A DNA stretch of 60,909 nucleotides. It comes from a virus. The notes under the pieces are model-generated. The model was not told the DNA's origin. It worked only from the letters and a program-made list of their open reading frames with translations, and did no database searches. The stretch lies in IMG/VR virus record IMGVR_UViG_3300031787_007938, positions 1 to 60,909 of that record. One strand, given 5' to 3'. Below are positions 1 to 60,909 of this stretch, one piece after another. A program made the position numbers and the translations under genes. How positions within the stretch are numbered: the stretch's first letter is position 1; the number at the start of each line of letters is the position of its first letter.

Positions 1-339
1 TTCTCTGCCCTCTTCTGAGATAGAATAAACTATATCTCCGTTCTCGTTCACTCCTGTAACTATGTAACCAAGATTAGATAGTTTTTCTAACATCTTATTA
101 GTAGATTCAAAAGTGGCGTCTTCCCAGACTTTTTCTAATTCACTTTCACAAAGTACGTATGTTTCTCTATTGAATTGCTCATAATCTGACCATGCGATCT
201 TGGTGGCTTCCATTAGCAATGAAAGGAATGCCTTTTCAAAATCCTTATCTATTTCTTTTTCAGGTTGTATGCCTTCGTACCCACTTTGAAATGTATTTTT
301 AAGTTCTAAGAAATATTCTAAATAGCTTGAATGTGTCAT
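1..339 (-). CDS. Partial protein with possible winged-helix C-terminal part
   Basis: The reading frame opens at 339 with MTHSSYLEYF and stays open to the window edge, so the C-terminus lies outside. The last visible residues (about 90-113: a helix, then LGYIVTGVNENGD and an SISEEGRE-like strand) resemble the wing of a winged-helix domain, where a LTEKGRE-type motif is common. This is a weak resemblance, not a family assignment. Its ATG overlaps the TGA of the upstream 52-aa gene by 4 bp, so the two are probably translationally coupled. Confidence 0.6.
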   Translation of the reverse strand, partial: MTHSSYLEYFLELKNTFQSGYEGIQPEKEIDKDFEKAFLSLLMEATKIAWSDYEQFNRETYVLCESELEKVWEDATFESTNKMLEKLSNLGYIVTGVNENGDIVYSISEEGRE

Positions 340-494
340 TGCTCCTTGTACATTTTAATTTTCGATAACTTGTTTACTTGCTCTATGAGTTTGTTTATAG
401 ATTGTTTCCACTCTGAAAGTTCTTTGCGTTTTGTGCCTTTAGGCCTTTCTTCAAAGGCTTTCTCTATTCTTTCTGTTAGATCTACTATCAACAT
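336..494 (-). CDS. Small charged hypothetical protein (52 aa)
   Basis: ATG at 494 follows AGTT, the start context used throughout this phage, and the frame ends in TGA overlapping the next ATG. The product (MLIVDLTERI...) is lysine- and glutamate-rich and likely helical. I recognise no family. The start context and the 4-bp coupling to the downstream gene support a real gene. Confidence 0.6.
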   Translation of the reverse strand: MLIVDLTERIEKAFEERPKGTKRKELSEWKQSINKLIEQVNKLSKIKMYKEQ

Positions 495-496
495 AA

Positions 497-706
497 CTAT
501 TTCTTTTTGCTTTTAGTCTCTTCGCTAACTGCATGTTCTTTTAGCATCTGATCTGTGCTGATCTTTCTTGTGCCTTTCCATTCTGATTTTGGTACAAACT
601 TCCAGTATTTTGTATCTACCTTTTCGTTTGCTTCTGCATCAGACACTCTTTTGATGTCTCCTACTTTTGCGTATTTAGTTTCTCTGATTGCTTGTATGCA
701 CTTCAT
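497..706 (-). CDS. Hypothetical protein (69 aa)
   Basis: A lysine-rich soluble protein beginning MKCIQAIRETKYAKVGD and ending in a KSKKK tail. The start at 706 has AGTT directly before ATG. The segment VGDIKRVSDAEANEKV could be a small beta-fold such as an SH3-like element, but no family is recognised. It sits between the thioredoxin gene and the 52-aa gene in one minus-strand run. Confidence 0.6.
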   Translation of the reverse strand: MKCIQAIRETKYAKVGDIKRVSDAEANEKVDTKYWKFVPKSEWKGTRKISTDQMLKEHAVSEETKSKKK

Positions 707-717
707 AACTTAATTTT

Positions 718-963
718 TTAAATGAATAATGATTTGATTTGTTGTTTGGTCGCCATGCCAGTATGTCGTGTAGCTGGCATTCCGTTTTTAAATACTATCA
801 ATGTTGGAACTGCTGTTACGCTAAACGTTTGCGTTAATGGTGATTGAGAAGCATCGATATATTCTATCTGGACGCCGAGTTCTGACGCTACTTCTTGCAC
901 TATAGGTTTAAGCGCTTTGCACGGAGCACAAGTAGCTGTGCTAAAATACATAACTTTGTTCAT
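718..963 (-). CDS. Thioredoxin-like protein
   Basis: An 81-aa minimal thioredoxin fold. It has an N-terminal strand (KVMYFSTATCAPC), the redox-active CAPC motif at about residues 12-15, and the cis-Pro loop VTAVPTLIVFKNG near residues 51-63. It is shorter than bacterial thioredoxins (about 105 aa) and closer to small phage thioredoxin/glutaredoxin-like proteins such as T4 NrdC. The likely role is to reduce phage enzymes with disulfide cycles, and the class II ribonucleotide reductase at 56-58 kb is an obvious client. That link is inferred, not shown. Confidence 0.9.
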   Translation of the reverse strand: MNKVMYFSTATCAPCKALKPIVQEVASELGVQIEYIDASQSPLTQTFSVTAVPTLIVFKNGMPATRHTGMATKQQIKSLFI

Positions 964-966
964 GTG

Positions 967-1137
967 TTAATATTTGTTTGCTAGTTTTAAAATGATTTCT
1001 TCGTCTTCTTTTGTGAGCCTATAGTAATTTGCTCCTAGTGTCCATAAAGCTTTTTCTATTTCGCTTTGGCGTATTGTCTTATCGTAGCGAGGATCTTTTT
1101 TTGGCCTCTTGATAATGTATGTCTTTTGATCTATCAT
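967..1137 (-). CDS. Small hypothetical protein (56 aa)
   Basis: A frame from ATG 1137 (preceded by CAGTT) to TAA at 967 encodes a basic N-terminus (YIIKRPKKDPRYDK) and a helical C-terminus (LTKEDEEIILKLANKY). It ends just before the thioredoxin start. No family is recognised. The start motif, the tight spacing and the absence of any other gene here support it. Confidence 0.6.
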   Translation of the reverse strand: MIDQKTYIIKRPKKDPRYDKTIRQSEIEKALWTLGANYYRLTKEDEEIILKLANKY

Positions 1138-1232
1138 AACTGTATTGATTTGATATAAATGTATTGATTAGTTTCTATCTGAGGAAATCTAAAATTTCGG
1201 TTCTAATATATTAATATGTTTTAGTTAGTATG

Positions 1233-1865
1233 TCAAGTATTTTTATCACTTGATATATTTTTAATATCGTAATAAAATGAATCCGTATCTTCAGACACCC
1301 ATCTATCGGCTACAGATTCGACTGCTAAAAGTTCGGTGTCTACCTTTATGTCTTTAGGATTGACTGGAAACTCTTTGGTTATCCAATTGCTATCTTTCCA
1401 AAATATTCTGTTGTTTGGCATACATAACAAATATCCATCATCAGCAACTAGTATGTGTCCGCATTTATAATCAGTCGGCTCGTCTGAGTATGGATTGTTC
1501 TGCCAATCTACAGTAAACATGTAAGTTGCCCATGCAAAAGACTTGTCTCTTAGCATAACCTTACATTTCTTTTCTTTTAAAAAGCCGTACGTCTGTACAG
1601 TTACATCGTTATCAAAACAATCCCAAAGCTGTTTGAAATAGTATGGAAGATCTTTTGTAGGTTCTTTTAAATAGATTTCTGATATTGGCACTCTAGATCT
1701 TAGCATTCCATAATCTGTCATGATATGAAATGTGAGTATCTTTCCCATTACAGATTGTATTCCAAATGCGTAAGCATTATGGTACTTAGTAGAGTCTTTT
1801 GGATTCTTAGTAAAATAAGACTCCTTTATAAGACACTTAAAGTGTGGTATATTTTCGTTCAGCAT
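1233..1865 (-). CDS. Hypothetical protein (210 aa)
   Basis: A soluble protein with no membrane segment, rich in aromatic residues. It starts MLNENIPHFKC only a few bases after the 1872-2201 gene. Motifs such as HILVADDGYLLCMPNNRIFW suggest a beta-rich fold. No family is recognised. It shares a close-packed unit with the proteins at 1872-4020, whose N-termini resemble one another, so a common role (perhaps virion-associated) is possible but unproven. Confidence 0.6.
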   Translation of the reverse strand: MLNENIPHFKCLIKESYFTKNPKDSTKYHNAYAFGIQSVMGKILTFHIMTDYGMLRSRVPISEIYLKEPTKDLPYYFKQLWDCFDNDVTVQTYGFLKEKKCKVMLRDKSFAWATYMFTVDWQNNPYSDEPTDYKCGHILVADDGYLLCMPNNRIFWKDSNWITKEFPVNPKDIKVDTELLAVESVADRWVSEDTDSFYYDIKNISSDKNT

Positions 1866-1871
1866 TACGGC

Positions 1872-2201
1872 TTACTTCTTGGCTTTGATAATGAGTTCGC
1901 CTATCACCTCTAACCTACCTACCTCTCTTTGAAACTCTGTTTGAGTCATATTGAGTGATATGCTTTTTAGTGTTTTTTCGAACTCTTTCTTGCCTTCTTC
2001 TATGTCAAATTTACCCTGATTAGCTTTATTATAATAGGGTAGCTTAACTATGAAGTGATTGTAGGTAAGCATAGAAAATCCGCCTTTCTCTTTTGCAGAA
2101 GTGGCTATCTTTTCTGCTCCATCATGTCTGATCTCAGCGAATTCTTCCAATTTAGGATCACTCACTATTTCTTCGTTCAGTATGTCTTTTAGTTTTATCA
2201 T
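1872..2201 (-). CDS. Hypothetical protein with N-terminal LKDILNE motif (109 aa)
   Basis: Starts MIKLKDILNEEIVSD, a short amphipathic N-terminal peptide. A similar one (MIKLTEIVKEISFG) begins the 341-aa protein at 2995-4020. In large phages such N-terminal peptides often mark virion or prohead-associated proteins; I infer that by analogy only. The remainder is helical and charged. The ATG overlaps the stop of the upstream gene. Confidence 0.6.
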   Translation of the reverse strand: MIKLKDILNEEIVSDPKLEEFAEIRHDGAEKIATSAKEKGGFSMLTYNHFIVKLPYYNKANQGKFDIEEGKKEFEKTLKSISLNMTQTEFQREVGRLEVIGELIIKAKK

Positions 2202-2995
2202 TATATTTTTTGTATTTTTTTATAATTCATAATTGCAGTTGGATATACTATTATCTCGTTCCACAAATAGGTTTTATTTTTATTGCAAGTTTTCCAATTC
2301 TTACATAAATTAGATGTGTGACCAGGTAAAGTGAATCTAAACATGTTAGCTGCTTTGCGGCCCATATCCGTAGAAAAGGATTTGGTATCTGATTCAAACG
2401 CAGCTATCAATTTGCCCTTTATTTTTATCAAGTAATTACTTTCAGGTCTAAAGAACTCTTTAGATTGCACAGTGAACGTTGATAGTGGAATAGGCGTTCC
2501 GTTCTGCATAGATTGGACTATATTCTCTAATCCTTCTGCAGATGTCCAGTGATATGATATTGTTTCTATATCAGTGCTTCCGTACACAGATTTAGTGAAT
2601 CTCTCATCGAGCAATACATACGGTTCTATATTTCCTCTAGAATAGAAATAAGCGAATCTCGCTCTGTTTACATCGAAAGCATACTCGGAAAAATGATGAT
2701 ACATTTCCCATACTCGATAGTTAACAAAGTCTTCTATAAAATCCAGTACCATTTTTTGAGACAACTTTGGAAACTGCAGAGGTTCTACGTAGTATTGGTA
2801 ACCAAAATAAGTATTAATTAGAGATACCAACCTCGGATTATCAGACAATATTCCGCCTCGTGTATCAAATCCCTGAGATTGCAAATCTATAAACTCTCTA
2901 GATATTATTTGCCACTCTTTTATAGTATGGAAACTGGATTCTGGTTTAAAGAAACCTCTGACTTTATAATTGCTAGTTTCTTCTGTTGCTATCAT
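2201..2995 (-). CDS. Hypothetical protein, possible ADP-ribosyltransferase-like fold
   Basis: 264 aa with no signal or membrane segment. Residues about 145-255 contain, in order, a His in SYHWTSAEGLENI, a PLSTFTVQSKEF segment, a strand LIKIKGKLIAAF and a late WNEIIVYP segment. This order (aromatic/His, then S-T-x-T, then a Glu on a C-terminal strand) recalls ADP-ribosyltransferases, which large phages use to modify host proteins. The match is by eye and weak; the protein may be something else. It overlaps the start of the next gene by one base and abuts the GNAT-like gene. Confidence 0.4.
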   Translation of the reverse strand: MIATEETSNYKVRGFFKPESSFHTIKEWQIISREFIDLQSQGFDTRGGILSDNPRLVSLINTYFGYQYYVEPLQFPKLSQKMVLDFIEDFVNYRVWEMYHHFSEYAFDVNRARFAYFYSRGNIEPYVLLDERFTKSVYGSTDIETISYHWTSAEGLENIVQSMQNGTPIPLSTFTVQSKEFFRPESNYLIKIKGKLIAAFESDTKSFSTDMGRKAANMFRFTLPGHTSNLCKNWKTCNKNKTYLWNEIIVYPTAIMNYKKIQKI

Positions 2996-4020
2996 TATAG
3001 TGGTGTTACTGATAATCCGTTAGGTAATTCTTTTACTATTAATACAGCATCTTCAAATGCAAAAATTAAAGTTCTATATTTTGTCTTTTTAGTACCAATT
3101 ATATCTCTTATGGTATATTTAAGAGGAGAATTTAATAGAGCTTTTATTGTATCAAAATTATTTATATAGTCTATGAATCTAGATTCATCAGAATTAGATG
3201 ATCTTTGATTAGTCGCATCTAATTTATCATTTACTCTTCCGTGCATTTTGACAATTCCGTATTCTCCTGCTATAAATGATAAACCTTTAACATTATACAT
3301 GATCTTTCTCACCATTGGTGGAGGAGTTTCCATAGCAACAAATCCGTCCACCCCGTACATATCGAAAACAGGTTTATTTTTTTTAGTCATGTCTTCTCTA
3401 TTCATCGGTATCATTATGTCGTTTATGATGATGCCAAAATAGGAAGCGATCGAAGGCATATAATTCATCCACATTCCTGCAGATCCTTCGAATAACATAC
3501 TATCGCTGCCTAAAGCTCGTCCCTTACTTTTAACATGTTCATAAACCATAGTATACAACAATTTGCCTACGCCAGTTCCTCTCATTTCAAGAGCTATATT
3601 AGACCAATGTATGGTTTCTACTTCTACTCCAAATCCCTTTTTTAAATTATAAAAATCACCAGTATTCAATTCTGTTTTTATTATACCAATAAAATATTCT
3701 CCAGTTACTTTAGCATTTGGATTAGTTATATAGTATATAATATCATCAGAATACCTGGTTTCTTTTGTTTTTAATAATCTAAAACCACCATTAGATTCTC
3801 CAATTACTTCAAACTTTTTCTTTATTAATTTTTGAAATGTTGGATCTGTTACTGGAATTTTTAATTCATCATAGTCGTCATTATCATCACGATACCTTCC
3901 TAATTCGTGATCTATGCCGTTCATGTACATTGCATCTGATGATATGTCTTCTGCGTTATTAGAAGATGCTTGACCTGTGCCAAAAGATATTTCTTTTACT
4001 ATCTCTGTTAATTTAATCAT
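2995..4020 (-). CDS. GNAT-like N-acetyltransferase domain protein (341 aa)
   Basis: The N-terminal peptide MIKLTEIVKEISFG is followed by a central domain (about residues 105-215) with ALEMRGTGVGKLLYTMVYEHV. This matches the acetyl-CoA binding motif A of GNAT enzymes (R/Q-x-x-G-x-G/A followed by a helix). The remaining residues, including a C-terminal beta-rich part, are unassigned. The substrate is unknown; phage GNAT proteins may modify host proteins, tRNA, DNA bases or aminoglycosides. It heads a set of overlapping genes down to 1872. Confidence 0.55.
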   Translation of the reverse strand: MIKLTEIVKEISFGTGQASSNNAEDISSDAMYMNGIDHELGRYRDDNDDYDELKIPVTDPTFQKLIKKKFEVIGESNGGFRLLKTKETRYSDDIIYYITNPNAKVTGEYFIGIIKTELNTGDFYNLKKGFGVEVETIHWSNIALEMRGTGVGKLLYTMVYEHVKSKGRALGSDSMLFEGSAGMWMNYMPSIASYFGIIINDIMIPMNREDMTKKNKPVFDMYGVDGFVAMETPPPMVRKIMYNVKGLSFIAGEYGIVKMHGRVNDKLDATNQRSSNSDESRFIDYINNFDTIKALLNSPLKYTIRDIIGTKKTKYRTLIFAFEDAVLIVKELPNGLSVTPL

Positions 4021-4040
4021 GGTATAAATAAATATTTAGA

Positions 4041-4172
4041 CTATTCAAAAATAGTTATAGATCCATCTTTATTTAGTTTCAATCTTGATCTGTGGTATTT
4101 GTGAGGTTTTCCTGCTTCTCTTTTTACAACGTGAATTATTTGTTTGTCTTGTTTCTTTTTATTCTGTTTCAT
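4041..4172 (-). CDS. Small basic hypothetical protein (43 aa)
   Basis: ATG at 4172 lies inside the 3' end of the 86-aa gene and the frame stops at 4041. The product starts MKQNKKKQDKQIIHVV and is strongly basic, ending NKDGSITIFE. It could be a small nucleic-acid-binding protein, but nothing specific can be said. It fills the otherwise empty space upstream of the 341-aa gene. Confidence 0.5.
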   Translation of the reverse strand: MKQNKKKQDKQIIHVVKREAGKPHKYHRSRLKLNKDGSITIFE

Positions 4173-4419
4173 GTAGTAGTTTTTCAAATTCTTCTTTACA
4201 ATCTGGACTCATCTCTGCTTCCGCTCTATCTATTATGAGTTCGAATCTTTGTTGATTTATACGCAATACGAATTGCTCTGACTTTATGGAATCGTATTTA
4301 AGAGTTAATTCTTTATTGACAGATTCTAAAGTTTTTATTTTTGTTTTCTGATTGTACATTATATAAAATAACATGAATACGCAACACAGTTTCAGAATGA
4401 CATTAATGTATTTTCTCAT
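4159..4419 (-). CDS. Single-pass membrane protein with coiled coil (86 aa)
   Basis: Residues about 5-22 (INVILKLCCVFMLFYIMY) form one hydrophobic segment near the N-terminus, followed by a charged, coiled-coil-like tail. The architecture (N-in, C-out, short) is like that of i-spanin subunits or small inner-membrane phage peptides. It is not near the endolysin, so a lysis role is only a possibility. Confidence 0.6.
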   Translation of the reverse strand: MRKYINVILKLCCVFMLFYIMYNQKTKIKTLESVNKELTLKYDSIKSEQFVLRINQQRFELIIDRAEAEMSPDCKEEFEKLLHETE

Positions 4420-4431
4420 TGTTTATTGTTT

Positions 4432-4554
4432 TTAGTTTAAAAAATCTTCTCCTTTATAATCGGGATGCTCGTTATGCATTTTATCTATACCTCTTGCCCA
4501 AAGAATGGACACAACTAACACAATAGTGAACTCTAATAAGTATACTTTCCACAT
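4432..4554 (-). CDS. Tiny single-pass membrane peptide (40 aa)
   Basis: A frame from ATG 4554 to TAA 4432. The first ~20 residues (VYLLEFTIVLVVSILW) form a membrane segment followed by a short charged tail. It occupies the gap between the 86-aa membrane protein and the phosphoesterase. Several such tiny membrane peptides occur in the first 11 kb. Function unknown. Confidence 0.5.
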   Translation of the reverse strand: MWKVYLLEFTIVLVVSILWARGIDKMHNEHPDYKGEDFLN

Positions 4555-4567
4555 AATTTTAAATTTA

Positions 4568-5320
4568 TTATTTTATTGTTGCAAATTTTATTTCTTTCAG
4601 TTCCTCTTCTATAATCATATATTCTCCGCTAGTTCCAAGCGTATCTATAAAATAGTATCTGCCTCCTGTTGCTCCGCCTTTTTTATCTATCTGAGGTTGT
4701 TCTGTATGGCCTACTACTTGAATAACCTCTTTACGTAGTGTGTCTCTGTTCGCTCTCTTTAAGGCTCGAGGTCTGATCCATATAGGCGACTGATCTTCGC
4801 TGTCTCCGTAAGGATCGAGATACGACATCTTGTTTATTAGCGCAAATTCTCCGAACTCAAATGACCTAGGTTTGTATTTGAATAGTTCGTTTAATTGTTC
4901 TACTATAGTTTCAGTTTTCCATCCGTCTTTACCAAATACCTGATCCATGTAAACGCTGCTGACTCCAGCATGCGTGAACAATATATCGTCTATTCTATGT
5001 GCAATTTGCAGATGCTTTCTATTTTCTCCAAGCACATAACTTATAGATGGAGCCAACAAGTGTTGGTATCCACTTGTGCCAGTATCTCCAATTTCTGGAA
5101 AATAGTGGTGATCGTGGTTGCCTATCAACATAACCACTTCACACACTCCGCTCTCTTTGAATTTGACGATGTCTTGGAAGTTGTTTAGCTGATCTGCTCC
5201 TTTTATATCGAACGAATCGAAGTAGTCTCCTATGAATACAATTTTATCAGGCTTCTCCAATTCGTATATCAGTTTCCATACTGATCTACCGTGTATATCG
5301 CCTATTACTATCGTCTTCAT
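4568..5320 (-). CDS. Calcineurin-like phosphoesterase (Ser/Thr phosphatase type)
   Basis: About 250 aa with the full metallophosphoesterase motif series: GDIHGR near the N-terminus, GDYFDSF, GNHDHH, then FTHAG and VGHTEQ near the C-terminus. These supply the two-metal site. The family includes lambda phosphatase and Ap4A hydrolases, and the spacing fits the protein-phosphatase-like branch. An in-frame ATG exists at 5341, but 5320 is preferred because it carries the AGTT-ATG context and puts MKTIVIGDIHGR at the N-terminus, as usual for the family. The likely role is to dephosphorylate host proteins or signalling nucleotides; substrate unknown. Confidence 0.9.
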   Translation of the reverse strand: MKTIVIGDIHGRSVWKLIYELEKPDKIVFIGDYFDSFDIKGADQLNNFQDIVKFKESGVCEVVMLIGNHDHHYFPEIGDTGTSGYQHLLAPSISYVLGENRKHLQIAHRIDDILFTHAGVSSVYMDQVFGKDGWKTETIVEQLNELFKYKPRSFEFGEFALINKMSYLDPYGDSEDQSPIWIRPRALKRANRDTLRKEVIQVVGHTEQPQIDKKGGATGGRYYFIDTLGTSGEYMIIEEELKEIKFATIK

Positions 5321-5324
5321 AACT

Positions 5325-5411
5325 CTATTTTTTATTTTCACTCAATTTATCAAATATAAAAAGCACCAATACGCCAACTACTATTGATATAATTGGAGTT
5401 AATATATCCAT
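5325..5411 (-). CDS. Tiny membrane peptide (28 aa)
   Basis: ATG at 5411 to TAG at 5325. The sequence is essentially one hydrophobic helix (ISIVVGVLVLFIF) with a short charged tail. Its ATG overlaps the stop of the 124-aa gene and its end reaches the start of the phosphoesterase, so it is packed like a real gene. Function unknown. Confidence 0.4.
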   Translation of the reverse strand: MDILTPIISIVVGVLVLFIFDKLSENKK

Positions 5412-5785
5412 TAATCCCACCATTGTGAAATATTTTCTTTTACTTTATTAAATAGTTCTTCTCGTATTTCGTCTTGCTTTTTTGCCGCATCGTTAAACTG
5501 TTCATCAGTCCAATTTTTATCTACCAACCCTGCGATTGCTAAATCAATGTAATACTCGTTTTGAACTTTATCAATCATATCGACACACTCAAGCATCTCT
5601 TTTGCTTTCTCATGAGCTGTTAGTGTTATGCCGTGTTTTGCCATGTATTCTGCTTGAAACTTTAACTTAGTCTTTAGTATTTCATATATGAACCACTGGT
5701 CCCAATCTCTGTCTTTATAAATAGTCTTACGCCACTTCCATAGATTCTTTATTCCAGCGATTATATTTTTAATTTTATGCTTCAT
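5411..5785 (-). CDS. Hypothetical protein (124 aa)
   Basis: A mostly helical protein with a tryptophan-rich basic N-terminus (IKNLWKWRKTIYKDRDWDQWF) and a C-terminal QWW. I recognise it only as the general type of conserved phage hypothetical protein; no function. It starts 4 bp after the 212-aa gene. Confidence 0.6.
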   Translation of the reverse strand: MKHKIKNIIAGIKNLWKWRKTIYKDRDWDQWFIYEILKTKLKFQAEYMAKHGITLTAHEKAKEMLECVDMIDKVQNEYYIDLAIAGLVDKNWTDEQFNDAAKKQDEIREELFNKVKENISQWWD

Positions 5786-5789
5786 TATT

Positions 5790-6428
5790 TTATATATTTT
5801 GTTTATTTACATTTTCTAATCTATCCAATTCTTGTTTTAATGAATCTGTATCATATCCACTATCGTATTTTGTGAATGGATCTAACTCTTTAATCTGTTC
5901 GGCTAGAGATTCTCTACGTCCTTTATTAAAGAACTTATACTCAATAGCATCTGAGAGATCTTGCATCTGATCTGTACCATAGACTGATATTCTTAAGTCG
6001 TAATCGTCCCACTTGGTTTTATAGTCAGTGAGCTGGATGCCTTTAGTTAAACGTCTCTCTAGATTATGTAGCGTTCTATTTCTAACCCTAACGATTGAAT
6101 TATCACTACCAAATAGATGTAGGAAACGTAATACCCATCTTGGACAATATTTAGGTTTAGCTTTATAGTCCATGAATATCACTAAAGGTTCCATCGCTTT
6201 AAATATGTCGCCTTCTGCATTCCAAGGTACTGAGCCTAAATACTTATACTTCTCATAGAAATTCTTAGGAAAGAATACTGCGCGTAGATCGTCTAGCGTA
6301 ATATCTCTAGTGTGTATGATTCCCTTGCTTCTTCCTTTCCAGAATAGAAGACTTTGTAAGAAGCTAGTTGTTTTCTCTTTGAATGATCTGTTGTCTTTTA
6401 AATAGAATTTGCTTGTTTCTTTTTTCAT
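5790..6428 (-). CDS. Hypothetical protein (212 aa)
   Basis: The frame extends upstream to 6494, but 6428 is chosen because ATG there follows AAAGTT and the product then begins MKKETSKFYLKDN. The protein is charged and lacks membrane segments or recognised motifs. It overlaps nothing once the later start is used and lies just downstream of a membrane protein gene. Confidence 0.6.
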   Translation of the reverse strand: MKKETSKFYLKDNRSFKEKTTSFLQSLLFWKGRSKGIIHTRDITLDDLRAVFFPKNFYEKYKYLGSVPWNAEGDIFKAMEPLVIFMDYKAKPKYCPRWVLRFLHLFGSDNSIVRVRNRTLHNLERRLTKGIQLTDYKTKWDDYDLRISVYGTDQMQDLSDAIEYKFFNKGRRESLAEQIKELDPFTKYDSGYDTDSLKQELDRLENVNKQNI

Positions 6429-6442
6429 AACTTTTTGTTTTA

Positions 6443-6781
6443 TTATTTCCACAATATTTGTATTGCAATTATGCACAGTCCTAAAAATATGCATACAATT
6501 GTTTTTAGTGTGAATGGCTCTTTGAACAATATCGAAGCCATAACAGAGAATACTATAACCCCTAATCCGAATCCTATCAATCTACTTGGCCAAATCTGGC
6601 CGTTATACGCTAATATAAAATTCTTTACAGACTGCATAAACATATACGATATCGGTAAACCCATCAATACAAGAAACCATGTATTGTTTTTAAGAATCTG
6701 ATATTTTATCTGACCTTGTAGTTGGAGAAATGTGACTATTTGTGCAACCAATCCCCACAAAATTCCGTATATTAGATTCAT
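6443..6781 (-). CDS. Four-helix integral membrane protein (112 aa), possibly DMT/SMR-like
   Basis: Four hydrophobic segments fit 112 residues. The C-terminal pattern (SILFKEPFTLKTIVCIFLGLCIIAI) is like the last helices of small multidrug-resistance/drug-metabolite transporters, where an E-x-x-x-x-K-x-x-G-type turn precedes the final helix. This is a resemblance only. It is preceded by the terminator at 6798-6820 and so starts a new unit or depends on read-through. Confidence 0.5.
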   Translation of the reverse strand: MNLIYGILWGLVAQIVTFLQLQGQIKYQILKNNTWFLVLMGLPISYMFMQSVKNFILAYNGQIWPSRLIGFGLGVIVFSVMASILFKEPFTLKTIVCIFLGLCIIAIQILWK

Positions 6782-6797
6782 GATAAAGTAAATTTAT

Positions 6798-6820
6798 AAA
6801 AAAACCCTCTAAAAGAGGGC
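6798..6820 (-). terminator. Rho-independent terminator
   Basis: On the minus strand a 6-bp stem CCCTCT/AGAGGG with a 3-nt loop is followed by a run of seven T. It lies directly downstream of the small gene ending at 6845, so it ends the unit that begins near 9.2 kb. Confidence 0.85.
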
Positions 6821-6844
6821 TTTATTTTATTAGTGTATAGCTTT

Positions 6845-7024
6845 TTATTTGGAAGACAGCGTAAGTCCACTCGACATGTTTCCTCCTTCCTTTTTGATCT
6901 TCGGTGATTTGGCTTTTTTTACTAGAGTCTTGATCTCTTTCTGTATTTCTTTTATACTCTCAACGTATTCTTTAAGTTTAGTCTGTTCGTCAGGAGATAA
7001 GTTCTCAAAATTGTATTTAGCCAT
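6845..7024 (-). CDS. Small lysine-rich hypothetical protein (59 aa)
   Basis: ATG at 7024 to TAA at 6845. The product starts MAKYNFENLSPDEQTKLKEY, a helical segment with a coiled-coil pattern, followed by a basic linker and a short GGNMSSG tail. It is the last gene before the terminator. An AATATTTATT motif (7037-7046 on the + strand as its complement) precedes the start. Confidence 0.6.
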   Translation of the reverse strand: MAKYNFENLSPDEQTKLKEYVESIKEIQKEIKTLVKKAKSPKIKKEGGNMSSGLTLSSK

Positions 7025-7048
7025 TGTTTTGTTTTTAATAAATATTAG

Positions 7049-7255
7049 TTAGTGTCCGTAAACGTTACTCATTTCTACTAATTGACGACCAATTTCTGGA
7101 TCTTTAATGATTTGTATTGCGTCTGCTGTTTTGCCATCAGTCACAACGAATCCTGTATATCTCTCAGCGGTTGAGTGTTTAACACATGTTGTTTTATATC
7201 CCATTTTTACTCGAAGCGGGTGTATTTCTTCTTGACATACTTTACAATTAGCCAT
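7049..7255 (-). CDS. Small zinc-finger-like protein (68 aa)
   Basis: Begins MANCKVCQEEIHP. The C-x2-C pair at residues 4 and 7 and a later TTCVKHS segment (C and H) form a C-x2-C...C-x2-H pattern suggestive of a zinc site, reminiscent of DksA/TraR-type fingers. The rest is a short helical region. The start follows AAAGTT. Role unknown; small zinc proteins of phages often modulate host RNA polymerase. Confidence 0.55.
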   Translation of the reverse strand: MANCKVCQEEIHPLRVKMGYKTTCVKHSTAERYTGFVVTDGKTADAIQIIKDPEIGRQLVEMSNVYGH

Positions 7256-7294
7256 AACTTTAATTTTTTAATTTACAATTTTTGAATAATTTGT

Positions 7295-7519
7295 TTAACA
7301 GTTTGCGAATCTCGCTTGAAGATCTTCCCAATATCCTCGCTCATTTCCATATCGATTGACTACTTCGACCAATTCAGGAAAGCCTTGAGCTATCTTATTT
7401 CTATTATTGTCGTCAGCAGCGAAGATAGCTTCGATTAGTTTTGTTTTGAATCCTCCAGCATTGCCTCTTTTGTAGTAGCAAAATTCTAATTCTTCTCGTG
7501 TGATTGTTTCTGTGTGCAT
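7295..7519 (-). CDS. Hypothetical protein (74 aa)
   Basis: A small acidic helical protein (MHTETITREELEFCYYKRGN...). The segment GNAGGFKTKLIEAIFAADDNNRNKI is a common style in phage small proteins that I cannot name. Part of a run of five similar-sized early-type genes. Confidence 0.6.
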   Translation of the reverse strand: MHTETITREELEFCYYKRGNAGGFKTKLIEAIFAADDNNRNKIAQGFPELVEVVNRYGNERGYWEDLQARFANC

Positions 7520-7526
7520 AAGTGTA

Positions 7527-7886
7527 TTAATTAAATTGATAAGATTGTTTTAAAGACCAATTGTATGCTTCGTGAATATCCATGAATGTGACTCTACTGG
7601 ACAATTCAATAAGGCTCATGCTAACGTCTGCGCTTTCTCCTTCGTCATCGCATCCCAAAATTAAACCATTTCCTGCGATTGGTTGCGGATAACTATCGAG
7701 TAAGAAAAAATGCTGTGGATCTTTAAGCAAACCTTCGTCGTCGCAGTACAGCGTGTCGTTGTTTTGCATGATGTGAGGTGCTGAGAACACTTCGCAACCT
7801 ATGGCTTTAGAAATTTCTGTGTAGTCTTCACCGATTTCAATTTTAGTAACCATTTGATTTTTTGAGTCGATCAATAATGCTTTCAT
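7527..7886 (-). CDS. Hypothetical protein (119 aa), DUF3846-like style
   Basis: Begins MKALLIDSKNQMVTKIEIG and contains ISKAIGCEVFSAPHI, DTLYCDDEGLL and a PIAGNGLILGCDDEGE segment. This layout (regulatory-like IxxxIGC, then DEG, then P-x-x-GNG-x-x-G) matches the DUF3846 pattern of phage and plasmid proteins. Function of that family is unknown. The start has AGTT-ATG. Confidence 0.6.
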   Translation of the reverse strand: MKALLIDSKNQMVTKIEIGEDYTEISKAIGCEVFSAPHIMQNNDTLYCDDEGLLKDPQHFFLLDSYPQPIAGNGLILGCDDEGESADVSMSLIELSSRVTFMDIHEAYNWSLKQSYQFN

Positions 7887-7907
7887 AACTTTTGTTTTTT
7901 TATTTGA

Positions 7908-8288
7908 TTATTTATTTTTGTAGAATCTTTTTGAATTATCGTATTCGTCTTGTTCGTATACTACTTTCACTTTCTTATATAACCACTTTTCTGTAACTGT
8001 ACCGCACTCTCTATCTTCGATGAATGCTTGTCCAACGCCGTAATCGAAGCTGAGTTCTATTTCATCGTATTCTTTTAATGCGTCTTCATAAGATGCAAAT
8101 GGACCGAAAGTGTAAGTATCTTTTTCAGCATCGTAACCTTCAATCAATTCAAAGTCGTAGGACATGTCGCCATCGTGTACTGCGATATACGGACCGTATG
8201 TAACGAACCATAAGTTAGGTGACTGTCCGTCTCCAACCATTTCTCTTGCTAATTGTTTTGTCAGTGTTTGATCGTAACCTTGTTGCAT
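7908..8288 (-). CDS. Hypothetical protein (126 aa)
   Basis: An acidic protein rich in Tyr and Asp, with a mainly beta-strand pattern (LWFVTYGPYIAVHDGD, YTFGPFASYEDALKEY). No family is recognised. It lies in the run of small genes downstream of the promoter-like element at 9.2 kb. Confidence 0.6.
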   Translation of the reverse strand: MQQGYDQTLTKQLAREMVGDGQSPNLWFVTYGPYIAVHDGDMSYDFELIEGYDAEKDTYTFGPFASYEDALKEYDEIELSFDYGVGQAFIEDRECGTVTEKWLYKKVKVVYEQDEYDNSKRFYKNK

Positions 8289-8302
8289 AGTAAGTTTAGT
8301 TT

Positions 8303-8506
8303 TTATTGTTCGAAATAATAATTTTTAGTGATCCATCGGCCAGTGGCATCTTGAGTTTCAACTTGATAGTCTCCGTCGTATCCACGATTCTCGCGTGGTA
8401 CCAACCACACTTTAATTTCGCCGTCTTCGATCTTCAATTCGGCTCCGTCCCATGATTGTTCGATAGTTTCTAAATTCTGTAATTCTCTTTTTGTGTATGT
8501 ATACAT
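8303..8506 (-). CDS. Hypothetical protein (67 aa)
   Basis: A small acidic beta-rich protein (MYTYTKRELQNLETIEQSWDGAELK...). The start follows AAAGTT. No known family; its neighbours are similarly small acidic proteins, a typical composition for phage early proteins that bind or mimic host factors (inference). Confidence 0.6.
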   Translation of the reverse strand: MYTYTKRELQNLETIEQSWDGAELKIEDGEIKVWLVPRENRGYDGDYQVETQDATGRWITKNYYFEQ

Positions 8507-8524
8507 AACTTTTATTTTGATTAA

Positions 8525-8746
8525 TTATTTAGATTCGCCTATGCCTATTTTATAGTTTTGTTTAGCCATAACCATCAATGGTGTTTCTTTTGTACCGTGC
8601 ATCCAATGAAACATAAGATCGTTAACCAACTCTGCGTAAAATTCTGGATCGTTCTTAATATCTTCTAACGTAGGTGAGAATGCATCTTCGATCTCTTGTG
8701 ATCTGTCAATGAAATTAATATCTATGTAATAATTGATTGTGTTCAT
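8525..8746 (-). CDS. Hypothetical protein (73 aa)
   Basis: An acidic protein (MNTINYYIDINFIDRSQEIEDAF...) with a helical C-terminus ending NYKIGIGESK. The start follows AAAGTT. It is separated from the upstream gene by the terminator at 8779-8803, so its expression depends on read-through or a weak local promoter. Confidence 0.6.
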   Translation of the reverse strand: MNTINYYIDINFIDRSQEIEDAFSPTLEDIKNDPEFYAELVNDLMFHWMHGTKETPLMVMAKQNYKIGIGESK

Positions 8747-8778
8747 AACTTTTATTTTAATTTGATTAGATTAGATAA

Positions 8779-8803
8779 TAAAAAAAGTGGCATTTAGCCA
8801 CTT
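8779..8803 (-). terminator. Rho-independent terminator
   Basis: On the minus strand a perfect 7-bp stem AAGTGGC/GCCACTT with a 5-nt loop runs into a T tract. It follows the 118-aa gene at once. This suggests that gene is made in excess over the genes beyond the terminator. Confidence 0.85.
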
Positions 8804-8806
8804 GAA

Positions 8807-9163
8807 TTATTTAATAGCTGTCAAACGATTAACAGCTGCAGCAGTAAGACCAGCATCTTTAAGCTGTTGCTTAAGCTTAGATAAGTTCTGAAACTTACCG
8901 TTCTTAACGTTGTACTGAGCACAGATCTGATTGATCGTAGCAGCTTCACGTTTGAACATTGCCAAGAATTGCATCGCTTCTTTAAGCTGTTTGTTCGTAC
9001 GACACGGGATAATTTGCTTCTTACCGAAGAAGTCTACGTACTCTACGTGTGTACCACTAGAAGCTTTCTCAGTAAGCTTTGTAGCTGATTTTGGCAAATA
9101 AACTGTTTGCTCTTGAGATGAAGTACTCCAGATAGCGTCGTTGTAAGTTGTTACTTTGTTCAT
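8807..9163 (-). CDS. Hypothetical protein, probably highly expressed (118 aa)
   Basis: First gene after the promoter-like element at 9207-9288 and followed at once by a terminator. Its codons favour C-ending and CGT forms (AAC, TAC, ATC, CGT) far more than neighbouring genes, which suggests strong translation. Residues 1-50 look unstructured; residues about 55-115 are helical (LKEAMQFLAMFKREA, LKQQLKDAGLTAAAVNRL) and could bind DNA. No family is recognised. Confidence 0.65.
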   Translation of the reverse strand: MNKVTTYNDAIWSTSSQEQTVYLPKSATKLTEKASSGTHVEYVDFFGKKQIIPCRTNKQLKEAMQFLAMFKREAATINQICAQYNVKNGKFQNLSKLKQQLKDAGLTAAAVNRLTAIK

Positions 9164-9206
9164 ATTATGTTTTTTTTAGTTGTTTAGTTATTTGTTTATC
9201 GTTATA

Positions 9207-9288
9207 GGGTAAATGTACGACGACTGTTTCAAACAAAAAAATTATTTAGCAACTATTTTCAAAAATACTTCAGGGAGAACCAACGCTT
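9207..9288 (-). promoter_or_regulatory. Promoter-like element, copy 1 of 3
   Basis: Minus-strand order: GGTTCTCCC, then TATTTTTGAAAATAGTTGC, then AAATAATTTTTTTG, a 16-bp spacer, and GTACATTTAC, whose complement lies at 9209-9217. The same blocks recur at 11816-11890 and 15583-15660. The final TAnnTTTA box resembles the Bacteroidota -7 element TAnnTTTG, and the T-rich block sits at about -33. The element lies 45-125 bp upstream of the 118-aa gene. Confidence 0.7.
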
Positions 9289-9335
9289 TATGTATATTTT
9301 TTCAGTGAATATATATCTTTTTGGTAACTAATCTG

Positions 9336-9402
9336 TTGGGTAGGGCCCCATGGGATGCGTATTGGGGTAGGCCCCTATGTTAGCCTATTGGCAGGCCCCC
9401 TT
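9336..9402. other. GC-rich inverted-repeat block in a gene-free region
   Basis: The 9164-9612 interval has no gene. Besides the promoter-like element and a terminator it holds this unusual GC-rich stretch with three short related runs (agggcccc, taggcccct, caggccccc), each able to pair within itself (for example GGGG-CCTA-CCCC on the minus strand). In a genome near one-third GC this stands out. It could be a structured RNA end, a protein-binding site or an origin-related element. Nothing decides among these. Confidence 0.35.
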
Positions 9403-9511
9403 TGAGCTGAATGGTCAGCACTGGGTGAGCTCTCGATGCACTTTCTATTGCGGCATATATCTGTATATTGTGAGGATATTACGATTATTTTCCATGTGAA
9501 TTTGAACATAT

Positions 9512-9568
9512 AAAAAAAAGATCAGCTATTGTGTTGGCTTAGATAAACCGTTACAGATAACTGATCTT
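9512..9568 (-). terminator. Terminator with extended hairpin
   Basis: On the minus strand AAGATCAG pairs with CTGATCTT across about 35 nt that can fold further, and eight T follow. It lies 45 bp after the HTH gene. It closes the unit that starts near 11.8 kb. Confidence 0.7.
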
Positions 9569-9612
9569 GAGTGAAGCTTTAGTATCGCTTCAAATAATAA
9601 AGATGAGAGAGA

Positions 9613-9879
9613 TTACGCGTTGGCCAACTTGCTCAACTTAACCGCATTCGATACACGGCTACGAGTCATATCGTAAGCTTTGTTAACGATAGAATCGTTG
9701 AAGTACTTACCACTAACTACGTCAGATACGTGAGTTGAAGAGTAACCAGTTTCGTCAGCGATACGACTAATATCGCCAGTGCGTAAGCGACGGTTGATAC
9801 GACTAACTTTTTGAATGTAAGTCAACTTAGTGTAAGTTGAAGGACGATTGCTCTTCGGTGTGCTGTTTGTTTTTTTCAT
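9613..9879 (-). CDS. Helix-turn-helix protein (88 aa)
   Basis: Residues about 35-75 (GDISRIADETGYSSTHVSDVVSGKY) match a lambda-repressor/Cro-type helix-turn-helix, with a basic N-terminal arm (KKTNSTPKSNRPSTY). Codon use is strongly biased to CGT, AAC, TAC and ATC, unlike most neighbours, so high expression is likely. It may be a phage transcription regulator acting on the three promoter-like elements close by; that is inference. Start context is CGTTATG. Confidence 0.75.
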   Translation of the reverse strand: MKKTNSTPKSNRPSTYTKLTYIQKVSRINRRLRTGDISRIADETGYSSTHVSDVVSGKYFNDSIVNKAYDMTRSRVSNAVKLSKLANA

Positions 9880-9970
9880 AACGTGTTTTTTGTTTAATTG
9901 TTAATTGTTATATAGTAAATATAAGAAACTCTTTTTAATTATAAAAGTTTATTTTTTAAGTAATGAAAGT

Positions 9971-10174
9971 TTAATCTTTCATGTTAGCTGGCATCATTGC
10001 TTCTATTCCTGATCTGCAACCAGCATGGAATACTTTCAACACGTCTATATTTTCTTCTATCGTAACTTCTACTCTTGTCCATGAATCGTCTTGTTTAATG
10101 ATAGACATTTTTTCTCCTAACTCACTCATAAGGAATTTGATTCTGTCGTTCTGAATTGAAAATTGATATTTCAT
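9971..10174 (-). CDS. Hypothetical protein (67 aa)
   Basis: The frame is open to 10249, but ATG 10174 follows AAAGTT and gives MKYQFSIQNDRIKFLMSEL. This start also removes an overlap with the upstream gene. The product is a small alpha/beta protein of unknown function. Confidence 0.55.
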   Translation of the reverse strand: MKYQFSIQNDRIKFLMSELGEKMSIIKQDDSWTRVEVTIEENIDVLKVFHAGCRSGIEAMMPANMKD

Positions 10175-10193
10175 AACTTTTATTTTTTTAAAT

Positions 10194-10700
10194 TTACTGA
10201 TTTGAAATGTATTTGTGAAATCTTTCTTCCATGTCTTTTTCAGCATCAATCCTAGATTCTCGACTTCTGTTTCCGTCGTAAAGATCTACAAAAAATTCTG
10301 GCTGACGATCAACTTTTCTGTAAATAATTGCATTGACTCTTGTGCCACCCCATTCAATTTGTGTATCGATATAGCCATGTCCTTCGTCGTTGAACTCGTG
10401 ATTCTCGTTCAGACAAAAAAAGCCTTTTACTTTGGCTATTCTCCACTTGAAAGCCTCTTTCGCAATTCTCTTCTTGTACTCAGCAGATTGAGACTTATCG
10501 AACTTACTCATGATACCGAATAACTCGCACTCTTTAGAATAGAGATCGTGCCATCTTGTAGGCTCTTCATCTATGTCTATAAACTCTAACACAATTGTTT
10601 CTACGAATAGCTCTACTGCTTTGTTAACTTGCATGTTTTTATCATGCGTTTCGATTACGTCTGTTTGACGTTGTAATTCTGCAAATTGTCTTGTTGTCAT
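10194..10700 (-). CDS. Hypothetical protein (168 aa)
   Basis: A charged soluble protein (MTTRQFAELQRQTDVIETHD...) with a helical first half and a probable beta-sheet second half (GYIDTQIEWGGTRVNAIIYRKVD). No recognised motif. Start context AAAGTT-ATG; part of the small-gene unit. Confidence 0.6.
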   Translation of the reverse strand: MTTRQFAELQRQTDVIETHDKNMQVNKAVELFVETIVLEFIDIDEEPTRWHDLYSKECELFGIMSKFDKSQSAEYKKRIAKEAFKWRIAKVKGFFCLNENHEFNDEGHGYIDTQIEWGGTRVNAIIYRKVDRQPEFFVDLYDGNRSRESRIDAEKDMEERFHKYISNQ

Positions 10701-10719
10701 AACTTTAATTTTTTTTTGA

Positions 10720-10830
10720 TTACGCGAAAATGATTGCTAATGTCCATGCCATTGCGGTGGCTACTGCTATTACACTTGAGCAAATGATTGTCGCGATTAA
10801 CGCTGTGATAATTTTGTCTGATCTTTTCAT
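10720..10830 (-). CDS. Tiny membrane peptide (36 aa)
   Basis: ATG 10830 (AAAGTT before it) to TAA 10720. After a short basic N-terminus (MKRSDK) nearly all residues form one or two hydrophobic helices (IICSSVIAVATAMAW). The strong start context supports translation. Possibly a membrane-active early peptide; function unknown. Confidence 0.55.
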   Translation of the reverse strand: MKRSDKIITALIATIICSSVIAVATAMAWTLAIIFA

Positions 10831-10842
10831 AACTTTTGTTTT

Positions 10843-10977
10843 TTATTTTTGATTAATTTTTTCTAATACTTTGATTGCGGTCTCTTCATCTACCCAATCG
10901 TTTCCGTCCAAATCTACTAGGTGACCTATGTAATACATAAAGTCCCAACATTTTAAGTCTTGTAATTTCATTTTCAT
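10843..10977 (-). CDS. Small hypothetical protein (44 aa)
   Basis: ATG at 10977 (an alternative ATG is at 10971) to TAA 10843. The product contains LKCWDFMYYIGHLVDLDGND and a helical end. It sits between the GP88-like gene and the tiny membrane peptide with almost no spacing. No family recognised. Confidence 0.5.
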   Translation of the reverse strand: MKMKLQDLKCWDFMYYIGHLVDLDGNDWVDEETAIKVLEKINQK

Positions 10978-10982
10978 ATTTT

Positions 10983-11768
10983 TTATTTATTTCTGTTAAT
11001 ATCGTCTATCGCTACGATGAATGCGTTGTTAGTCTTCTCTACTTTGTTCTTTACACGTTTGAACTTCAAGCCAACGATCACGCCTTGTTCATCTACGTAT
11101 CGCATATCGTATGCATCTCCGTCAACAACTTTATAGCCTTTGTAAGTTTCAGGTAAATTCTTTTCGAATACGACAGCCACACGACCAGATTTGTTATCGA
11201 GTATCTCTTCGCATGCAGACCAGTTGTGTCCAGAATAACTGAACGTAAGATCGTAGTTGCTATGCTTCTCTAATAATCTGAAACGCTTAGGCACTTTAGT
11301 GTAGTCGTAGAATTGTATGTCTGGAAATATTTCGAATAACGTTAAGCCATTGTGTTTAAACAGTGTCGGCTCAAGATCAGAAGTACCATTCAAACGTACT
11401 GAGAATTTCATTTGCTTCTTCTCAGCTTTTGCTTTGGCTTGTTCGATCTCTTTAATTACCCACGACATGAAGTAGTCGCGATTAGTGAAAAACATTTGAG
11501 TTTTCTTGATACGAGATTCAACGATACGATTTGTTTTATCCATGATAACTTGACCGCTACCGAATAAGCATGCATTCGTACATTCTTCCGTACGCATCGG
11601 GCACACCTCGTATCCGCTCAGGTTGGCGGGTGCCAAATAGATAATATACGTAAGTTCGTTGTATTTTTCGTTTTTGAGTATCTTAGCGCTTGAGTTAACA
11701 GCACCGATGTAAGAAAGTCCAGTTTCGCGTTTAGCTTGAGCAGCATTTTTGTAATTCAACTTCGTCAT
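10983..11768 (-). CDS. GP88-like protein (261 aa)
   Basis: The pattern NLSGYEVCPMRTEECTNACL followed by a Gly-rich turn is that of the phage GP88 family (CP-x-x-x-x-x-C-x-x-x-C after a SGxx motif), known from mycobacteriophages and other phages, with no established function. The four clustered Cys could bind a metal or an Fe-S cluster. It is the first gene after promoter-like copy 2 and its codons are strongly optimised, so it is probably abundant. Confidence 0.7.
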   Translation of the reverse strand: MTKLNYKNAAQAKRETGLSYIGAVNSSAKILKNEKYNELTYIIYLAPANLSGYEVCPMRTEECTNACLFGSGQVIMDKTNRIVESRIKKTQMFFTNRDYFMSWVIKEIEQAKAKAEKKQMKFSVRLNGTSDLEPTLFKHNGLTLFEIFPDIQFYDYTKVPKRFRLLEKHSNYDLTFSYSGHNWSACEEILDNKSGRVAVVFEKNLPETYKGYKVVDGDAYDMRYVDEQGVIVGLKFKRVKNKVEKTNNAFIVAIDDINRNK

Positions 11769-11815
11769 AACTTATTATTTTTTTTGTTAATATTACCTCC
11801 TGAATGGCGGCAACA

Positions 11816-11890
11816 GTGTAAAAGTACCGCTTTTTGGCTAACAAAAAAATTATTTAGCAACTATTTTCAAAAATACTTCAGGGAGAACCA
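11816..11890 (-). promoter_or_regulatory. Promoter-like element, copy 2 of 3
   Basis: Minus strand: GGTTCTCCC, TATTTTTGAAAATAGTTGC, AAATAATTTTTTTG, a 15-bp spacer with AAAGCG, and GTACTTTTAC at 11818-11826. The upstream half (over 40 bp) is essentially identical to copy 1. It lies about 50 bp upstream of the GP88-like start. Confidence 0.7.
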
Positions 11891-11933
11891 AGCAGTTACA
11901 CATATATAAAATCGTTATACATAACTGATTGGC

Positions 11934-12224
11934 TCAGTCGATCTTATATTTAGCAAATAATCTATTTAATGATGTGTCTTCGATGGGGGTAAGCGTAAGC
12001 TTCTTTTCGAGCTTCTTTACTTGTTCGATATCGATCTTGACTTGATCTGCGTGTATGAACTTTTCTCTGTGCGTGATATAGAATTTGTATCTCTCAGTCA
12101 TCGCTTCGTGTAGAAGCTTTATTCTTTTGTATTTGGTTTGAGACTGAGCGTAGGCATCTGCTTTATCTGCTGACTTTAGTAATTTGTCAGCCATCTTAGA
12201 TAGCATAGATGCCGTTTTATTCAT
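11934..12224 (-). CDS. Hypothetical helical protein (96 aa)
   Basis: Highly charged and helical (MLSKMADKLLKSADKADAYA...), with heptad-like spacing. Its stop abuts the sequence upstream of promoter-like copy 2, so it is the last gene of the unit from 15.5 kb. Unknown function. Confidence 0.6.
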   Translation of the reverse strand: MNKTASMLSKMADKLLKSADKADAYAQSQTKYKRIKLLHEAMTERYKFYITHREKFIHADQVKIDIEQVKKLEKKLTLTPIEDTSLNRLFAKYKID

Positions 12225-12226
12225 AG

Positions 12227-12541
12227 CTACTTCTTTAGCATGTAGTCTGTTATTGTTCTGCGTAATTCTGTTAACGCTTCAGTGTTGGCTTTTACTAGAT
12301 CAGCCATTCTGTTTCTCTCTTCCACTATCAACGACATCATTTCTTCTCTTAGATCTGCAACTTCCTGTTCCAACTCTTCGTTCTTCTTCAACAATCTTTG
12401 ATAATCTTCATCGTTCTTTTTGGATATTTTACTGTAGGTATTCCAAGCGAAGTAACCGAGTAGTACCGCTAAGATTCCTAAAATTCCATATTGGGTAGCA
12501 ACAGATGAAAAGTTGATTCCTCCGATTTGTAATAGTGTCAT
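12227..12541 (-). CDS. Membrane-anchored coiled-coil protein, BhlA/UviB holin-like layout
   Basis: 104 aa: one hydrophobic helix (ATQYGILGILAVLLGYFAWNTY, about residues 15-35) followed by a long charged coiled coil (DYQRLLKKNEELEQEVADLR). This layout is that of small holin-like BhlA/UviB peptides, though here it lies far from the endolysin. It could also be a general membrane-anchored phage protein. Confidence 0.5.
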   Translation of the reverse strand: MTLLQIGGINFSSVATQYGILGILAVLLGYFAWNTYSKISKKNDEDYQRLLKKNEELEQEVADLREEMMSLIVEERNRMADLVKANTEALTELRRTITDYMLKK

Positions 12542-12543
12542 CT

Positions 12544-12765
12544 TTAATTTAACGAGCTATAGTGATTATATAATAAAGTTTCCCAACACTCAGAGAGTTT
12601 TTTAATGTTTGCAGCTGTCGGTTTTATTTGATCTTTAGCGAACATGTCTAAGATCAATTTAACCCAAGCTTCTTGGCTATTGACTCTCAATAAAGGGTGG
12701 TTTCCTTTAGGTATTGACTTCTTTGCGATTTCGTCTAATGCTATATAAGTTTTCATACCTGACAA
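12544..12765 (-). CDS. Hypothetical protein (73 aa)
   Basis: A helical protein (MKTYIALDEIAKKSIPKGNHPLL...). The start at 12765 could instead be the ATG three codons on. An AATATTTATT-type motif is present just upstream (complement at 12764-12773, overlapping the start). No family recognised. Confidence 0.55.
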   Translation of the reverse strand: MSGMKTYIALDEIAKKSIPKGNHPLLRVNSQEAWVKLILDMFAKDQIKPTAANIKKLSECWETLLYNHYSSLN

Positions 12766-12784
12766 TAAATATGTTTATAAATTA

Positions 12785-13168
12785 TTAATTAAATTGAATG
12801 AAGTATTTTTTCAGCTCTTGCACACACTTTTTTTTATCTCTGTTCGCTATTGATTCTGCTTGCTTCTCCATTGGATGATCGTCGTGATTGTAATCTCTGT
12901 CCAATTGATAGTAAGTGCTTTTTGCATGGTATCTATAATGAACATACTCGTGTATTATTGTGTCGGCCAATTCGTCCAGTGCATCATGCATCTGACTGTT
13001 AACGTATATCATGTCTTCCTCGTAATCATATTCTCCTTGCGCGTACTCTCCATTGAGGTAATTAGGCTTTCTAAATTCAAGAATAGGATAGGGCTTCACG
13101 CCTCTTCCGTATCTTTTCTTGCACCATTCCAATATCTTGACTGCGTGAAACCTAGTGATTTTTTTCAT
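12785..13168 (-). CDS. HExxH zinc metalloprotein, SprT-like
   Basis: 127 aa with DTIIHEYVHYRYH near residues 85-97, the HExxH zinc-protease motif, and a later Glu in DDHPMEKQAESIAN that could be the third ligand. Length and layout resemble SprT-like or small phage zincins. It lies directly next to a second HExxH protein, separated by one base, so the two may act together. Substrate unknown. Confidence 0.75.
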   Translation of the reverse strand: MKKITRFHAVKILEWCKKRYGRGVKPYPILEFRKPNYLNGEYAQGEYDYEEDMIYVNSQMHDALDELADTIIHEYVHYRYHAKSTYYQLDRDYNHDDHPMEKQAESIANRDKKKCVQELKKYFIQFN

Positions 13169-13169
13169 G

Positions 13170-13793
13170 TTAGATTTGTTCTTGTTTGAATACTTTAGCT
13201 ATTCTTTTTGGTATCGTTCTGTAGCTCTTCTGGAATGTTTTAGGCATAACCTCTAGTAAAGCTTTGTTCTTATAAGGCGAATTGTTTGGCGATGACCAGC
13301 GTCTTGTGGTCTTCATCCAGTTATAAAAATATACGTAACTGTTCGCTCTCTTTATGTAAGAATCTATGTCAATGTCTAGACCGAAATCTTTGATTATTTG
13401 CACTGATCTCTTCTCGTTATCAAGTTCCATATCTCTAGCGGCATTTATATACTTGTCAGTATTTCTAATGTCTTTGCCTTGCAACCAATCAGTCATCTTA
13501 TCGAGGCTGTTACCCAAGTTTCTCCATGGTTTACAATTGTCTACGTATTGAGTGAGATGTCCAAACTCGTGAACTAGTATTTCTAAAGCAAGCGGAGACT
13601 TCATAGCGACTACAAGCATTCCGCCTTCATCATCGAAATATCCTGAACACTTAATGTTTCCGTCTAGTTTCAAGTAACCTACTTCACGCAATACTAATTT
13701 TATTCCGTGCTTTCTGCACTTGCCCTTTACATAGTGTAAGAAGTGCTTCGCTGATTTGCTGCAAAATATTTTGTCGTTGTTTGTTTTGTCCAT
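13170..13793 (-). CDS. HExxH metalloprotein (207 aa)
   Basis: Contains ILVHEFGHLTQY at about residues 74-85, an HExxH zincin motif preceded by hydrophobic residues, and a downstream D-N-E stretch (AARDMELDNEKRSV) that could hold the third ligand. The family is unclear; M48- and ImmA-like peptidases share the motif. Its 5' end overlaps the upstream gene by 110 bp in another frame, which is unusual here, and no later start is plausible. Confidence 0.7.
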   Translation of the reverse strand: MDKTNNDKIFCSKSAKHFLHYVKGKCRKHGIKLVLREVGYLKLDGNIKCSGYFDDEGGMLVVAMKSPLALEILVHEFGHLTQYVDNCKPWRNLGNSLDKMTDWLQGKDIRNTDKYINAARDMELDNEKRSVQIIKDFGLDIDIDSYIKRANSYVYFYNWMKTTRRWSSPNNSPYKNKALLEVMPKTFQKSYRTIPKRIAKVFKQEQI

Positions 13794-13962
13794 AATTATT
13801 TATCATTTTAATGAATTTATTGTGATCGTATTCGCCGTCAGCATAAAAACTAGTTAGCTTAGATTTGTCAATTCTTGATCCAACCTTAAACTTCTTACAC
13901 CATTGATTGTATGATATTTGTTTTGTTGGATAAGAGGATTTTTGTATTTTTATGTGTTTCAT
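13684..13962 (-). CDS. Hypothetical protein (92 aa)
   Basis: ATG 13962 with TAGTT before it gives MKHIKIQKSSYPTKQISYNQW. The segment YNQW...TSFYADGEYDHNKFI resembles the N-terminal part of the 153-aa protein at 44658-45119 (YQWW...EKIIHGDYDSSTY), so the two may share a small domain. The last 36 codons overlap the HExxH gene. Confidence 0.5.
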   Translation of the reverse strand: MKHIKIQKSSYPTKQISYNQWCKKFKVGSRIDKSKLTSFYADGEYDHNKFIKMINNYGQNKQRQNILQQISEALLTLCKGQVQKARNKISIA

Positions 13963-14022
13963 AACTATTATTTTATAAATGTAATCTATATTTTTGAGAT
14001 TATAAAATTTCAAGTACAAGTG

Positions 14023-14283
14023 TTAGAAATCTATTTTTTCTTTTATGTTCATCATGCACTCGATTATTAAATGAGGAGATACTACACCGAATTGCATGTC
14101 TTTTATGAATTTATCTTTATTGTTTAGCACATCATCGCATGATGCGAGCATACGTTCACGAAAGAATACCAAGTCAATATCACTCAATTCTTTAATTGCT
14201 TTTGTCATAATCTGACGATTTGTTTTATGCTTCATGTCTTGTTTTATTTTATTTGTGAATGCTGTTATTTGATAGTGGTTCAA
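14023..14283 (-). CDS. Hypothetical protein with TTG start (86 aa)
   Basis: A helical, charged protein (MNHYQITAFTNKIKQD...). The start codon is TTG, preceded by AAAAGTT exactly as many ATG starts here are, which supports the start. No family recognised. Confidence 0.55.
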   Translation of the reverse strand: MNHYQITAFTNKIKQDMKHKTNRQIMTKAIKELSDIDLVFFRERMLASCDDVLNNKDKFIKDMQFGVVSPHLIIECMMNIKEKIDF

Positions 14284-14288
14284 AACTT

Positions 14289-14594
14289 TTATTTTTTATT
14301 GAATAATGCGTTGAATATTTCTTGTCTAGCTTTTTCAGTGTCAGATCTACTTTTTCCTCCAATATGCCACTCTACTACTTCGTGATCTGATATTGATCTG
14401 TATTCTTTCCAGTCATATACTGTGAACACAGTTCCGTCTTCGGTTTCCATTTCCCACTCAAAATTGACTTTGTCTTCGCCATCATTACCTGAGTAATTTG
14501 GTTCGCCTAATACAGATATTAAATTTGCTAAAGTTTCACTAACTACTGAATCATGGAATGATGTTTCTCCTATTGATTTGAATGTTGCTTTCAT
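14289..14594 (-). CDS. Hypothetical protein (101 aa)
   Basis: Alpha/beta protein starting MKATFKSIGETSFHDSVV. The pattern ISVLGEPNYSGNDGEDKVNFEWEM, then FTVYDWKEYR and EWHIGG is that of a family seen in large phages (a beta-sheet around DGxxFTVYDWK). I know no function. Start context AAAGTT-ATG. Confidence 0.6.
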   Translation of the reverse strand: MKATFKSIGETSFHDSVVSETLANLISVLGEPNYSGNDGEDKVNFEWEMETEDGTVFTVYDWKEYRSISDHEVVEWHIGGKSRSDTEKARQEIFNALFNKK

Positions 14595-14614
14595 AACTTT
14601 AATTTTGTTTTTAA

Positions 14615-15049
14615 TTATAAACTGTTAATGTAATTGTTGACTATTCTTGCGTTATTGGTCGCATCGCTATCATATCCGCCTACAGAGAATATAGCGTGCT
14701 CGTCTTCATCTTCTTGATTGCGACTTCTCGCGTTCTTTACTCGAGACTTAAGTGCTTCCACGGTAGTCTCTTCTAAACCGTATTGACCTTCGAAACCGTA
14801 ACACGAACAATGTGATCCATGCATCTCGTACAACTTACCAGTCTCTTTGTCTTTGAGCACAAAGAACGAAGTAGAGTCGCAACCCCAACTGCCAACTGAT
14901 TCGTAAGCTACGAGTACATCAAGCTTTTCTAACCGCTCTTGCACTACTTTTCTTGATTCAGCTTCATATGGATCTTCGCAGTAATTGTATGCGATGTGCT
15001 CTTTTACTTGAGCTTCAGTTTTTCCTAACAAATCTTCAATTGCTAACAT
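14615..15049 (-). CDS. Hypothetical Cys-rich protein (144 aa)
   Basis: Contains GSWGCDSTSFFVLKDKETGK followed by HGSHCSCYGFEGQ. This W-G-C and C-x-C pairing looks like a conserved structural or metal site in phage hypothetical proteins. The C-terminus is polar (NARSRNQEDEDEH). Function unknown. Confidence 0.6.
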   Translation of the reverse strand: MLAIEDLLGKTEAQVKEHIAYNYCEDPYEAESRKVVQERLEKLDVLVAYESVGSWGCDSTSFFVLKDKETGKLYEMHGSHCSCYGFEGQYGLEETTVEALKSRVKNARSRNQEDEDEHAIFSVGGYDSDATNNARIVNNYINSL

Positions 15050-15074
15050 AGTTTTTTGTTTTAATTTATTTTAA

Positions 15075-15305
15075 TTATCTTTCCAAATCAACATAATCAC
15101 CAAAATTCTCATCAAATACTTTTATAAGATTCTCATAATCTCCACTCGTCATTTCAATACGAATTTCTTCGCGTTGTTCTTGATCTAATCCAAGTTGCTT
15201 TCCTAATTTACTTGCTATGCCTAATAAGACAAACGCATTGCCATCGGGTCCTGTCAAATCAATTACCATTTTTTCTAATCTTTCTTTTTTGTTTTTAATT
15301 GCCAT
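15075..15305 (-). CDS. Hypothetical protein (76 aa)
   Basis: Includes VIDLTGPDGNAFVLLGIASKLGKQLGLDQ, a pattern shared by small phage proteins in which DLTGPDGN opens a helix. The role is unknown. It lies close behind the first gene of this unit. Confidence 0.6.
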   Translation of the reverse strand: MAIKNKKERLEKMVIDLTGPDGNAFVLLGIASKLGKQLGLDQEQREEIRIEMTSGDYENLIKVFDENFGDYVDLER

Positions 15306-15325
15306 AAATTTTATTTTTGATTTTA

Positions 15326-15538
15326 TTAATAGTCGTTTCCATAATCGATAAAGTCGTCGTCTAACGAATCGTATTCTGCGTACATGGGCTCTTCTAACGA
15401 GATATTGCTTTGTTCGTTAATCATGTCTTCAAGCTCTGCATCAGTAAGATCCGGATTCAATTCTTTCATCATTGCGATATACTCATCTTTAGGCAATTCT
15501 GATAATGTTTTCAACTGTTTGGTTTTTTTCTTACTCAT
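15326..15538 (-). CDS. Acidic hypothetical protein (70 aa)
   Basis: First gene after promoter-like copy 3. A short basic start (MSKKKTKQLKTL) is followed by a very acidic remainder ending DDDFIDYGNDY. A DNA-mimic or anti-host role is possible for such an acidic early protein, but this is speculation. Confidence 0.6.
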   Translation of the reverse strand: MSKKKTKQLKTLSELPKDEYIAMMKELNPDLTDAELEDMINEQSNISLEEPMYAEYDSLDDDFIDYGNDY

Positions 15539-15582
15539 ATTATATATTTTTTTTAAGTGAACAATATAGTTGCGACGTAACT

Positions 15583-15660
15583 TTGTAAAATTACCGCTTT
15601 CCTGTTCATAAAAAAATTATTTTACGATTATTTTTAAAAATAGTTCTGGGAGAACCAACG
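15583..15660 (-). promoter_or_regulatory. Promoter-like element, copy 3 of 3
   Basis: Minus strand: GGTTCTCCC, TATTTTTAAAAATA, AAATAATTTTTTTA, a 15-bp spacer with AAAGCG, and GTAATTTTAC at 15585-15593. It is more diverged than copies 1 and 2 but the conserved blocks and spacing are kept. It lies about 45 bp upstream of the 70-aa acidic gene. Confidence 0.7.
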
Positions 15661-15781
15661 CTTTATATATGCGTTTTTATAATATATGTAGTGAGTTGGA
15701 TGCCAACAGGTTAGTAAGCTTTGATAATCATTGAGTTGCGTATGGAAAGAGTAGTTTATATCTAACTGATTGATAAAATTT

Positions 15782-16477
15782 CTAGATTCGATCTATAAAT
15801 TCATCTCCTTCGTCATATGTTTTTGGAGTAGACGTTTTATCTATCACATCGCCGCGATCGTCAAGACCGAGCTTAGACAAATGCTCCATATAAAAATCAT
15901 CGAGAGCGTAGAAGTTCTGCACTTCTTTCTGCGCTTCTTCTGTGTGTTCTGTAAACGATTCGATGTCTCGTATCATGCGATTAGAGAAGTAGTCTAATCC
16001 CAATATGAATGAACAATTGTAGCAAAGCCACTTGAGATTCTCTATTCTCCAATCTGTTCGCACTCCGTTGTTGAATGCAATCATAAGCGGTTGCTTCATG
16101 TCTGTGAGTCTGCGTTCAGAGTGACCACAAGCCGAGCAACAGTACCCCAATCTGCCGTCCTTCATGAGAAGCGATTTCAACATTCCAAGTCTCTTTGGAT
16201 TGTTTAATTGTTTTTCAGTCATCATCTTATCAAGATCTCCCTTGAGCTCACCCGTCTGCCATTTCTTAGGAATTCCTTTGGAAGATATATTCATATGCAA
16301 TTCCCATAAAGTCTTGCCTGTCAGCGAATCTATATACTTCTTGGCGTATTTCTGATATGTTGTGATGTGTACTTGTAAATGTCGTGCAGCTTCTGCATTG
16401 CTGCGAGTTTTCGACATGGCTTGACGTATGTCCTCTTCTGTGAACGCGAAGCCGTCGTGTCTGAATGGTTTTGCCAT
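15782..16477 (-). CDS. HNH-type endonuclease (231 aa)
   Basis: The N-terminal helix-turn-helix-like region (TEEDIRQAMSKTRSNAEAARH) is followed by CCSACGH, then IAFNNGVRTDWRIENLKWLCYNC. The two C-x2-C pairs and the N-x-x-x-x-x-NL-x-x-LC pattern fit zinc-bound HNH nucleases of large phages. It may be a free-standing homing nuclease or a DNA-processing enzyme. It is intact, with start context TAGTT-ATG. Confidence 0.75.
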   Translation of the reverse strand: MAKPFRHDGFAFTEEDIRQAMSKTRSNAEAARHLQVHITTYQKYAKKYIDSLTGKTLWELHMNISSKGIPKKWQTGELKGDLDKMMTEKQLNNPKRLGMLKSLLMKDGRLGYCCSACGHSERRLTDMKQPLMIAFNNGVRTDWRIENLKWLCYNCSFILGLDYFSNRMIRDIESFTEHTEEAQKEVQNFYALDDFYMEHLSKLGLDDRGDVIDKTSTPKTYDEGDEFIDRI

Positions 16478-16479
16478 AA

Positions 16480-16881
16480 CTATAATTTAGGATTCAACTT
16501 GCAGAGAAGTTCCCACAATTCGTGAGCATCTTGCAATACTATCTCTTTGTCGTCTTCGTCGAATATCGGATTGATAGAGCCATCCGGATTCACTCGATCC
16601 CACAAGAAATACGATATTAGTTCTGCTGCGTCTTTACCGAAGTTCATGTAGAGCAGAGAATCTATAACGTTTAGGAATGTTTCGTCGTACGTAGAATAGT
16701 CCAAGCCAAAATCAATCATCGCTATGTTAGATCTGATTATCGCCTCTTCCAAACCACTTATTATTTGGATAAACATCTCTTTCTTTTTGTTCTGCTCAGT
16801 TTTCTTTTTGCGTCTAACTACAGATTTTATATTCAATAGACCGTCTATCGCTGTTTGCACATTCTTAAAATCGTTACTCAT
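16480..16881 (-). CDS. Hypothetical protein (133 aa)
   Basis: A helical protein with a basic patch VVRRKKKTEQNKKKEMF near residue 20 and an acidic C-terminus. It starts within the end of the 116-aa gene (8-bp overlap). No family recognised. Confidence 0.6.
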   Translation of the reverse strand: MSNDFKNVQTAIDGLLNIKSVVRRKKKTEQNKKKEMFIQIISGLEEAIIRSNIAMIDFGLDYSTYDETFLNVIDSLLYMNFGKDAAELISYFLWDRVNPDGSINPIFDEDDKEIVLQDAHELWELLCKLNPKL

Positions 16882-17224
16882 TGTCTTCTGTTTTAACGGT
16901 GATTTTTTTAGAAGCCTTTTTTTGAATCTGATCTATAATCTCTTTGAGCTTGCTGCACTTCTCGTATTCTTCTGATTCTAAAAACCACATTATGCAAGTC
17001 TCTATTGCGGGGATCCAATCTTTTTTAGGAATTTCAATGTAATTATCAGACGCATTTATTTCGAAAACTGTTGCGTATTGTTTATTTCCTTGATGCGCCT
17101 CGTAAACAGATACTGGCACTTGCATCTTTAACAGATCTTTGAGTTGTTGGGATTTTGCTATCTCTTCTGAGGTTAGTTCATGTATATTATCGAAGAGCGC
17201 TCTTACTGTTTTTCTTTTCGCCAT
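16874..17224 (-). CDS. Hypothetical protein with UVR-like C-terminal motif (116 aa)
   Basis: The C-terminal part (WFLESEEYEKCSKLKEIIDQI) resembles UVR motifs (a helical hairpin with EYE-x-C/A-x-x-L/I-K-x-I) seen in UvrB/UvrC and ClpC. The gene at 38936-39256 ends the same way, so the two are probably paralogues. They may be adaptors binding a common partner. Start context CAGTT-ATG. Confidence 0.6.
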   Translation of the reverse strand: MAKRKTVRALFDNIHELTSEEIAKSQQLKDLLKMQVPVSVYEAHQGNKQYATVFEINASDNYIEIPKKDWIPAIETCIMWFLESEEYEKCSKLKEIIDQIQKKASKKITVKTEDNE

Positions 17225-17241
17225 AACTGTTTTGTTTTTGT

Positions 17242-17550
17242 CTATTGACCTTTTAAAGCTTTTATCAAGATCTCAGATACAGATTGCAAAGGCACTACGT
17301 ACGATATCGCATTTTCGTATGGAGATCTTTCATCGTAATCTATAACTATGCCTGCTTGACCAAACTTAGTTTGAAGAGCGGTAGATATTTTAGAAGCTAA
17401 CGCTTGTTTCTGTCTTGCATCTTGGAATTTTTCCTCTAATACAAAATGCATTTTCACGCCTTTCTTTGTAGGATTAGAATTAACGTCGAATAGCAATCCG
17501 AGTTTCTTTCCGTCAATAGTTACCGATGCTTTGGGTTGTACTGCTTCCAT
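17242..17550 (-). CDS. Hypothetical protein (102 aa)
   Basis: An alpha/beta protein (MEAVQPKASVTIDGKKLGLLF...). It contains LEEKFQDARQKQALASKISTAL and a following IVIDYDERSPYE. No family recognised. It is the last small gene before the glycan cassette; an ATATTTATAT motif lies just upstream of its start. Confidence 0.6.
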   Translation of the reverse strand: MEAVQPKASVTIDGKKLGLLFDVNSNPTKKGVKMHFVLEEKFQDARQKQALASKISTALQTKFGQAGIVIDYDERSPYENAISYVVPLQSVSEILIKALKGQ

Positions 17551-17571
17551 GTATATTGTTTTATATAAATA

Positions 17572-18840
17572 TTATTCTATAGTTAATAAACTCATATCGA
17601 AAGGCGGATTTTCTACTTTGAATGGAGGAGTAATGTCTTTCGCTTCTCTTATCGATATTATGCAATTTCCTGATTGATAATCCCCAGGCTCTGTTTGCTC
17701 TATCAAGTGAGAGAGATTTAGTAGCGTTTCTTGAGTTAACATGTTATATTCATTGCTATCCAAATCCAATATTATTTTTGCGTTATAATTTTCAGGTTCT
17801 CCTACAAAATAAATTTGAGAATAGTCTATTTGATTATAATACTGACTAGATTCTTTCCAATTTTGCTCTGTAAAATTATATAGTTCATTTGCTGGTTGAT
17901 GTTGATCATCATGGGCTTGAATCAATTGATTCTTGTGATCCTCTAATTCTACAAAAACTCTTGTAAAAAACGGTTCTAATTGATAAGCAACATTTACCTG
18001 ATTCTTGGATCCTTTTATCACTAAATCACAATCATACTTTTTTATTAAATTTTCTCCGTGATTAAAATTTCCCCACTTTTTAAAAAATCTTCTCAACTCA
18101 ATTTGATCTGCATAGTTTTGTAATTTTACTCTATCTTGAGCTTCTTGATTAGATTGGTCAAACCAATTTTTTCCTCTTGAAGATACGCATGTGAAATGAT
18201 ATACATTTGCAGAGTATGTTTGCTTTAACTGTATTCCTAAATGTTTGCATCTCTGAACTAAATCAGAATCGCATCTAGATCTTCTAAATACTGTATCGTA
18301 TCCTCCCATTTTATTCCATGTTTCTTTATGAAAAGTATATGGCGCAAAGAAATAATCTATTTGCTTATTTGATTTAATTGTTTCAGCGTATTTAACAAAT
18401 TCATCAAATTTAAATTCATTCGGTGATAATCCAAAATTAGCAGTAAATGTTATATCTGAATTGCTATGCAATGGAGGTTCTATTCTAGTAGAACTCATTA
18501 TAGTATTGGTTTCTAAATTTTTTAGAATTTCAGTATCATAATGTTTAGATACTACCATATCACTCTGCAAATAACTAACGATATCGTATTTTGCTAAATC
18601 AACAATAAGATTGCAGTTTCTTTCTGGTCCAATTATAGGGGAAAGTTTATGAGTTATTATTTTAAGATCATAGAAATCTGATTTTATTGACCTTAGATAT
18701 TCTAATGTGCCATCGTTATCAGAATCTATAAAAACTAAAATCTCATGTTCTTTATTGTCTAGATTCTCTTTAAGAGATTGCAAAAGAATTTTAGTATATT
18801 CTAAAGTATTATTAGATGTATTTGTAGCAAACGTTATCAT
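17572..18840 (-). CDS. GT-A glycosyltransferase (family 2 type) with extra C-terminal domain
   Basis: 422 aa. Residues 1-240 form a GT2 fold: N-terminal strand MITFATNTSN, a VFIDSDNDGT segment, the donor/metal region SYLQSDMVVSKHYD and an acceptor-side GGYDTVFRRSRCDSDL. The last ~150 residues are unassigned and may be a second transferase-like or binding domain. It closes the cassette, directly after the FkbM gene (1 bp apart). Donor and acceptor unknown. Confidence 0.8.
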   Translation of the reverse strand: MITFATNTSNNTLEYTKILLQSLKENLDNKEHEILVFIDSDNDGTLEYLRSIKSDFYDLKIITHKLSPIIGPERNCNLIVDLAKYDIVSYLQSDMVVSKHYDTEILKNLETNTIMSSTRIEPPLHSNSDITFTANFGLSPNEFKFDEFVKYAETIKSNKQIDYFFAPYTFHKETWNKMGGYDTVFRRSRCDSDLVQRCKHLGIQLKQTYSANVYHFTCVSSRGKNWFDQSNQEAQDRVKLQNYADQIELRRFFKKWGNFNHGENLIKKYDCDLVIKGSKNQVNVAYQLEPFFTRVFVELEDHKNQLIQAHDDQHQPANELYNFTEQNWKESSQYYNQIDYSQIYFVGEPENYNAKIILDLDSNEYNMLTQETLLNLSHLIEQTEPGDYQSGNCIISIREAKDITPPFKVENPPFDMSLLTIE

Positions 18841-19485
18841 TTAATTATTTTTGTGCGCATATATTCTATCTACTCCGCATGTTTCTTTATATTCATATTC
18901 TAAGTCGTTAAGAAGATTTTCCATTTTTTCAGAACTACTATCATACCTATTTAACCACTTTTCACAAAATTCAATACATAAAATAGGTTTGAATTTTTCT
19001 ATTGTTTTTAAACCACCTATTAACGCATTTAATTCAAATCCTTCTACATCCAATTGAATAAGATCGCATTCAGGTAAATTTAAACTATCTATAGTTATAG
19101 ATGGTGTATATCCGGTTCCTGCAATATGAACTCCTCCTGTATCGTGTAATTTATCAGGTCTAATTAATTGTTGAATTTTTACTGGATTATTATCTGAACC
19201 TAAACAACATTGCATTTTTATTACATTATTTTGAGTAACATTTTGATTTAAGCAATAGAAGTTAATTGGATCTGGTTCAAATGTATAAACAGTTTTGAAA
19301 TGATCTACAAATTTACTTAACACAAATCCGCAATTTCCGCCGGCTTGTATCATAACATTTTTTGTTTTTACATATGGCAATATGTGCGTATGTAAATCTT
19401 GATATTCATTTTGCCCTCGCCAACTACTTTCATCATTTATTGGCCAAATCCACTTATTATCTTTTATTGTTGTCAATGATTCCAT
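18841..19485 (-). CDS. FkbM-family methyltransferase
   Basis: 214 aa with an SAM-binding start (VMIQAGGNCGFVLSKFV, then TFEPDP) and the FkbM signature IDSLNLPECDLIQLDVEGFE near residue 150. FkbM enzymes O-methylate sugars and antibiotics. In this context it most likely caps or decorates a glycan or nucleotide-sugar product. It is packed tightly between the glycosyltransferase and the epimerase. Confidence 0.9.
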   Translation of the reverse strand: MESLTTIKDNKWIWPINDESSWRGQNEYQDLHTHILPYVKTKNVMIQAGGNCGFVLSKFVDHFKTVYTFEPDPINFYCLNQNVTQNNVIKMQCCLGSDNNPVKIQQLIRPDKLHDTGGVHIAGTGYTPSITIDSLNLPECDLIQLDVEGFELNALIGGLKTIEKFKPILCIEFCEKWLNRYDSSSEKMENLLNDLEYEYKETCGVDRIYAHKNN

Positions 19486-19486
19486 T

Positions 19487-20401
19487 TTATATTTTTGTTT
19501 TATAGTAATTTACAGTATTTTTTATTCCATCTTCAATTTTAATTTTTGGCGTCCAATTTGTTTCTATTTTTATTTTTGAATTGGAACCGCATATGTATTT
19601 TGATGAAAATTTTCGATCTAAACTTTTATCAAAACTTATTTTCACATCATTAGAAATATTTTTTTGAATTTCTTTTATTACATTTTTTAAAACATATTCA
19701 TTAGATGAACATATATTATATGCCCCATTCTGTGTAGATGATTGAACTAACTCTGTTACCGCTTGACAAAAGTCATCTATATAGATATAATCTATAATAG
19801 TTTCGCAACTATTTAATATGATCTCTTCATTTGATAGTGCTTTATTGATTATAGTTGGAATTAATCTTGTAGATACATCTCCTGGACCATACACATAACA
19901 CGGTCTTATCCAATTATATTTAATATTATTTTGAATGCAATAAGCCTCAGTGATTTCCTTAACTTGTTTTTTTGATAAACCATAAAAATTTATCGGTTTC
20001 TCTTGTTGATCTTCATCTGCTTTAAATTCAAGGTTTCCATATTCTGCAAAACTACCTAGACCTATAAATTTAGGTTTATTATTTTGTTTATTAATTATTT
20101 CTAATAAACTTAAACTTAATGGAATATTTTTATAAAATTGATTAAAATTATTTACGTCTTGATAATTATTTCCACCATCCCAAGCAAAATTAATTACTAT
20201 GTCAGGAGAAAAGTCTACAATTATAGATTCATAAGGAACATAATTTTCTGTATCGCATTTTATAAATTTAATATCATTCAATAATTGGATGATATTATTT
20301 GAATTTTTTGAAAATGCTAGTATTTTATGATTTAGTTTTAATAAATGTTTTATAGTATTAGAACCTAAAAAACCATTTGCACCTGTAATTAAAATTTTCA
20401 T
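19487..20401 (-). CDS. NAD-dependent sugar epimerase/dehydratase (extended SDR)
   Basis: 304 aa: GANGFLGSNTIKHLL Rossmann motif at residues 7-21, FAWDGGNNYQ, an active-site YGLSK (Y-x-x-x-K) near residue 145 and WIRPCYVYGPG. These mark an extended SDR acting on nucleotide sugars. It follows the aldolase gene with a 4-bp overlap, so it is probably the reductase or epimerase acting late in the branched-sugar pathway proposed here. Exact reaction not deducible. Confidence 0.85.
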   Translation of the reverse strand: MKILITGANGFLGSNTIKHLLKLNHKILAFSKNSNNIIQLLNDIKFIKCDTENYVPYESIIVDFSPDIVINFAWDGGNNYQDVNNFNQFYKNIPLSLSLLEIINKQNNKPKFIGLGSFAEYGNLEFKADEDQQEKPINFYGLSKKQVKEITEAYCIQNNIKYNWIRPCYVYGPGDVSTRLIPTIINKALSNEEIILNSCETIIDYIYIDDFCQAVTELVQSSTQNGAYNICSSNEYVLKNVIKEIQKNISNDVKISFDKSLDRKFSSKYICGSNSKIKIETNWTPKIKIEDGIKNTVNYYKTKI

Positions 20402-21393
20402 TTTTTCAATTTTTGAGCTACTTCTAAAATTAAATCTTCTTGACCTGCTACTAATTTTCTATTTCCTAATTCGAAAATTAAAGATGAATATTCAATACCA
20501 TATAATTTTGAAGCATTAACAATAGGTTTTTCAAATCCAGAAAATAATTTTTTAAGACCAGTCAGTATATTAATTGGAGTGGTTATAGGCGCGGATGGAA
20601 CTAAGTATTCCATAACTTTATCCGCTTCTTTAATTGTTTCTTGAAAATTTATTCCTAAATCAAATCCGCTTTGTTCAAATACTGGTATTAAAACTTCTAA
20701 AGCTGCATTTCCTGCGCCTGCTCCAAAACCTCTAATACAACCATCAATTAAATCAGCGCCGCATTCTGCAGCGACTAATGAATTTGCGATAGCACAACCT
20801 AAATTATTATGAGCATGAAAACCTATTGGAACTTTTAAATTAGATTTTAATTTTGTAATTCTTTCTTTCACGTCTGATGGTAAATAAGTTCCTGTCGAAT
20901 CCATTATAATAATGCCTTGCGCTCCATAACTTTCCATGATCTTTGCCTGTTCGACTAATTCGTCTGCAGTAATTAACGCACTCATCATTAACACACCATA
21001 AACTATTATATTCTGAGTAGCTAAATACTCTATATGCGATTTTGATAATGTAGCTTCAGTGCAGTGAGTCGCAACTCTAAAAACGTCTACACCTAACTCT
21101 ATTGCTTTTTTTGCGTGATCTAAAGTTGCTAAACCTGGAATCATATGAATTCCTAATTTAGAAGATTTTAAATTTTTTCTTGCAACAGTCAATATTTCAT
21201 CATCAGTATTAATAGATTTACCTACTAATAGTGAAGATGCAGCTAATCCATTTCCATGTCCAACTTCTACAATCGGTATTCCTGCTCGATCTGCGAATTG
21301 ACAATATTTTGCAATGCTATCTAAATTTATAGTGTGTTTAACGCTATGATTTCCGTCTCTAAGACTTGAATCAGTTATAATAATTTTTTTCAT
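20398..21393 (-). CDS. 4-hydroxy-2-oxovalerate aldolase (DmpG/MhpE type)
   Basis: 331 aa, close to MhpE (337). It has SSLRDGNHSVKH at the N-terminus (the catalytic Arg-Asp of the pyruvate site), HMIPGLATL, IIMDSTGTYLP and the metal-binding GFHAHNNLG motif, then GFGAGAGNAALE. The family joins or splits acetaldehyde and pyruvate and partners an acylating acetaldehyde dehydrogenase, which is exactly the upstream gene (1-bp overlap). Finding it in a sugar cassette suggests it supplies an unusual 2-oxoacid rather than degrading aromatics. Confidence 0.9.
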   Translation of the reverse strand: MKKIIITDSSLRDGNHSVKHTINLDSIAKYCQFADRAGIPIVEVGHGNGLAASSLLVGKSINTDDEILTVARKNLKSSKLGIHMIPGLATLDHAKKAIELGVDVFRVATHCTEATLSKSHIEYLATQNIIVYGVLMMSALITADELVEQAKIMESYGAQGIIIMDSTGTYLPSDVKERITKLKSNLKVPIGFHAHNNLGCAIANSLVAAECGADLIDGCIRGFGAGAGNAALEVLIPVFEQSGFDLGINFQETIKEADKVMEYLVPSAPITTPINILTGLKKLFSGFEKPIVNASKLYGIEYSSLIFELGNRKLVAGQEDLILEVAQKLKK

Positions 21394-22196
21394 TATTTTT
21401 GTATTAATTTTTCAGTTATTTTAATTGCGGCACAATTTATTATATCTAGATTACCTGCGTATGAAGGAAGGTAGTCACCTATTCCTTTCACTCTAATACT
21501 CAATACAACTACGCCATTTTCATTCATTGTTGGAGGTAATACTAATTCATAATATGGGATATATTGTTTCAATTCTTCTATTTTATCAAGAACTTTCTCT
21601 GTTAGATTTTCAAAGTTAATATTTTTAGTTTTAATAAAAATAGTAGTTTGCATATCTACACAAGGTTCTGCTGGATTAAGATTGAGAATTACTTTACAAT
21701 TAGTACAACCCGTGAATTTAGTTATTGCTTTTTGAGTAGTGTATATATAATTATCTATGTTAATTCTCGTTGCCATTCCTGCGCTTTTAGACGCAATTTG
21801 AGATACTACTTCTACGTATTCTATTCCTTTACATTCTTTTGAAATTAAATGTAACATTGGCATAGAAGCTTGTCCACCACAAGTTATCATATTTATATTA
21901 TCATCAGTAATTATTATTTCTGAATTGACATCTGGCACACACATATCGCCTATTTTAGACGGAGTTAAATCAATAACTTTGATTCCTTGTTTTTTGAATA
22001 CTTTAGCATGATCCCGTGCATCAGCTGCGCTAGTACAATCATAAACAACATCACAACAATTTGGATTATCTATGAAATATTTTATACCTTGATCAGTGAT
22101 TGGGAAAATTACAGGTTTAATGAAATCTGTTTTGATTATTTTTAATAGAAGATCAGTGCCTATGTTTCCCGTTCCTAAAATTCCTGCTTTTATCAT
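21393..22196 (-). CDS. Acylating acetaldehyde dehydrogenase (DmpF/MhpF type)
   Basis: 267 aa, shorter than MhpF (316), but it keeps the NAD motif GTGNIGTDL, the catalytic Cys in ITCGGQASMP and the ASKSAG and LPSYAGNLDI segments. It interconverts acetyl-CoA and acetaldehyde and normally channels the aldehyde to the paired aldolase. Overlaps at both ends (1 bp with the aldolase, 4 bp with the TPP enzyme gene) point to a coupled three-enzyme unit. Confidence 0.9.
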   Translation of the reverse strand: MIKAGILGTGNIGTDLLLKIIKTDFIKPVIFPITDQGIKYFIDNPNCCDVVYDCTSAADARDHAKVFKKQGIKVIDLTPSKIGDMCVPDVNSEIIITDDNINMITCGGQASMPMLHLISKECKGIEYVEVVSQIASKSAGMATRINIDNYIYTTQKAITKFTGCTNCKVILNLNPAEPCVDMQTTIFIKTKNINFENLTEKVLDKIEELKQYIPYYELVLPPTMNENGVVVLSIRVKGIGDYLPSYAGNLDIINCAAIKITEKLIQK

Positions 22197-23974
22197 CTTT
22201 TTATTTGTTTAGATTTTTCACTTAATTGTATTATCATGCTATTTTCAATTTCCGTTAAAGGAAGTAATGGAGACATTTCTTCAATTGGAGGAGGAAATAT
22301 AGTTAAATCTTCCTTTAAAACTCCTTTTACTTTTGGAATAAAATCTTGTTCAGGATCCATGAATACTTCTAATACAGATGCATCTTTATCATTTAAAAAA
22401 TTTTCTATAGTAGAATCAAAATTTTGCCAGTCTTTTAATTCATAATAATTATATCCGAATGCGGGCATAAGTTTACTAAAATTTGGTAATCCAATTCCTG
22501 TTTTTTTATTCACACTTACGTAATGATTTTTAAACAACATTTTTTGAGTGTGTTTAATCATTAGGTATCCATCATTATTGAATATAACTACTTTTATAGG
22601 TAGCTCATTCTCTATTACTGTATGAAGTTCTTGAAGATTCATCATTATTCCACCATCACAATTTAAGCAAAGTACTGGTTTATTCGGACACGCAAATTGT
22701 GCGCCAATTGCACCAGCAATACCATATCCCATCTCTCCTAAACCTAATGACGTAAACATCACTTGATCTTTCTTTAATTTTATAGATTGATGTCCGCTTA
22801 ATAGCGCTGTACCCATATCTGTAACAATAATATGATCATCTTTTAAGTGATTAGATAGTCTATCTATGAATTTATATGAGTTTAAATATCCGTTATCTTT
22901 ATGAGCTTTTTCTACCCAAGGATAATCTTGTCTTAGTTTATTACAATAAGCTACCCAATCTTCTCTATAGCTGTCTAGATCGCATTCGTTTAAGCTTTCT
23001 ATAACATGTTTACAATTAGCTTGAATTCTCATATGCGTTGGATATTTTGCTAATTCAAGTTCATCAATATCTATTTGAATTATCTTTGCGTCTCTAGCAA
23101 ATTGACTAAAATCGTATCCAACTTGAGGTAAAGCTAATCTACTACCTAACACAATTACAAGATCAGCATTTTGCACTATAAAATTTGCGCATCGTTGTCC
23201 ATATAATCCAAATCTTCCATAGAAATTTTCATTATCTGATTCTATCAAGTCTATTCCTGACCATGTTAATAGGGTAGGTATTTTATTTTTATTAATAAAT
23301 TCATTAAATTTATTTTTAGCCCCAGATAATCTAATTCCGTTTCCTCCTAAAATTACTGGACGTTTTGATTCTTTGATAGCCTGTGATATCGATTCAGTAT
23401 TTAAAGACTTAAACTTAAAATCAGCTAAATGAAATGCCCAATCTCTTTTTTCTACCATTTTTGATTGTAAATTAAATGGAACATCTAATAAACACGGTCC
23501 AGGTCGTCCTGTAGAAGTAATAAAGTCTAAATCCTCTAGCACTTCTTGAATATCATCTTGATTAGTAAAACCTAAGGCTTTTTTTGTAACATCTTTTACC
23601 ATTTCTGAAATGTTTAAACCTTGAGTTCCATACATTCTTAAATGACTATCTTGAGTTACATAATTATAAGATTCTTGTCCACAAATAATTAAACCTGGGA
23701 TAGAATCAGCCCAATTGCTAACTATGCCAGTAACTGCATTTGTAACTCCTCCACCAGCTGTTACAATTGCTGCTGATAATTTACCTGATGCTCTATAGTG
23801 AGCACCCATAGCCATGACTGCAGCTTGTTCATGATGAGTATTAATTATCTTAGTATAGCCTAATTTATTAATTGAGTCAAATATATGAGAATTTGCAGAT
23901 CCGATAATTCCAAATACAGTCTCTATATTTTTTTCTTTTAAATAGTCTGCTATAATATCACTTACTTTTACCAT
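22193..23974 (-). CDS. TPP-dependent enzyme of the acetolactate synthase family (YerE-like?)
   Basis: 593 aa with the three-domain layout of the family: the catalytic Glu in THHEQAAVMAMG (about residue 49), a central Rossmann-like domain (KRPVILGGNGIRLSGA), and the TPP/Mg motif NCDGGIMMNLQELHT...FNNDGY near 430-465. In sugar clusters such enzymes (YerE in yersiniose synthesis) decarboxylate a 2-oxoacid and transfer the acyl unit to a 4-keto sugar, making a C-branched sugar. Here it is coupled to an aldolase/dehydrogenase pair able to make 4-hydroxy-2-oxovalerate as donor. Confidence 0.85.
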   Translation of the reverse strand: MVKVSDIIADYLKEKNIETVFGIIGSANSHIFDSINKLGYTKIINTHHEQAAVMAMGAHYRASGKLSAAIVTAGGGVTNAVTGIVSNWADSIPGLIICGQESYNYVTQDSHLRMYGTQGLNISEMVKDVTKKALGFTNQDDIQEVLEDLDFITSTGRPGPCLLDVPFNLQSKMVEKRDWAFHLADFKFKSLNTESISQAIKESKRPVILGGNGIRLSGAKNKFNEFINKNKIPTLLTWSGIDLIESDNENFYGRFGLYGQRCANFIVQNADLVIVLGSRLALPQVGYDFSQFARDAKIIQIDIDELELAKYPTHMRIQANCKHVIESLNECDLDSYREDWVAYCNKLRQDYPWVEKAHKDNGYLNSYKFIDRLSNHLKDDHIIVTDMGTALLSGHQSIKLKKDQVMFTSLGLGEMGYGIAGAIGAQFACPNKPVLCLNCDGGIMMNLQELHTVIENELPIKVVIFNNDGYLMIKHTQKMLFKNHYVSVNKKTGIGLPNFSKLMPAFGYNYYELKDWQNFDSTIENFLNDKDASVLEVFMDPEQDFIPKVKGVLKEDLTIFPPPIEEMSPLLPLTEIENSMIIQLSEKSKQIKR

Positions 23975-24936
23975 ATAAACTTTTTCTTATAGTAATCTAC
24001 AATATTTTTTATTTCTTTTGAAAAATTTATTTTTGGTGTCCAACCTAAATTTCTTAATTTTGAATCATCTAATGCGTATCTTACATCTTGACCAAGTCTA
24101 TCATAAGAAAAATCTATAAAATCATTACAATCTGAAAGATTTTCCCAATTTTTAATTTCTGTAAATTCTTCAATTATACGTTTAACAGTATCAATATTTT
24201 TTTGTTCAAATCCTCCAGCTATGTTATAGATTTCTCCTACTATTCCATGTTCTATTAAAGTAATAACAGCATCAGCTGTATCAGAAGCATGCAACCAATT
24301 TCTATATGGTTCTCCATTATTATGTAAAGGTATTTTACGACCTAAATTTAAATATTTAATAGCTTTTGGAATTAGTTTTTCTACATATTGACCTATACCG
24401 TAATTGTTAGTTGGTCTTACAATCATATATGGAAGTTTATGAGTTCTACCCCAAGCCATTACAAGCATATCTGCAGCTGCTTTAGTTGCTGAATATGGAT
24501 TACTTGGTTTTAATAAATGATCTTCTGTATGAGCTCCAGATTCAATATCTCCATATACTTCATCTGTACTAAAATGTATTAATACTGGCTTTGTAGAATT
24601 TTCTCCTCTATGATTTTTTATTAGTTCTAAAATATTGTGAACTCCATTTACATTTGAATGTACAAATTCTTCACTGCTCATTATAGAATTTCCAACATGA
24701 GTTTCAGCTGCAGTATTAATTATATAATCACAATCATATAAAAATGTCAAATCATTTATATCACAATGAACAAAAGAAAAGTTATCATATTTTTTAAACT
24801 CTTTTAAAAGATCTTTATTAGATGCGTATGTCATCATATCTACACCTTTTACATACCAGCCTTTATTTAAACACGCTCTTGTTACATAAGATCCGATAAA
24901 TCCAAGGCATCCAGTTACATATACTATTTTTTTCAT
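23968..24936 (-). CDS. Nucleotide-sugar 4,6-dehydratase-like SDR (RmlB/RfbG type)
   Basis: 322 aa. It has GCLGFIGSYVTRAC, HFSTDEVYGD, the Y-x-x-x-K site in PYSATKAAADML, RPTNNYGIGQY and PYRNWLHASD, all typical of dTDP- or CDP-glucose 4,6-dehydratases. The TDE triad is the dehydratase catalytic set. It probably makes the 4-keto-6-deoxy intermediate used by the RfbH-like 3-dehydrase. No nucleotidylyltransferase is encoded in the window, so the NDP-glucose would come from the host. Confidence 0.85.
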   Translation of the reverse strand: MKKIVYVTGCLGFIGSYVTRACLNKGWYVKGVDMMTYASNKDLLKEFKKYDNFSFVHCDINDLTFLYDCDYIINTAAETHVGNSIMSSEEFVHSNVNGVHNILELIKNHRGENSTKPVLIHFSTDEVYGDIESGAHTEDHLLKPSNPYSATKAAADMLVMAWGRTHKLPYMIVRPTNNYGIGQYVEKLIPKAIKYLNLGRKIPLHNNGEPYRNWLHASDTADAVITLIEHGIVGEIYNIAGGFEQKNIDTVKRIIEEFTEIKNWENLSDCNDFIDFSYDRLGQDVRYALDDSKLRNLGWTPKINFSKEIKNIVDYYKKKFIW

Positions 24937-24961
24937 TAAGTTAATTTTATTGGTTTTTAAA

Positions 24962-25609
24962 TTAGCACGTTGTTACGAATGATCTATCTTGAAGACAAAT
25001 ATCTGGATAGACACTATATATTTTTTTACCTAGACTTCTTAAATGATCATTTAAATGATCTCCTACTACATTTGTTATTGGAGCTGATTGAGCTATGATG
25101 TCATGATAGACAGTATGATTTATTGCACATGCGTGACATCCTGGAGTATGTAATAAATTTGGCGTATAATCTACATCTCCTGTATAAGGATATGTTTGAA
25201 ACATGCTGCCTAATACTATAATATCCCAATCTTCAGGTATTTTGTTTTTTATATCTAGGAAATTTTGATCAGTGAAACTATGATAGTTATCGAAATAAAC
25301 ATCATCGTTCATAAAAATAAAACTTTTAATATTATTGTTAATTGCTCTATGAATTATATAATTTAATGCGTATTGAGCTGCATAATACCTAGACGTTGTT
25401 ATCTCGCCTAATTGATTGTGATTCATATATCCTCCTTTCGTATAAAAAGGGAATAAAAAATTATCTCCATCAAATGCTTCAAAAAATTGATAATTTAAAT
25501 TAATTAAAGAACATTTTTTTTCCATAGATAATTTCCTATCTAAACTCTTTTTCAAATTAAGAATATATGTTTTTCCAAAAGCATCATATAGAGCAGCTCC
25601 TAAAGTCAT
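24962..25609 (-). CDS. GT25-like glycosyltransferase
   Basis: 215 aa: TYILNLKKSLDRKLSMEKKC at the start (the I-N-L-x-x-S-x-x-R motif of LPS family 25 transferases), AFDGDN, then FIFMNDDVYFDN (an acidic metal motif) and a late VGDHLNDHLRSLG. The pattern matches GT25, often galactosyl- or glucosyltransferases of LPS cores. It is shorter than most members but looks complete. Confidence 0.75.
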   Translation of the reverse strand: MTLGAALYDAFGKTYILNLKKSLDRKLSMEKKCSLINLNYQFFEAFDGDNFLFPFYTKGGYMNHNQLGEITTSRYYAAQYALNYIIHRAINNNIKSFIFMNDDVYFDNYHSFTDQNFLDIKNKIPEDWDIIVLGSMFQTYPYTGDVDYTPNLLHTPGCHACAINHTVYHDIIAQSAPITNVVGDHLNDHLRSLGKKIYSVYPDICLQDRSFVTTC

Positions 25610-25611
25610 AT

Positions 25612-27261
25612 TTATTTTATTATATTTTTTAAAAATTTATCGAAATATATATCATTATCCCACCTCCATTTTAAAGCAGTTTCATAGTTATTTTTTATAC
25701 TATCTAATTTTGATTGGTAGATTTCAGGAGTTAAATTATCTAATATTTCTAATAATTCTTCTTTATCGTTAAATGTGATTATCCCATTCTTATCAAAAAA
25801 ATCATCTATGTTAGGACAACCTTTATATATCGGTATCGTTCCAGTTAAAAAACAATCTAGTATTTTTTCCGTAAAATAATTTTTTTGATTTCCATTTTCT
25901 ATTGCAATGGAAAAATAATAATCTTTTAATCCTAAAATTTTTTGATTTATTTCATTGTATCCTACTCCATATAAATCAAACTTCTGATTATTTTTTAAAA
26001 GATAATTTACACACTCTGTTCTAAATCTATGCCAATCAGTAAATGTTTTATTAGAGGTTATGAATGATACTAATTTATTTTTTTCATATATAGAAAATAA
26101 ACTTTCATTTACATATACAGGATAGCCTTGTGAATAATTTTGTTTAGTCAATAGAACTTCACCGCCCCCATTTCTAAAAATAGAATTTGGTAATTTTAAT
26201 AACTCTTCATCATAAGTCAATATTGCATCAAATTTTTCATAATGATGAATTAATGCTTGATGAACTAGTTTTTGATTATGTAAGTGTGCTGGTTCGTGCA
26301 CGTCTGCAACTATCTTTCCTCTATTAATAATAATATCTCCATTTATATATCTTATAATATCTGTATCGCATATTAAAGATAAATCAAATTCTCCGTCTTG
26401 CAAATCTTGTACATACGAGAATTTTTTTGGCATGCTATTATTCTCTCTACCTCCTCCAATAGCGTTTATTTGGGGTAACTTTTCTCCTGAAAGTCCTTCC
26501 TTATAGTGTTTTTTATTTCTTATTTCTAATTCGTATTTTTGATTATCTGATGATTCCCTTTCATCTGTTCTTTGTCTACAAGATTTACTATTGTTCCATA
26601 CGTAAGTAGGAAAATCTACAACTCCAATCTTTTCTTTTGGACACATTTCTAAGCACGGATATGCTAGAGATAAATCGCAAGCATGATGAAAATACATGTT
26701 ATCTATACTTGATATAAAATCTTTTTGATCAATCGCTTTTACTAAAAATCCTTTTAATGTCAGCATATGACTCGCTCTCCAAACGTCTCTTCTATATAAT
26801 TTATATTCGTGAATAAAATCTGGATATGGAGTGTTTTGTGGATTGGCTTTTATTGCATTATCAGACCCATCAAAAACATAAAATTGTCCGTATGTCATCC
26901 AAGAATTTTTTTCGTTGTAGAAATTGTTTAAATTCTCTAAAACGCTATCATTCATAAGCCAATCGTCTCCGCATGCAAATACTGCAATCTCATCATCTTC
27001 TAAAGAATCAAAAAATCTTACATAGTTATAGAAATGTTCTTTTCCTTTTCTTTTTTCATTTCTAATAATCGTAAATTTATTGTTGGTTCCTACAATAGAG
27101 TGTACTAATTCGTTAGTATTATCAGTAGAACAATCGTCAACATATAATACTTCGTAATTATCGTACGTTTGATTTATTATACTGGCTAAATTATATTCGA
27201 CCCAATCTTCATTATTATATGAAGGTATTATTATTTTAAATTTATTTTTCTTCATTATCAC
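25612..27261 (-). CDS. Two-domain glycosyltransferase: GT2 fused to GT10 fucosyltransferase-like
   Basis: 549 aa. Residues 1-230 are GT2 (KIIIPSYNNEDWVEYNL, LYVDDCSTDNTNE, FACGDDWLM). Residues about 290-545 look like GT10 alpha-1,3-fucosyltransferases, with YYFSIAIENGNQKNYFTEK, then a T-G-T-I-P-I-Y-K-G segment: the GT10 donor site E-N-x(5)-Y-x-T-E-K. Such a fusion would let one protein add two successive sugars. The cassette also makes GDP-fucose, the GT10 donor. The start may be the ATG two codons later. Confidence 0.8.
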   Translation of the reverse strand: MIMKKNKFKIIIPSYNNEDWVEYNLASIINQTYDNYEVLYVDDCSTDNTNELVHSIVGTNNKFTIIRNEKRKGKEHFYNYVRFFDSLEDDEIAVFACGDDWLMNDSVLENLNNFYNEKNSWMTYGQFYVFDGSDNAIKANPQNTPYPDFIHEYKLYRRDVWRASHMLTLKGFLVKAIDQKDFISSIDNMYFHHACDLSLAYPCLEMCPKEKIGVVDFPTYVWNNSKSCRQRTDERESSDNQKYELEIRNKKHYKEGLSGEKLPQINAIGGGRENNSMPKKFSYVQDLQDGEFDLSLICDTDIIRYINGDIIINRGKIVADVHEPAHLHNQKLVHQALIHHYEKFDAILTYDEELLKLPNSIFRNGGGEVLLTKQNYSQGYPVYVNESLFSIYEKNKLVSFITSNKTFTDWHRFRTECVNYLLKNNQKFDLYGVGYNEINQKILGLKDYYFSIAIENGNQKNYFTEKILDCFLTGTIPIYKGCPNIDDFFDKNGIITFNDKEELLEILDNLTPEIYQSKLDSIKNNYETALKWRWDNDIYFDKFLKNIIK

Positions 27262-27986
27262 AAATATTTTTTCAATTCGTTATTTAATAAGTTTACTCTA
27301 TCACTATTTGAACAACCTGTTAAATGCGCTATAAAACAATTTTCATTCCAAGGAGATGTTATTTTAAATGAACTATTTGGGCCAACTCTATTAGGATCAT
27401 TTTTCCAAATCTCAGTATTTTTTATAAATTCTGGTACTGCATTTAAATATTTATGTTCTAGTATCTTAATATACGATTTCAAATGAGTAGCTTTATATAG
27501 ATAGTTAAAACACGCTTGATCAGCTCCTGAATCATTCAAATAAGTTTGAGCTGAATAAACAAACTTATCAAATATCTCAGCGCTATTATGAGTTAATTGT
27601 ACTATAAAATTTCCTCCACTAAATCCTTCATGTCCAGAATCTCCATTTGAAGATACCGGCCAATCATAAGAAAAATATAATGAATGATCATTTGTTATAA
27701 AAGACTCTATGGGATAATTATAATTTGTCACTATAGAATCAGCATCTAACCACATAATAATATTATAATGTGCTAACATTCTAAACATGTATATGGTTCT
27801 AGAAAATGATAAACCTATATTATCATTATTGATATTATATTCCGGATATTTTTTAAATGAATTTAAACACATAAAATCATAACCATATTTTCTAGCGTAT
27901 CTCAATTTAGAAGGCACAGTTAGATCTAATACTTCATGTAAATTATTATCGCCTCCTGTTAATACTAACACTTTTTTATTTTCCAT
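27258..27986 (-). CDS. GT34-like glycosyltransferase
   Basis: 242 aa with YNIIMWLDADSIVTN (the D-x-D motif after a hydrophobic strand), SGGNFIVQL and a late CFIAHLTGCS. These are features of GT34 galactosyl/mannosyltransferases (GMA12/MNN10 type). No signal anchor is present, so it acts in the cytoplasm. It overlaps the next gene by 4 bp. Confidence 0.7.
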   Translation of the reverse strand: MENKKVLVLTGGDNNLHEVLDLTVPSKLRYARKYGYDFMCLNSFKKYPEYNINNDNIGLSFSRTIYMFRMLAHYNIIMWLDADSIVTNYNYPIESFITNDHSLYFSYDWPVSSNGDSGHEGFSGGNFIVQLTHNSAEIFDKFVYSAQTYLNDSGADQACFNYLYKATHLKSYIKILEHKYLNAVPEFIKNTEIWKNDPNRVGPNSSFKITSPWNENCFIAHLTGCSNSDRVNLLNNELKKYL

Positions 27987-27990
27987 TAAA

Positions 27991-28986
27991 TCAATTTAAT
28001 ACTTTATTCATATATTTTAACCAATTATCTTTATGGTAGTGTGATTTGTAACTTTCTCTACTTATTCTACTACAACGTTCATAAAATTCTTTATCTTCTT
28101 TTAGTCTCTTTGCTAAATTTCTAGCTGAGTGAATATCTTCTACATCTACAGAAAGTAGAGGATGACACGCAGACTGTGTATCTACGTTTACGTTTCCTAT
28201 GCATGGTATTCCAAAATAAGCACAATTTAAACTGAATGTTCCTGCAGCCACCGTTGGCATTAAATGCACTGCATATTTAAATTTTGATAGCTCTTGCATC
28301 CATTGGTTCCACATCATTCTTGGAAAATGATTTATATTTTCTAGTTGATCTTCATATTCTCTTTTTGAGTGAGAATCTTGAGCCCAAATAGGCGCTTGAA
28401 ATTCTTGAGCGACGGTATAACTTTCAAATCCTCCATACCACCTAGAGAAATTGCCGCCAATGATTACCCGGTCTGTTTTATTAGGCTTTATATCTCTTAT
28501 AAGAGTTTCTATCATAAGAGTCTGCATGATGTGAATGGGTTTATCTGGAAACATTCCCATATAATATAGTCTATCTTGTTGGTTATGCGCAAATATTGAA
28601 TCGCATTCACTGATAAGATTGTAGAAATTTATCTGATCTACTATTTCGTAATCATTAAAAAGCCAGTGAGGACCTTCTTGTACAAAATACACTTTTGAAT
28701 TATGTTCTTTTAACAATCTATGAAAATTAGATTCTAATAATTGACTTATAGGATTAATTTTATTTATTAACTTTCCTCCGACTGCATTTAAATAAACTTC
28801 GCCTTTTGGAATTATTAAAAAAACATGATCATAATTTTTTACTTCGTGAAATAGAGAAATTGGAAAGTGATCAGCGTCAAGAGCGTTCATCCACGCAAAT
28901 TCTGTTCTCATATTTGGATGATTACATGATATTTTTCCTGTAAAGCCCATTTCAGTTAGAAATGCTATTTTTCTATTAACATTCAT
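27991..28986 (-). CDS. Putative GT-B glycosyltransferase (331 aa)
   Basis: No sharp motif, but the second half (VIIGGNFSRWYGGFESY, TVAAGTFSLNCAYFGIPCIGNVNVD) looks like the donor half of a GT-B enzyme with the G-T-F-S-L-N-x-A-x-x-G-I-P turn. The first half includes YFVQEGPHWLF. Its location among transferase genes supports this. Donor unknown. Confidence 0.55.
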   Translation of the reverse strand: MNVNRKIAFLTEMGFTGKISCNHPNMRTEFAWMNALDADHFPISLFHEVKNYDHVFLIIPKGEVYLNAVGGKLINKINPISQLLESNFHRLLKEHNSKVYFVQEGPHWLFNDYEIVDQINFYNLISECDSIFAHNQQDRLYYMGMFPDKPIHIMQTLMIETLIRDIKPNKTDRVIIGGNFSRWYGGFESYTVAQEFQAPIWAQDSHSKREYEDQLENINHFPRMMWNQWMQELSKFKYAVHLMPTVAAGTFSLNCAYFGIPCIGNVNVDTQSACHPLLSVDVEDIHSARNLAKRLKEDKEFYERCSRISRESYKSHYHKDNWLKYMNKVLN

Positions 28987-29806
28987 TATCTATATTTTTC
29001 CATGAATCTATATAATATTTACCATTTATGAATGATACATCACTGTAGGATTTAACATAGTTAGTAGGACATATTACTTTTTTATTTTTGTTGTTATTCT
29101 TATATGCCGCGCACATACTAAAAGTACTATTAGCCACTATATTATGATGACATAAACTCATTAATATTAAATCTACGTAATCTTCTCTCTGAGGCATGAA
29201 TGTGACCATTTCTCCTTCTATAAGATTTTCTTTACACCATTCAATATCATTTGAAAACACTAAAAAATGATATTTTTCTATATCTTGAATAAAATTTTGA
29301 AGCGCTTCTTCGTAGTATCTGTTATCTAATTTACAAAAGTGATGATGTAATAAATAATCTCCACGACGAACGTGAATAGATACCAATTCCTTATTATATT
29401 TTTTTAACGTTTCAAAAATATCTAATGCTGTTTTATAATGCTTTTCATTCCATTTTATAGAATCTATAAGATAACAATATTTTGGATACCAATAGTCGCA
29501 ATAAAAAAATAGATCTTCAACGCTATAATTTTTATTAGAATCTAAATTAAACATTTTTGGATCAATTAATAATTTTCTATCAATTGTTATTGGAATAAAA
29601 TCATTGAAAAATTCATCAGATCTTAAATCTAATTCAACATCTAATAGTTTAGAAAATTTATATCCCCAACCTTTATCTGATGATGATTTAGGAAATACTA
29701 TTTTTAAATTATTTGCACTTGCTACTGCGCATAATGCCCAATACTGCATAACTTGAGATCCTAAATCTGCTGATGTTGTTAGATTTTTAAATGTTATGTA
29801 TCCCAT
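28976..29806 (-). CDS. GT11 alpha-1,2-fucosyltransferase-like protein
   Basis: 276 aa. It contains VSIHVRRGDYL near residue 145, the invariant H-x-R-R-x-D GDP-fucose motif of GT11/GT37 fucosyltransferases, then FSNDIEWCKENL and NSTFSMCAAY, also typical of GT11. It starts within the end of the RfbH-like gene and lies two genes from GDP-fucose synthase. It would add L-fucose in alpha-1,2 linkage. Confidence 0.85.
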   Translation of the reverse strand: MGYITFKNLTTSADLGSQVMQYWALCAVASANNLKIVFPKSSSDKGWGYKFSKLLDVELDLRSDEFFNDFIPITIDRKLLIDPKMFNLDSNKNYSVEDLFFYCDYWYPKYCYLIDSIKWNEKHYKTALDIFETLKKYNKELVSIHVRRGDYLLHHHFCKLDNRYYEEALQNFIQDIEKYHFLVFSNDIEWCKENLIEGEMVTFMPQREDYVDLILMSLCHHNIVANSTFSMCAAYKNNNKNKKVICPTNYVKSYSDVSFINGKYYIDSWKNIDNEC

Positions 29807-31148
29807 TATTATTTTCTTTTATGAAATTATGTAAACACAATTCTATATAATCTAATTGTTGATCTGTAATTCCTGGATATACTCCGAGAAAAAATGTATC
29901 TAACGTCGTTTTTGTCGCAATTGGAAATTGAGTTCTAGGATTTTCATATTCTTTAGCTAAATCTTCATATGCTGGATGGAATAAAGCGTTTCCTGTAAAA
30001 TAAGATCTTGTTTGAACTTTACATGATTCCATATAATCTATTAAATCAGCTTTTGTAAATGGAGTATTATCTTTAAGAGTGACTAAATATCCAAACCAAG
30101 ATGGATCTGCTTTTTCATGAACTGTAGGCAAATAAAAATAATCGGGGTATTTACTAAAGATCTCATACAATCTTTTAAAATTGTGTTTTCTTCTTGTATG
30201 CATCTCATCTAATTTGCCTAATTGCGCTAATCCAATTGCAGCTTGCATTTCTGTAGGTTTTAAATTATATCCTATCTCTTCAAAAACGTATCTGTGATCA
30301 AAAGAAATATCTGATTGCTGTTTGAACCAAGAATCAAATCTACAACCACAAGCTGTACCGCACATTACATTTCCAGGTTTTGCGGTATTGCAATAACATG
30401 CTCTGCCCCAATCTCTCAAAGATGCTAATGCCATTCTTTTTTTAGCTGAATTAACTGCAACAAAACCACCTTCACCCATTGTCATATGATGAGCTGGGAA
30501 AAATGAACACGTAGAAATATCGCCGAAAGATCCTAAAGGTTTTCCATCCCAAGTAGAGCCTAACGCATCACACGTATATTCTAAATAAATTAAATTATAT
30601 TTTTTTACTATGTCCATAACTCTATCCATATCAGGAGGATTTCCTAATACGTGGGCAAATATAAGGCCTTTAATTTCTTTATTAATGTCCTCTTGTAAAA
30701 CTTTTTCTACTTGATCTAAGTCTAGATTCAGATCTGGTAGTGTAACGTCTACGAAAACTGGTTTATAGCCATTTTGAATTAGTGGGTTTATTGTTGTTGG
30801 AAAACATACGACAGGAGTAATAAATTTAGAACCTTCTGGAACTTTACCCCATCTTTTTGTTTTCAAAAGAGATACCATTAATAAATTTGCAGAGCTTCCA
30901 GAATTAACAACTATACCATCTTTTTTACCTAGAAGAGGCGCGAATTTTAATTCGAACTCTCTACCTTTTTCACCTAATATAAACCATTCAGATAGGAGAG
31001 AATCTACGCCGTATACAAATTCTTTCTCATTAAAATAAGGACCTGAATATTGAATCCAATCCACACCAGGTTTCCATGTTTTATTTTTTTTCTTTTCTTT
31101 TATATACTCAGATATAGAATCTAAAATAGCTTGTTTTTTACTATCCAT
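29787..31148 (-). CDS. RfbH/DdhC-like 3-dehydrase (PLP, Fe-S)
   Basis: 453 aa of the DegT/DnrJ/EryC1 aminotransferase fold. The segment FFPAHHMTMGEGG has His where aminotransferases have the PLP-binding Lys, the hallmark of the 3-deoxygenating enzymes E1 (RfbH/DdhC) and ColD. A Cys-rich stretch (RACYCNTAK, then VMCGTACGC) fits the [2Fe-2S] ligands of the E1 branch, which ColD lacks. It removes the 3-OH of an NDP-4-keto-6-deoxyhexose. E1 needs a reductase partner (DdhD); none is visible in this window. Confidence 0.85.
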   Translation of the reverse strand: MDSKKQAILDSISEYIKEKKKNKTWKPGVDWIQYSGPYFNEKEFVYGVDSLLSEWFILGEKGREFELKFAPLLGKKDGIVVNSGSSANLLMVSLLKTKRWGKVPEGSKFITPVVCFPTTINPLIQNGYKPVFVDVTLPDLNLDLDQVEKVLQEDINKEIKGLIFAHVLGNPPDMDRVMDIVKKYNLIYLEYTCDALGSTWDGKPLGSFGDISTCSFFPAHHMTMGEGGFVAVNSAKKRMALASLRDWGRACYCNTAKPGNVMCGTACGCRFDSWFKQQSDISFDHRYVFEEIGYNLKPTEMQAAIGLAQLGKLDEMHTRRKHNFKRLYEIFSKYPDYFYLPTVHEKADPSWFGYLVTLKDNTPFTKADLIDYMESCKVQTRSYFTGNALFHPAYEDLAKEYENPRTQFPIATKTTLDTFFLGVYPGITDQQLDYIELCLHNFIKENNNGIHNI

Positions 31149-31164
31149 GTTTTAACTTTATTTT

Positions 31165-32070
31165 TTATTTTCTTATTGTTTCGTAATTTAATTTAAACCA
31201 ATCTATTGTATTTTTTAAACCTATTTCTAAAGTAGTAAAATTATATTGACCGATTATATTTGTCAATCTTTCGTTAGACGATGGTTTTCTATGTTGTCCA
31301 TTAGGTTTATCTAATAACCACTTAACCTCTCCTTCAAATTCCATGTGCTTAATAATTATGTCGACTACTTCTTTTATAGAATACTCTTGTGGATTGGATA
31401 TTATTATTGGATCAGTTCCTTCATAAGTTTCTACTAATTTCAACACTATATCTGCCATATCGTCTGCGAAAACAAATTCTCTAAGAGCAGATCCATTTCC
31501 CCAAATTTCAAAAGGCGAATTATTTTGTTTTGCTAACCAACACTTGTGAATCAAAGTCGGGATAACGTGACCATTATGTAAATTGAAATTGTCCTTTATT
31601 CCGTAAACATTGCATGGAATAACTGAAAAATAATTAGTTTCATATTGTTTATTATAAGCTTTAATTTGAATGTCAGCCATTCTTTTCGCATACGCATAAG
31701 ATGCATTGCTTGGGTGAGGTTCTCCTTGATGAATTTTATCTTCAGTAAGAGGATATTCTATTTTATCAGGAAATACGCATGTCGATAAAAAGCAAACTAA
31801 TTTTTTTACTCTATGTTCGAATGAAGATTGAATAATGTTTGTATTCATCATTATATTATCGTAATAAAAATTAGCAGGATATTGCATATTTGCTCCGACT
31901 CCTCCTACTTTGGCGGCTGTGTGAATTACCACGTCAGGATTATTTTCTTCAAACATTTTATTTGTTTCTACTGTTGATCTCAGATCATAATCTTTAGATC
32001 CTAACTTTTTTCCTTTTTTAAAGGCGGATCCTATTAATCCTGTTCCTCCAGTTATTACTATTTTATTCAT
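31165..32070 (-). CDS. fcl: GDP-L-fucose synthase
   Basis: 301 aa: TGGTGLIGSAFKKG, HTAAKVGGVGANM, FLSTCVFPD and the Y-x-x-x-K site in YAYAKRMAD, then CNVYG and NGSALREFVFADD. This is the bifunctional epimerase/reductase that turns GDP-4-keto-6-deoxymannose into GDP-L-fucose. It overlaps the GDP-mannose dehydratase gene by 8 bp, forming the standard two-gene fucose pathway. Confidence 0.95.
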   Translation of the reverse strand: MNKIVITGGTGLIGSAFKKGKKLGSKDYDLRSTVETNKMFEENNPDVVIHTAAKVGGVGANMQYPANFYYDNIMMNTNIIQSSFEHRVKKLVCFLSTCVFPDKIEYPLTEDKIHQGEPHPSNASYAYAKRMADIQIKAYNKQYETNYFSVIPCNVYGIKDNFNLHNGHVIPTLIHKCWLAKQNNSPFEIWGNGSALREFVFADDMADIVLKLVETYEGTDPIIISNPQEYSIKEVVDIIIKHMEFEGEVKWLLDKPNGQHRKPSSNERLTNIIGQYNFTTLEIGLKNTIDWFKLNYETIRK

Positions 32071-33037
32071 TTGTATAATGTTTTATCCAATAATTAATCA
32101 TTTCTAATAGCATTGATTTAAAAGTATATGTCGGTTCCCAACCAGTCATTTGTTTTAATTTTGACGCATCGCCTTTTAAATTATTTAATTCTTCTGGTCT
32201 TAAAAATTTTTCATCTTGTTTTACGTAATCTTTCCAATTTAAATCTAATGCCATAAACACGTATTCGCAAAGTTCTTGCACCGAATGAGATATTCCAGTA
32301 GCGCATACGAAGTCATCTGGTTTATCTAGTTGTAAAATCTGATGCATTGCTTTAACATAATCTTTTGCATGACCCCAATCTCTAGTTGCGCTTAGATTAC
32401 CCAATTTTAATTCTTTAGATAAACCTAATTTTATTTTTACTGCTTCTTTACAAACTTTATTTGTGACAAAATTAGTGCCTCTTCTTGGAGATTCATGATT
32501 GAATAATACTCCATTAGATACGAACATATTATATGAGTGTCTATAATTTCTGCTTATGTTATAAGCAAACACTTTAGCGCAACCATAAGGAGATACTGGA
32601 TTCATTGTGGTAGTTTCTCTCTGATAACCGTCAGCGTCAATTGAATTACCAAACATTTCAGAAGAAGATGCTTGATATATTTTTATAGATGCATCCACCT
32701 CTTTTACTACTTCTAATAAATTAAGTACACTTACCCCTGTCGCATTTACAGTATATATAGGTTGATCAAAAGATATTCTTACATGCGATTGAGCTGCTAA
32801 ATTATATATCTCATGAGGTTTAACTTGATTTATCACTCTGTATAAAGACGATATATCAGTCATATCTGCATAATGCAAATTTAATTTATTGAATATTTCG
32901 TCTAGTCGCGCTGTTTGATTTTCTGCTACAGAATTTCTTTTTAATATTCCGTGAACTTCGTATCCTAATTCAAGTAGATATTCTGCTAAATATGATCCAT
33001 CCTGTCCATTTATTCCAGTTATTATAGCTTTTTTCAT
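32063..33037 (-). CDS. gmd: GDP-mannose 4,6-dehydratase
   Basis: 324 aa: ITGINGQDGSYLAEYLLELGY, LAAQSHV, ASSSEMFG (the S-S-E catalytic set), Y-x-x-x-K in SPYGCAKVFAY and NHESPRRG, all diagnostic for GMD. It makes GDP-4-keto-6-deoxy-D-mannose from GDP-mannose, feeding the fucose synthase. Full length compared with family members (about 340-370 aa), slightly short at the C-terminus. Confidence 0.95.
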   Translation of the reverse strand: MKKAIITGINGQDGSYLAEYLLELGYEVHGILKRNSVAENQTARLDEIFNKLNLHYADMTDISSLYRVINQVKPHEIYNLAAQSHVRISFDQPIYTVNATGVSVLNLLEVVKEVDASIKIYQASSSEMFGNSIDADGYQRETTTMNPVSPYGCAKVFAYNISRNYRHSYNMFVSNGVLFNHESPRRGTNFVTNKVCKEAVKIKLGLSKELKLGNLSATRDWGHAKDYVKAMHQILQLDKPDDFVCATGISHSVQELCEYVFMALDLNWKDYVKQDEKFLRPEELNNLKGDASKLKQMTGWEPTYTFKSMLLEMINYWIKHYTNE

Positions 33038-33654
33038 ATCATTGAATATAATGTATTTTGCATTTCTTGGCGTTGTATATGTTTATGGTGTAATAAACAA
33101 TATTCTTCTTGTATAGGAAGAACTGCTTGAGAAGTATGTCCGTATATAACCTCATGAACTTTTCCTACCCATTGTATTTTTGGAGAGTTTTGAATTATTC
33201 TAGTTTGTATATCAGGAAAGTTCACCCATCCTTTTTCGTTTACATTCCATCCCCATTTAATTATGTGCTCTTGAGTCAATCCTTCTACAGTATTGATTCT
33301 AGGCAAACAGAAAAGTTGCACTTCAGGATTGTCTCTTAAAATTTGTGGAAGGTGTTGTAAAAATTCTTCGTGTAATAGTTCATCTGCATCTATTTGAAAT
33401 ATCCAAGCTCCAAGACAATTTGCTTTTAGATTATTTTTAAATGCAGCAAAGTTTCCCTTTAACGCAAATTCTATTATTTTTATATTATTTTTATGCTTTT
33501 CTAAAATTTGATAAACTTCACCAGTGGTGTTTCCCAAATCGCATTGAACCACTATTTCATCTTGAGTACGTTTATATTCAATCAATAAAGAAAGTAATTT
33601 ATCTAATTCTTTATGTTCGTTGCATACCGGAATAGCGTAACTTATTGATGGCAT
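33034..33654 (-). CDS. GT2 glycosyltransferase (206 aa)
   Basis: A compact GT2 fold: ISYAIPVCNEHKELDKLLSL at the start, VVQCDLGNTTGE, AWIFQIDADELLHEEF (the D-x-D motif) and a C-terminal VGKVHEVIYG. The sequence resembles LPS heptosyl/glucosyltransferases of the WaaE type. Overlaps the dehydratase gene by 4 bp. Confidence 0.8.
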   Translation of the reverse strand: MPSISYAIPVCNEHKELDKLLSLLIEYKRTQDEIVVQCDLGNTTGEVYQILEKHKNNIKIIEFALKGNFAAFKNNLKANCLGAWIFQIDADELLHEEFLQHLPQILRDNPEVQLFCLPRINTVEGLTQEHIIKWGWNVNEKGWVNFPDIQTRIIQNSPKIQWVGKVHEVIYGHTSQAVLPIQEEYCLLHHKHIQRQEMQNTLYSMI

Positions 33655-33657
33655 ATT

Positions 33658-34107
33658 TTATTTTTTTATATCAAAAAATCCAATGTAATCACACGCTTCT
33701 ATAAAATCTGTTCCAAAATTTTCTAAACTTTTAGAGTCTGATTTATAAAGCTGCCCTTTAAATTTAGGATTTTGTTTTTCTTCTTCTGTTAATTCTACAG
33801 TTTTGATAGCTGACCATTGCCAACTATCTTTAGATTTACCATTTGCAAAAACCGTTCCTTTGTCCAAAATATTGATAGCCTGAGGATACCATACTCTATT
33901 TTCATAATCTAGAGTTTTTAGATCTTTATAAAGTTCTGGTAACGTTGATTCAAATTCTTCAAAATTGAATTCGGATTCTTGCATTAGATCGTTAGTAGTA
34001 AATCCGCATCCAAAACACGCGTATGAATTATGAAATTCATTTATAGGAGTTTGATAACAGCAAGCTTTTTCTTTACAATTAGGACAATCTATTATTTTAT
34101 CAATCAT
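33658..34107 (-). CDS. Zinc-ribbon protein of unknown function (149 aa)
   Basis: The N-terminus contains IIDCPNCKEKACC and then YACFGCGFTTN: two C-x2-C pairs forming a zinc ribbon. The rest is acidic and mostly helical (LMQESEFNFEEFE). It lies inside the cassette between GT2 and the two large GT4 genes. A structural or regulatory role is possible. Confidence 0.65.
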   Translation of the reverse strand: MIDKIIDCPNCKEKACCYQTPINEFHNSYACFGCGFTTNDLMQESEFNFEEFESTLPELYKDLKTLDYENRVWYPQAINILDKGTVFANGKSKDSWQWSAIKTVELTEEEKQNPKFKGQLYKSDSKSLENFGTDFIEACDYIGFFDIKK

Positions 34108-34342
34108 TTAAAAGAGTTTTTGTTTCTGTATTATTATTTTTATTATCGGATATAGGACTAGTAGAACTCCAATTGTTATCTAAAGTATATCGGCTATATC
34201 TCGTTTTCGATTCTATTGATTCTTCAGTTTTAACTTTTTCCAAAAATTCGCAAATAGTATCCCACTGTTTCGGAGTTATATTAAAACTATTAGCAGCAGA
34301 TACGAATCCTTTAAACCACGTTACAAATTCTTTTTCTGTCAT
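34100..34342 (-). CDS. Hypothetical protein (80 aa)
   Basis: A helical N-terminal half (MTEKEFVTWFKGFVSAANSF...) resembling small phage proteins that pair with W-F-K-G-F and P-x-x-W motifs, and a low-complexity tail rich in Ser, Asn and Thr. Function unknown. Confidence 0.55.
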   Translation of the reverse strand: MTEKEFVTWFKGFVSAANSFNITPKQWDTICEFLEKVKTEESIESKTRYSRYTLDNNWSSTSPISDNKNNNTETKTLLND

Positions 34343-34343
34343 A

Positions 34344-35651
34344 TTATATTTTTTTAAGTTTAGGTAGTTCTATTTTCTTTAGAGTTGGTAATTTAAGTTC
34401 TACTTTTTTAGGTATTGCTTCTAAATTTATAGATAATAACTCTTTCATTTTCTCAAATGAAAATTGACTTTTAGATCTATAGGCTTGTCTTTTAGCTTTT
34501 TCTGTATATTTGTCGTAATCTTCAAATATATCTTTTAGATAAAATTTAGTTTCTCCAACATTTGCAGAGAACCATCCTGATTCGGGGATGAGCATATTTT
34601 CTACAACTGCTGATGGGTGAATTTGTTTTATTTCTCCACTTAACAAACAACAAAAATCTTGTGATAAAAAATCTATGTGCCCTGACCAATTTGAAACGAT
34701 AATAGGTTTTTTCATTAGACTGAATTCCAATAATGGTCTACCGAATCCTTCGCCTTTGGTCAGATTCACCATCGCTTTTACTTTTGGGTGATTATATAAA
34801 GCATTTATATCTTCGTCTTGAATATCTCCGTGTAACAAATAAACGTTAGGTAAATCTTTATCTTCTACAAATCCCTTTATTAAACTAATTTTTTTCAATA
34901 GTTCATCTCTATCCATGATGCTAGATCCAGCACCAGATGTTTTCATAATTAGAGCGGGTTTATTTTTTTTACCTTTAAATGTCTCTAAAAATGTTTTTAA
35001 CATTAATCCAACGTTCTTTCTGTCTTCTCCAAATTCTCCTTGAAGCCAGTGACCTACAAATAGATAACAAAATGACTCTTTTATTGAATCAAGAGATTTT
35101 ACTAATTCTGTTTTGGACAAATCTTTCTCTTCAACAATAAAATACTTATCTAAATCAACACCTTCAAAAAGTACCTCTACTGGTTTTTCTAACTTTATTT
35201 GTCTTATGGTTTGTCCTTGTTGATTTTTTTCTTCAAAGAAAGAATTTTTAAATACTGTTTTAGCGTGTTCTGATGATACTAGATTTAAATTCATTCTATT
35301 TAAACCGTCTAACCATGAAGCATGACATACCGTTGTTTCTATGCCCGCAGTGACTCCAATATTAAACTTACCCACAGGTTGAAATTCATTAGGCACAGTT
35401 ATCTGAATCCAGACATCTGGCTGTCTTGTTAATTGTCCTGTTTTATTTATATGAGGCTCTAAAAAACTCCAATCTTTTGAATTTTCTTTTATGTAATTCC
35501 AAGGAGTGGCTCCCCATCTTTGTGCTAGAATTTCTATTTCCCATTCTTCTTTTTTAAGTTCGTAAAGAGCTTTTACGAAATCTCTAGATCTTGCTCCATA
35601 ACCTGAATATGTGTCAATCGGACACGATATAACGCAATATTGTTTACTCAT
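34344..35651 (-). CDS. GT4-type glycosyltransferase with basic repeat tail (435 aa)
   Basis: GT-B fold: YCVISCPIDTYSGYGARS at the start, LVSSEHAKTVF, CYLFVGHWLQGE and the donor motif NLTKGEGFGRPLLEFSLMKKPII (E-x7-E). The last 20 residues repeat KLPTLKKIELPKLKK, a basic tail that could bind DNA or membranes. It is adjacent to a second GT4 and to the PD-(D/E)XK nuclease, so it may belong to the phage core rather than the sugar cassette. Confidence 0.8.
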   Translation of the reverse strand: MSKQYCVISCPIDTYSGYGARSRDFVKALYELKKEEWEIEILAQRWGATPWNYIKENSKDWSFLEPHINKTGQLTRQPDVWIQITVPNEFQPVGKFNIGVTAGIETTVCHASWLDGLNRMNLNLVSSEHAKTVFKNSFFEEKNQQGQTIRQIKLEKPVEVLFEGVDLDKYFIVEEKDLSKTELVKSLDSIKESFCYLFVGHWLQGEFGEDRKNVGLMLKTFLETFKGKKNKPALIMKTSGAGSSIMDRDELLKKISLIKGFVEDKDLPNVYLLHGDIQDEDINALYNHPKVKAMVNLTKGEGFGRPLLEFSLMKKPIIVSNWSGHIDFLSQDFCCLLSGEIKQIHPSAVVENMLIPESGWFSANVGETKFYLKDIFEDYDKYTEKAKRQAYRSKSQFSFEKMKELLSINLEAIPKKVELKLPTLKKIELPKLKKI

Positions 35652-35652
35652 A

Positions 35653-37095
35653 TTAATATGTTAAAGGATGTGTTAATTTTTTTCTTGGTAATTTTTCTGT
35701 TTTTATAAATTCAAAATACGGCCTTTCTTTGAAATTTTCTAAAGTTTGTTTTGTTGTAGATATGAAACTCTCGCACATTCTTCTTGCACTCATATTTGAT
35801 TCGTCTGATTGGACCCAATTTCTACCATTTAAACCTCTCTTAATTCTCTCTTCGGGAGTTAGATCATAGACTTCTTTTATTGCTTTTGCAATATCTCTAA
35901 AATCGGCTCTATCGTCCCAAATGTATGGTGTAGGTACTGATCCAACCAAACTCATATTTGAAGGAAATACTGGTATTGCCCATTCTCCGCATTTTTTATA
36001 TTTTCCAAAGTGATTAGAAGGGAATTTTTCATCGAAATCTATCCAGTTTCCATTTTCATCTTCAAACCTCATTTGATCTTGCATTCCTCCTGTGACGTTT
36101 CCTATAATCATTTTTCCGCACATCATTGCTTCTGTTAAAGACAATCCCCATCCTTCATTTGAAGATATTAGAGCAGTAACATCACATAGATTGTACAATA
36201 AATTAATGTCTTGAGTAGACATTCTACCGCCAGAAAAAACTGTTTTTTGGTATTCAGGATCGCATATTAAATCTATAACAGCAGGAAGATCCGTTCCATT
36301 TTCATCTATAGGATCAGTATGCATAAGCAATCTACACTTTTTAGCTTTCTCTTTTCCTATCATGTTACAAAATTCAGAATATCCGGCTATCAAATCTGGT
36401 AAACATTTTCTTCTTATGTTTCTCGCATTATAGAAAACGACGAACTCTGGTTTATCTTCTCCAAAGATTTTATCTCTCATCTTGTCCAATCTTTCGCTAT
36501 CCTCTTTCATGTAATCGTTGATTGGATAAAACATTTTTTCATTTATTCCGTGAGGAAGATACTTGATAATTTTATCTTTTACTTTATCTGCAAGTACGAG
36601 TTTATTAATATTCTCCGTTTGTTTTGATATAGCAAATAACGTATCGCAAGATTCGTAGTATGGCCTATTGTAAAGAGGCGCAGGCAAATCGTCCCAAATA
36701 TTTAAATAAATCATGGGCATTTTTTTTCTTATCTCGTTTTCCATTTGAAATAACCATATCCAATATCTTGGATCTGTGAAAAACATTATCGCATCTGGCT
36801 TTTCAATATCAATTAATTGTCTAACTAGTTCAGGAGATCCATATCCGTTAGTTGGATATAAGAATACTGAGGCATCTGTAATACCATTAATCACGCCTGT
36901 ATCTTGAGATATATCTAATCTTTTACCGTGATCTGGATGGTTGATTGCTCCTCCTAAGTTAACCCAATTAAATACGTGAGATGTACCCACTACTATTTCT
37001 CTCGCTATCGTTGATATTCCCGAAGTCATTCGGATATCGTCGCAAAGCAAGAGTATCTTTTTTCTGTCTTTTTGTGGAATGTAACCGTTTACCAT
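35653..37095 (-). CDS. GT4-type glycosyltransferase (480 aa)
   Basis: GT-B fold with KILLLCDDIRMTSGISTIARE at the start, FYNARNIRRKCLPDLIAGY at the donor-domain entry, and ISSNEGWGLSLTEAMMCGKMII (E-x7-E donor site). It is one base from the next GT4 gene. Either enzyme could glucosylate hydroxymethylated pyrimidine DNA or extend a glycan; the sequence alone does not tell. Confidence 0.8.
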   Translation of the reverse strand: MVNGYIPQKDRKKILLLCDDIRMTSGISTIAREIVVGTSHVFNWVNLGGAINHPDHGKRLDISQDTGVINGITDASVFLYPTNGYGSPELVRQLIDIEKPDAIMFFTDPRYWIWLFQMENEIRKKMPMIYLNIWDDLPAPLYNRPYYESCDTLFAISKQTENINKLVLADKVKDKIIKYLPHGINEKMFYPINDYMKEDSERLDKMRDKIFGEDKPEFVVFYNARNIRRKCLPDLIAGYSEFCNMIGKEKAKKCRLLMHTDPIDENGTDLPAVIDLICDPEYQKTVFSGGRMSTQDINLLYNLCDVTALISSNEGWGLSLTEAMMCGKMIIGNVTGGMQDQMRFEDENGNWIDFDEKFPSNHFGKYKKCGEWAIPVFPSNMSLVGSVPTPYIWDDRADFRDIAKAIKEVYDLTPEERIKRGLNGRNWVQSDESNMSARRMCESFISTTKQTLENFKERPYFEFIKTEKLPRKKLTHPLTY

Positions 37096-37100
37096 TTACT

Positions 37101-37316
37101 TTATTTTATTGCGTTTAGAATGTCTGATCCTGTGTAGTACGTATTGAATTGATTGTGTACTGTTTCTCTAAATTTAGCTTCTGTTAGATATAAGAAAATA
37201 GTTCTTTCTACTAAATCTTGTAGATTCATCTTGGTTCTTACGTTCATAATTTTGAAATCTTCGTAAAGATTATCAGGAATCTTAACCGACGTAATTACTC
37301 TTTTTTTAGTTTCCAT
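37101..37316 (-). CDS. Ribbon-helix-helix-like small protein (71 aa)
   Basis: Residues about 8-45 (VITSVKIPDNLYEDFKIMNV, then NLQDLVERTI) match a strand followed by two helices, as in Arc/MetJ/CopG repressors. It lies at the upstream end of the glycosyltransferase run, so it may regulate it. Upstream there are two TATATTTAT motifs. Confidence 0.6.
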   Translation of the reverse strand: METKKRVITSVKIPDNLYEDFKIMNVRTKMNLQDLVERTIFLYLTEAKFRETVHNQFNTYYTGSDILNAIK

Positions 37317-37379
37317 ATTTATTGTTTATTATAAATATACATAAATATAGATATTATATACATAAATAAAAAATAAATC

Positions 37380-38324
37380 TTATTGGTTTCTATTACAAAG
37401 CTCCGGCTTATTATTGAATGGACAATATTTACATGCAGATAAATTTTTTTCGTAAGATCTGTCTAAAAGCTTACCAGATGAATCGTAGCAGCTGTTTATG
37501 AACTCTTTGAATTGATTAACAGCTTTCTCTATCTTTTTGTTTCCGTTAGCAGGAACGAACTCCTGCACTCTATGGGTAGGAAAATCAGGATTTTCGTAAG
37601 GCTTTCTTTTTACTATAAAGAATTTCACATCTACCTTATCTAAGTCTACTTTTATTAATTTAGAATAGTAGTGCTTATATAAAAGAATCTGATTGATTTT
37701 GGTTTGATCTCTTTTGTCCATTTCTGACCAACCTCTTGTAGAAGTTTTTATATCGTAGATAGTATACTTACCATCTCTTTTATCGTAAAAAACTAAATCT
37801 ATAGATCCAATCATGAATATGCTTGGAGCATCCTCTGTTATGAGGCCTTTTACTGGTATCTCTATGCCTTTTAGCTCTACGCTTTTGAGGGTGAAATACC
37901 TTGCTCTCTTGGATTTTATCCAATCTAACAGAATAACTCCATCAGTGATGAAATCTTTGAAGTCGTCTGGTTTTGCGAAGTGGATGTTACCGTTATTGTC
38001 GTAGATTTCTTTGTAGCTCTCTAACATCCTCTCTTTCAAGAATGTTTCCAGATCTAATGAGTTCGCGGCTTTCGCTGATTGATCGTACATCACTCTAATA
38101 TACTCCTGTAGAGTTTCGTGGAATGCAGTACCGAAAACAAGATGCATCGAAGGTTCAAAAACCTTGATCTTTTTTGCGTATTGTAAGTACCATCGAAATT
38201 GACATTGCTTATATAAAGAGTACTGAGAATAACTAATTCCTTTCTGAGTTGCCCAATCTATATCATAATTTTGTTTTGGAGCCACCGATAACTGATTTAA
38301 TTTTTTGTAAGTAGAGTATCGCAT
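37380..38324 (-). CDS. PD-(D/E)XK nuclease, RecB/Cas4-like with Fe-S cysteines
   Basis: 314 aa. SYSQYSLYKQCQFRWYLQY near the N-terminus holds the first Cys, LVFGTAFHETLQ an active-site His, GSIDLVFYDKRD the metal Asp, and TIYDIKTST the D-x-K. The C-terminal CKYCPFNNKPELC supplies three more Cys. This is the Cas4/RecB/AddB arrangement with a 4Fe-4S cluster. It probably processes DNA ends in recombination or replication. Confidence 0.85.
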   Translation of the reverse strand: MRYSTYKKLNQLSVAPKQNYDIDWATQKGISYSQYSLYKQCQFRWYLQYAKKIKVFEPSMHLVFGTAFHETLQEYIRVMYDQSAKAANSLDLETFLKERMLESYKEIYDNNGNIHFAKPDDFKDFITDGVILLDWIKSKRARYFTLKSVELKGIEIPVKGLITEDAPSIFMIGSIDLVFYDKRDGKYTIYDIKTSTRGWSEMDKRDQTKINQILLYKHYYSKLIKVDLDKVDVKFFIVKRKPYENPDFPTHRVQEFVPANGNKKIEKAVNQFKEFINSCYDSSGKLLDRSYEKNLSACKYCPFNNKPELCNRNQ

Positions 38325-38523
38325 CCATATGTTCCTCTAAAGCATGTTCAATCCATGCTTCTAAACTCAAATCTGTTCGATCTAAATTAGTGCCGTACTT
38401 CTTTTTTCCTACTCTAGATCTGTCTATGAATTTGTCTACTATAGAATCAACTATAGAATCTGCTTTTAGTACAGTTCTGGAATTTGAACTGTCGTAAGTT
38501 ATCACTTCTAAATCTTTTATCAT
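38263..38523 (-). CDS. MazG-like all-alpha nucleotide pyrophosphohydrolase-type protein (86 aa)
   Basis: Contains DRSRVGKKKYGTNLDRTDLS followed by IEHALEEHMDAILYLQK. The second segment resembles the E-E-x-x-D-A-x-x-Y metal-binding helix of small phage MazG-like/DUF5664 proteins. Likely role: hydrolysing or balancing nucleotides. It overlaps the nuclease gene start by 62 bp. Confidence 0.65.
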   Translation of the reverse strand: MIKDLEVITYDSSNSRTVLKADSIVDSIVDKFIDRSRVGKKKYGTNLDRTDLSLEAWIEHALEEHMDAILYLQKIKSVIGGSKTKL

Positions 38524-38756
38524 TTTTCTTCTTTTGATTTTAGTTCTTGAGGCAGAAATTCTTCGTTAACGTGACCGCATTTGGTGCAAGAGAAAGTAGG
38601 AATAGGCACTATTGCGTCTTGAGCGGTTCCTGTTAAAAACTTAGAAGCTTTTCTAATTATTAGAGCTTCTTGAAAAGTTTGATTTCCACAGACTTCGCAT
38701 ACTACTCCTTCAGTTTTATCTAAAGAAATATTTAATTTGACTTGTTGTTGTTCCAT
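38520..38756 (-). CDS. Zinc-ribbon protein (78 aa)
   Basis: Two C-x2-C pairs (VVCEVCGN near residue 18, FSCTKCGHVN near residue 60) form a zinc ribbon around a hydrophobic strand. Similar small zinc-ribbon proteins sit beside nucleases and polymerases in T4-like phages. Function unknown. Overlaps the MazG-like gene by 4 bp. Confidence 0.65.
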   Translation of the reverse strand: MEQQQVKLNISLDKTEGVVCEVCGNQTFQEALIIRKASKFLTGTAQDAIVPIPTFSCTKCGHVNEEFLPQELKSKEEK

Positions 38757-38896
38757 TATTTTTGTTTTTTATTGAATTTTTCTGGGTATTTGTTTATAAT
38801 ATAATCGTGCCATTTTGCTAGATTCTTTGCATTCGTAAGATGAACACCTACATAATATTCAAACCAAAAATCTAAATTTCTTAGGAGCTTTTTCAT
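38756..38896 (-). CDS. Small hypothetical protein (46 aa)
   Basis: ATG 38896 has TAGTT before it and the frame ends in TAA overlapping the next ATG by one base. The product (MKKLLRNLDFWFEYYVGVHL...) is a basic, aromatic helix ending in a KFNKKQK tail. Unknown function. Confidence 0.6.
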   Translation of the reverse strand: MKKLLRNLDFWFEYYVGVHLTNAKNLAKWHDYIINKYPEKFNKKQK

Positions 38897-38935
38897 AACT
38901 ATTAATCTAATATTTATTTTTTAAAACTAGAAATA

Positions 38936-39256
38936 TTATTCTTCAGTAGACGCTTTCTTTTTTCTAGTATTTCTGGTTATTATCTTTTTGATTTGCGCGC
39001 ATATTTCGTACTCTTCTATATTAATCATGTCTTGTAAACAGTTTCCTAAAAAGTTTTTAAATTCAGATTTTTCCATCGCAAATATCATGTATGTTGTGTC
39101 TTTAAACACGATTTCAAAGATATTTAATTTATTAACCTTTCTTTTATGAGCGCTTAAAACGCATTTCACCATTTTTAAAATAATCTCAGGATCTCTTTCC
39201 TTCATACGAAGGAAAAACTCTTTTTGATCTTTCATAAAAATAGTGTGACAGGCCAT
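38936..39256 (-). CDS. Hypothetical protein with UVR-like C-terminus (106 aa)
   Basis: Residues about 75-97 (MINIEEYEICAQIKKIITR) parallel the C-terminal part of the 116-aa protein at 16874-17224 (ESEEYEKCSKLKEIID). Both end in a basic KKKAS/KKASK tail and lack enzyme motifs. Probably paralogues. The start ATG follows a TATATTTAAAAT sequence. Confidence 0.6.
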   Translation of the reverse strand: MACHTIFMKDQKEFFLRMKERDPEIILKMVKCVLSAHKRKVNKLNIFEIVFKDTTYMIFAMEKSEFKNFLGNCLQDMINIEEYEICAQIKKIITRNTRKKKASTEE

Positions 39257-39284
39257 TTGTTTTTATTTTAAATATAATCTATAA

Positions 39285-39328
39285 AATAAAAAAGGAGACC
39301 TTTATTTATTTGGTCTCCTAATTTTTTA
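39285..39328. terminator. Bidirectional terminator
   Basis: A perfect 7-bp stem ggagacc/ggtctcc with an 11-nt loop has a T tract on both sides (aaaaaa before, taatttttt after). It stands at the end of the lysis cassette. Confidence 0.85.
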
Positions 39329-39344
39329 CGAACATTGATTAATT

Positions 39345-39944
39345 TTATGCTAATAAAGCGTGATATTCTTTGAAGTGCTTAATTCTATCGGCTAAACCAA
39401 TTGTTCCGCCGTTTACTCTTTTTGTTACCTTAGTCACCACAATATCTGTAGCTCCACCATCAGCAATCTTATGTAAGCCGTTCTTATGGAAGAACCAAGC
39501 GGCAGATAGTAGTGGATACTTCGTAGCAACTAGCTCCGGAGTCTCTAGTAAGTTCTCAGGTACAACTGCATCAAATGCTTTGTAGTTGTCTTTGCCTGTT
39601 AATTGGATATAACCACGGCCACGGAATTTGAATCCTTCACCTGATGTTTCAGGTCCGTTACCCATTCTACCACCATAAACTAGGTTAGCGATCTTTTCTG
39701 GCTTGCGCTCATACAATGCTGCTTTAGCTCCTGTAGGGAAGTACTTTTTAAATACCCCTAACAAACCCTTAGCACTGTAGTTTAGGTTTTCGTTTACAAC
39801 TTTGAATCCACCTGATTCGTGTCCGCACTGTGCTAGGAAGTGGGCTAGGCGAAGTGGCGTGTTGATTTCAAATTTAGCCATAACGTCAGGTATCTGAGCT
39901 ATAACTGTGTCAGGAATGTGTCCCTTTAGTTTCTGTACATTCAT
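39345..39944 (-). CDS. GH19-type endolysin
   Basis: 199 aa. FLAQCGHESGGFKVVNENLN contains the catalytic HES, and GEGFKFRGRGYIQLTGKDNY is the GH19 chitinase/lysozyme signature; a C-terminal segment KVTKRVNGGTIGLADR completes the family pattern. It cleaves peptidoglycan glycan strands. It has no signal peptide, so it relies on a holin; holin candidates lie just upstream. Best supported lysis gene here. Confidence 0.95.
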   Translation of the reverse strand: MNVQKLKGHIPDTVIAQIPDVMAKFEINTPLRLAHFLAQCGHESGGFKVVNENLNYSAKGLLGVFKKYFPTGAKAALYERKPEKIANLVYGGRMGNGPETSGEGFKFRGRGYIQLTGKDNYKAFDAVVPENLLETPELVATKYPLLSAAWFFHKNGLHKIADGGATDIVVTKVTKRVNGGTIGLADRIKHFKEYHALLA

Positions 39945-40242
39945 CTTTGTTTGTGTTTTTAGTTCCGAAATAATAACTGAATATCATCAGTATGAGTGTC
40001 TTGATTAAATCAAATAGTTGTCCATCTTGTTGTTCTGATAGTAAATTGACCTTAAAAGCTATTACTTTATCTACTACCCATACTCCAACCAATGCTGTAA
40101 AGATGAGTAGTATGAATCTAACTAATACTTCTTGAGCATTATTAGCAAATAACTTATAAACGAAGAATAATGCAGCACATATAAAGAGTAGTGATATCGC
40201 AACCCCTGCTATCATTATCGCAACTGAAGATGAACTGAACAT
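39910..40242 (-). CDS. Three-helix membrane protein, holin candidate (110 aa)
   Basis: Hydrophobic segments at about residues 8-30 (AIMIAGVAISLLFICAALFFVY), 42-60 and 80-95, then a charged tail. Size, helix number and overlap with the endolysin gene (35 bp) fit a class I holin. An alternative is a small pore or anti-holin subunit, since a second holin-like gene is at 42064. Confidence 0.65.
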   Translation of the reverse strand: MFSSSSVAIMIAGVAISLLFICAALFFVYKLFANNAQEVLVRFILLIFTALVGVWVVDKVIAFKVNLLSEQQDGQLFDLIKTLILMIFSYYFGTKNTNKDECTETKGTHS

Positions 40243-40245
40243 AAA

Positions 40246-40641
40246 TTATTGTTGTGTTGTATCTATAACCTCTAATTGATTAAGAGTGCTATCTGATTTT
40301 GTAGTTACACTTGTTTTAGTCTTACCCCAGAAGCTCTTTTTAGTTTCTATGTAAACTGTATCATGTATGATCTTCTCTACAGTTATTGTTTTAGTAGCAG
40401 CCTTAATTTTAGTCTCGTAATTTGTAATAGTATTGGTTAATACCTGAACATTATCTGTTACCTTTTCAGTTGTAGCTGTTGTTACTGAATCAAGTATTTG
40501 ACCTGAGCGCTCTGCGTTAGCTGCAATACTATCACTCACAGCAATTAAACTATCAGTTGTAGTTATCACTGAGGTAGGCACTTCTGAGTTTTTTGTGCAT
40601 CCTGCTATCAAACAAGCTAGTAATACATTTGTTAATTTCAT
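40246..40641 (-). CDS. Lipoprotein, o-spanin candidate (131 aa)
   Basis: With the start at 40641 the N-terminus is MKLTNVLLACLIAGCTKN, a lipoprotein signal with a lipobox (L-I-A-G-C). A longer frame to 40704 would bury the signal, so it is rejected. The body is Thr/Ser-rich with coiled-coil character. Beside an endolysin and a membrane coiled-coil protein (41763-42062) it fits the outer-membrane half of a two-part spanin. Confidence 0.65.
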   Translation of the reverse strand: MKLTNVLLACLIAGCTKNSEVPTSVITTTDSLIAVSDSIAANAERSGQILDSVTTATTEKVTDNVQVLTNTITNYETKIKAATKTITVEKIIHDTVYIETKKSFWGKTKTSVTTKSDSTLNQLEVIDTTQQ

Positions 40642-40642
40642 A

Positions 40643-41761
40643 TTATTTTGTTTTATCTTTTTTATCGTCTTGTGTTGCATACTTAATGCCCATGATTGTA
40701 CCAACTATTGAAAAGGCATTTGTTAGTAATACACTAAACATGTTACTCCAAGTTGATCCAATTATCTGCGTCTCTTTACCAGTAGCCATTGCCATCCAAT
40801 ACAGCATAGTTGTAACAACACCTACTCCTATAATTACCGCCAAAGCACATTTAACAATCACTTTTATTAATTCGCTTTGTCCTTTTTTTATAATTACATC
40901 TAAATCGTTTAAAGCGGCATTCTTTTCTATTTCGATTGAATCCTTGAGCTTCTTTGAATTATCTAACTCTACTTGCAAATTCGCTGATAGGGAATCAATT
41001 TCTTTTTTACTATTTATTGCTTCAGTGACGTCAGTAGCGATTTTAATTATACTTGTAACGTTTCCTTTGCTATCAAAGATAGGGTTGTAGGTTGCTTGTA
41101 AATAAATAATAGAACCATCTATTTTCCTTCTTTCGACTATTCCATTAAAAAACTTTCCGCTGTTCAATCTTTTCCAAAACTTAATGTAGTCATCTGATTT
41201 TGAATATTCGTAATTTACAAAAATGCTATGATGCTTTCCTATTATTTGATTTCTCTCGTTAGATTTATATCCCATTGCTTCTAAAAACATATCATTCGCA
41301 TCTAAAATAAACCCACCAGCATTAAAAGTAATACTTGCGGTACTTCTGTTAATTGCTTCTAATTGTCTTTTACTATCCACAATCGCAGTGATGTCAGTAG
41401 CTACTTTCATTATTTTAGTAATCTTACCGCTATCATCAAAAATAGGATTGTAGGTCGCTTGTAGGCTGATGAGGCTACCGTCTCTCTTTCTTCTTTCAAA
41501 TTCTCCACTATAGTACTTACCGCTTCTTAGTATATCCCAGAACTTTTCGTATTCTACAGATCTTGCATAGTTTTCACATACAAAAATACTGTGGTGTTTA
41601 CCGATAATTTCATCGTGCTCCTCTGCTCCATACCCCATCGCTGTCAGAAAAATCGAATTAACGCCTAAAATTTTTCCGTTAAGATCAAAGTAGATAAGGG
41701 CGTTGCTCCTGTTTATCGCCTCCATTCTACTTAACAGCTCCTCTTTTGATAGGTTTTTCAT
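40643..41761 (-). CDS. Tandem PAS-domain protein with C-terminal membrane domain
   Basis: 372 aa. Two PAS domains (about residues 14-127 and 137-250) are close repeats of each other: both have EAINRS, an IIGKHHSIFV segment, an FERRK/VERRK segment and LQATYNPIFD, followed by ATDIT or ATDVT. This is the PAS type of Aer- and BdlA-like chemoreceptors. A coiled coil and two membrane helices follow (about residues 300-322 and 335-360), with a charged tail. It has no MCP, kinase or cyclase domain. Its place inside the lysis cassette suggests sensory control of membrane disruption. Confidence 0.85.
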   Translation of the reverse strand: MKNLSKEELLSRMEAINRSNALIYFDLNGKILGVNSIFLTAMGYGAEEHDEIIGKHHSIFVCENYARSVEYEKFWDILRSGKYYSGEFERRKRDGSLISLQATYNPIFDDSGKITKIMKVATDITAIVDSKRQLEAINRSTASITFNAGGFILDANDMFLEAMGYKSNERNQIIGKHHSIFVNYEYSKSDDYIKFWKRLNSGKFFNGIVERRKIDGSIIYLQATYNPIFDSKGNVTSIIKIATDVTEAINSKKEIDSLSANLQVELDNSKKLKDSIEIEKNAALNDLDVIIKKGQSELIKVIVKCALAVIIGVGVVTTMLYWMAMATGKETQIIGSTWSNMFSVLLTNAFSIVGTIMGIKYATQDDKKDKTK

Positions 41762-41762
41762 T

Positions 41763-42062
41763 TTATTTGATTTTACCTAGTTCTTGAAGGACTGCTATTT
41801 TTGAAGCTGCCGCTGAAAGCGTACTGTCTGATTTTCTAAGTTGGTCAGTAAGTTGATCAACTTTTGCTTCCAGTACAGTAATTTTTTCATTTAATTGCTT
41901 TTGTGTTGCTGAGTTAGTCATTTTAATATCAACGTATAGATAACCTACTGCTATAATGCATATAAACATTAAGCCCTTTACAGGTTCCTTCGCGAACTCT
42001 TTAAAAGAGATTGGCGGCTTTACAGTACCTGCAACTGTCTCTACTGTTGATTTCTTTGCCAT
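41763..42062 (-). CDS. Single-pass membrane coiled-coil protein, i-spanin candidate (99 aa)
   Basis: One membrane helix at about residues 30-46 (GLMFICIIAVGYLYVDI), then a long coiled coil (KQLNEKITVLEAKVDQLTDQ) to the end. The N-in, C-out layout with periplasmic coil matches inner-membrane spanins. The lipoprotein two genes downstream would be its partner. The 30-residue cytoplasmic N-terminus is longer than usual. Confidence 0.55.
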   Translation of the reverse strand: MAKKSTVETVAGTVKPPISFKEFAKEPVKGLMFICIIAVGYLYVDIKMTNSATQKQLNEKITVLEAKVDQLTDQLRKSDSTLSAAASKIAVLQELGKIK

Positions 42063-42063
42063 T

Positions 42064-42339
42064 TTATTCTACTGGGGGTTGAGGTTCTTCTGGAGTTGTT
42101 GTTTCCGCAACTTTTTTGTGAGAGAACTTGTCAATACTGTCAGCACCTAATCCAATGCAAGTAATAATCATTACTGCTTCAACTAAAGCATCTGCTGGTT
42201 TGAAATCTTCGTGGGAGAATGAATTGATTATCATCGTTACGCATAAGAACATTGCGCCGATGAATGCTACTACTGGTTTGATTGATACCGATCCTCTTTC
42301 ATCTTTGAAGAGTTGGATAATCCATTTTTTAAAAGTCAT
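42064..42339 (-). CDS. Two-helix membrane protein, holin-like (91 aa)
   Basis: Two hydrophobic helices (PVVAFIGAMFLCVTMIINSF and ALVEAVMIITCIGLG) with short cytosolic ends and a polar, Pro-rich tail (EEPQPPVE). It opens the lysis cassette and fits a class II holin. It is shielded upstream by the terminator at 42424-42450. Confidence 0.6.
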   Translation of the reverse strand: MTFKKWIIQLFKDERGSVSIKPVVAFIGAMFLCVTMIINSFSHEDFKPADALVEAVMIITCIGLGADSIDKFSHKKVAETTTPEEPQPPVE

Positions 42340-42423
42340 ACTACTGTTATTTAAAATTGTTTATTAATACGCAACAATTTCTATAACTGATTAATATGTT
42401 CAAGTATAAATATGCGTAAACAT

Positions 42424-42450
42424 AAAAAAAGGCAGCCATTGCTGACTGCC
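42424..42450 (-). terminator. Rho-independent terminator
   Basis: Minus strand GGCAG...CTGCC stem, then a run of seven T. It lies 48 bp after the outer-membrane barrel gene, separating it from the lysis genes. Confidence 0.8.
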
Positions 42451-42497
42451 AATATTGACTCATACGCTAATCTTACGGTAAGCGATATAAGTACTGT

Positions 42498-43028
42498 TTA
42501 GAATTTATAAATCACACCGAACTTTGAAGCCGAGAAAGGATTATTGATCCCAGCAAAACCCAATGTGAAAACTGATTTAGAGTTTGAATTTTCGTAGTTC
42601 GCCAAATCAGCAACTTGCATAGTAAGATCTAGTTTCTTTGTAATCATGTAATTTGCACCAAATCCTAAATTTGCATTAGTAGACTTTGTTTTTACGTTAG
42701 CTTCAGTTACTGAATTTGTAGTTACGTCTACTTGTGAGAATACTACGCAATTTTTACCGATGTTCAAAAAATGGCATCTGCCGAATACTCCAACTGATGT
42801 TGATTCATTTTCAGAATCGATCTTTTCGAATCCACCTAATACGCCTACTGCAACTTTGTTTGTTACGAAATATCCTATCAAAGGATTGATACCATAAGAT
42901 GCTTTAACATCAGTTGCTTTTGTGTAAGATACCGTTCCACTTAGAATTGCGGAATTTTTTTGAGCACTTACAGTTGTCAATGAGAGTGATCCCAAAATTA
43001 CTGCTAATAGCAATACTGTTTTTTTCAT
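42498..43028 (-). CDS. Outer-membrane beta-barrel protein with signal peptide
   Basis: 176 aa: a signal peptide (MKKTVLLLAVILGSLSLTTVSAQ, cut after A-Q-like end), then alternating beta strands (YTKATDVKASYGINPLIGYF, GVLGGFEKI) and a C-terminal KFGVIYKF ending in Phe, the outer-membrane insertion signal. Such barrels are typical of Bacteroidota host membrane proteins. A phage may use it to block receptors or stop superinfection; that role is inferred. It is monocistronic, between a terminator and the tmRNA. Confidence 0.85.
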   Translation of the reverse strand: MKKTVLLLAVILGSLSLTTVSAQKNSAILSGTVSYTKATDVKASYGINPLIGYFVTNKVAVGVLGGFEKIDSENESTSVGVFGRCHFLNIGKNCVVFSQVDVTTNSVTEANVKTKSTNANLGFGANYMITKKLDLTMQVADLANYENSNSKSVFTLGFAGINNPFSASKFGVIYKF

Positions 43029-43122
43029 AATTGTTTGTGTTTGTTAAAAAATATGGACTTATTTCATGTTTCGACCTTTTACCCAGTCCTTTGGTATAAG
43101 ATCACCTTTTTTAATTTTTCTG

Positions 43123-43535
43123 TGGACCTGACGAGAGTCGAACTCGTGTCTCCGAAAGAAACAATAATATCAACGTCTCACACGCTTAGTACTAATGACG
43201 ATCAAGAGGGAGAACCCCCGTCGTTATTTGCACCGTAGTTAGGGAACTAACCAAAGTTAGAACGCTCCACCACTCAGTTGATTAACTGGTCCAACTAAGA
43301 AAACCTGATTACAACTTACTGTTTCACCCAAGTTGTCAGGGAAAGAAAAGATCCTTAGATCTTATGCAGCTACAGCTACATTAGCAAAAGCCATGTTGAT
43401 AATAGATGCACCGATTTCTTGACGAGATTTTTTGTTGTCGTTTATAGTTTTGTTCAAGTATTAAAGAGGATTAGAACCATGCCTCTGCGTGTGATATTAC
43501 CATTTGCATCCGGATCAAATGCCAAAAACAGGCCC
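43123..43535 (-). ncRNA. ssrA: Transfer-messenger RNA (tmRNA)
   Basis: About 413 nt. The ends pair as a 7-bp acceptor (5' GGGCCTG with 3' CAGGTCC, one G-T pair), and a T-arm ACGAG-TTCGACT-CTCGT precedes the 3' end. The long P2 helix is visible: TAATATC and ACACGC near the 5' end pair with GATATTA and GCGTGT near the 3' end. A GAGG...CCTC pseudoknot-like pairing lies before the tag. A tag frame runs from about 43442 (AAC GAC AAC = NDN) to TAA at 43362-43364, about 26 codons ending NVAVAA, against the usual ALAA. CCA is not encoded. The tagging role is known; SmpB is presumably from the host. Confidence 0.9.
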
Positions 43536-43582
43536 ATAATGTAAAAGATCTTTTAAAGTTACCGTTCTTCGACTATTTTATT

Positions 43583-43927
43583 TTAGTCTTTTAAAATTTG
43601 TTTCTTTGTAATTCTATTTTCGAACTTGTCGAATCGAGAGTCAATCTCTGACATAATGTCATCCATTCTTCGATGCACGTGTTGCAGATTGCTTGTATCG
43701 TTTGTTTCTAGATATTGAATTTCCTTACTAATCCTATCATCTAATCCTCGATGTAGATCCGATAAGTGTCGCTCAATGTTTTCGAGATATTTTGTTATGC
43801 TGGTTTGTGTATCAGCCAGCTCTGCTTCCAAATGACTTACCTTAAGCATACCTATAACAATTGCTATCAACATTCCGATAGCAACTACTACAAGCATACC
43901 TAAACCAAATGCTGTTTGTGTATCCAT
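43583..43927 (-). CDS. Membrane-anchored coiled-coil protein (114 aa)
   Basis: One N-terminal hydrophobic segment (GLGMLVVVAIGMLIAIVIGML, residues about 8-30), then a long coiled coil (YLENIERHLSDLHRGLDDRI...) to the end. It could be an i-spanin or a membrane-tethered scaffold. It lies between the tmRNA and tRNA-Met, in an RNA-gene cluster. Confidence 0.6.
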   Translation of the reverse strand: MDTQTAFGLGMLVVVAIGMLIAIVIGMLKVSHLEAELADTQTSITKYLENIERHLSDLHRGLDDRISKEIQYLETNDTSNLQHVHRRMDDIMSEIDSRFDKFENRITKKQILKD

Positions 43928-43968
43928 GTTTTATTTCTCCTATATGTCAAAGAACGGCAACTTAATTG

Positions 43969-44040
43969 TAGCGAGAGAAGGAATTGAACCTTCGGCCTGT
44001 TGGTTATGAGCCAACCGAGCTACCACTGCTCTATCTCGCA
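43969..44040 (-). tRNA. tRNA-Met (CAT)
   Basis: 72 nt. D-arm GAGC/GCTC, anticodon stem GTTGG/CCAAC with loop CTCATAA (anticodon CAT), T-arm GAAGG-TTCAATT-CCTTC, acceptor TGCGAGA/TCTCGCT with a mismatched first pair and A discriminator. The unpaired first base pair recalls initiator tRNAs, but the anticodon stem has only two of the three G-C pairs that initiators need. Elongator or initiator class is undecided. Confidence 0.85.
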
Positions 44041-44043
44041 ATG

Positions 44044-44166
44044 TGGTATCGGAGAGAGGGTTTGCACCTCCACGGGAGGATTACTCCTAATCCCTAGCAG
44101 CACGAAATCTGCTATACGTCTAACGCTTGACTAATTTCCGGTATTTGTCAATTCCGCCACTCCGAT
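44044..44166 (-). tRNA. Class II tRNA-like RNA with expanded region, identity unresolved
   Basis: 123 nt. Ends pair perfectly: 5' ATCGGAG with 3' CTCCGAT, then A and an encoded CCA. After the acceptor comes TGGCGGAATTG as in tRNA-Leu, a T-arm GGAGG-TGCAAAC-CCTCT, and a variable-arm hairpin GGATTA-GGAG-TAATCC. It is about 35 nt longer than a usual class II tRNA; the extra part can form a TTGAC/GTCAA hairpin in the D-loop, or the anticodon stem can be drawn around an intron-like loop. The anticodon cannot be fixed: AGCAG/CTGCT gives an 8-nt loop with TTC or TCG. It may be inactive or unusual. Confidence 0.5.
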
Positions 44167-44174
44167 ATGCTAAA

Positions 44175-44345
44175 TTACTTAGCTGCTTTAGTAGTATCGC
44201 ATTTTGTTGAATCTGCGCATACTGTTGTTGAGTCAGCATTTACTACTGTAGAATCTGTAGTTGTTGTTGTTGTTTCTGTGGTTGAAGCGCCACCGCAAGA
44301 GATTAATAATGCAGATACCGCAACGATTGCTAAAAACTTTTTCAT
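44175..44345 (-). CDS. Small Thr-rich lipoprotein (56 aa)
   Basis: ATG 44345 to TAA 44175. A lipoprotein signal MKKFLAIVAVSALLISC with lipobox L-I-S-C precedes a Thr/Ser-rich tail containing two Cys. Such small lipoproteins in phages can be o-spanins or superinfection-exclusion factors. A TATATTTATT motif lies upstream, so it may have its own promoter. Confidence 0.6.
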   Translation of the reverse strand: MKKFLAIVAVSALLISCGGASTTETTTTTTDSTVVNADSTTVCADSTKCDTTKAAK

Positions 44346-44440
44346 TTGTTTTGTTTTTGTTTAGTTAAATTGTTAATGATATAATAAATATACAACAATA
44401 TTTCATATTCGTTGCATTTATTTTTTGGGTTCGTAAAAAT

Positions 44441-44683
44441 TTATTCACCGAAGATTTCTTCTAATTCGTACTCGGAAAAATACTCTCGCATTTCAGTATC
44501 TACTGTTGTGCCCGTGTCTTCGAATCGAGTCTTATCGAAACAATCGTATCCAAATGGGGAATTGACTTCTTCGATTATAAAATTTCCTTTTCGAGTGATT
44601 TGCAATACTGTGTATTCTTGTCCCTCGTTTAAAACGCCTTCTGCACCTCTAATGCACCTAATTACTGAGCCTACTTGAATCAT
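44441..44683 (-). CDS. Hypothetical small beta-barrel-like protein (80 aa)
   Basis: Starts MIQVGSVIRCIRGAEGVLNEGQEY, the pattern of a small KOW/SH3-like fold (V-G-x-x-x-x-C...G-x-x-Y-x-V), then a VLQITRKGNFIIEE strand set and an acidic tail. Seen in phage hypothetical proteins that may bind nucleic acid. Overlaps the next upstream gene by 26 bp. Confidence 0.6.
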   Translation of the reverse strand: MIQVGSVIRCIRGAEGVLNEGQEYTVLQITRKGNFIIEEVNSPFGYDCFDKTRFEDTGTTVDTEMREYFSEYELEEIFGE

Positions 44684-45119
44684 AATCTTTATTTTTTATG
44701 TGGTTATACAATTCTACTAGCGTACCATCGAATGTTTCCATAATACTTTCTAGTAGCTTTTTATCTATTTTAAATGTCTTTACGAAGTCGCTCTTGAGCT
44801 CCCTCATTAAGTTGGACTCTTCTTTTTCGTAATCTATTAATAGCCTTCGTCTCCTTTCCATAAACAAACTGGTGATGTCATGGGCTTCATCTGGATGCTT
44901 TACGTTCTGCAGCTTATCAGATAACAAATGTATTTCGTGATCAGCTTGATACAAATAAGTTGACGAATCATAATCTCCGTGAATTATCTTTTCGTACAAA
45001 GGTGTTTTCTTTGGTAAAGTATTTCTTGATACATACCTTCTCCACCACTGGTAACAATTGTATTTATTGGGCCATTCTTTGGCCAATTGAGACTCTAAAA
45101 ACTGTCTATTTAAAATCAT
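44658..45119 (-). CDS. Hypothetical helical protein (153 aa)
   Basis: N-terminal motif YNCYQWWRRYVSR followed by EKIIHGDYDSSTY resembles the short protein at 13684-13962. The rest is a long charged helical region (MERRRRLLIDYEKEESNLM). No enzyme motif. It overlaps the thymidylate-synthase-like gene by 4 bp, so it is probably co-translated with nucleotide genes. Confidence 0.55.
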   Translation of the reverse strand: MILNRQFLESQLAKEWPNKYNCYQWWRRYVSRNTLPKKTPLYEKIIHGDYDSSTYLYQADHEIHLLSDKLQNVKHPDEAHDITSLFMERRRRLLIDYEKEESNLMRELKSDFVKTFKIDKKLLESIMETFDGTLVELYNHIKNKDYDSSRLSN

Positions 45120-45775
45120 GATAATAGATTGTAGTGTCTTGGATAAATGTGGAGATTAGTGATAAACCAGTGCATTGCGCCTACTGGATAACCTGTTTGT
45201 TCTGATACATACTCCATAAGTTTGGCAAAAGTATACTGATCGTTACAGAAACCAAAAACCAGATCTATACTTCTTGCAAATACTGTTAATTCTAATTTGT
45301 CGTCTTTAACGTAGAAGTTTAGTACGTCGTTGCAAGGAGTATCATATTTGTATCTGTCTAATTCGTTTATGTCATAGTGAACAACAATTGCTCTACGAGT
45401 TTGTTTGTTGGTTTTAAGATCTTCGATTACTCTGTCTAACTGATTGTTTTTATTCCAGAAATATCCGTAATTAGAATTTACTTCTGCGGTATCGGGAACC
45501 ATCATTTGTTTCCAGATTTTTGCTCTTTCTGATATTTCAGTTGCATCTCTGTTGCCAGATTTATACCATAACCACTCGTATTCTGCGTAATCGACATTAA
45601 ACTTTCTTTGAGGAGTCGTAACGACTTTGTCGCTTGGGTCAAGCAAACTAAAGCTTATATTGAATCTTGCTCGAGTGTTTGCGAAGTCTTCTCCTAATAC
45701 ATTTACATGAGTGAACAAGGATTCGAATGCATGAGTTGCATTTCTAAACTCTTGATTATATATTGCTTTGTTCAT
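45116..45775 (-). CDS. Thymidylate synthase-family enzyme, probable dCMP hydroxymethylase
   Basis: 219 aa, shorter than E. coli ThyA (264) and T4 gp42 (246). The family core is present: catalytic Cys in DTPCNDVLNF, then FARSIDLVFGFCNDQYTF, the YPVGAMHWF segment and LHIYPRH near the end. Counting from the Arg-Ser pair, the position of TS Asn229 is Asp here (the D of FCND). Asn at that site selects dUMP; Asp is the mark of T4-type dCMP hydroxymethylase. The product would be 5-hydroxymethyl-dCMP. Adjacent genes are dCMP deaminase and dUTPase. Specificity is inferred from one residue. Confidence 0.75.
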   Translation of the reverse strand: MNKAIYNQEFRNATHAFESLFTHVNVLGEDFANTRARFNISFSLLDPSDKVVTTPQRKFNVDYAEYEWLWYKSGNRDATEISERAKIWKQMMVPDTAEVNSNYGYFWNKNNQLDRVIEDLKTNKQTRRAIVVHYDINELDRYKYDTPCNDVLNFYVKDDKLELTVFARSIDLVFGFCNDQYTFAKLMEYVSEQTGYPVGAMHWFITNLHIYPRHYNLLS

Positions 45776-46235
45776 ACTTCTCTATGTTTATAAATTGACT
45801 TAAAAATTGTATTGCTGTTGGGTCTCTGTATTCTTCCAAATATACAACTCTTTTTATTTCCGATTGCAGAATAAGTTTCGCGCAGTCCAAACAAGGGCTA
45901 AGAGTCAAATAGAGTGTGCCGCCTTTTGTCGAGTGTCCCGTTTTTGCAGCTTTGAGAATGGCATTTGATTCTCCGTGTATTACATATGGCAAAGTGGTGT
46001 TGTTTTCGTCTTCGCAACAATTCGGCATGCCTTTTGGAGTGCCATTGAAACCAAAAGAGACAACGTTTCCGTCCAACTCTATAACAGCTCCGACTTTGGA
46101 TCTGTTGCAGTGAGACAGAGTGGCCACCTCTTTTGCTATGTTCATGAAAACTCTATCGAGTTTGATCTGTTTATGTGAGTCCCGTACTTCCAAATCCACC
46201 TTCTCCTCTTTCTGATTGTCTTTTAGGTAACTCAT
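45756..46235 (-). CDS. dCMP deaminase
   Basis: 159 aa: zinc and catalytic motif VIHGESNAIL (H-x-E) and LTLSPCLDCAKLIL (P-C-x-x-C), with SKVGAVIELDG before it. This is a deoxycytidylate deaminase producing dUMP. The first ~30 residues overlap dUTPase and could be skipped; a Met at 46145 gives a 130-aa form starting MNIAKEVATLSHC, which is where family members usually align. Start uncertain. Overlaps the thymidylate synthase-like gene by 20 bp. Confidence 0.9.
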   Translation of the reverse strand: MSYLKDNQKEEKVDLEVRDSHKQIKLDRVFMNIAKEVATLSHCNRSKVGAVIELDGNVVSFGFNGTPKGMPNCCEDENNTTLPYVIHGESNAILKAAKTGHSTKGGTLYLTLSPCLDCAKLILQSEIKRVVYLEEYRDPTAIQFLSQFINIEKYEQSNI

Positions 46236-46602
46236 TTACTATTTCTACGTTTTGATAATTTACTGGTAATAATACAAATTGTACTAGTTTCTGTCCTGGA
46301 ATAATGTCGACTACTTTGTCGCCAACATTAATCATGTGAATGTGAATCTCTCCTTCGTAATCTTCGTCTACTACGCAAGCGCCGACTACTAAACCTTCTT
46401 TTGTAGCTATACCTGATTTATTGAATGCGACTAACGCATAACCTTCTGGAACTTGTGCTTTAACGCCTGATGGAATCAAAACCGCTTTTCCAGGCCAAAC
46501 TTTTGTCGCTTTAAAATCGTCAGGTACAAAAAAATCTAACCCTGCGCTTACAGACGTGCCTCTACTTGGAGCTTTTACTTTTTTTACTAATTTTACTTTC
46601 AT
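46171..46602 (-). CDS. dut: dUTP diphosphatase
   Basis: 143 aa with the five motifs of trimeric dUTPases: SAGLDFFVP, NKSGIA, GVKAQV nearby, GACVVDEDYEGEIHI and C-terminal RGEGGFGSTG. Motif 2 has NKSG in place of the common RSG. It hydrolyses dUTP to dUMP, which prevents uracil in DNA and feeds the synthase pool. Overlaps both neighbours. Confidence 0.95.
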   Translation of the reverse strand: MKVKLVKKVKAPSRGTSVSAGLDFFVPDDFKATKVWPGKAVLIPSGVKAQVPEGYALVAFNKSGIATKEGLVVGACVVDEDYEGEIHIHMINVGDKVVDIIPGQKLVQFVLLPVNYQNVEIVNELPKRQSERGEGGFGSTGLT

Positions 46603-46867
46603 CTTGTTTTGGTTTTAGGTATTCGTTTAACGATGCCATGTAAGCAACTGCATCGAGATAGTTGTCCTCTTTGTAGTTGTACGAAGCTCTAGATAACTTT
46701 AGAGCGAGCATGCAGTTATACATATCGAAAGCAGTGATGTCTTTTCTTGAAAGCAAAGAAGCTATTTTTGCAGCTTGCTCCATGCCTTCTTCGAAAGGAC
46801 CGTACATGCGTTCTTTCTCTTCGTTTCTTTCGAATACTATTTTGTGTGCTTGTTGTAATATACTCAT
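46562..46867 (-). CDS. DUF6378-like phage protein (101 aa)
   Basis: Start 46867 (AAAGTT-ATG, giving MSILQQAHKIV) is preferred to the in-frame ATG at 46888. The pattern NEEKERMYGPFEEGMEQAAK, then FDMYNCMLALKLSRASYNYKEDNYLDAVAYM fits DUF6378, a helical phage family reminiscent of nucleotide pyrophosphohydrolases. It overlaps dUTPase by 41 bp, again hinting at a nucleotide role. Confidence 0.65.
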   Translation of the reverse strand: MSILQQAHKIVFERNEEKERMYGPFEEGMEQAAKIASLLSRKDITAFDMYNCMLALKLSRASYNYKEDNYLDAVAYMASLNEYLKPKQDESKISKKSKSSK

Positions 46868-46872
46868 AACTT

Positions 46873-47277
46873 TTATATTTTTATCCATTTATTAGTTGAA
46901 TCTAATCTAAAACTTCCAATATGTTTAATTTTCCATTCTTGTGGACTAATTATCGATAAAAAAAGACTTTCGTCTTCTCTCATGTACAAATGATATACGT
47001 GACCGACAATGGGTTGAAACGAATATTCAACTTTGGTATACATCATATCGTTCCAATTGTACTCTTCCATTAGTTTGTTTGCTTCTGCCATCAGCTCTTC
47101 GTATCGACTTTTAAGCTGATCGTTTACTTCTTGAACTTTGGATTGTCTCCACCCTATCACGTCGTCTACCTTTATAACAGGAGCACTGAGATTACTACCG
47201 TAAGTTAGGTCTCTAGGATAGTAACCTCGCTCTTCGCTCCACACTACTAGATCGGGCTTCTTTCTTTTCTTATTCAC
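46873..47277 (-). CDS. DUF2452-like protein (134 aa), GTG start
   Basis: LTYGSNLSAPVIKVDDVIGWR, EYNWNDMMYTKVEYSFQPIVGHVYHLY and FLSIISPQEW match the DUF2452 pattern, known from Bacteroidota genomes and phages. No function is known. The start codon is GTG at 47277 and overlaps the end of the 51-aa gene region. Confidence 0.7.
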   Translation of the reverse strand: MNKKRKKPDLVVWSEERGYYPRDLTYGSNLSAPVIKVDDVIGWRQSKVQEVNDQLKSRYEELMAEANKLMEEYNWNDMMYTKVEYSFQPIVGHVYHLYMREDESLFLSIISPQEWKIKHIGSFRLDSTNKWIKI

Positions 47278-47425
47278 TTATTAGGTGCGGATTGTTTTCT
47301 ATAATGTTTGCTATCATGTACACTATCTCTTCTGGACCGAAACTAGTTACCCAATCGCAGTCTTCTGCGATCTGATTCACCTTCTTCATGTAGAGTTCGT
47401 AAAGCGCGTCTTTGTCTATATTCAT
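47270..47425 (-). CDS. Small hypothetical protein (51 aa)
   Basis: ATG 47425 with TAGTT before it, TAA at 47270. The product is acidic and helical: MNIDKDALYELYMKKV, then DCDWVTSFGPEEI. It overlaps the DUF2452 start by 8 bp. Unknown function. Confidence 0.6.
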   Translation of the reverse strand: MNIDKDALYELYMKKVNQIAEDCDWVTSFGPEEIVYMIANIIENNPHLISE

Positions 47426-47443
47426 AACTATAATTTAATTGAT

Positions 47444-48328
47444 TTATTTCGAATAACGAAGCACATCTTTCATGTCATTCCACTCTCTTTGAGAATCTAT
47501 ATCTTTTGGGTTTATTGTCGGTTTCGGCGTACTTTTTGCTACATTCCAAAACCAATCTCCAGGCTTTCCTTGTTGCTTCATTATTTCCCAACCTTTTGCA
47601 TCATATGTGCTTATGCAGTCGAATGGAGGAATTGTTCTTGCTGGTTTTAAGAATGGTTTATCATATGTGTAAAACTGAGCTGTTCCGAGCTCACCAGGCT
47701 GAATATTTCTTGCAACTGCTACAGCATTAAAGTTCGTATTAGGAAGTGCAATCTGCAGCGTTCTGGACAGCACTCCTGTTGAAAACACTGACCACAAAGT
47801 ATCTATATTTTTATCTGCTAAGCAATCATGTATAACTCTCACGCCACCTGCTACTACCATTTCCGTTTTGAGTCCAAATGGAAGAAATTTTGCTCCTATA
47901 GTATCTGCAAAACGTTTAGCATATATATTTGCTGTTGGCATCGCTGCGATTCTTACGAATATCGGAATAGCTCCTCTTTCTATAGCGAGCAATTGGTGCT
48001 GACTCGCTTCTTTTGAAGATGGCATAAATAGATATAATTTCTTATTGTATTTCTTTGCCAAATAACAGAGAGACAAAGGCGCCATACCCACACGTGGAGC
48101 AACATAAACCAAAGCATCTTCTTTCACTTGGGAAATCATAAAGTCAGCAAACTTGGCTTTTGTCCCAGCTTCGTATTCTCCATCATCAATCACTTTGAAT
48201 CCATCAATATCTTTGATAGTGAAAGTGAAATCGTGTTTGTAGTCTGCAGTAAGATTCAAATAGTATTGTAGATCTTTACCGTTTGCTAGATCAAGGTTCG
48301 ATTGATCAGTTGCTTTGTTGAGGAACAT
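47444..48328 (-). CDS. PLP-fold type II enzyme-like protein (294 aa)
   Basis: The region YEAGTKAKFADFM (a Lys in T-K-x-K/R, the PLP site of the tryptophan synthase beta/ACC deaminase fold), VYVAPRVGMAPLSLCYLAKKYNKKL and AIERGAIPIFV suits a fold-type II PLP enzyme. The usual Gly-rich phosphate loop is not obvious, so activity is uncertain. It overlaps the SGNH-like gene by 23 bp, and the two probably work together. In some phages PLP enzymes act in thymidine hypermodification; that parallel is only suggestive. Confidence 0.65.
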   Translation of the reverse strand: MFLNKATDQSNLDLANGKDLQYYLNLTADYKHDFTFTIKDIDGFKVIDDGEYEAGTKAKFADFMISQVKEDALVYVAPRVGMAPLSLCYLAKKYNKKLYLFMPSSKEASQHQLLAIERGAIPIFVRIAAMPTANIYAKRFADTIGAKFLPFGLKTEMVVAGGVRVIHDCLADKNIDTLWSVFSTGVLSRTLQIALPNTNFNAVAVARNIQPGELGTAQFYTYDKPFLKPARTIPPFDCISTYDAKGWEIMKQQGKPGDWFWNVAKSTPKPTINPKDIDSQREWNDMKDVLRYSK

Positions 48329-49256
48329 GTAATAATTCGTTTAAGTATGGATAGTTTTTCGGGCGCAAGTGGACAGAACTTTTTTGCTCTAGAATATCTA
48401 GCATTTTCATACCGTCTGTATCGATCCACTCTTCTGGCCACTGAATAACTTTGAGTCCAGATTCGTTCATAATTTTGTTAGCGACTTTTCTCAATCTCAT
48501 TCTCTCTTCTCTTGTGCCAAAGAACGGTTGCTTTTTGTAGAGACCTGTGCCAGGAATCTTTCTGCTTTCGTGTTCAACTGGTAGTAGTTCTACTAGCGTG
48601 CAGTTTTTTAACTCTTTTGCGAGGTTTACGTATTTCGTAAATAGATTTATGGTTGCAGAAATTGGATCTACTTGTCTCATCAGATGGAAACGAAGATCTA
48701 TGTTGCCAAAGTAGAGCGTTACTTCATCGTACTTTTCGTTTATCTCTTTAGGAGTTACTCTGTTCATGAAGCCGTGTAGCGTTCTACCAGGAGTGAAATC
48801 AAGCGTGTACTTGGGTTTCCAAACGCTAAGACCATGAGAATCGGATATAACAGCTTTTCTTGTCTGCTTTCCGTAGTCCATGAATAGATTCACCAAGTTT
48901 CCAACAGGAAATTCAGCATTCTCAATCTTGATTCTCTTGTTGAAGCCTTCGAAGTCGAACTCTTTGTTGATGAACTTTACGATGCCTTTGTAATCTGCAA
49001 TTGCTTGCATCTTTTCGTAGTGCTCGGGTTGAGGTCCACCGGGAACATTGAATGAGCCTTCCATGAAATTTACTCCTTCACAAACGAAGAGAGCATCGTA
49101 GTCCTTCCAAGTATTGGGTTTTGGATTCACGTCTATTTGATCTTGTGGGAAATAGTCTCGAACCATTCGAGTAGCAATTAAACCATACGAACCTCCTTGT
49201 GAATTAAGGGTGGTGCCTACGTTTCCCATGATGCTAACCATTGCGTATTTTGCCAT
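48306..49256 (-). CDS. SGNH-like protein (316 aa)
   Basis: The central AVISDSHGLSVWKP looks like an SGNH block I (G-D-S-H/x) and LYFGNIDLRFHLMRQ like block III (G-x-I/N-D), with a helical end. A WcbI/polysaccharide-type SGNH transferase or hydrolase is possible. The N-terminal part (MAKYAMVSIMGNVGTTLNSQ) has no recognised fold. Strong AGTT-ATG start; overlaps the PLP-fold gene. Confidence 0.5.
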   Translation of the reverse strand: MAKYAMVSIMGNVGTTLNSQGGSYGLIATRMVRDYFPQDQIDVNPKPNTWKDYDALFVCEGVNFMEGSFNVPGGPQPEHYEKMQAIADYKGIVKFINKEFDFEGFNKRIKIENAEFPVGNLVNLFMDYGKQTRKAVISDSHGLSVWKPKYTLDFTPGRTLHGFMNRVTPKEINEKYDEVTLYFGNIDLRFHLMRQVDPISATINLFTKYVNLAKELKNCTLVELLPVEHESRKIPGTGLYKKQPFFGTREERMRLRKVANKIMNESGLKVIQWPEEWIDTDGMKMLDILEQKSSVHLRPKNYPYLNELLHVPQQSN

Positions 49257-49323
49257 AACTTTTAGTTTATATGTAATAATAATAAATAGTTTCCTTTTGG
49301 GGAAATATATCTTTTAAGAGCAT

Positions 49324-49346
49324 AAAAAAAGCGCCCGAAAGCGCTC
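49324..49346 (-). terminator. Rho-independent terminator
   Basis: Minus strand AGCGC-loop-GCGCT hairpin followed by seven T, 23 bp after groEL. It ends the chaperone unit. Confidence 0.9.
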
Positions 49347-49368
49347 TTTAATTTGTAACTGATTTATT

Positions 49369-50991
49369 TTACATACCCATCATTGGATTCATTCCTCCAT
49401 CGTCAGCTTTCTTGTCAGCTTTCTCAAACACAACCGATTCTGTGGTTAGGATAGTTCCTGCAACAGAAGCTGCATTTTTAAGAGCCGTGATAACAACCTT
49501 AGCTGGATCAATGATACCGGCTTCGAATGCGTCAACAACTTTGCCGTTCTTAGCATCATAGGTAGCGTTCTTCAATTTAGAAGTGTGAATCTCGTGAGCA
49601 ACTGCGTACCACTTATCGTTTCCTGCATTCTCAAGAATCTTGATGAAAGGAGCTGCGCATGCCATACTAACGATCTGCAATCCTTTGTCGTTGTTGTCTT
49701 CAGAGCAATCAAGCACATCGTAGAGTACAATTCCACCGCCAGGTACGATGCCATCGGAAAGAGCTGCTTTAGTTGCAAAAAGTGCATCTTCAACACGATC
49801 TTTTTTCTCTTTGATTTCGATATCAGAATCTCCGCCTACAGAGATGATAGCAACTCCACCGATCAACTTACCAAGTCTTTCTTGTAACTTTTCTCTCTCG
49901 TAGAAAGAGGTTGCTTTTTCGATCTGTTCTTTGATTTCGTTAGAACGATTAGTAATAGAAATTTCGTCTCCTTTGCCATCGATGATGGTGGTTTGATCTT
50001 TGCTAACTGTAACCATTCTAGCTCTTCCCAAGAACTCGCCAAGTTGATTTGGTGCGATCTTGTCAAGCTTGTGTCCTTTGTCTTTTGAAAGTACTTGTCC
50101 ACCAGTAAGGATAGCAATATCTTCCATGATAAGAGTTTTTCTCTCTCCAAAATCCGGTGCTTTAACAGCGCAGACTTGAACAATGCCTCTCATCTTGTTT
50201 ACAATCAAAGTTGCTAAGGCTTCATCACCGATGTCTTCAGCAACGATAAGTACTGGTTTGTTTTCTGAGTTTGCTTTGGTTAACACTTGCAACAACTCTT
50301 GAGCTGTAGAGATTCTACCATCATACAAGAAAATGAAAGGATCTTCCAATACTGCTTGCATGGTTGTGTTGTTGGTAGTGAAGTATGGAGATTTGTAACC
50401 TCTGTCAAACTGCATACCTTCTACAACTTCCAATTGAGTTTCTCCAGTTTTTGATTCTTCGATAGTAACAACTCCTTCGCGGCCAACCTTTTCGATTGCT
50501 GTAGCGATAAGTTCTCCAATTTCAGTATCGTTATTACCTGAGATTGTAGCAACTTGTTTGATTTGCTCTTCTGTAGAGACATCAATTGCCATATCTTTTA
50601 TTTTCTTTACTGCTTTTTCTACTGCTGCATCGATCTGCTTTTTAACAGACACTGCGTTAACTCCTTGGTGAATAAGAGTCAAACCCTCTTCGACCATTTT
50701 GGTCGCTAAGATAGTAGAAGTGGTCGTACCGTCTCCCGCTTCGTTTGCGGATTTGATACTTACTTGCTTTACAAGCTGTGCCCCCAAATCTTCTACTTCG
50801 TCTTCCAACTTGTGGAACGCTTTAGCAACGGAAACACCGTCCTTTGTAACTTTAACTTCACCTGTTTGTTCTTTGATTAGAACTGTACGACCTCCTGGTC
50901 CAAGCGTAGAAGAAACCGATTGGTTCAACTTCTGGATTCCAGTTAGCAACTTTTCTTTTAATTCTTTTCCTGATAAATTCTGTGTTGACAT
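49369..50991 (-). CDS. groEL: Chaperonin GroEL
   Basis: 540 aa, full length. STLGPGGRTVLI, KDGVSVAKAF, NEAGDGTTTSTI (ATP site), GIVPGGGIVLYD and a Met/Gly-rich tail ending NPMMGM are all present. It folds phage or host proteins in a double ring with the GroES encoded next to it. A 10-bp gap separates the two genes, the usual operon order (groES first). Phage GroEL is known but a complete set of GroEL, GroES and Hsp20 is uncommon. Confidence 0.97.
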   Translation of the reverse strand: MSTQNLSGKELKEKLLTGIQKLNQSVSSTLGPGGRTVLIKEQTGEVKVTKDGVSVAKAFHKLEDEVEDLGAQLVKQVSIKSANEAGDGTTTSTILATKMVEEGLTLIHQGVNAVSVKKQIDAAVEKAVKKIKDMAIDVSTEEQIKQVATISGNNDTEIGELIATAIEKVGREGVVTIEESKTGETQLEVVEGMQFDRGYKSPYFTTNNTTMQAVLEDPFIFLYDGRISTAQELLQVLTKANSENKPVLIVAEDIGDEALATLIVNKMRGIVQVCAVKAPDFGERKTLIMEDIAILTGGQVLSKDKGHKLDKIAPNQLGEFLGRARMVTVSKDQTTIIDGKGDEISITNRSNEIKEQIEKATSFYEREKLQERLGKLIGGVAIISVGGDSDIEIKEKKDRVEDALFATKAALSDGIVPGGGIVLYDVLDCSEDNNDKGLQIVSMACAAPFIKILENAGNDKWYAVAHEIHTSKLKNATYDAKNGKVVDAFEAGIIDPAKVVITALKNAASVAGTILTTESVVFEKADKKADDGGMNPMMGM

Positions 50992-51001
50992 AATCTGTTT
51001 T

Positions 51002-51295
51002 TTAAATTACTTGTGATAAAATTTCTGATTCTTTTGCGATGAAATAGTCTTCGCCGTCAATTGTGACTTTCATACCTCCCATTTTTGGAATAAGTACTTT
51101 CATTCCAACTTCCAAATTACTTTTAACATAGTCTCCGTTGTGCCAATTGTAAGTGGGACTTATAGACACTACTTCTGCCATTTCAGGACGCTCTTTTCCC
51201 AAATCTGGGATGATGATGTTGCCAAATGTTTCCTCTTGGGAATCGATCGGCTTGAGAATGACGTTGCCATTCATTGGTTTTAATTTACTACTCAT
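51002..51295 (-). CDS. groES: Co-chaperonin GroES
   Basis: 97 aa: MNGNVILKPIDSQEETFGNIIIP contains the mobile loop region (E-T-F-G-N-I-I-I-P), then EVVSISPTYNWHNGDY, VLIPKMGGMKVTIDGEDY and the C-terminal FIAKESEILSQV. Full length for the family. It caps the GroEL ring encoded 10 bp downstream. Confidence 0.95.
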   Translation of the reverse strand: MSSKLKPMNGNVILKPIDSQEETFGNIIIPDLGKERPEMAEVVSISPTYNWHNGDYVKSNLEVGMKVLIPKMGGMKVTIDGEDYFIAKESEILSQVI

Positions 51296-51310
51296 ATGCT
51301 TATTTTGTTT

Positions 51311-51502
51311 TTAAATTGTTTCTGGTTCTAAATCTATTATCGCTTCGCAGAAGTATATTAAATCCTCTTTTCTAAATGCGATGTCTGCATCTGCCCATTT
51401 CTTTAGAATCTCTACGTCTTTGCAATACTCTGCACGTATCACTCTTTTTACGATGAATAGTGAATCGTTGATCTTCAAAACTTCTTTATTGAATAAACTC
51501 AT
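51311..51502 (-). CDS. Hypothetical protein (63 aa)
   Basis: A small acidic protein (MSLFNKEVLKINDSLF...) between groES and Hsp20, with start context TAGTT-ATG. It contains FCEAIIDLEPETI at the end. Unknown function; the position in the chaperone unit suggests a partner role. Confidence 0.6.
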   Translation of the reverse strand: MSLFNKEVLKINDSLFIVKRVIRAEYCKDVEILKKWADADIAFRKEDLIYFCEAIIDLEPETI

Positions 51503-51526
51503 AACTAATTACGGTAGGCCTGGTTT

Positions 51527-51940
51527 TTACTTGATTGTGATTTTTTTAGGCTCTTTTGATTCTGTGTAAGGAACGTCTATTACGAGTAGTCCCTTGTCCA
51601 TTTCAGCGTTTAACTTGTTCAAGTTGAACTTGCTAGCCACTTTCCATGCAAGATCGAAAGACCTTCTAGTGATGCCTCTTTGAATGTAATTTTTTTCTTC
51701 TTCTTGTTCTGCTTTTTCGTGGGAAATCCTTAGCGTATCACCGTCAACTGTAATGTCAAGATCTGATTTTTCCAGTCCGACTACGGCGAGCTCGAATCGC
51801 AACCCTTTTTCTGTTTCGTAAATATCAACGGGATAGTTGATTTTTTGTTGAAGCGTGTTGAATGTTGATGATCCATCGAAGAAATTTTTCCATACGATGT
51901 CTAAAGGGTCCATTGCCCATCTGTTTAAGTATTGTGTCAT
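51527..51940 (-). CDS. Small heat-shock protein Hsp20
   Basis: 137 aa, one alpha-crystallin domain: VDIYETEKGLRFELAVVGLEKSDLDI, DTLRISHEKAEQEEE, RRSFDLAWKVASKF and GLLVIDVPYTES. The C-terminal K-K-I-T-I-K tail replaces the I-x-I motif and keeps alternating hydrophobics. Small Hsps hold unfolding proteins; phages (T4-like cyanophages and others) use them in assembly. It is the first gene of the chaperone unit. Confidence 0.92.
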   Translation of the reverse strand: MTQYLNRWAMDPLDIVWKNFFDGSSTFNTLQQKINYPVDIYETEKGLRFELAVVGLEKSDLDITVDGDTLRISHEKAEQEEEKNYIQRGITRRSFDLAWKVASKFNLNKLNAEMDKGLLVIDVPYTESKEPKKITIK

Positions 51941-52020
51941 TTTTTTAAGTTTTGTGCTCCCATCAGGTGAGCGATTAATAATTGTTTTTCGTAACCAAGA
52001 CCTACCGTATCTTGTTATTT

Positions 52021-52036
52021 ATCTATAAATATAGAT
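52021..52036 (-). promoter_or_regulatory. Possible promoter/operator of the chaperone unit
   Basis: An inverted repeat ATCTATA-nn-TATAGAT about 80 bp upstream of the Hsp20 start contains TATATTTA, which fits the TAnnTTTA box found in the three promoter-like repeats. It may be a promoter -7 element, an operator, or both. No supporting data beyond sequence. Confidence 0.4.
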
Positions 52037-52076
52037 AATTTTGGAATATTGAAAAAATTTATGTTTTTGGTGACAT

Positions 52077-52105
52077 AAAAAAAGCTCAACCTACGGGGTC
52101 AAGCT
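52077..52105 (-). terminator. Rho-independent terminator
   Basis: Minus strand AGCTTGACC-CCGTA-GGTTGAGCT (9 pairs, two G-T) followed by a T-run. It follows the 321-aa gene after a further short hairpin near 52130 (GTCCT/AGGAC) and insulates the chaperone unit. Confidence 0.85.
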
Positions 52106-52153
52106 TGCACCTATGGTCTAGATAGGCAGTCCTAGGGTAGCAGGACGATTATT

Positions 52154-53119
52154 TTATTTAACTGATTTGATGTGAGATGCAGATAATGCAGATGCAGTTC
52201 CTACTTCTTTATTATTTTTTATGTGTTTAAATGTAGGTTCGCCATTTTTATTGGTGCCAACTCTTACTACAGTTGCTGTAGAATCATCATCTAACACTAA
52301 AGTTAATTTGTCTCCTGGCTTTGTTGACTTTAATGTTTGAATTGTCTTAGTGGATTCGTTTAATACGGTCAAATATATCTTTGGTTCGTCTACAGATCCA
52401 TCATTTAGATCAACCGCAGTAATGCTTACAGGTTTTCCTTTATACATGAATGCTTTATCAGGAGCTTTTAAGATAATATCTCTGTATTTTTTATTAGTTC
52501 CCAATTTATCAGAATCCAATTCTTTTCCTTTTAGTGTTATTTGTTCAGCTGAATCTATATCAATTTCAATATCTTTTTCTTTTTGTATTGCTTCACCCAT
52601 AAAATCAACATCGGGATCGCCAGTCATTTGTCTTGTTGGAGTTCCAGCGCCAACTTTCTGCTCTGCTTTTTTCAACAAGCTGATCACTTTTTCTACAGAT
52701 TGTTCTACAGGAATATCGAACATTCCAGTTCCCAAATCTATATTTATGCCTGCTTCATCAGGAAGATTTTGCATATGACGACTCTTTTGCTTATACAAAC
52801 CAAAAAGCTTCTTTGTGACTTTAGTTGTCCACAAAGTAAAACTCGCATCTATTGTCTCTCCCGCTACAGGTTGATCTATTTTTTTCTGTATCTCATCTTC
52901 TGAAGGTTGAACAGTCATTCTCAGTATACTTCCGTCTGGCAGTGTTTTAAACGCTTCAATTAATGGAAATCCGAATGAAGAATCCACATCTACTTCGTAT
53001 CCCATGGATTCGAGTTTGCTTCTTAGAGGCTTTATTAGATCCCTTACTGTTGCTTCGTTAATGCTTTCTTTTAAGAGAGGATTATTATTTAAATACTTGT
53101 TGTAGTCGAATGGTTTCAT
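52154..53119 (-). CDS. Hypothetical protein with NNPLLKE N-terminus (321 aa)
   Basis: Starts MKPFDYNKYLNNNPLLKESI, an N-terminal peptide style shared by proteins in Bacteroidota phages that may be virion-associated (inference). The middle is helical (LFGLYKQKSRHMQNLPDEAG) and the C-terminal half is beta-rich (KLTLVLDDDSTATVVRVGTN). An AATATTTATT-type motif sits 17-26 bp upstream. Function unknown. Confidence 0.6.
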   Translation of the reverse strand: MKPFDYNKYLNNNPLLKESINEATVRDLIKPLRSKLESMGYEVDVDSSFGFPLIEAFKTLPDGSILRMTVQPSEDEIQKKIDQPVAGETIDASFTLWTTKVTKKLFGLYKQKSRHMQNLPDEAGINIDLGTGMFDIPVEQSVEKVISLLKKAEQKVGAGTPTRQMTGDPDVDFMGEAIQKEKDIEIDIDSAEQITLKGKELDSDKLGTNKKYRDIILKAPDKAFMYKGKPVSITAVDLNDGSVDEPKIYLTVLNESTKTIQTLKSTKPGDKLTLVLDDDSTATVVRVGTNKNGEPTFKHIKNNKEVGTASALSASHIKSVK

Positions 53120-53158
53120 GTTTTTTTATTTATACTAATAAATATGCACAAATTATTA

Positions 53159-55465
53159 TCAATGGCCGTCACGAAAGTTGATTGCAATCTCAGGAGGAGC
53201 TTTAAGAGCGATGCTTAATTTAGTAGTGTTTTCCATTAGATCTTTAACCAATTGAGCGCACTCTTTATCTCGATCGTGATCGACTTCTACGATGATCTGA
53301 TCATGTATCTGAGCACAAACCCAGCCTCTAATGCCTCGATTGATAAGTTCTCTGTTGATTGCCAATGCAGCTCTATTAACTATAGACGCCGATAAGCCTT
53401 GTATCTGCACGTTTTTAGCATTGTTTAGACCATTTATGAAGTCTCTTGAAAGATTCAAGATCTTTTCTTTGCCATATTCATATTCCAATTGACGTTTTGT
53501 ATTCCAGTCTAGCATAGCGTCACCAAGAGCATCGTAGATCTTTTTTACTTTGGGCAAATGTCTGATTCGACCAACCTGAGTCTTGACATATCCGAATTCA
53601 CGAGCATCGTTCTCTGAACGTTTCATCCAACTTTTCAATTCGGGAAATCCATTTAGATAACCATCTACAAGCTTTTGAGCTTCTTTGGTGGGAACATTGA
53701 TATTCTTGCCAAGAGCATAAGCTCCCATGCCATAAGGTATACCGAGAGAGTAGGCTTTTGCTTTGTTTCTAACGGCTGGTGCAAGCTTTCTAAGATAATT
53801 GTCAGCTTTCTTGTCTGGAGAGTATTGGTCAAGCTTCTCGGTTTTGATGGCGATGGTAGAATAGAAATCCCAGTTGTTTCTAAAGATGTCTTTAAGACCA
53901 TCGTCACCAGATACATGTGCGAACACATGCGGCTCTAGAGATTCGTAATCACAATCTATGAATATGTTGTGATCGTCAGGAATAAAGAAAGCTCTAACCA
54001 AGTTGTTGTATTTAAGAACGATTGGATCGTCGTCGCCTTCTTCTTTTACTTTAGGCAACTGTTGAGCATCAGAACCATAACGACCGGACACCGTACCGTG
54101 CTGTTTGTAATAAAAATAATAGCGACCGTCTTCTTCGCCTTCCAAGAAACGATCGATGTAAGTGGAACTAATCTTGAGTAGACGATTGTAGATTTGTAGA
54201 TTCTTGGCCCACTCATGATTTTCCATGATAGATTCGATAAAGTTGTCATCGAACTGCGCTTTGCCTTTTGCGGTAGAAGAAAGAGGCTTTATACCAAGTA
54301 CTCCGAAAGCTATTTCACCCAAGTGATCTCTAGATTGAATATTGAAAAACTTGCCATCGTTGTCTTCTTTCCAAAGTTTTACGCAAATCTTGATGATTAT
54401 GTCTTCTTCGAGAAGATTCTTGTCTCCACTTAAGAGAAACTTTTTGGCAGCAGATTCAGGCAACCTAGAAACATTTGCTTGAGTGATGCTGTACTTACCA
54501 GACTTTTCAGACTTTGGTACATTCAAATTCAACTCTTCGACCAATCTCTGTGCAAATGTGCCTTTGTGATTGGGAGGATAGGTATCCATCGCTTTGAGAA
54601 TCACCCATTGCTGCACCCTTGAATCGGAAAGCAAAGCCTTAATGATTGAATCAGCTCTATTTTTCATTTCTACCTGAATATCCTGTTTAGCTTGTCTGAT
54701 TAGATCCATATCCAGCTTTACGCCTTTCTCTTCCATAGGAATAGTAACTTCTCTGTAAAGAGGCATAACTTCGTCTTCGAAGAAAAACTGTTCAAGACCC
54801 TCTGATCTAAGCACTTCCATGAAATGATTGTATATTCTAAGAGTAAGATCAGTATCAGCTGCAGCATACTTACTAAGTATTTCGATATCTGCTTTCCATA
54901 TCTCGTAGTTTTCTTTAGTGATCTGACCACCGTTGGCTTTTATAGACTGCTTGAGTTCTATCTGCTCTTCGTTTGCTTCAGCTTCTACATCGAGACCAAT
55001 CTCTTTCTGTATAAGTTTAGCGATAGACTTCAGTCCGAATGGACTACCAGAGCCAAATCCAGCGCCTTCTTCGTTAACTGTGTGAACCAATAAAACGGTA
55101 TCTACGTAAAGACTTGGCACAAGATCTACGCCATAGAAAGCTTTAACGAAGCGACAGTCGAAACTTGCATTGTGCATCACGAGCTTTTTACCGATTAGAA
55201 GCTTTATTGACTTCTCTGCTATTTCATGGCAGTTTTTGTCTTCGATAGAGTTATCTATCAGCTCTCCGTCTTTGAAGATCATTGTTGGAAGATAGTAACC
55301 AGAGCCTGGTTTTGTACTGATACTGAATCCAATAATTTTACCTTTTCTTGGATTCAGACTGTTTGTCTCTGTATCGAATGCGATGAGATCGCTCGATTTG
55401 ATTTCAGAGATCATGGCTTTTAACTTGTCGAGATTATCGACTAATACGTAACTTTTTTCTTGCAT
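53159..55465 (-). CDS. Family A DNA polymerase with 3'-5' exonuclease
   Basis: 768 aa. Residues 1-210 are a DEDD proofreading domain (LIAFDTETNSLNP, HNASFDCRF, ADTDLTLRIY). The polymerase domain follows: motif A DCDYESLEPHVFAHVSGD, motif B RNKAKAYSLGIPYGM, motif C CAQIHDQIIVEV with the catalytic HD. In motif B the position equal to E. coli Phe762 is Leu. There is no 5'-nuclease domain; the separate FEN-type gene at 59789 supplies it. It is the main replicative polymerase. Start has TAGTT-ATG. Confidence 0.97.
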   Translation of the reverse strand: MQEKSYVLVDNLDKLKAMISEIKSSDLIAFDTETNSLNPRKGKIIGFSISTKPGSGYYLPTMIFKDGELIDNSIEDKNCHEIAEKSIKLLIGKKLVMHNASFDCRFVKAFYGVDLVPSLYVDTVLLVHTVNEEGAGFGSGSPFGLKSIAKLIQKEIGLDVEAEANEEQIELKQSIKANGGQITKENYEIWKADIEILSKYAAADTDLTLRIYNHFMEVLRSEGLEQFFFEDEVMPLYREVTIPMEEKGVKLDMDLIRQAKQDIQVEMKNRADSIIKALLSDSRVQQWVILKAMDTYPPNHKGTFAQRLVEELNLNVPKSEKSGKYSITQANVSRLPESAAKKFLLSGDKNLLEEDIIIKICVKLWKEDNDGKFFNIQSRDHLGEIAFGVLGIKPLSSTAKGKAQFDDNFIESIMENHEWAKNLQIYNRLLKISSTYIDRFLEGEEDGRYYFYYKQHGTVSGRYGSDAQQLPKVKEEGDDDPIVLKYNNLVRAFFIPDDHNIFIDCDYESLEPHVFAHVSGDDGLKDIFRNNWDFYSTIAIKTEKLDQYSPDKKADNYLRKLAPAVRNKAKAYSLGIPYGMGAYALGKNINVPTKEAQKLVDGYLNGFPELKSWMKRSENDAREFGYVKTQVGRIRHLPKVKKIYDALGDAMLDWNTKRQLEYEYGKEKILNLSRDFINGLNNAKNVQIQGLSASIVNRAALAINRELINRGIRGWVCAQIHDQIIVEVDHDRDKECAQLVKDLMENTTKLSIALKAPPEIAINFRDGH

Positions 55466-55485
55466 AACTATTTAATATAATTGAT

Positions 55486-55695
55486 TTAATTTTCTTTCTT
55501 CTCTTCGTCTTTCTTGTAAGGAAACATTTCGTTCAATGCCTCTCTTCTTCTTTCGCAACCGCAATCTTCTATACCCATGGCTTCAGTAACTGCTTTTACA
55601 GCTTTATCTATTTTTAGCAGCTCTGTTAAATAAGCTATTGTGTCTCCTAATCCCTCAGATTCTTTTTTACGCAGATTCTTGCTTTGTTTTTTCAT
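55486..55695 (-). CDS. Hypothetical protein with DCGC motif (69 aa)
   Basis: The C-terminal GIEDCGCERRREALNEMFPY is a conserved phage pattern (D-C-G-C-x(2)-R/K then L-N-x-x-F-P-Y), possibly a metal site. The N-terminus is a basic helix (KKQSKNLRKKE). Overlaps the next gene by 29 bp. Confidence 0.6.
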   Translation of the reverse strand: MKKQSKNLRKKESEGLGDTIAYLTELLKIDKAVKAVTEAMGIEDCGCERRREALNEMFPYKKDEEKKEN

Positions 55696-55879
55696 CTGGA
55701 TCTTTTTTAAGTTTTAGAATCTCTGCAGCTACATTAACTGTGAGTAAATGTATTTGCTTCCAAACGCTATCTATTTCAGACTTTATTTTGTATATTGCTT
55801 TCCACTGATAAATTTGTATTATCATAAAAAGCGCAATGATCGCTAGATATAAATTCTCAGTAGTAATTGTAAATGTCAT
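55667..55879 (-). CDS. Small single-pass membrane protein (70 aa)
   Basis: Start 55879 has CAGTT-ATG, giving MTFTITTENLYLAIIALFMI. One membrane helix at about residues 9-25, then a charged helical tail (IKSEIDSVWKQIHLL). It lies in the replication run. Unknown function. Confidence 0.55.
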   Translation of the reverse strand: MTFTITTENLYLAIIALFMIIQIYQWKAIYKIKSEIDSVWKQIHLLTVNVAAEILKLKKDPDEKTKQESA

Positions 55880-55914
55880 AACTGCGTGTTTATTCAAATA
55901 TAAATATTATTTGC

Positions 55915-56103
55915 TTAGGTTTCTAATTTATGTTTCTCGTCGATCTCAGTATTACCTTTCAAGTGCTTGGGTTCGTACGGACAATGACGACACTTGTTTC
56001 CACAACAAAATCCACGTGATAAATGAAAATGAGCAGTGAGGACCATAAGCCCAGACTGCTCATCTGTATAGTAATCTATGTGTTCTTTTATTTTATCGGA
56101 CAT
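55915..56103 (-). CDS. DUF5522-like zinc-binding protein (62 aa)
   Basis: Pattern DYYTDEQSGLMVLTAHFHLSRG followed by CCGNKCRHCPYEP matches DUF5522, a short family common in Bacteroidota, with four clustered Cys (C-C, then C-x-x-C) probably binding metal. The start at 56103 (MSDKIKEH) overlaps the reductase stop by 16 bp. Function unknown. Confidence 0.75.
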   Translation of the reverse strand: MSDKIKEHIDYYTDEQSGLMVLTAHFHLSRGFCCGNKCRHCPYEPKHLKGNTEIDEKHKLET

Positions 56104-57995
56104 GCCCCCGTCGCGCAATCTTGAAGTTCTATCTCGTCTTCTTTTACTTCGATAGACGTAATTGGTCTTGTTTTACTCGCCAATTCTTCGTATTGCTCTT
56201 TGGTTATTGTTTCGTAAGGAGCTTGATCGAATCCGTGACCGTAGTACAACAAGAAAGATACAGTTTTCATCTCGTGTCTAAAGTGTTCCTTTAGGTATGC
56301 TTTGATGTCTTCGATGTCCTCTTTTCTGTAGTAAACTGTGCAGCTAACAGAATTATCTGACCATTCAGCTTGCATTTTCCTAATCATATCCATTTGAGTC
56401 TTCCAATCGAAGTCTGCTGCAACTGGAGTTGTTTCAGGAAGTTTGCAAGGAAATGATACGACCATTGTTGATTTGTCTTCAGATCCATCAAAATTTCTCT
56501 GATATTCTAAAGGAAATCCATGATCTTTACATACTCCAATTAATGGAGATTGACTAGATATTCTTACTCTTCTAATATAGAATGGTCCAGCAGGATTTGG
56601 ATGCACTCCAGGAGTTACACCTGCAAGCAAGCTCAATGTACCGCTTGGTTTTACTGTTGTCAATTTGATACTTCTTGGAAATCCTTTTGCATCAGAATAC
56701 GCATTATCAAATTCTCTCAACCAAACATATGCTTCTTTCAACCAAGATCTTTGTTCTTCTGTAGCTTGTAAGATACCAGTCATACCGATACCCATTCTCA
56801 TGTTCTTATTTACTACAGTTTCTGTTTCTTTAAGAGAGCAATGTAATGCTAAAGAGTGTTTACACATTCTATATGCATACATCAAAGATTCTTTTAATTC
56901 TCCTGGATTTTCTATATTTGGAAGATAGATCTCAGCTAAACAACATGTTTCAAAGTTAGCTAAAGATTGCTCAGCGCATGGATTAAATCCTTCTACGTCT
57001 GGATCAGGATATTGAGTTTCTCCCGTTCTACCAACCGTTCTGGATAATTCAAGATTAATTAGACCATAAGGCTCTCCTTGATTGTAAGTTTCCCAAAATT
57101 CATTTGGCAAATCTTCTATGTTTTCGGGAGATACGATAGAGTTGTTACTCATAGATCTCCAGTTTGGAATAGATCCTAGATCCCATCTTTTTGCTTTTAG
57201 ATATTCCAAATCATCATAATCTCCAATAGCGATCTGAGCTGATCTGCGTACGTTTCCTGCCACTACAACGAAACCAATGATATTCATAATGTCAAGGCAA
57301 TCGATAGGTCTGAGCTTTTTGTGTGCTCTTGAGTTAAGTATTTTGCTTATCTCGCTAATGCCCCAACAAAGATCTTCTGGACCTGATGCAGTTCCACCGA
57401 ATCCTTTAATCAATGCGCCTTTTGATCTTATGCAAATTGTAGAATACGAGAATCCTTCTCCACCGTAGAAGTGAGCTTTGAGCACTCTTCCAAGCAATTT
57501 AACCCAACCTTCTCTTGAATCAGGTACGATAAAGTCAGCGTCTTTAGTATCTTTTCTTTCGATCTTAATTTTGCCTTTTAATTTAGGTAACTGATAAACG
57601 TTATGCTTTTGAATATTATACCCTACTCCGCTGCCTAACATTAACATTTCAAAAGTCCATGTAAATGGTCTAATGGGACTATTAACTACAGTGAATGCAC
57701 AATTTTGAAGAGATGGCAAACCCAATTTATCAACAGTTTTTGTGCCTAATTGCCACATAAATCTGCCTGCTGTAGAAAACTTCAATTGACTTCTTAAATC
57801 GTAATATCTCTGCTTTTCTTGCTCTGTGAAACCTACTTTTAATTGCTTTTCTGATGCTTCTATTTCTCTTTTGATAACTTCTGAAAATTCTTCAGTTTTT
57901 GAGTTAGGATCGTCTTCTTTTAATCTTCTTGCGTATGTTCTTTTGAAAGTTATGTAACCAATTTCTCCCCAAGGCGTTTTTGTGTCTTTATTCAT
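56088..57995 (-). CDS. Class II (adenosylcobalamin) ribonucleotide reductase
   Basis: 635 aa, shorter than L. leichmannii RTPR (739), monomeric type. SLQNCAFTVVN holds the first redox Cys, FNPCAEQSLANFETCCLAEIYLP the thiyl Cys, the Glu and the second redox Cys, and the C-terminal DCATGACPIK the shuttle Cys pair (C-x4-C). There is no R2 subunit gene and no radical-SAM activase gene, as expected. It makes deoxynucleotides using vitamin B12. The thioredoxin at 718 is a plausible electron donor. Confidence 0.95.
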   Translation of the reverse strand: MNKDTKTPWGEIGYITFKRTYARRLKEDDPNSKTEEFSEVIKREIEASEKQLKVGFTEQEKQRYYDLRSQLKFSTAGRFMWQLGTKTVDKLGLPSLQNCAFTVVNSPIRPFTWTFEMLMLGSGVGYNIQKHNVYQLPKLKGKIKIERKDTKDADFIVPDSREGWVKLLGRVLKAHFYGGEGFSYSTICIRSKGALIKGFGGTASGPEDLCWGISEISKILNSRAHKKLRPIDCLDIMNIIGFVVVAGNVRRSAQIAIGDYDDLEYLKAKRWDLGSIPNWRSMSNNSIVSPENIEDLPNEFWETYNQGEPYGLINLELSRTVGRTGETQYPDPDVEGFNPCAEQSLANFETCCLAEIYLPNIENPGELKESLMYAYRMCKHSLALHCSLKETETVVNKNMRMGIGMTGILQATEEQRSWLKEAYVWLREFDNAYSDAKGFPRSIKLTTVKPSGTLSLLAGVTPGVHPNPAGPFYIRRVRISSQSPLIGVCKDHGFPLEYQRNFDGSEDKSTMVVSFPCKLPETTPVAADFDWKTQMDMIRKMQAEWSDNSVSCTVYYRKEDIEDIKAYLKEHFRHEMKTVSFLLYYGHGFDQAPYETITKEQYEELASKTRPITSIEVKEDEIELQDCATGACPIK

Positions 57996-58114
57996 TTTTT
58001 TATATAGATTTTTGATATGACGATTCCATTTAGCCTATTTTAAAGTCAATAGACTAGCATTTCTCAAATTAATGAGATTTTTTGTTTTCAATAAATTTTA
58101 GGGGTAATTACTAA

Positions 58115-58327
58115 TTAAGCACCTGGAAGAGTACCACCATCAGTACTAGTTGGACTTGCAGTAGTCTTACTAATTCTATTAAGGCTATTAGTATTGACTT
58201 TTGAATATTGATCAGATCCTAAACTATTAAGTTGAGCGATCTTATCGTTATACTTGTCAGATTTTTCGTTGTTTCTAAAGCTATCGCCTTTTCCAGCTTT
58301 TTTGAATTTATCAATTATGAAATTCAT
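58115..58327 (-). CDS. Hypothetical protein (70 aa)
   Basis: A basic N-terminal half (MNFIIDKFKKAGKGDSFRNN...) and a Ser/Thr/Asn-rich tail (SKTTASPTSTDGGTLPGA). No family recognised. An AATATTTATT-type motif precedes it at 58346-58355, with a short downstream gap to the reductase gene. Confidence 0.55.
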   Translation of the reverse strand: MNFIIDKFKKAGKGDSFRNNEKSDKYNDKIAQLNSLGSDQYSKVNTNSLNRISKTTASPTSTDGGTLPGA

Positions 58328-58379
58328 AGTGTTTAATTTATATCAATAAATATGCTGCTTTAAAATAAAACGAAATTTA

Positions 58380-59771
58380 CTACAATCCCAATTCGTAAAA
58401 TTTATTTTTTAAATAACTTCTCTCGTTGTTGTTGAATCCACTATTTGCGAATCCATTTGGTTGACTACCGCTATCGAAAGTCAATTGATCTTCAGCAATC
58501 TCGTCTTTGTCTATTTTGATAGATCCATTGTGAGTATTAATCTGCGATCCGTATGTCATTCCGTCTGCTCCGAATCTGTTTTTCATAATGTGAATACGAC
58601 CTGTTCCATTAACTTTGTCCTGTCTCTTTCTTGACAGCGACATAGCAAAGTCAGCAATCATCATTTTATTATAAGATCCAGCGGCTTTATCTCCCTCTAT
58701 AACATCATCTTTTGCGCCTGCTCTATTTACTTGAGATACTGTCCATACTGGCATCTTAAGTTCTCTTGCCATTCCTTTAATTAGCGTGTATACATCATCG
58801 ATCTCTTCTTTTCTATCTGCAGACTTTCTTCTAGAAGACAATAGATCTACGTAGTCAATAATGATAACGTCTGGTACAAAATCTAAATCTTTACACTTCT
58901 GTATGTGATTCTCGATCGATTGAGGAGTAGTTTTACCCATTGGAAACTCTTTAACGATCAATCTTCCTCCTAATTTAGAAACTGCGTCTTCAATAGCTGG
59001 TCTGTTCTTAGACAGATCTTGGAAATCAATTCCTGTAAATAGAGAATCATACCTTTTTGCTGTATAATCTGCAGAAAGTTCTAGTGTGTAGTGAGCAACA
59101 TTTTTACCTTGCCTAACTGCTTCTGCTCCAAGGTTTACGAGCATCCAAGATTTACCTCCGCCTGGATTACCAAATATAATGCCAAGATCCCCCGCTCCAA
59201 GTCCTCCCATAAGCAATTCGTTAACATGATTCCAAGGAGTAGCGATAGCTGCTCTCTCTTCTTCTCTATAACGTGTTTCAACGTCTTTGTCGTATTCGTG
59301 TCCCAGATTCTTGTCTTGACCTGCTTTTAGAGCTTGATCTACAAGTATTCTAATGTCTTCGTATTGTCCTTTACCTAAAAGATCAACTGATGTTAGTAAC
59401 GCTTTCTTTAATTGTTGATTTCTACAGAAGTTACTAAACTCTTGCTCTACATATTCTTGGTCTTCGTTAGAGGCTTTGTAAGCTTCTTTGATTTGATCTA
59501 CTACACTAACTTTTAGCACTTCGTTGTCGATCTTTTTTACTTCTATTTGTAGATAATCTAAACTTGGTGTAGCGTGATACTTGTAATAACACTTCAAGAT
59601 TTGCGATACGATCCATTGAGAACTGGGATTATCGAACATCTCTGGTGAGATTACATCGTTGATTGTTTGTAGAAATTCTTTGTGCTTTAAAAGACTGCTT
59701 AAAACTTTGATTTGAAATCCCGCTCCGTAAGCGGTAAGTGTATTCAAAACCTTTTTTTCATCCTGCTGCAT
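58380..59771 (-). CDS. Replicative DnaB-type helicase
   Basis: 463 aa: an N-terminal helical domain, then GLGAGDLGIIFGNPGGGKSWML (Walker A, about residue 200), VPDVIIIDYVDLLSSRR (Walker B), WTVSQVNRAG and a C-terminal arginine-finger region SLSRKRQDK. Similar to T4 gp41/DnaB, without a primase domain. It unwinds the fork for the family A polymerase. Start has AAGTT-ATG. Confidence 0.93.
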   Translation of the reverse strand: MQQDEKKVLNTLTAYGAGFQIKVLSSLLKHKEFLQTINDVISPEMFDNPSSQWIVSQILKCYYKYHATPSLDYLQIEVKKIDNEVLKVSVVDQIKEAYKASNEDQEYVEQEFSNFCRNQQLKKALLTSVDLLGKGQYEDIRILVDQALKAGQDKNLGHEYDKDVETRYREEERAAIATPWNHVNELLMGGLGAGDLGIIFGNPGGGKSWMLVNLGAEAVRQGKNVAHYTLELSADYTAKRYDSLFTGIDFQDLSKNRPAIEDAVSKLGGRLIVKEFPMGKTTPQSIENHIQKCKDLDFVPDVIIIDYVDLLSSRRKSADRKEEIDDVYTLIKGMARELKMPVWTVSQVNRAGAKDDVIEGDKAAGSYNKMMIADFAMSLSRKRQDKVNGTGRIHIMKNRFGADGMTYGSQINTHNGSIKIDKDEIAEDQLTFDSGSQPNGFANSGFNNNERSYLKNKFYELGL

Positions 59772-59788
59772 AACTTGTTTGTTTATTT

Positions 59789-60802
59789 TTATTTATAATG
59801 TTGAATCGTTTTAAAATTATTGAACAACCACGCTTGTATGTTGTTTATAGAATTACCTAAGTTATCCTCATTGTATAATTTTACAAATTCCAGGGAATCC
59901 ATCTCTTTATTCGGATTAAGTATAAGACTATTTATTTCTTCGAGTGCTTCCGCTGGTATATTAATTTCTTTTAAGTTCATCAATTGCTTATTAATATGAA
60001 GCTGTCTCTCAAAAGCAAGTATGCTTGAATGCAGCTTTTTATCTTCTTTTTTACATTTATCTAATATCTCTTCTATGCTCACCTCGTCTTCGCCAGAGAG
60101 TTCGGGAAATAACTTAATCAATGTCTTAGAGCCTAAGCCTTTAACTCCAGGGACGTTATCTCCGCTGTCCCCAAGTAGAACTTTCTGTGTTAAGAAGTTT
60201 TGAGAAGTGACTCCGTACTCATTAAGCACCATTTGCTGATCGTAGAACTTCTTTTTTGTTGGTGAGAATACTGTTACTCTGTCAGAAACCAATTGAAGAT
60301 AATCTCTATCTGATGAAGCTATCCACACTTTGCCATCTATTGTTTGAGCCAAATGTCCAATAACGTCGTCTGCTTCAATCTTGTCTATAACTAACAAATC
60401 AATAGGTAACAGCTTGAGATACTCTACCAATCTCACTAGTTGAGCTTTCATTGATTCAGACTCTTCTTCGTGATTTTCGTAGGCATCCCAATTAGTTACT
60501 CTTGTGTGACCTCTATTTGCTTTGTATTCTGGATAAAGATACTTCTTGTTTGTAGAATTACCTTGTCCATCGAAAACTACTATGACTCTAGTGGGCTTAA
60601 CGAGACCCATCATATAAGATAGCGATCTCAAGAATCCCGTTAATCCACCGATGGGATTTCCAGAGATATTTATGTGTCTTATTACGGCAAAACACCTTAA
60701 AAATGTGTTCAATCCATCAAGGATTAGAACTCTGCTGTTTACTGATAGATCCAACTTCTCATCTTTTAGAGAGTCAAAAATATCTTGGAAATCTTTTTTC
60801 AT
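59789..60802 (-). CDS. 5'-3' exonuclease (FEN/T4 RNase H-like)
   Basis: 337 aa: LDGLNTFLRCF, VVFDGQGNSTNKKYL, EADDVIGHLAQ, ASSDRDYLQLVSD and GDSGDNVPGVKGLGSKTLIKLF (helix-hairpin-helix-like), the acidic residues of the two-metal FEN site. It removes RNA primers and flaps, replacing the 5' nuclease missing from the polymerase. It lies next to the helicase gene. Confidence 0.93.
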   Translation of the reverse strand: MKKDFQDIFDSLKDEKLDLSVNSRVLILDGLNTFLRCFAVIRHINISGNPIGGLTGFLRSLSYMMGLVKPTRVIVVFDGQGNSTNKKYLYPEYKANRGHTRVTNWDAYENHEEESESMKAQLVRLVEYLKLLPIDLLVIDKIEADDVIGHLAQTIDGKVWIASSDRDYLQLVSDRVTVFSPTKKKFYDQQMVLNEYGVTSQNFLTQKVLLGDSGDNVPGVKGLGSKTLIKLFPELSGEDEVSIEEILDKCKKEDKKLHSSILAFERQLHINKQLMNLKEINIPAEALEEINSLILNPNKEMDSLEFVKLYNEDNLGNSINNIQAWLFNNFKTIQHYK

Positions 60803-60811
60803 AATTTTTTA

Positions 60812-60909
60812 TTAATCTTCGTTATCAAATATGTCAGCCTTAATTGTAGAATCTTCTACCTCTTCAATTACTTCGAAAGGTCCAGAACCGAGCACTTGAC
60901 TCCATTCAT
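60812..60909 (-). CDS. C-terminal end of an upstream gene (partial)
   Basis: The frame that ends TAA at 60812 is open to the window edge. The visible 31 residues end in an acidic tail (IEEVEDSTIKADIFDNED) following WSQVLGSGPFEV. An acidic C-terminus on a gene next to replication genes is common for single-strand-binding or loader proteins, but the fragment is too short to assign. Confidence 0.5.
   Translation of the reverse strand, partial: EWSQVLGSGPFEVIEEVEDSTIKADIFDNED

Follow-up and report, generated by a model that had tools for sequence, protein, structure and literature searches.

In the window, the whole stretch of viral DNA analysed here (60,909 nucleotides), a TPP enzyme, a DmpF-like acetaldehyde dehydrogenase and a DmpG-like aldolase are encoded together, and we consider it likely that together they make the donor for a long-branched deoxy sugar and attach the branch. 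The gene products very probably assemble a small acid and join four of its carbons to a sugar. Phages with such a gene set appear capable of producing unusual branched sugars of ten carbons. An earlier note on this DNA had proposed that a C5 2-oxoacid supplies a C4 branch for a 3,6-dideoxy-4-keto sugar. This is supported by the grouping of the TPP enzyme with JanthE and by the linkage with RfbH, while the chemistry is inferred and not demonstrated. The likeness to caryophyllose suggested there was not kept, since among known sugars erwiniose comes nearest, with ten carbons (6 + 4).

Gene trio and the surrounding sugar cassette

The coordinates, order and motifs of the three genes had all been given correctly before (Table 1), and they are located in a phage sugar cassette that also encodes an RmlB-like 4,6-dehydratase and RfbH. 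On the minus strand the genes overlap by 4 nt (TPP/DmpF), 1 nt (DmpF/DmpG) and 4 nt (DmpG/SDR), and the 4-nt TPP/DmpF overlap is common to 39 of 42 viral junctions. The arrangement is not due to chance, because it recurs in dozens of viral contigs with this conserved overlap. The SDR, which comes after DmpG in many related loci, could reduce either the branch ketone or the sugar; this role is only inferred.

Table 1. Trio and cassette genes identified in the window
Feature	Position	Strand	Evidence
TPP enzyme (JanthE/YerE-type ThDP lyase)	22193..23974	-	593 aa, Glu in HHEQAA
DmpF-like acylating acetaldehyde dehydrogenase	21393..22196	-	267 aa, TCGGQA; PF09290, NF006157
DmpG-like 4-hydroxy-2-oxovalerate aldolase	20398..21393	-	331 aa, RDG + HAHNN; PF00682, PF07836 (communication domain)
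SDR (NAD-dependent epimerase/dehydratase family)	19487..20401	-	PF01370
RmlB-like NDP-glucose 4,6-dehydratase	23968..24936	-	TIGR01181 306.7 bits < cut-off 365; TDEVYG, YxxxK motifs
RfbH-type PLP 3-dehydratase	29787..31148	-	NF011936 441.8 > 423 bits; SFFPAHH
GDP-fucose synthase-like SDR (Fcl-like)	31165..32070	-	NF047922 244 bits < cut-off 500
GDP-mannose 4,6-dehydratase-like (Gmd)	32063..33037	-	TIGR01472 397 bits, just under cut-off 415
FkbM methyltransferase	18841..19485	-	PF05050
Glycosyltransferase family 2	17572..18840	-	PF00535
Glycosyltransferase block: GT25, GT2+GT10, GT34, unassigned protein, GT11	24962..29806	-	Pfam
Glycosyltransferase-like genes (33034-33654, 34344-35651, 35653-37095)	33034..37095	-	PF00535, PF00534, phrog_2170

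In most viral loci an RmlB-like copy with 61-81% identity adjoins the TPP gene, and the phage acceptor pathway probably begins at this dehydratase. About 6 kb separate the trio of the window from its RfbH, a member of the CDP-4-keto-6-deoxyglucose 3-dehydratases (E1) in which His replaces the PLP lysine (in SFFPAHH). Among DegT enzymes encoded in the neighbourhood of TPP genes, the same 3-dehydratase His was observed in 49 of 49 viral and 52 of 56 cellular proteins. Not every trio contig has a full RfbH; some are fragments, and some have a shorter His-type DegT enzyme. RfbF and RfbG are missing from the phage cassette, so the NDP carrier, itself an inference, is unclear. No Pfam match was obtained for 27991-28986 within the glycosyltransferase block. 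Flippase PF01943 was detected in none of 29 contigs, with 13 of 14 control genomes positive. It suggests a cytoplasmic acceptor, and a flippase supplied by the host remains possible.

Relationship of the TPP enzyme with JanthE

The nearest solved relative of the window TPP enzyme was JanthE (8rph), with 555 bits and a full-length identity of 43%; the next PDB chain reached 242 bits. At 242 bits, PDB 5ahk, which we take to be the YerE of Pseudomonas protegens, is a much remoter relative than JanthE. The CDG ThDP motif and the catalytic residues are present as in JanthE, and the pocket residues Y258, P283, Y287, H475, F545 and K548 agree with JanthE; in the comparison of the two enzymes Y268, P293, Y297, H494, F564 and K567 are kept. 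Differences were found at the positions of JanthE V121 and S498, which are Thr and Met in the window enzyme. The AlphaFold2 model (pLDDT 87) had JanthE as its top Foldseek matches (TM 0.93), and the best seven matches were all JanthE. JanthE is bacterial, whereas the phage TPP enzymes form a separate group.

Identity as an acetolactate synthase was ruled out by NCBIfam cut-offs, tree and pocket residues. Among the best 25 of 53 models, the top acetolactate synthase score was 347.9 bits, where the cut-off is 738, and the enzyme stayed under every acetolactate-synthase equivalog cut-off; in the tree it is placed apart from these synthases. The earlier note had likened the enzyme to YerE-type TPP enzymes, had named an ordinary acetolactate or benzoylformate-type enzyme as a refuting outcome and had proposed phylogeny as a check. 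Sequence, tree, pocket and model group it with the sugar-branching lyase JanthE, and the outcome which would have refuted the idea is absent. We predict that the enzyme decarboxylates a 2-oxoacid and places the acyl unit onto C4 of a 4-keto sugar, although this cross-coupling activity is an inference.

JanthE of Janthinobacterium sp. HH01 (PDB 8rph, 8rpi, 8rpj) is a YerE-like ThDP lyase whose physiological substrates are reported as unidentified (PMC12188165). It takes 4-hydroxy-2-oxovalerate, which is the product of DmpFG, as donor with benzaldehyde as partner (PMC12188165).

Proposed donor-making enzymes and recurrence of the module

The window DmpG is over the TIGR03217 cut-off (333.8 > 286 bits), and the RDGxH motif was found in 46 of 46 viral DmpG copies. 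The window DmpF passes subfamily NF006157 but is under the TIGR03215 cut-off (276.6 < 282.25), while an intact copy (L002) is over it with 316.4; the catalytic Cys motif CGGQ is present in every DmpF copy compared. The DmpG/DmpF pair of aromatic meta-cleavage (BphI/BphJ, MhpE/MhpF) consists of the same two enzymes with the same catalytic motifs and DmpG communication domain, but the predicted direction of the sugar-cluster pair is opposite. The cofactor motif also differs: catabolic DmpFs carry G[IV]D and have meta-cleavage neighbours, whereas sugar-cluster DmpFs carry GR[RN] and lie among sugar genes, and the motif difference also holds in a context-blind genome draw. A basic residue and no Asp was observed at this motif in 88 of 88 TPP-linked DmpFs having the loop, which is missing in the window copy, so these proteins do not meet the marks of catabolic, NAD+-dependent DmpF. 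On cofactor motif and gene neighbours, catabolic DmpFG was rejected. NADPH use is predicted for sugar-cluster DmpFs from GR[RN]; the use itself is inferred.

DmpFG adjoins 43 distinct viral TPP genes and lies beside the TPP clade in 41 of 77 bacterial loci collected blind to context, mostly with RfbH. Viral loci reached via DmpF or DmpG had the TPP gene alongside in all cases but one, where the contig end cuts it, and where a viral locus has enough flanking sequence the block sits among sugar genes. The genome-context search which had been proposed for the trio next to RfbH found it not only in phages but also in numerous polysaccharide clusters of bacteria, and the trio was not confined to host catabolic operons, which would have spoken against the proposal. 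In Rugamonas rivuli a homologue 98.7% identical to JanthE occurs in the order RfbH-TPP-DmpF-DmpG, and in locus L101 RfbF-RfbG-RfbH-TPP-DmpF-DmpG are consecutive, with RfbF, RfbG and RfbH over NCBIfam cut-offs. An HpaI-type aldolase replaces DmpFG in two separate clades, one viral and the other cellular (SH-aLRT 100 each). The idea that the trio is phage-specific was rejected, since it is common in bacterial sugar clusters. Searches of cultured phages and plasmids gave no close relative, and many 'phage' matches there resemble bacterial sequence.

Proposed pathway and alternative explanations

In the pathway which we infer, DmpF would convert acetyl-CoA to acetaldehyde, probably with NADPH, and DmpG would join acetaldehyde and pyruvate into 4-hydroxy-2-oxovalerate. 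The JanthE-type enzyme would decarboxylate this acid and transfer the 3-hydroxybutanoyl unit onto the C4 ketone of an NDP-3,6-dideoxy-4-keto hexose, which may be supplied by a 4,6-dehydratase (RmlB-like or Gmd) and the RfbH-type 3-dehydratase. The SDR may then reduce the branch to give an erwiniose-like ten-carbon sugar, a putative substrate of the cassette glycosyltransferases; both the reduction and the glycan target are inferred. ErwE of Pectobacterium atrosepticum places hydroxylated 2-oxoacids such as 4-hydroxy-2-oxopentanoate onto a 4-keto-3,6-dideoxy sugar (PMC12247030, PMC8657720), and erwiniose has ten carbons (PMC8657720), so donor class, acceptor class and product are like those proposed for the phage trio. 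We found no report of a phage-borne long-branched-sugar pathway in the literature searched.

Tentatively, phages might make an erwiniose-like ten-carbon sugar of their own and link it, while still in the cytoplasm, to the proteins or DNA of their virions; both phages and bacteria might diversify the branch by swapping donor modules beside one sugar-branching enzyme (DmpFG and HpaI-type and, among remoter cellular relatives, HMGL-type or HpcH-type with a phosphatase). The pathway inferred for the trio suggests concrete natural substrates for JanthE, which has already drawn interest as a biocatalyst, and can be tested with three proteins. It also means that a long-branched-sugar pathway studied in O-antigens and mycobacterial lipooligosaccharides is carried by many phages, and that branch chemistry in uncharacterised clusters might be predicted from two simple sequence marks, the cofactor motif of DmpF and the type of aldolase module linked to the TPP gene.

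Plain pyruvate could instead be the donor, giving a two-carbon branch like that of yersiniose, with DmpFG serving another purpose. Such a branch is possible because JanthE likewise accepts pyruvate (PMC12188165). YerE in the yersiniose A pathway of Yersinia pseudotuberculosis carries out the same reaction type on the same acceptor class, a 3,6-dideoxy-4-keto sugar, but with pyruvate as donor (PMC12247030). The TPP gene is also kept without any recognised aldolase module in viral loci L053, L058 and L060. However, the adjacency of DmpFG with the TPP clade in viruses and bacteria, and the different aldolase often found where DmpFG is missing, make this reading unlikely. The enzyme is moreover of JanthE type and not of 5ahk type; both types stand side by side in Pseudomonas (L116/L122), where the relatives of 5ahk lack the JanthE pocket residues. 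We hold it quite improbable that DmpG uses another aldehyde, such as propanal formed by DmpF from propionyl-CoA, which would lengthen the donor (for instance to 4-hydroxy-2-oxohexanoate) and yield a branch of five carbons. Both DmpG and the intact form of DmpF from phages pass the acetyl/4-hydroxy-2-oxovalerate equivalog models and acetyl-CoA is the most abundant acyl-CoA, even though DmpFG homologues show some aldehyde promiscuity. A catabolic or amino-acid role, with acetolactate synthase and the end of a meta-cleavage pathway, would fit the generic annotation of each gene and the best-known setting of DmpFG, aromatic catabolism. It can hardly be maintained with a TPP enzyme of a different clade scoring under the synthase cut-offs (best 25 of 53 models), TPP-linked DmpFs without G[IV]D, viral blocks surrounded by sugar genes where flank is sufficient, and no meta-cleavage genes seen in the cassette.

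One observation overlooked in the earlier note is a clean 54-bp in-frame deletion in the window DmpF, which removes 18 codons at the cofactor loop including the GRR motif. The reference was contig IMGVR 3300042691_034669 (L002/L038), in which the loop is kept and which otherwise has 1 mismatch in about 20.3 kb. The deletion is directly visible and could mean that the module is decaying in this virus, where the pathway would either have no acetaldehyde source of its own or be inactive. Such decay is compatible with the long-branched-sugar module as the best explanation, but we regard decay as rather doubtful: the rest of the block is intact and the near-identical contig retains the loop, which makes it likely that the deletion reflects a minor variant or a fault in assembly.

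The TPP enzyme and its sugar cassette

The TPP enzyme of the window scored below the cut-off of every acetolactate-synthase model among the matches listed. Its top PDB chain was 8rph (555 bits, 43% identity), which according to the literature is JanthE, a YerE-like ThDP sugar-branching lyase; the second chain reached 242 bits. When the predicted structure (AlphaFold2, pLDDT 87) was compared by Foldseek, the seven top-ranked matches were all JanthE chains. The unusual CDG motif of JanthE is kept, together with Y268, P293, Y297, H494, F564 and K567 (JanthE numbering), whereas V121 is replaced by Thr and S498 by Met. A quick maximum-likelihood tree built from 120 sequences put almost every viral TPP enzyme into a single group (SH-aLRT 100), which includes one Flavobacteriaceae MAG. 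This group adjoins the cellular group containing JanthE and is separate from acetolactate synthases and from the type of 5ahk, a more distant PDB chain, but support for the fork uniting the viral and JanthE-containing groups is weaker, at 81. L036 and L037, two divergent viral rows, fall outside.

The window, a virus record of 60,909 bases, carries phage genes for a DnaB-like helicase, DNA polymerase, ribonucleotide reductase, thymidylate synthase and dUTPase, and also encodes an endolysin and GroEL. Consecutive genes overlap by 4 nt (TPP enzyme/DmpF), 1 nt (DmpF/DmpG) and 4 nt (DmpG/SDR). An RmlB-like dehydratase lies upstream of the TPP gene, and farther upstream are RfbH, above its NCBIfam cut-off, and Gmd-like and Fcl-like genes.

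Coordinates of features in the window and in compared loci
Source	Position	Strand	Feature
Window	~17.5-37 kb		Sugar cassette
Window	18001-36000		G+C 0.26-0.32 (sugar cassette), against 0.33-0.40 in most of the record
Window	19487-20401	minus	SDR
Window	20398-21393	minus	DmpG-like
Window	21393-22196	minus	DmpF-like
Window	22193-23974	minus	TPP enzyme
Window	47444-48328; 48306-49256		Neighbouring ~300-aa proteins without Pfam match, nucleotide-metabolism region
L081 (viral)	11779-14383		In place of DmpFG: HpcH/HpaI-type aldolase, second HpcH-type protein, LdpA-like iron-sulfur protein
L082 (viral)	11764-14375		As L081
L116 (Pseudomonas)	8203, 10001		Adjacent 5ahk-type (YerE-like) and JanthE-type TPP genes
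L122 (Pseudomonas)	8202, 10001		As L116
L181 (Paraburkholderia symbiosis plasmid)	7974-13187		DmpF-DmpG-dehydrogenase-TPP, not in a sugar cluster; DmpF motif GRD

Proposed donor, acceptor and destination of the branched sugar

In the proposed donor-supply model, DmpF and DmpG would make 4-hydroxy-2-oxovalerate, and the TPP enzyme would use it to put a C4 branch on a 4-keto-3,6-dideoxy sugar. JanthE accepts this donor with benzaldehyde, and its physiological substrates are reported as unidentified (PMC12188165). The donors preferred by ErwE are hydroxylated 2-oxoacids, among them 4-hydroxy-2-oxopentanoate; with CDP-4-keto-3,6-dideoxyglucose as acceptor it yields erwiniose (PMC12247030). Erwiniose has ten carbons (PMC8657720), equal to a hexose plus the four carbons remaining once a C5 2-oxoacid is decarboxylated. 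A phage product of the erwiniose type is expected, with no reaction shown.

In the DegT family, His in place of the PLP lysine marks 3-dehydratases (RfbH/E1, ColD), not aminotransferases. This His was found in all 49 DegT-family proteins of viral TPP loci and in 52 of 56 cellular ones. In L101, a Flavobacteriaceae locus, genes for glucose-1-phosphate cytidylyltransferase, CDP-glucose 4,6-dehydratase, RfbH, TPP enzyme, DmpF and DmpG are consecutive. This gene row points to CDP-4-keto-3,6-dideoxyglucose as the putative acceptor there. The dehydratase adjoining the TPP gene in phages is RmlB-like, unlike that of L101, and therefore the phage nucleotide carrier may differ from CDP. A search of 29 viral contigs that bear the trio or are related gave no PF01943 flippase, despite their glycosyltransferase-rich cassettes; a guess from this is that the glycan may be assembled in the cytoplasm, on an acceptor such as a phage protein or DNA.

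Recurrence of the trio and replacement of DmpFG

Context-blind searches, one per trio protein, gave 16, 20 and 63 viral loci. DmpF and DmpG were near 43 distinct viral TPP sequences, the TPP/DmpF junction was an identical 4-nt overlap in 39 of 42, and five trio contigs, each longer than 130 kb, carried a terminase. With one genome taken per species, the TPP alignment retrieved 77 cellular loci, of which 41 had DmpF and DmpG, 36 of these with RfbH too. In Rugamonas rivuli a protein 98.7% identical to JanthE sits between RfbH and DmpF-DmpG. Divergent layouts also occur: DmpG lies on the strand opposite TPP in viral L062, L063, L068 and L083, and both DmpG and DmpF do so in two marine bacterial genomes (L133, Pelagibacter; L147, Prochlorococcus).

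DmpFG is missing from viral loci L081, L082 and L089. Gene-by-gene reading of L081 and L082 places an HpcH/HpaI-family aldolase directly after the TPP gene, and an HpaI-type aldolase takes the DmpFG position in a separate cellular clade as well. The viral and cellular HpaI-linked TPP clades lie apart in the tree (support 100 each), and both (viral L081, L082, L089; cellular L137-L139, L142-L144) have GDG for CDG and Leu for Phe at JanthE position 564, possibly a parallel change with the donor. The donor-supply model would predict a recurring partner of a single chemical kind, an aldolase that can form a 2-oxoacid. No such partner stands beside TPP in L053, L058 and L060, whose TPP enzymes may use pyruvate.

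More distant cellular TPP relatives have an HMGL-like or HpcH-type neighbour, often plus a HAD phosphatase, and judged from gene context alone this suggests other branch donors. Such neighbours and HAD phosphatases were seen in Lachnospiraceae and others (L164, L170, L175, L178; L161, L165, L169, L174), some with a DHQ-synthase-like protein.

The DmpF cofactor loop

Relative to the overlapping contig 3300042691_034669, the DmpF gene of the window has a clean 54-bp in-frame deletion that removes 18 residues at the cofactor loop. That contig keeps the loop and elsewhere has one mismatch to the window across ~20.3 kb; therefore the deletion reflects either a misassembly or a minor variant.

Aromatic-catabolic DmpFs (four plasmid references, five solved structures) have G-[IV]-D at this loop. 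In the TPP-linked DmpFs with the loop (44 viral, 44 cellular), Arg replaces Ile/Val in all but one, which has Lys, and the catabolic Asp is replaced by Arg or Asn (Ser in one). In Rossmann folds, loss of Asp with gain of Arg at this position commonly marks a preference for NADP. The cofactor preference, inferred here from residues only, would fit acetyl-CoA reduction.

Among the DmpFs from 395 Bacteroidota and 369 Gammaproteobacteria genomes drawn at random, five were of the GRN type, and every one of these came from a locus that also holds a JanthE-type TPP gene; for L197 this link relies on the overlapping locus L116. The other 27 DmpFs of the draws had no TPP gene inside short flanks and mostly neighbour meta-cleavage genes.
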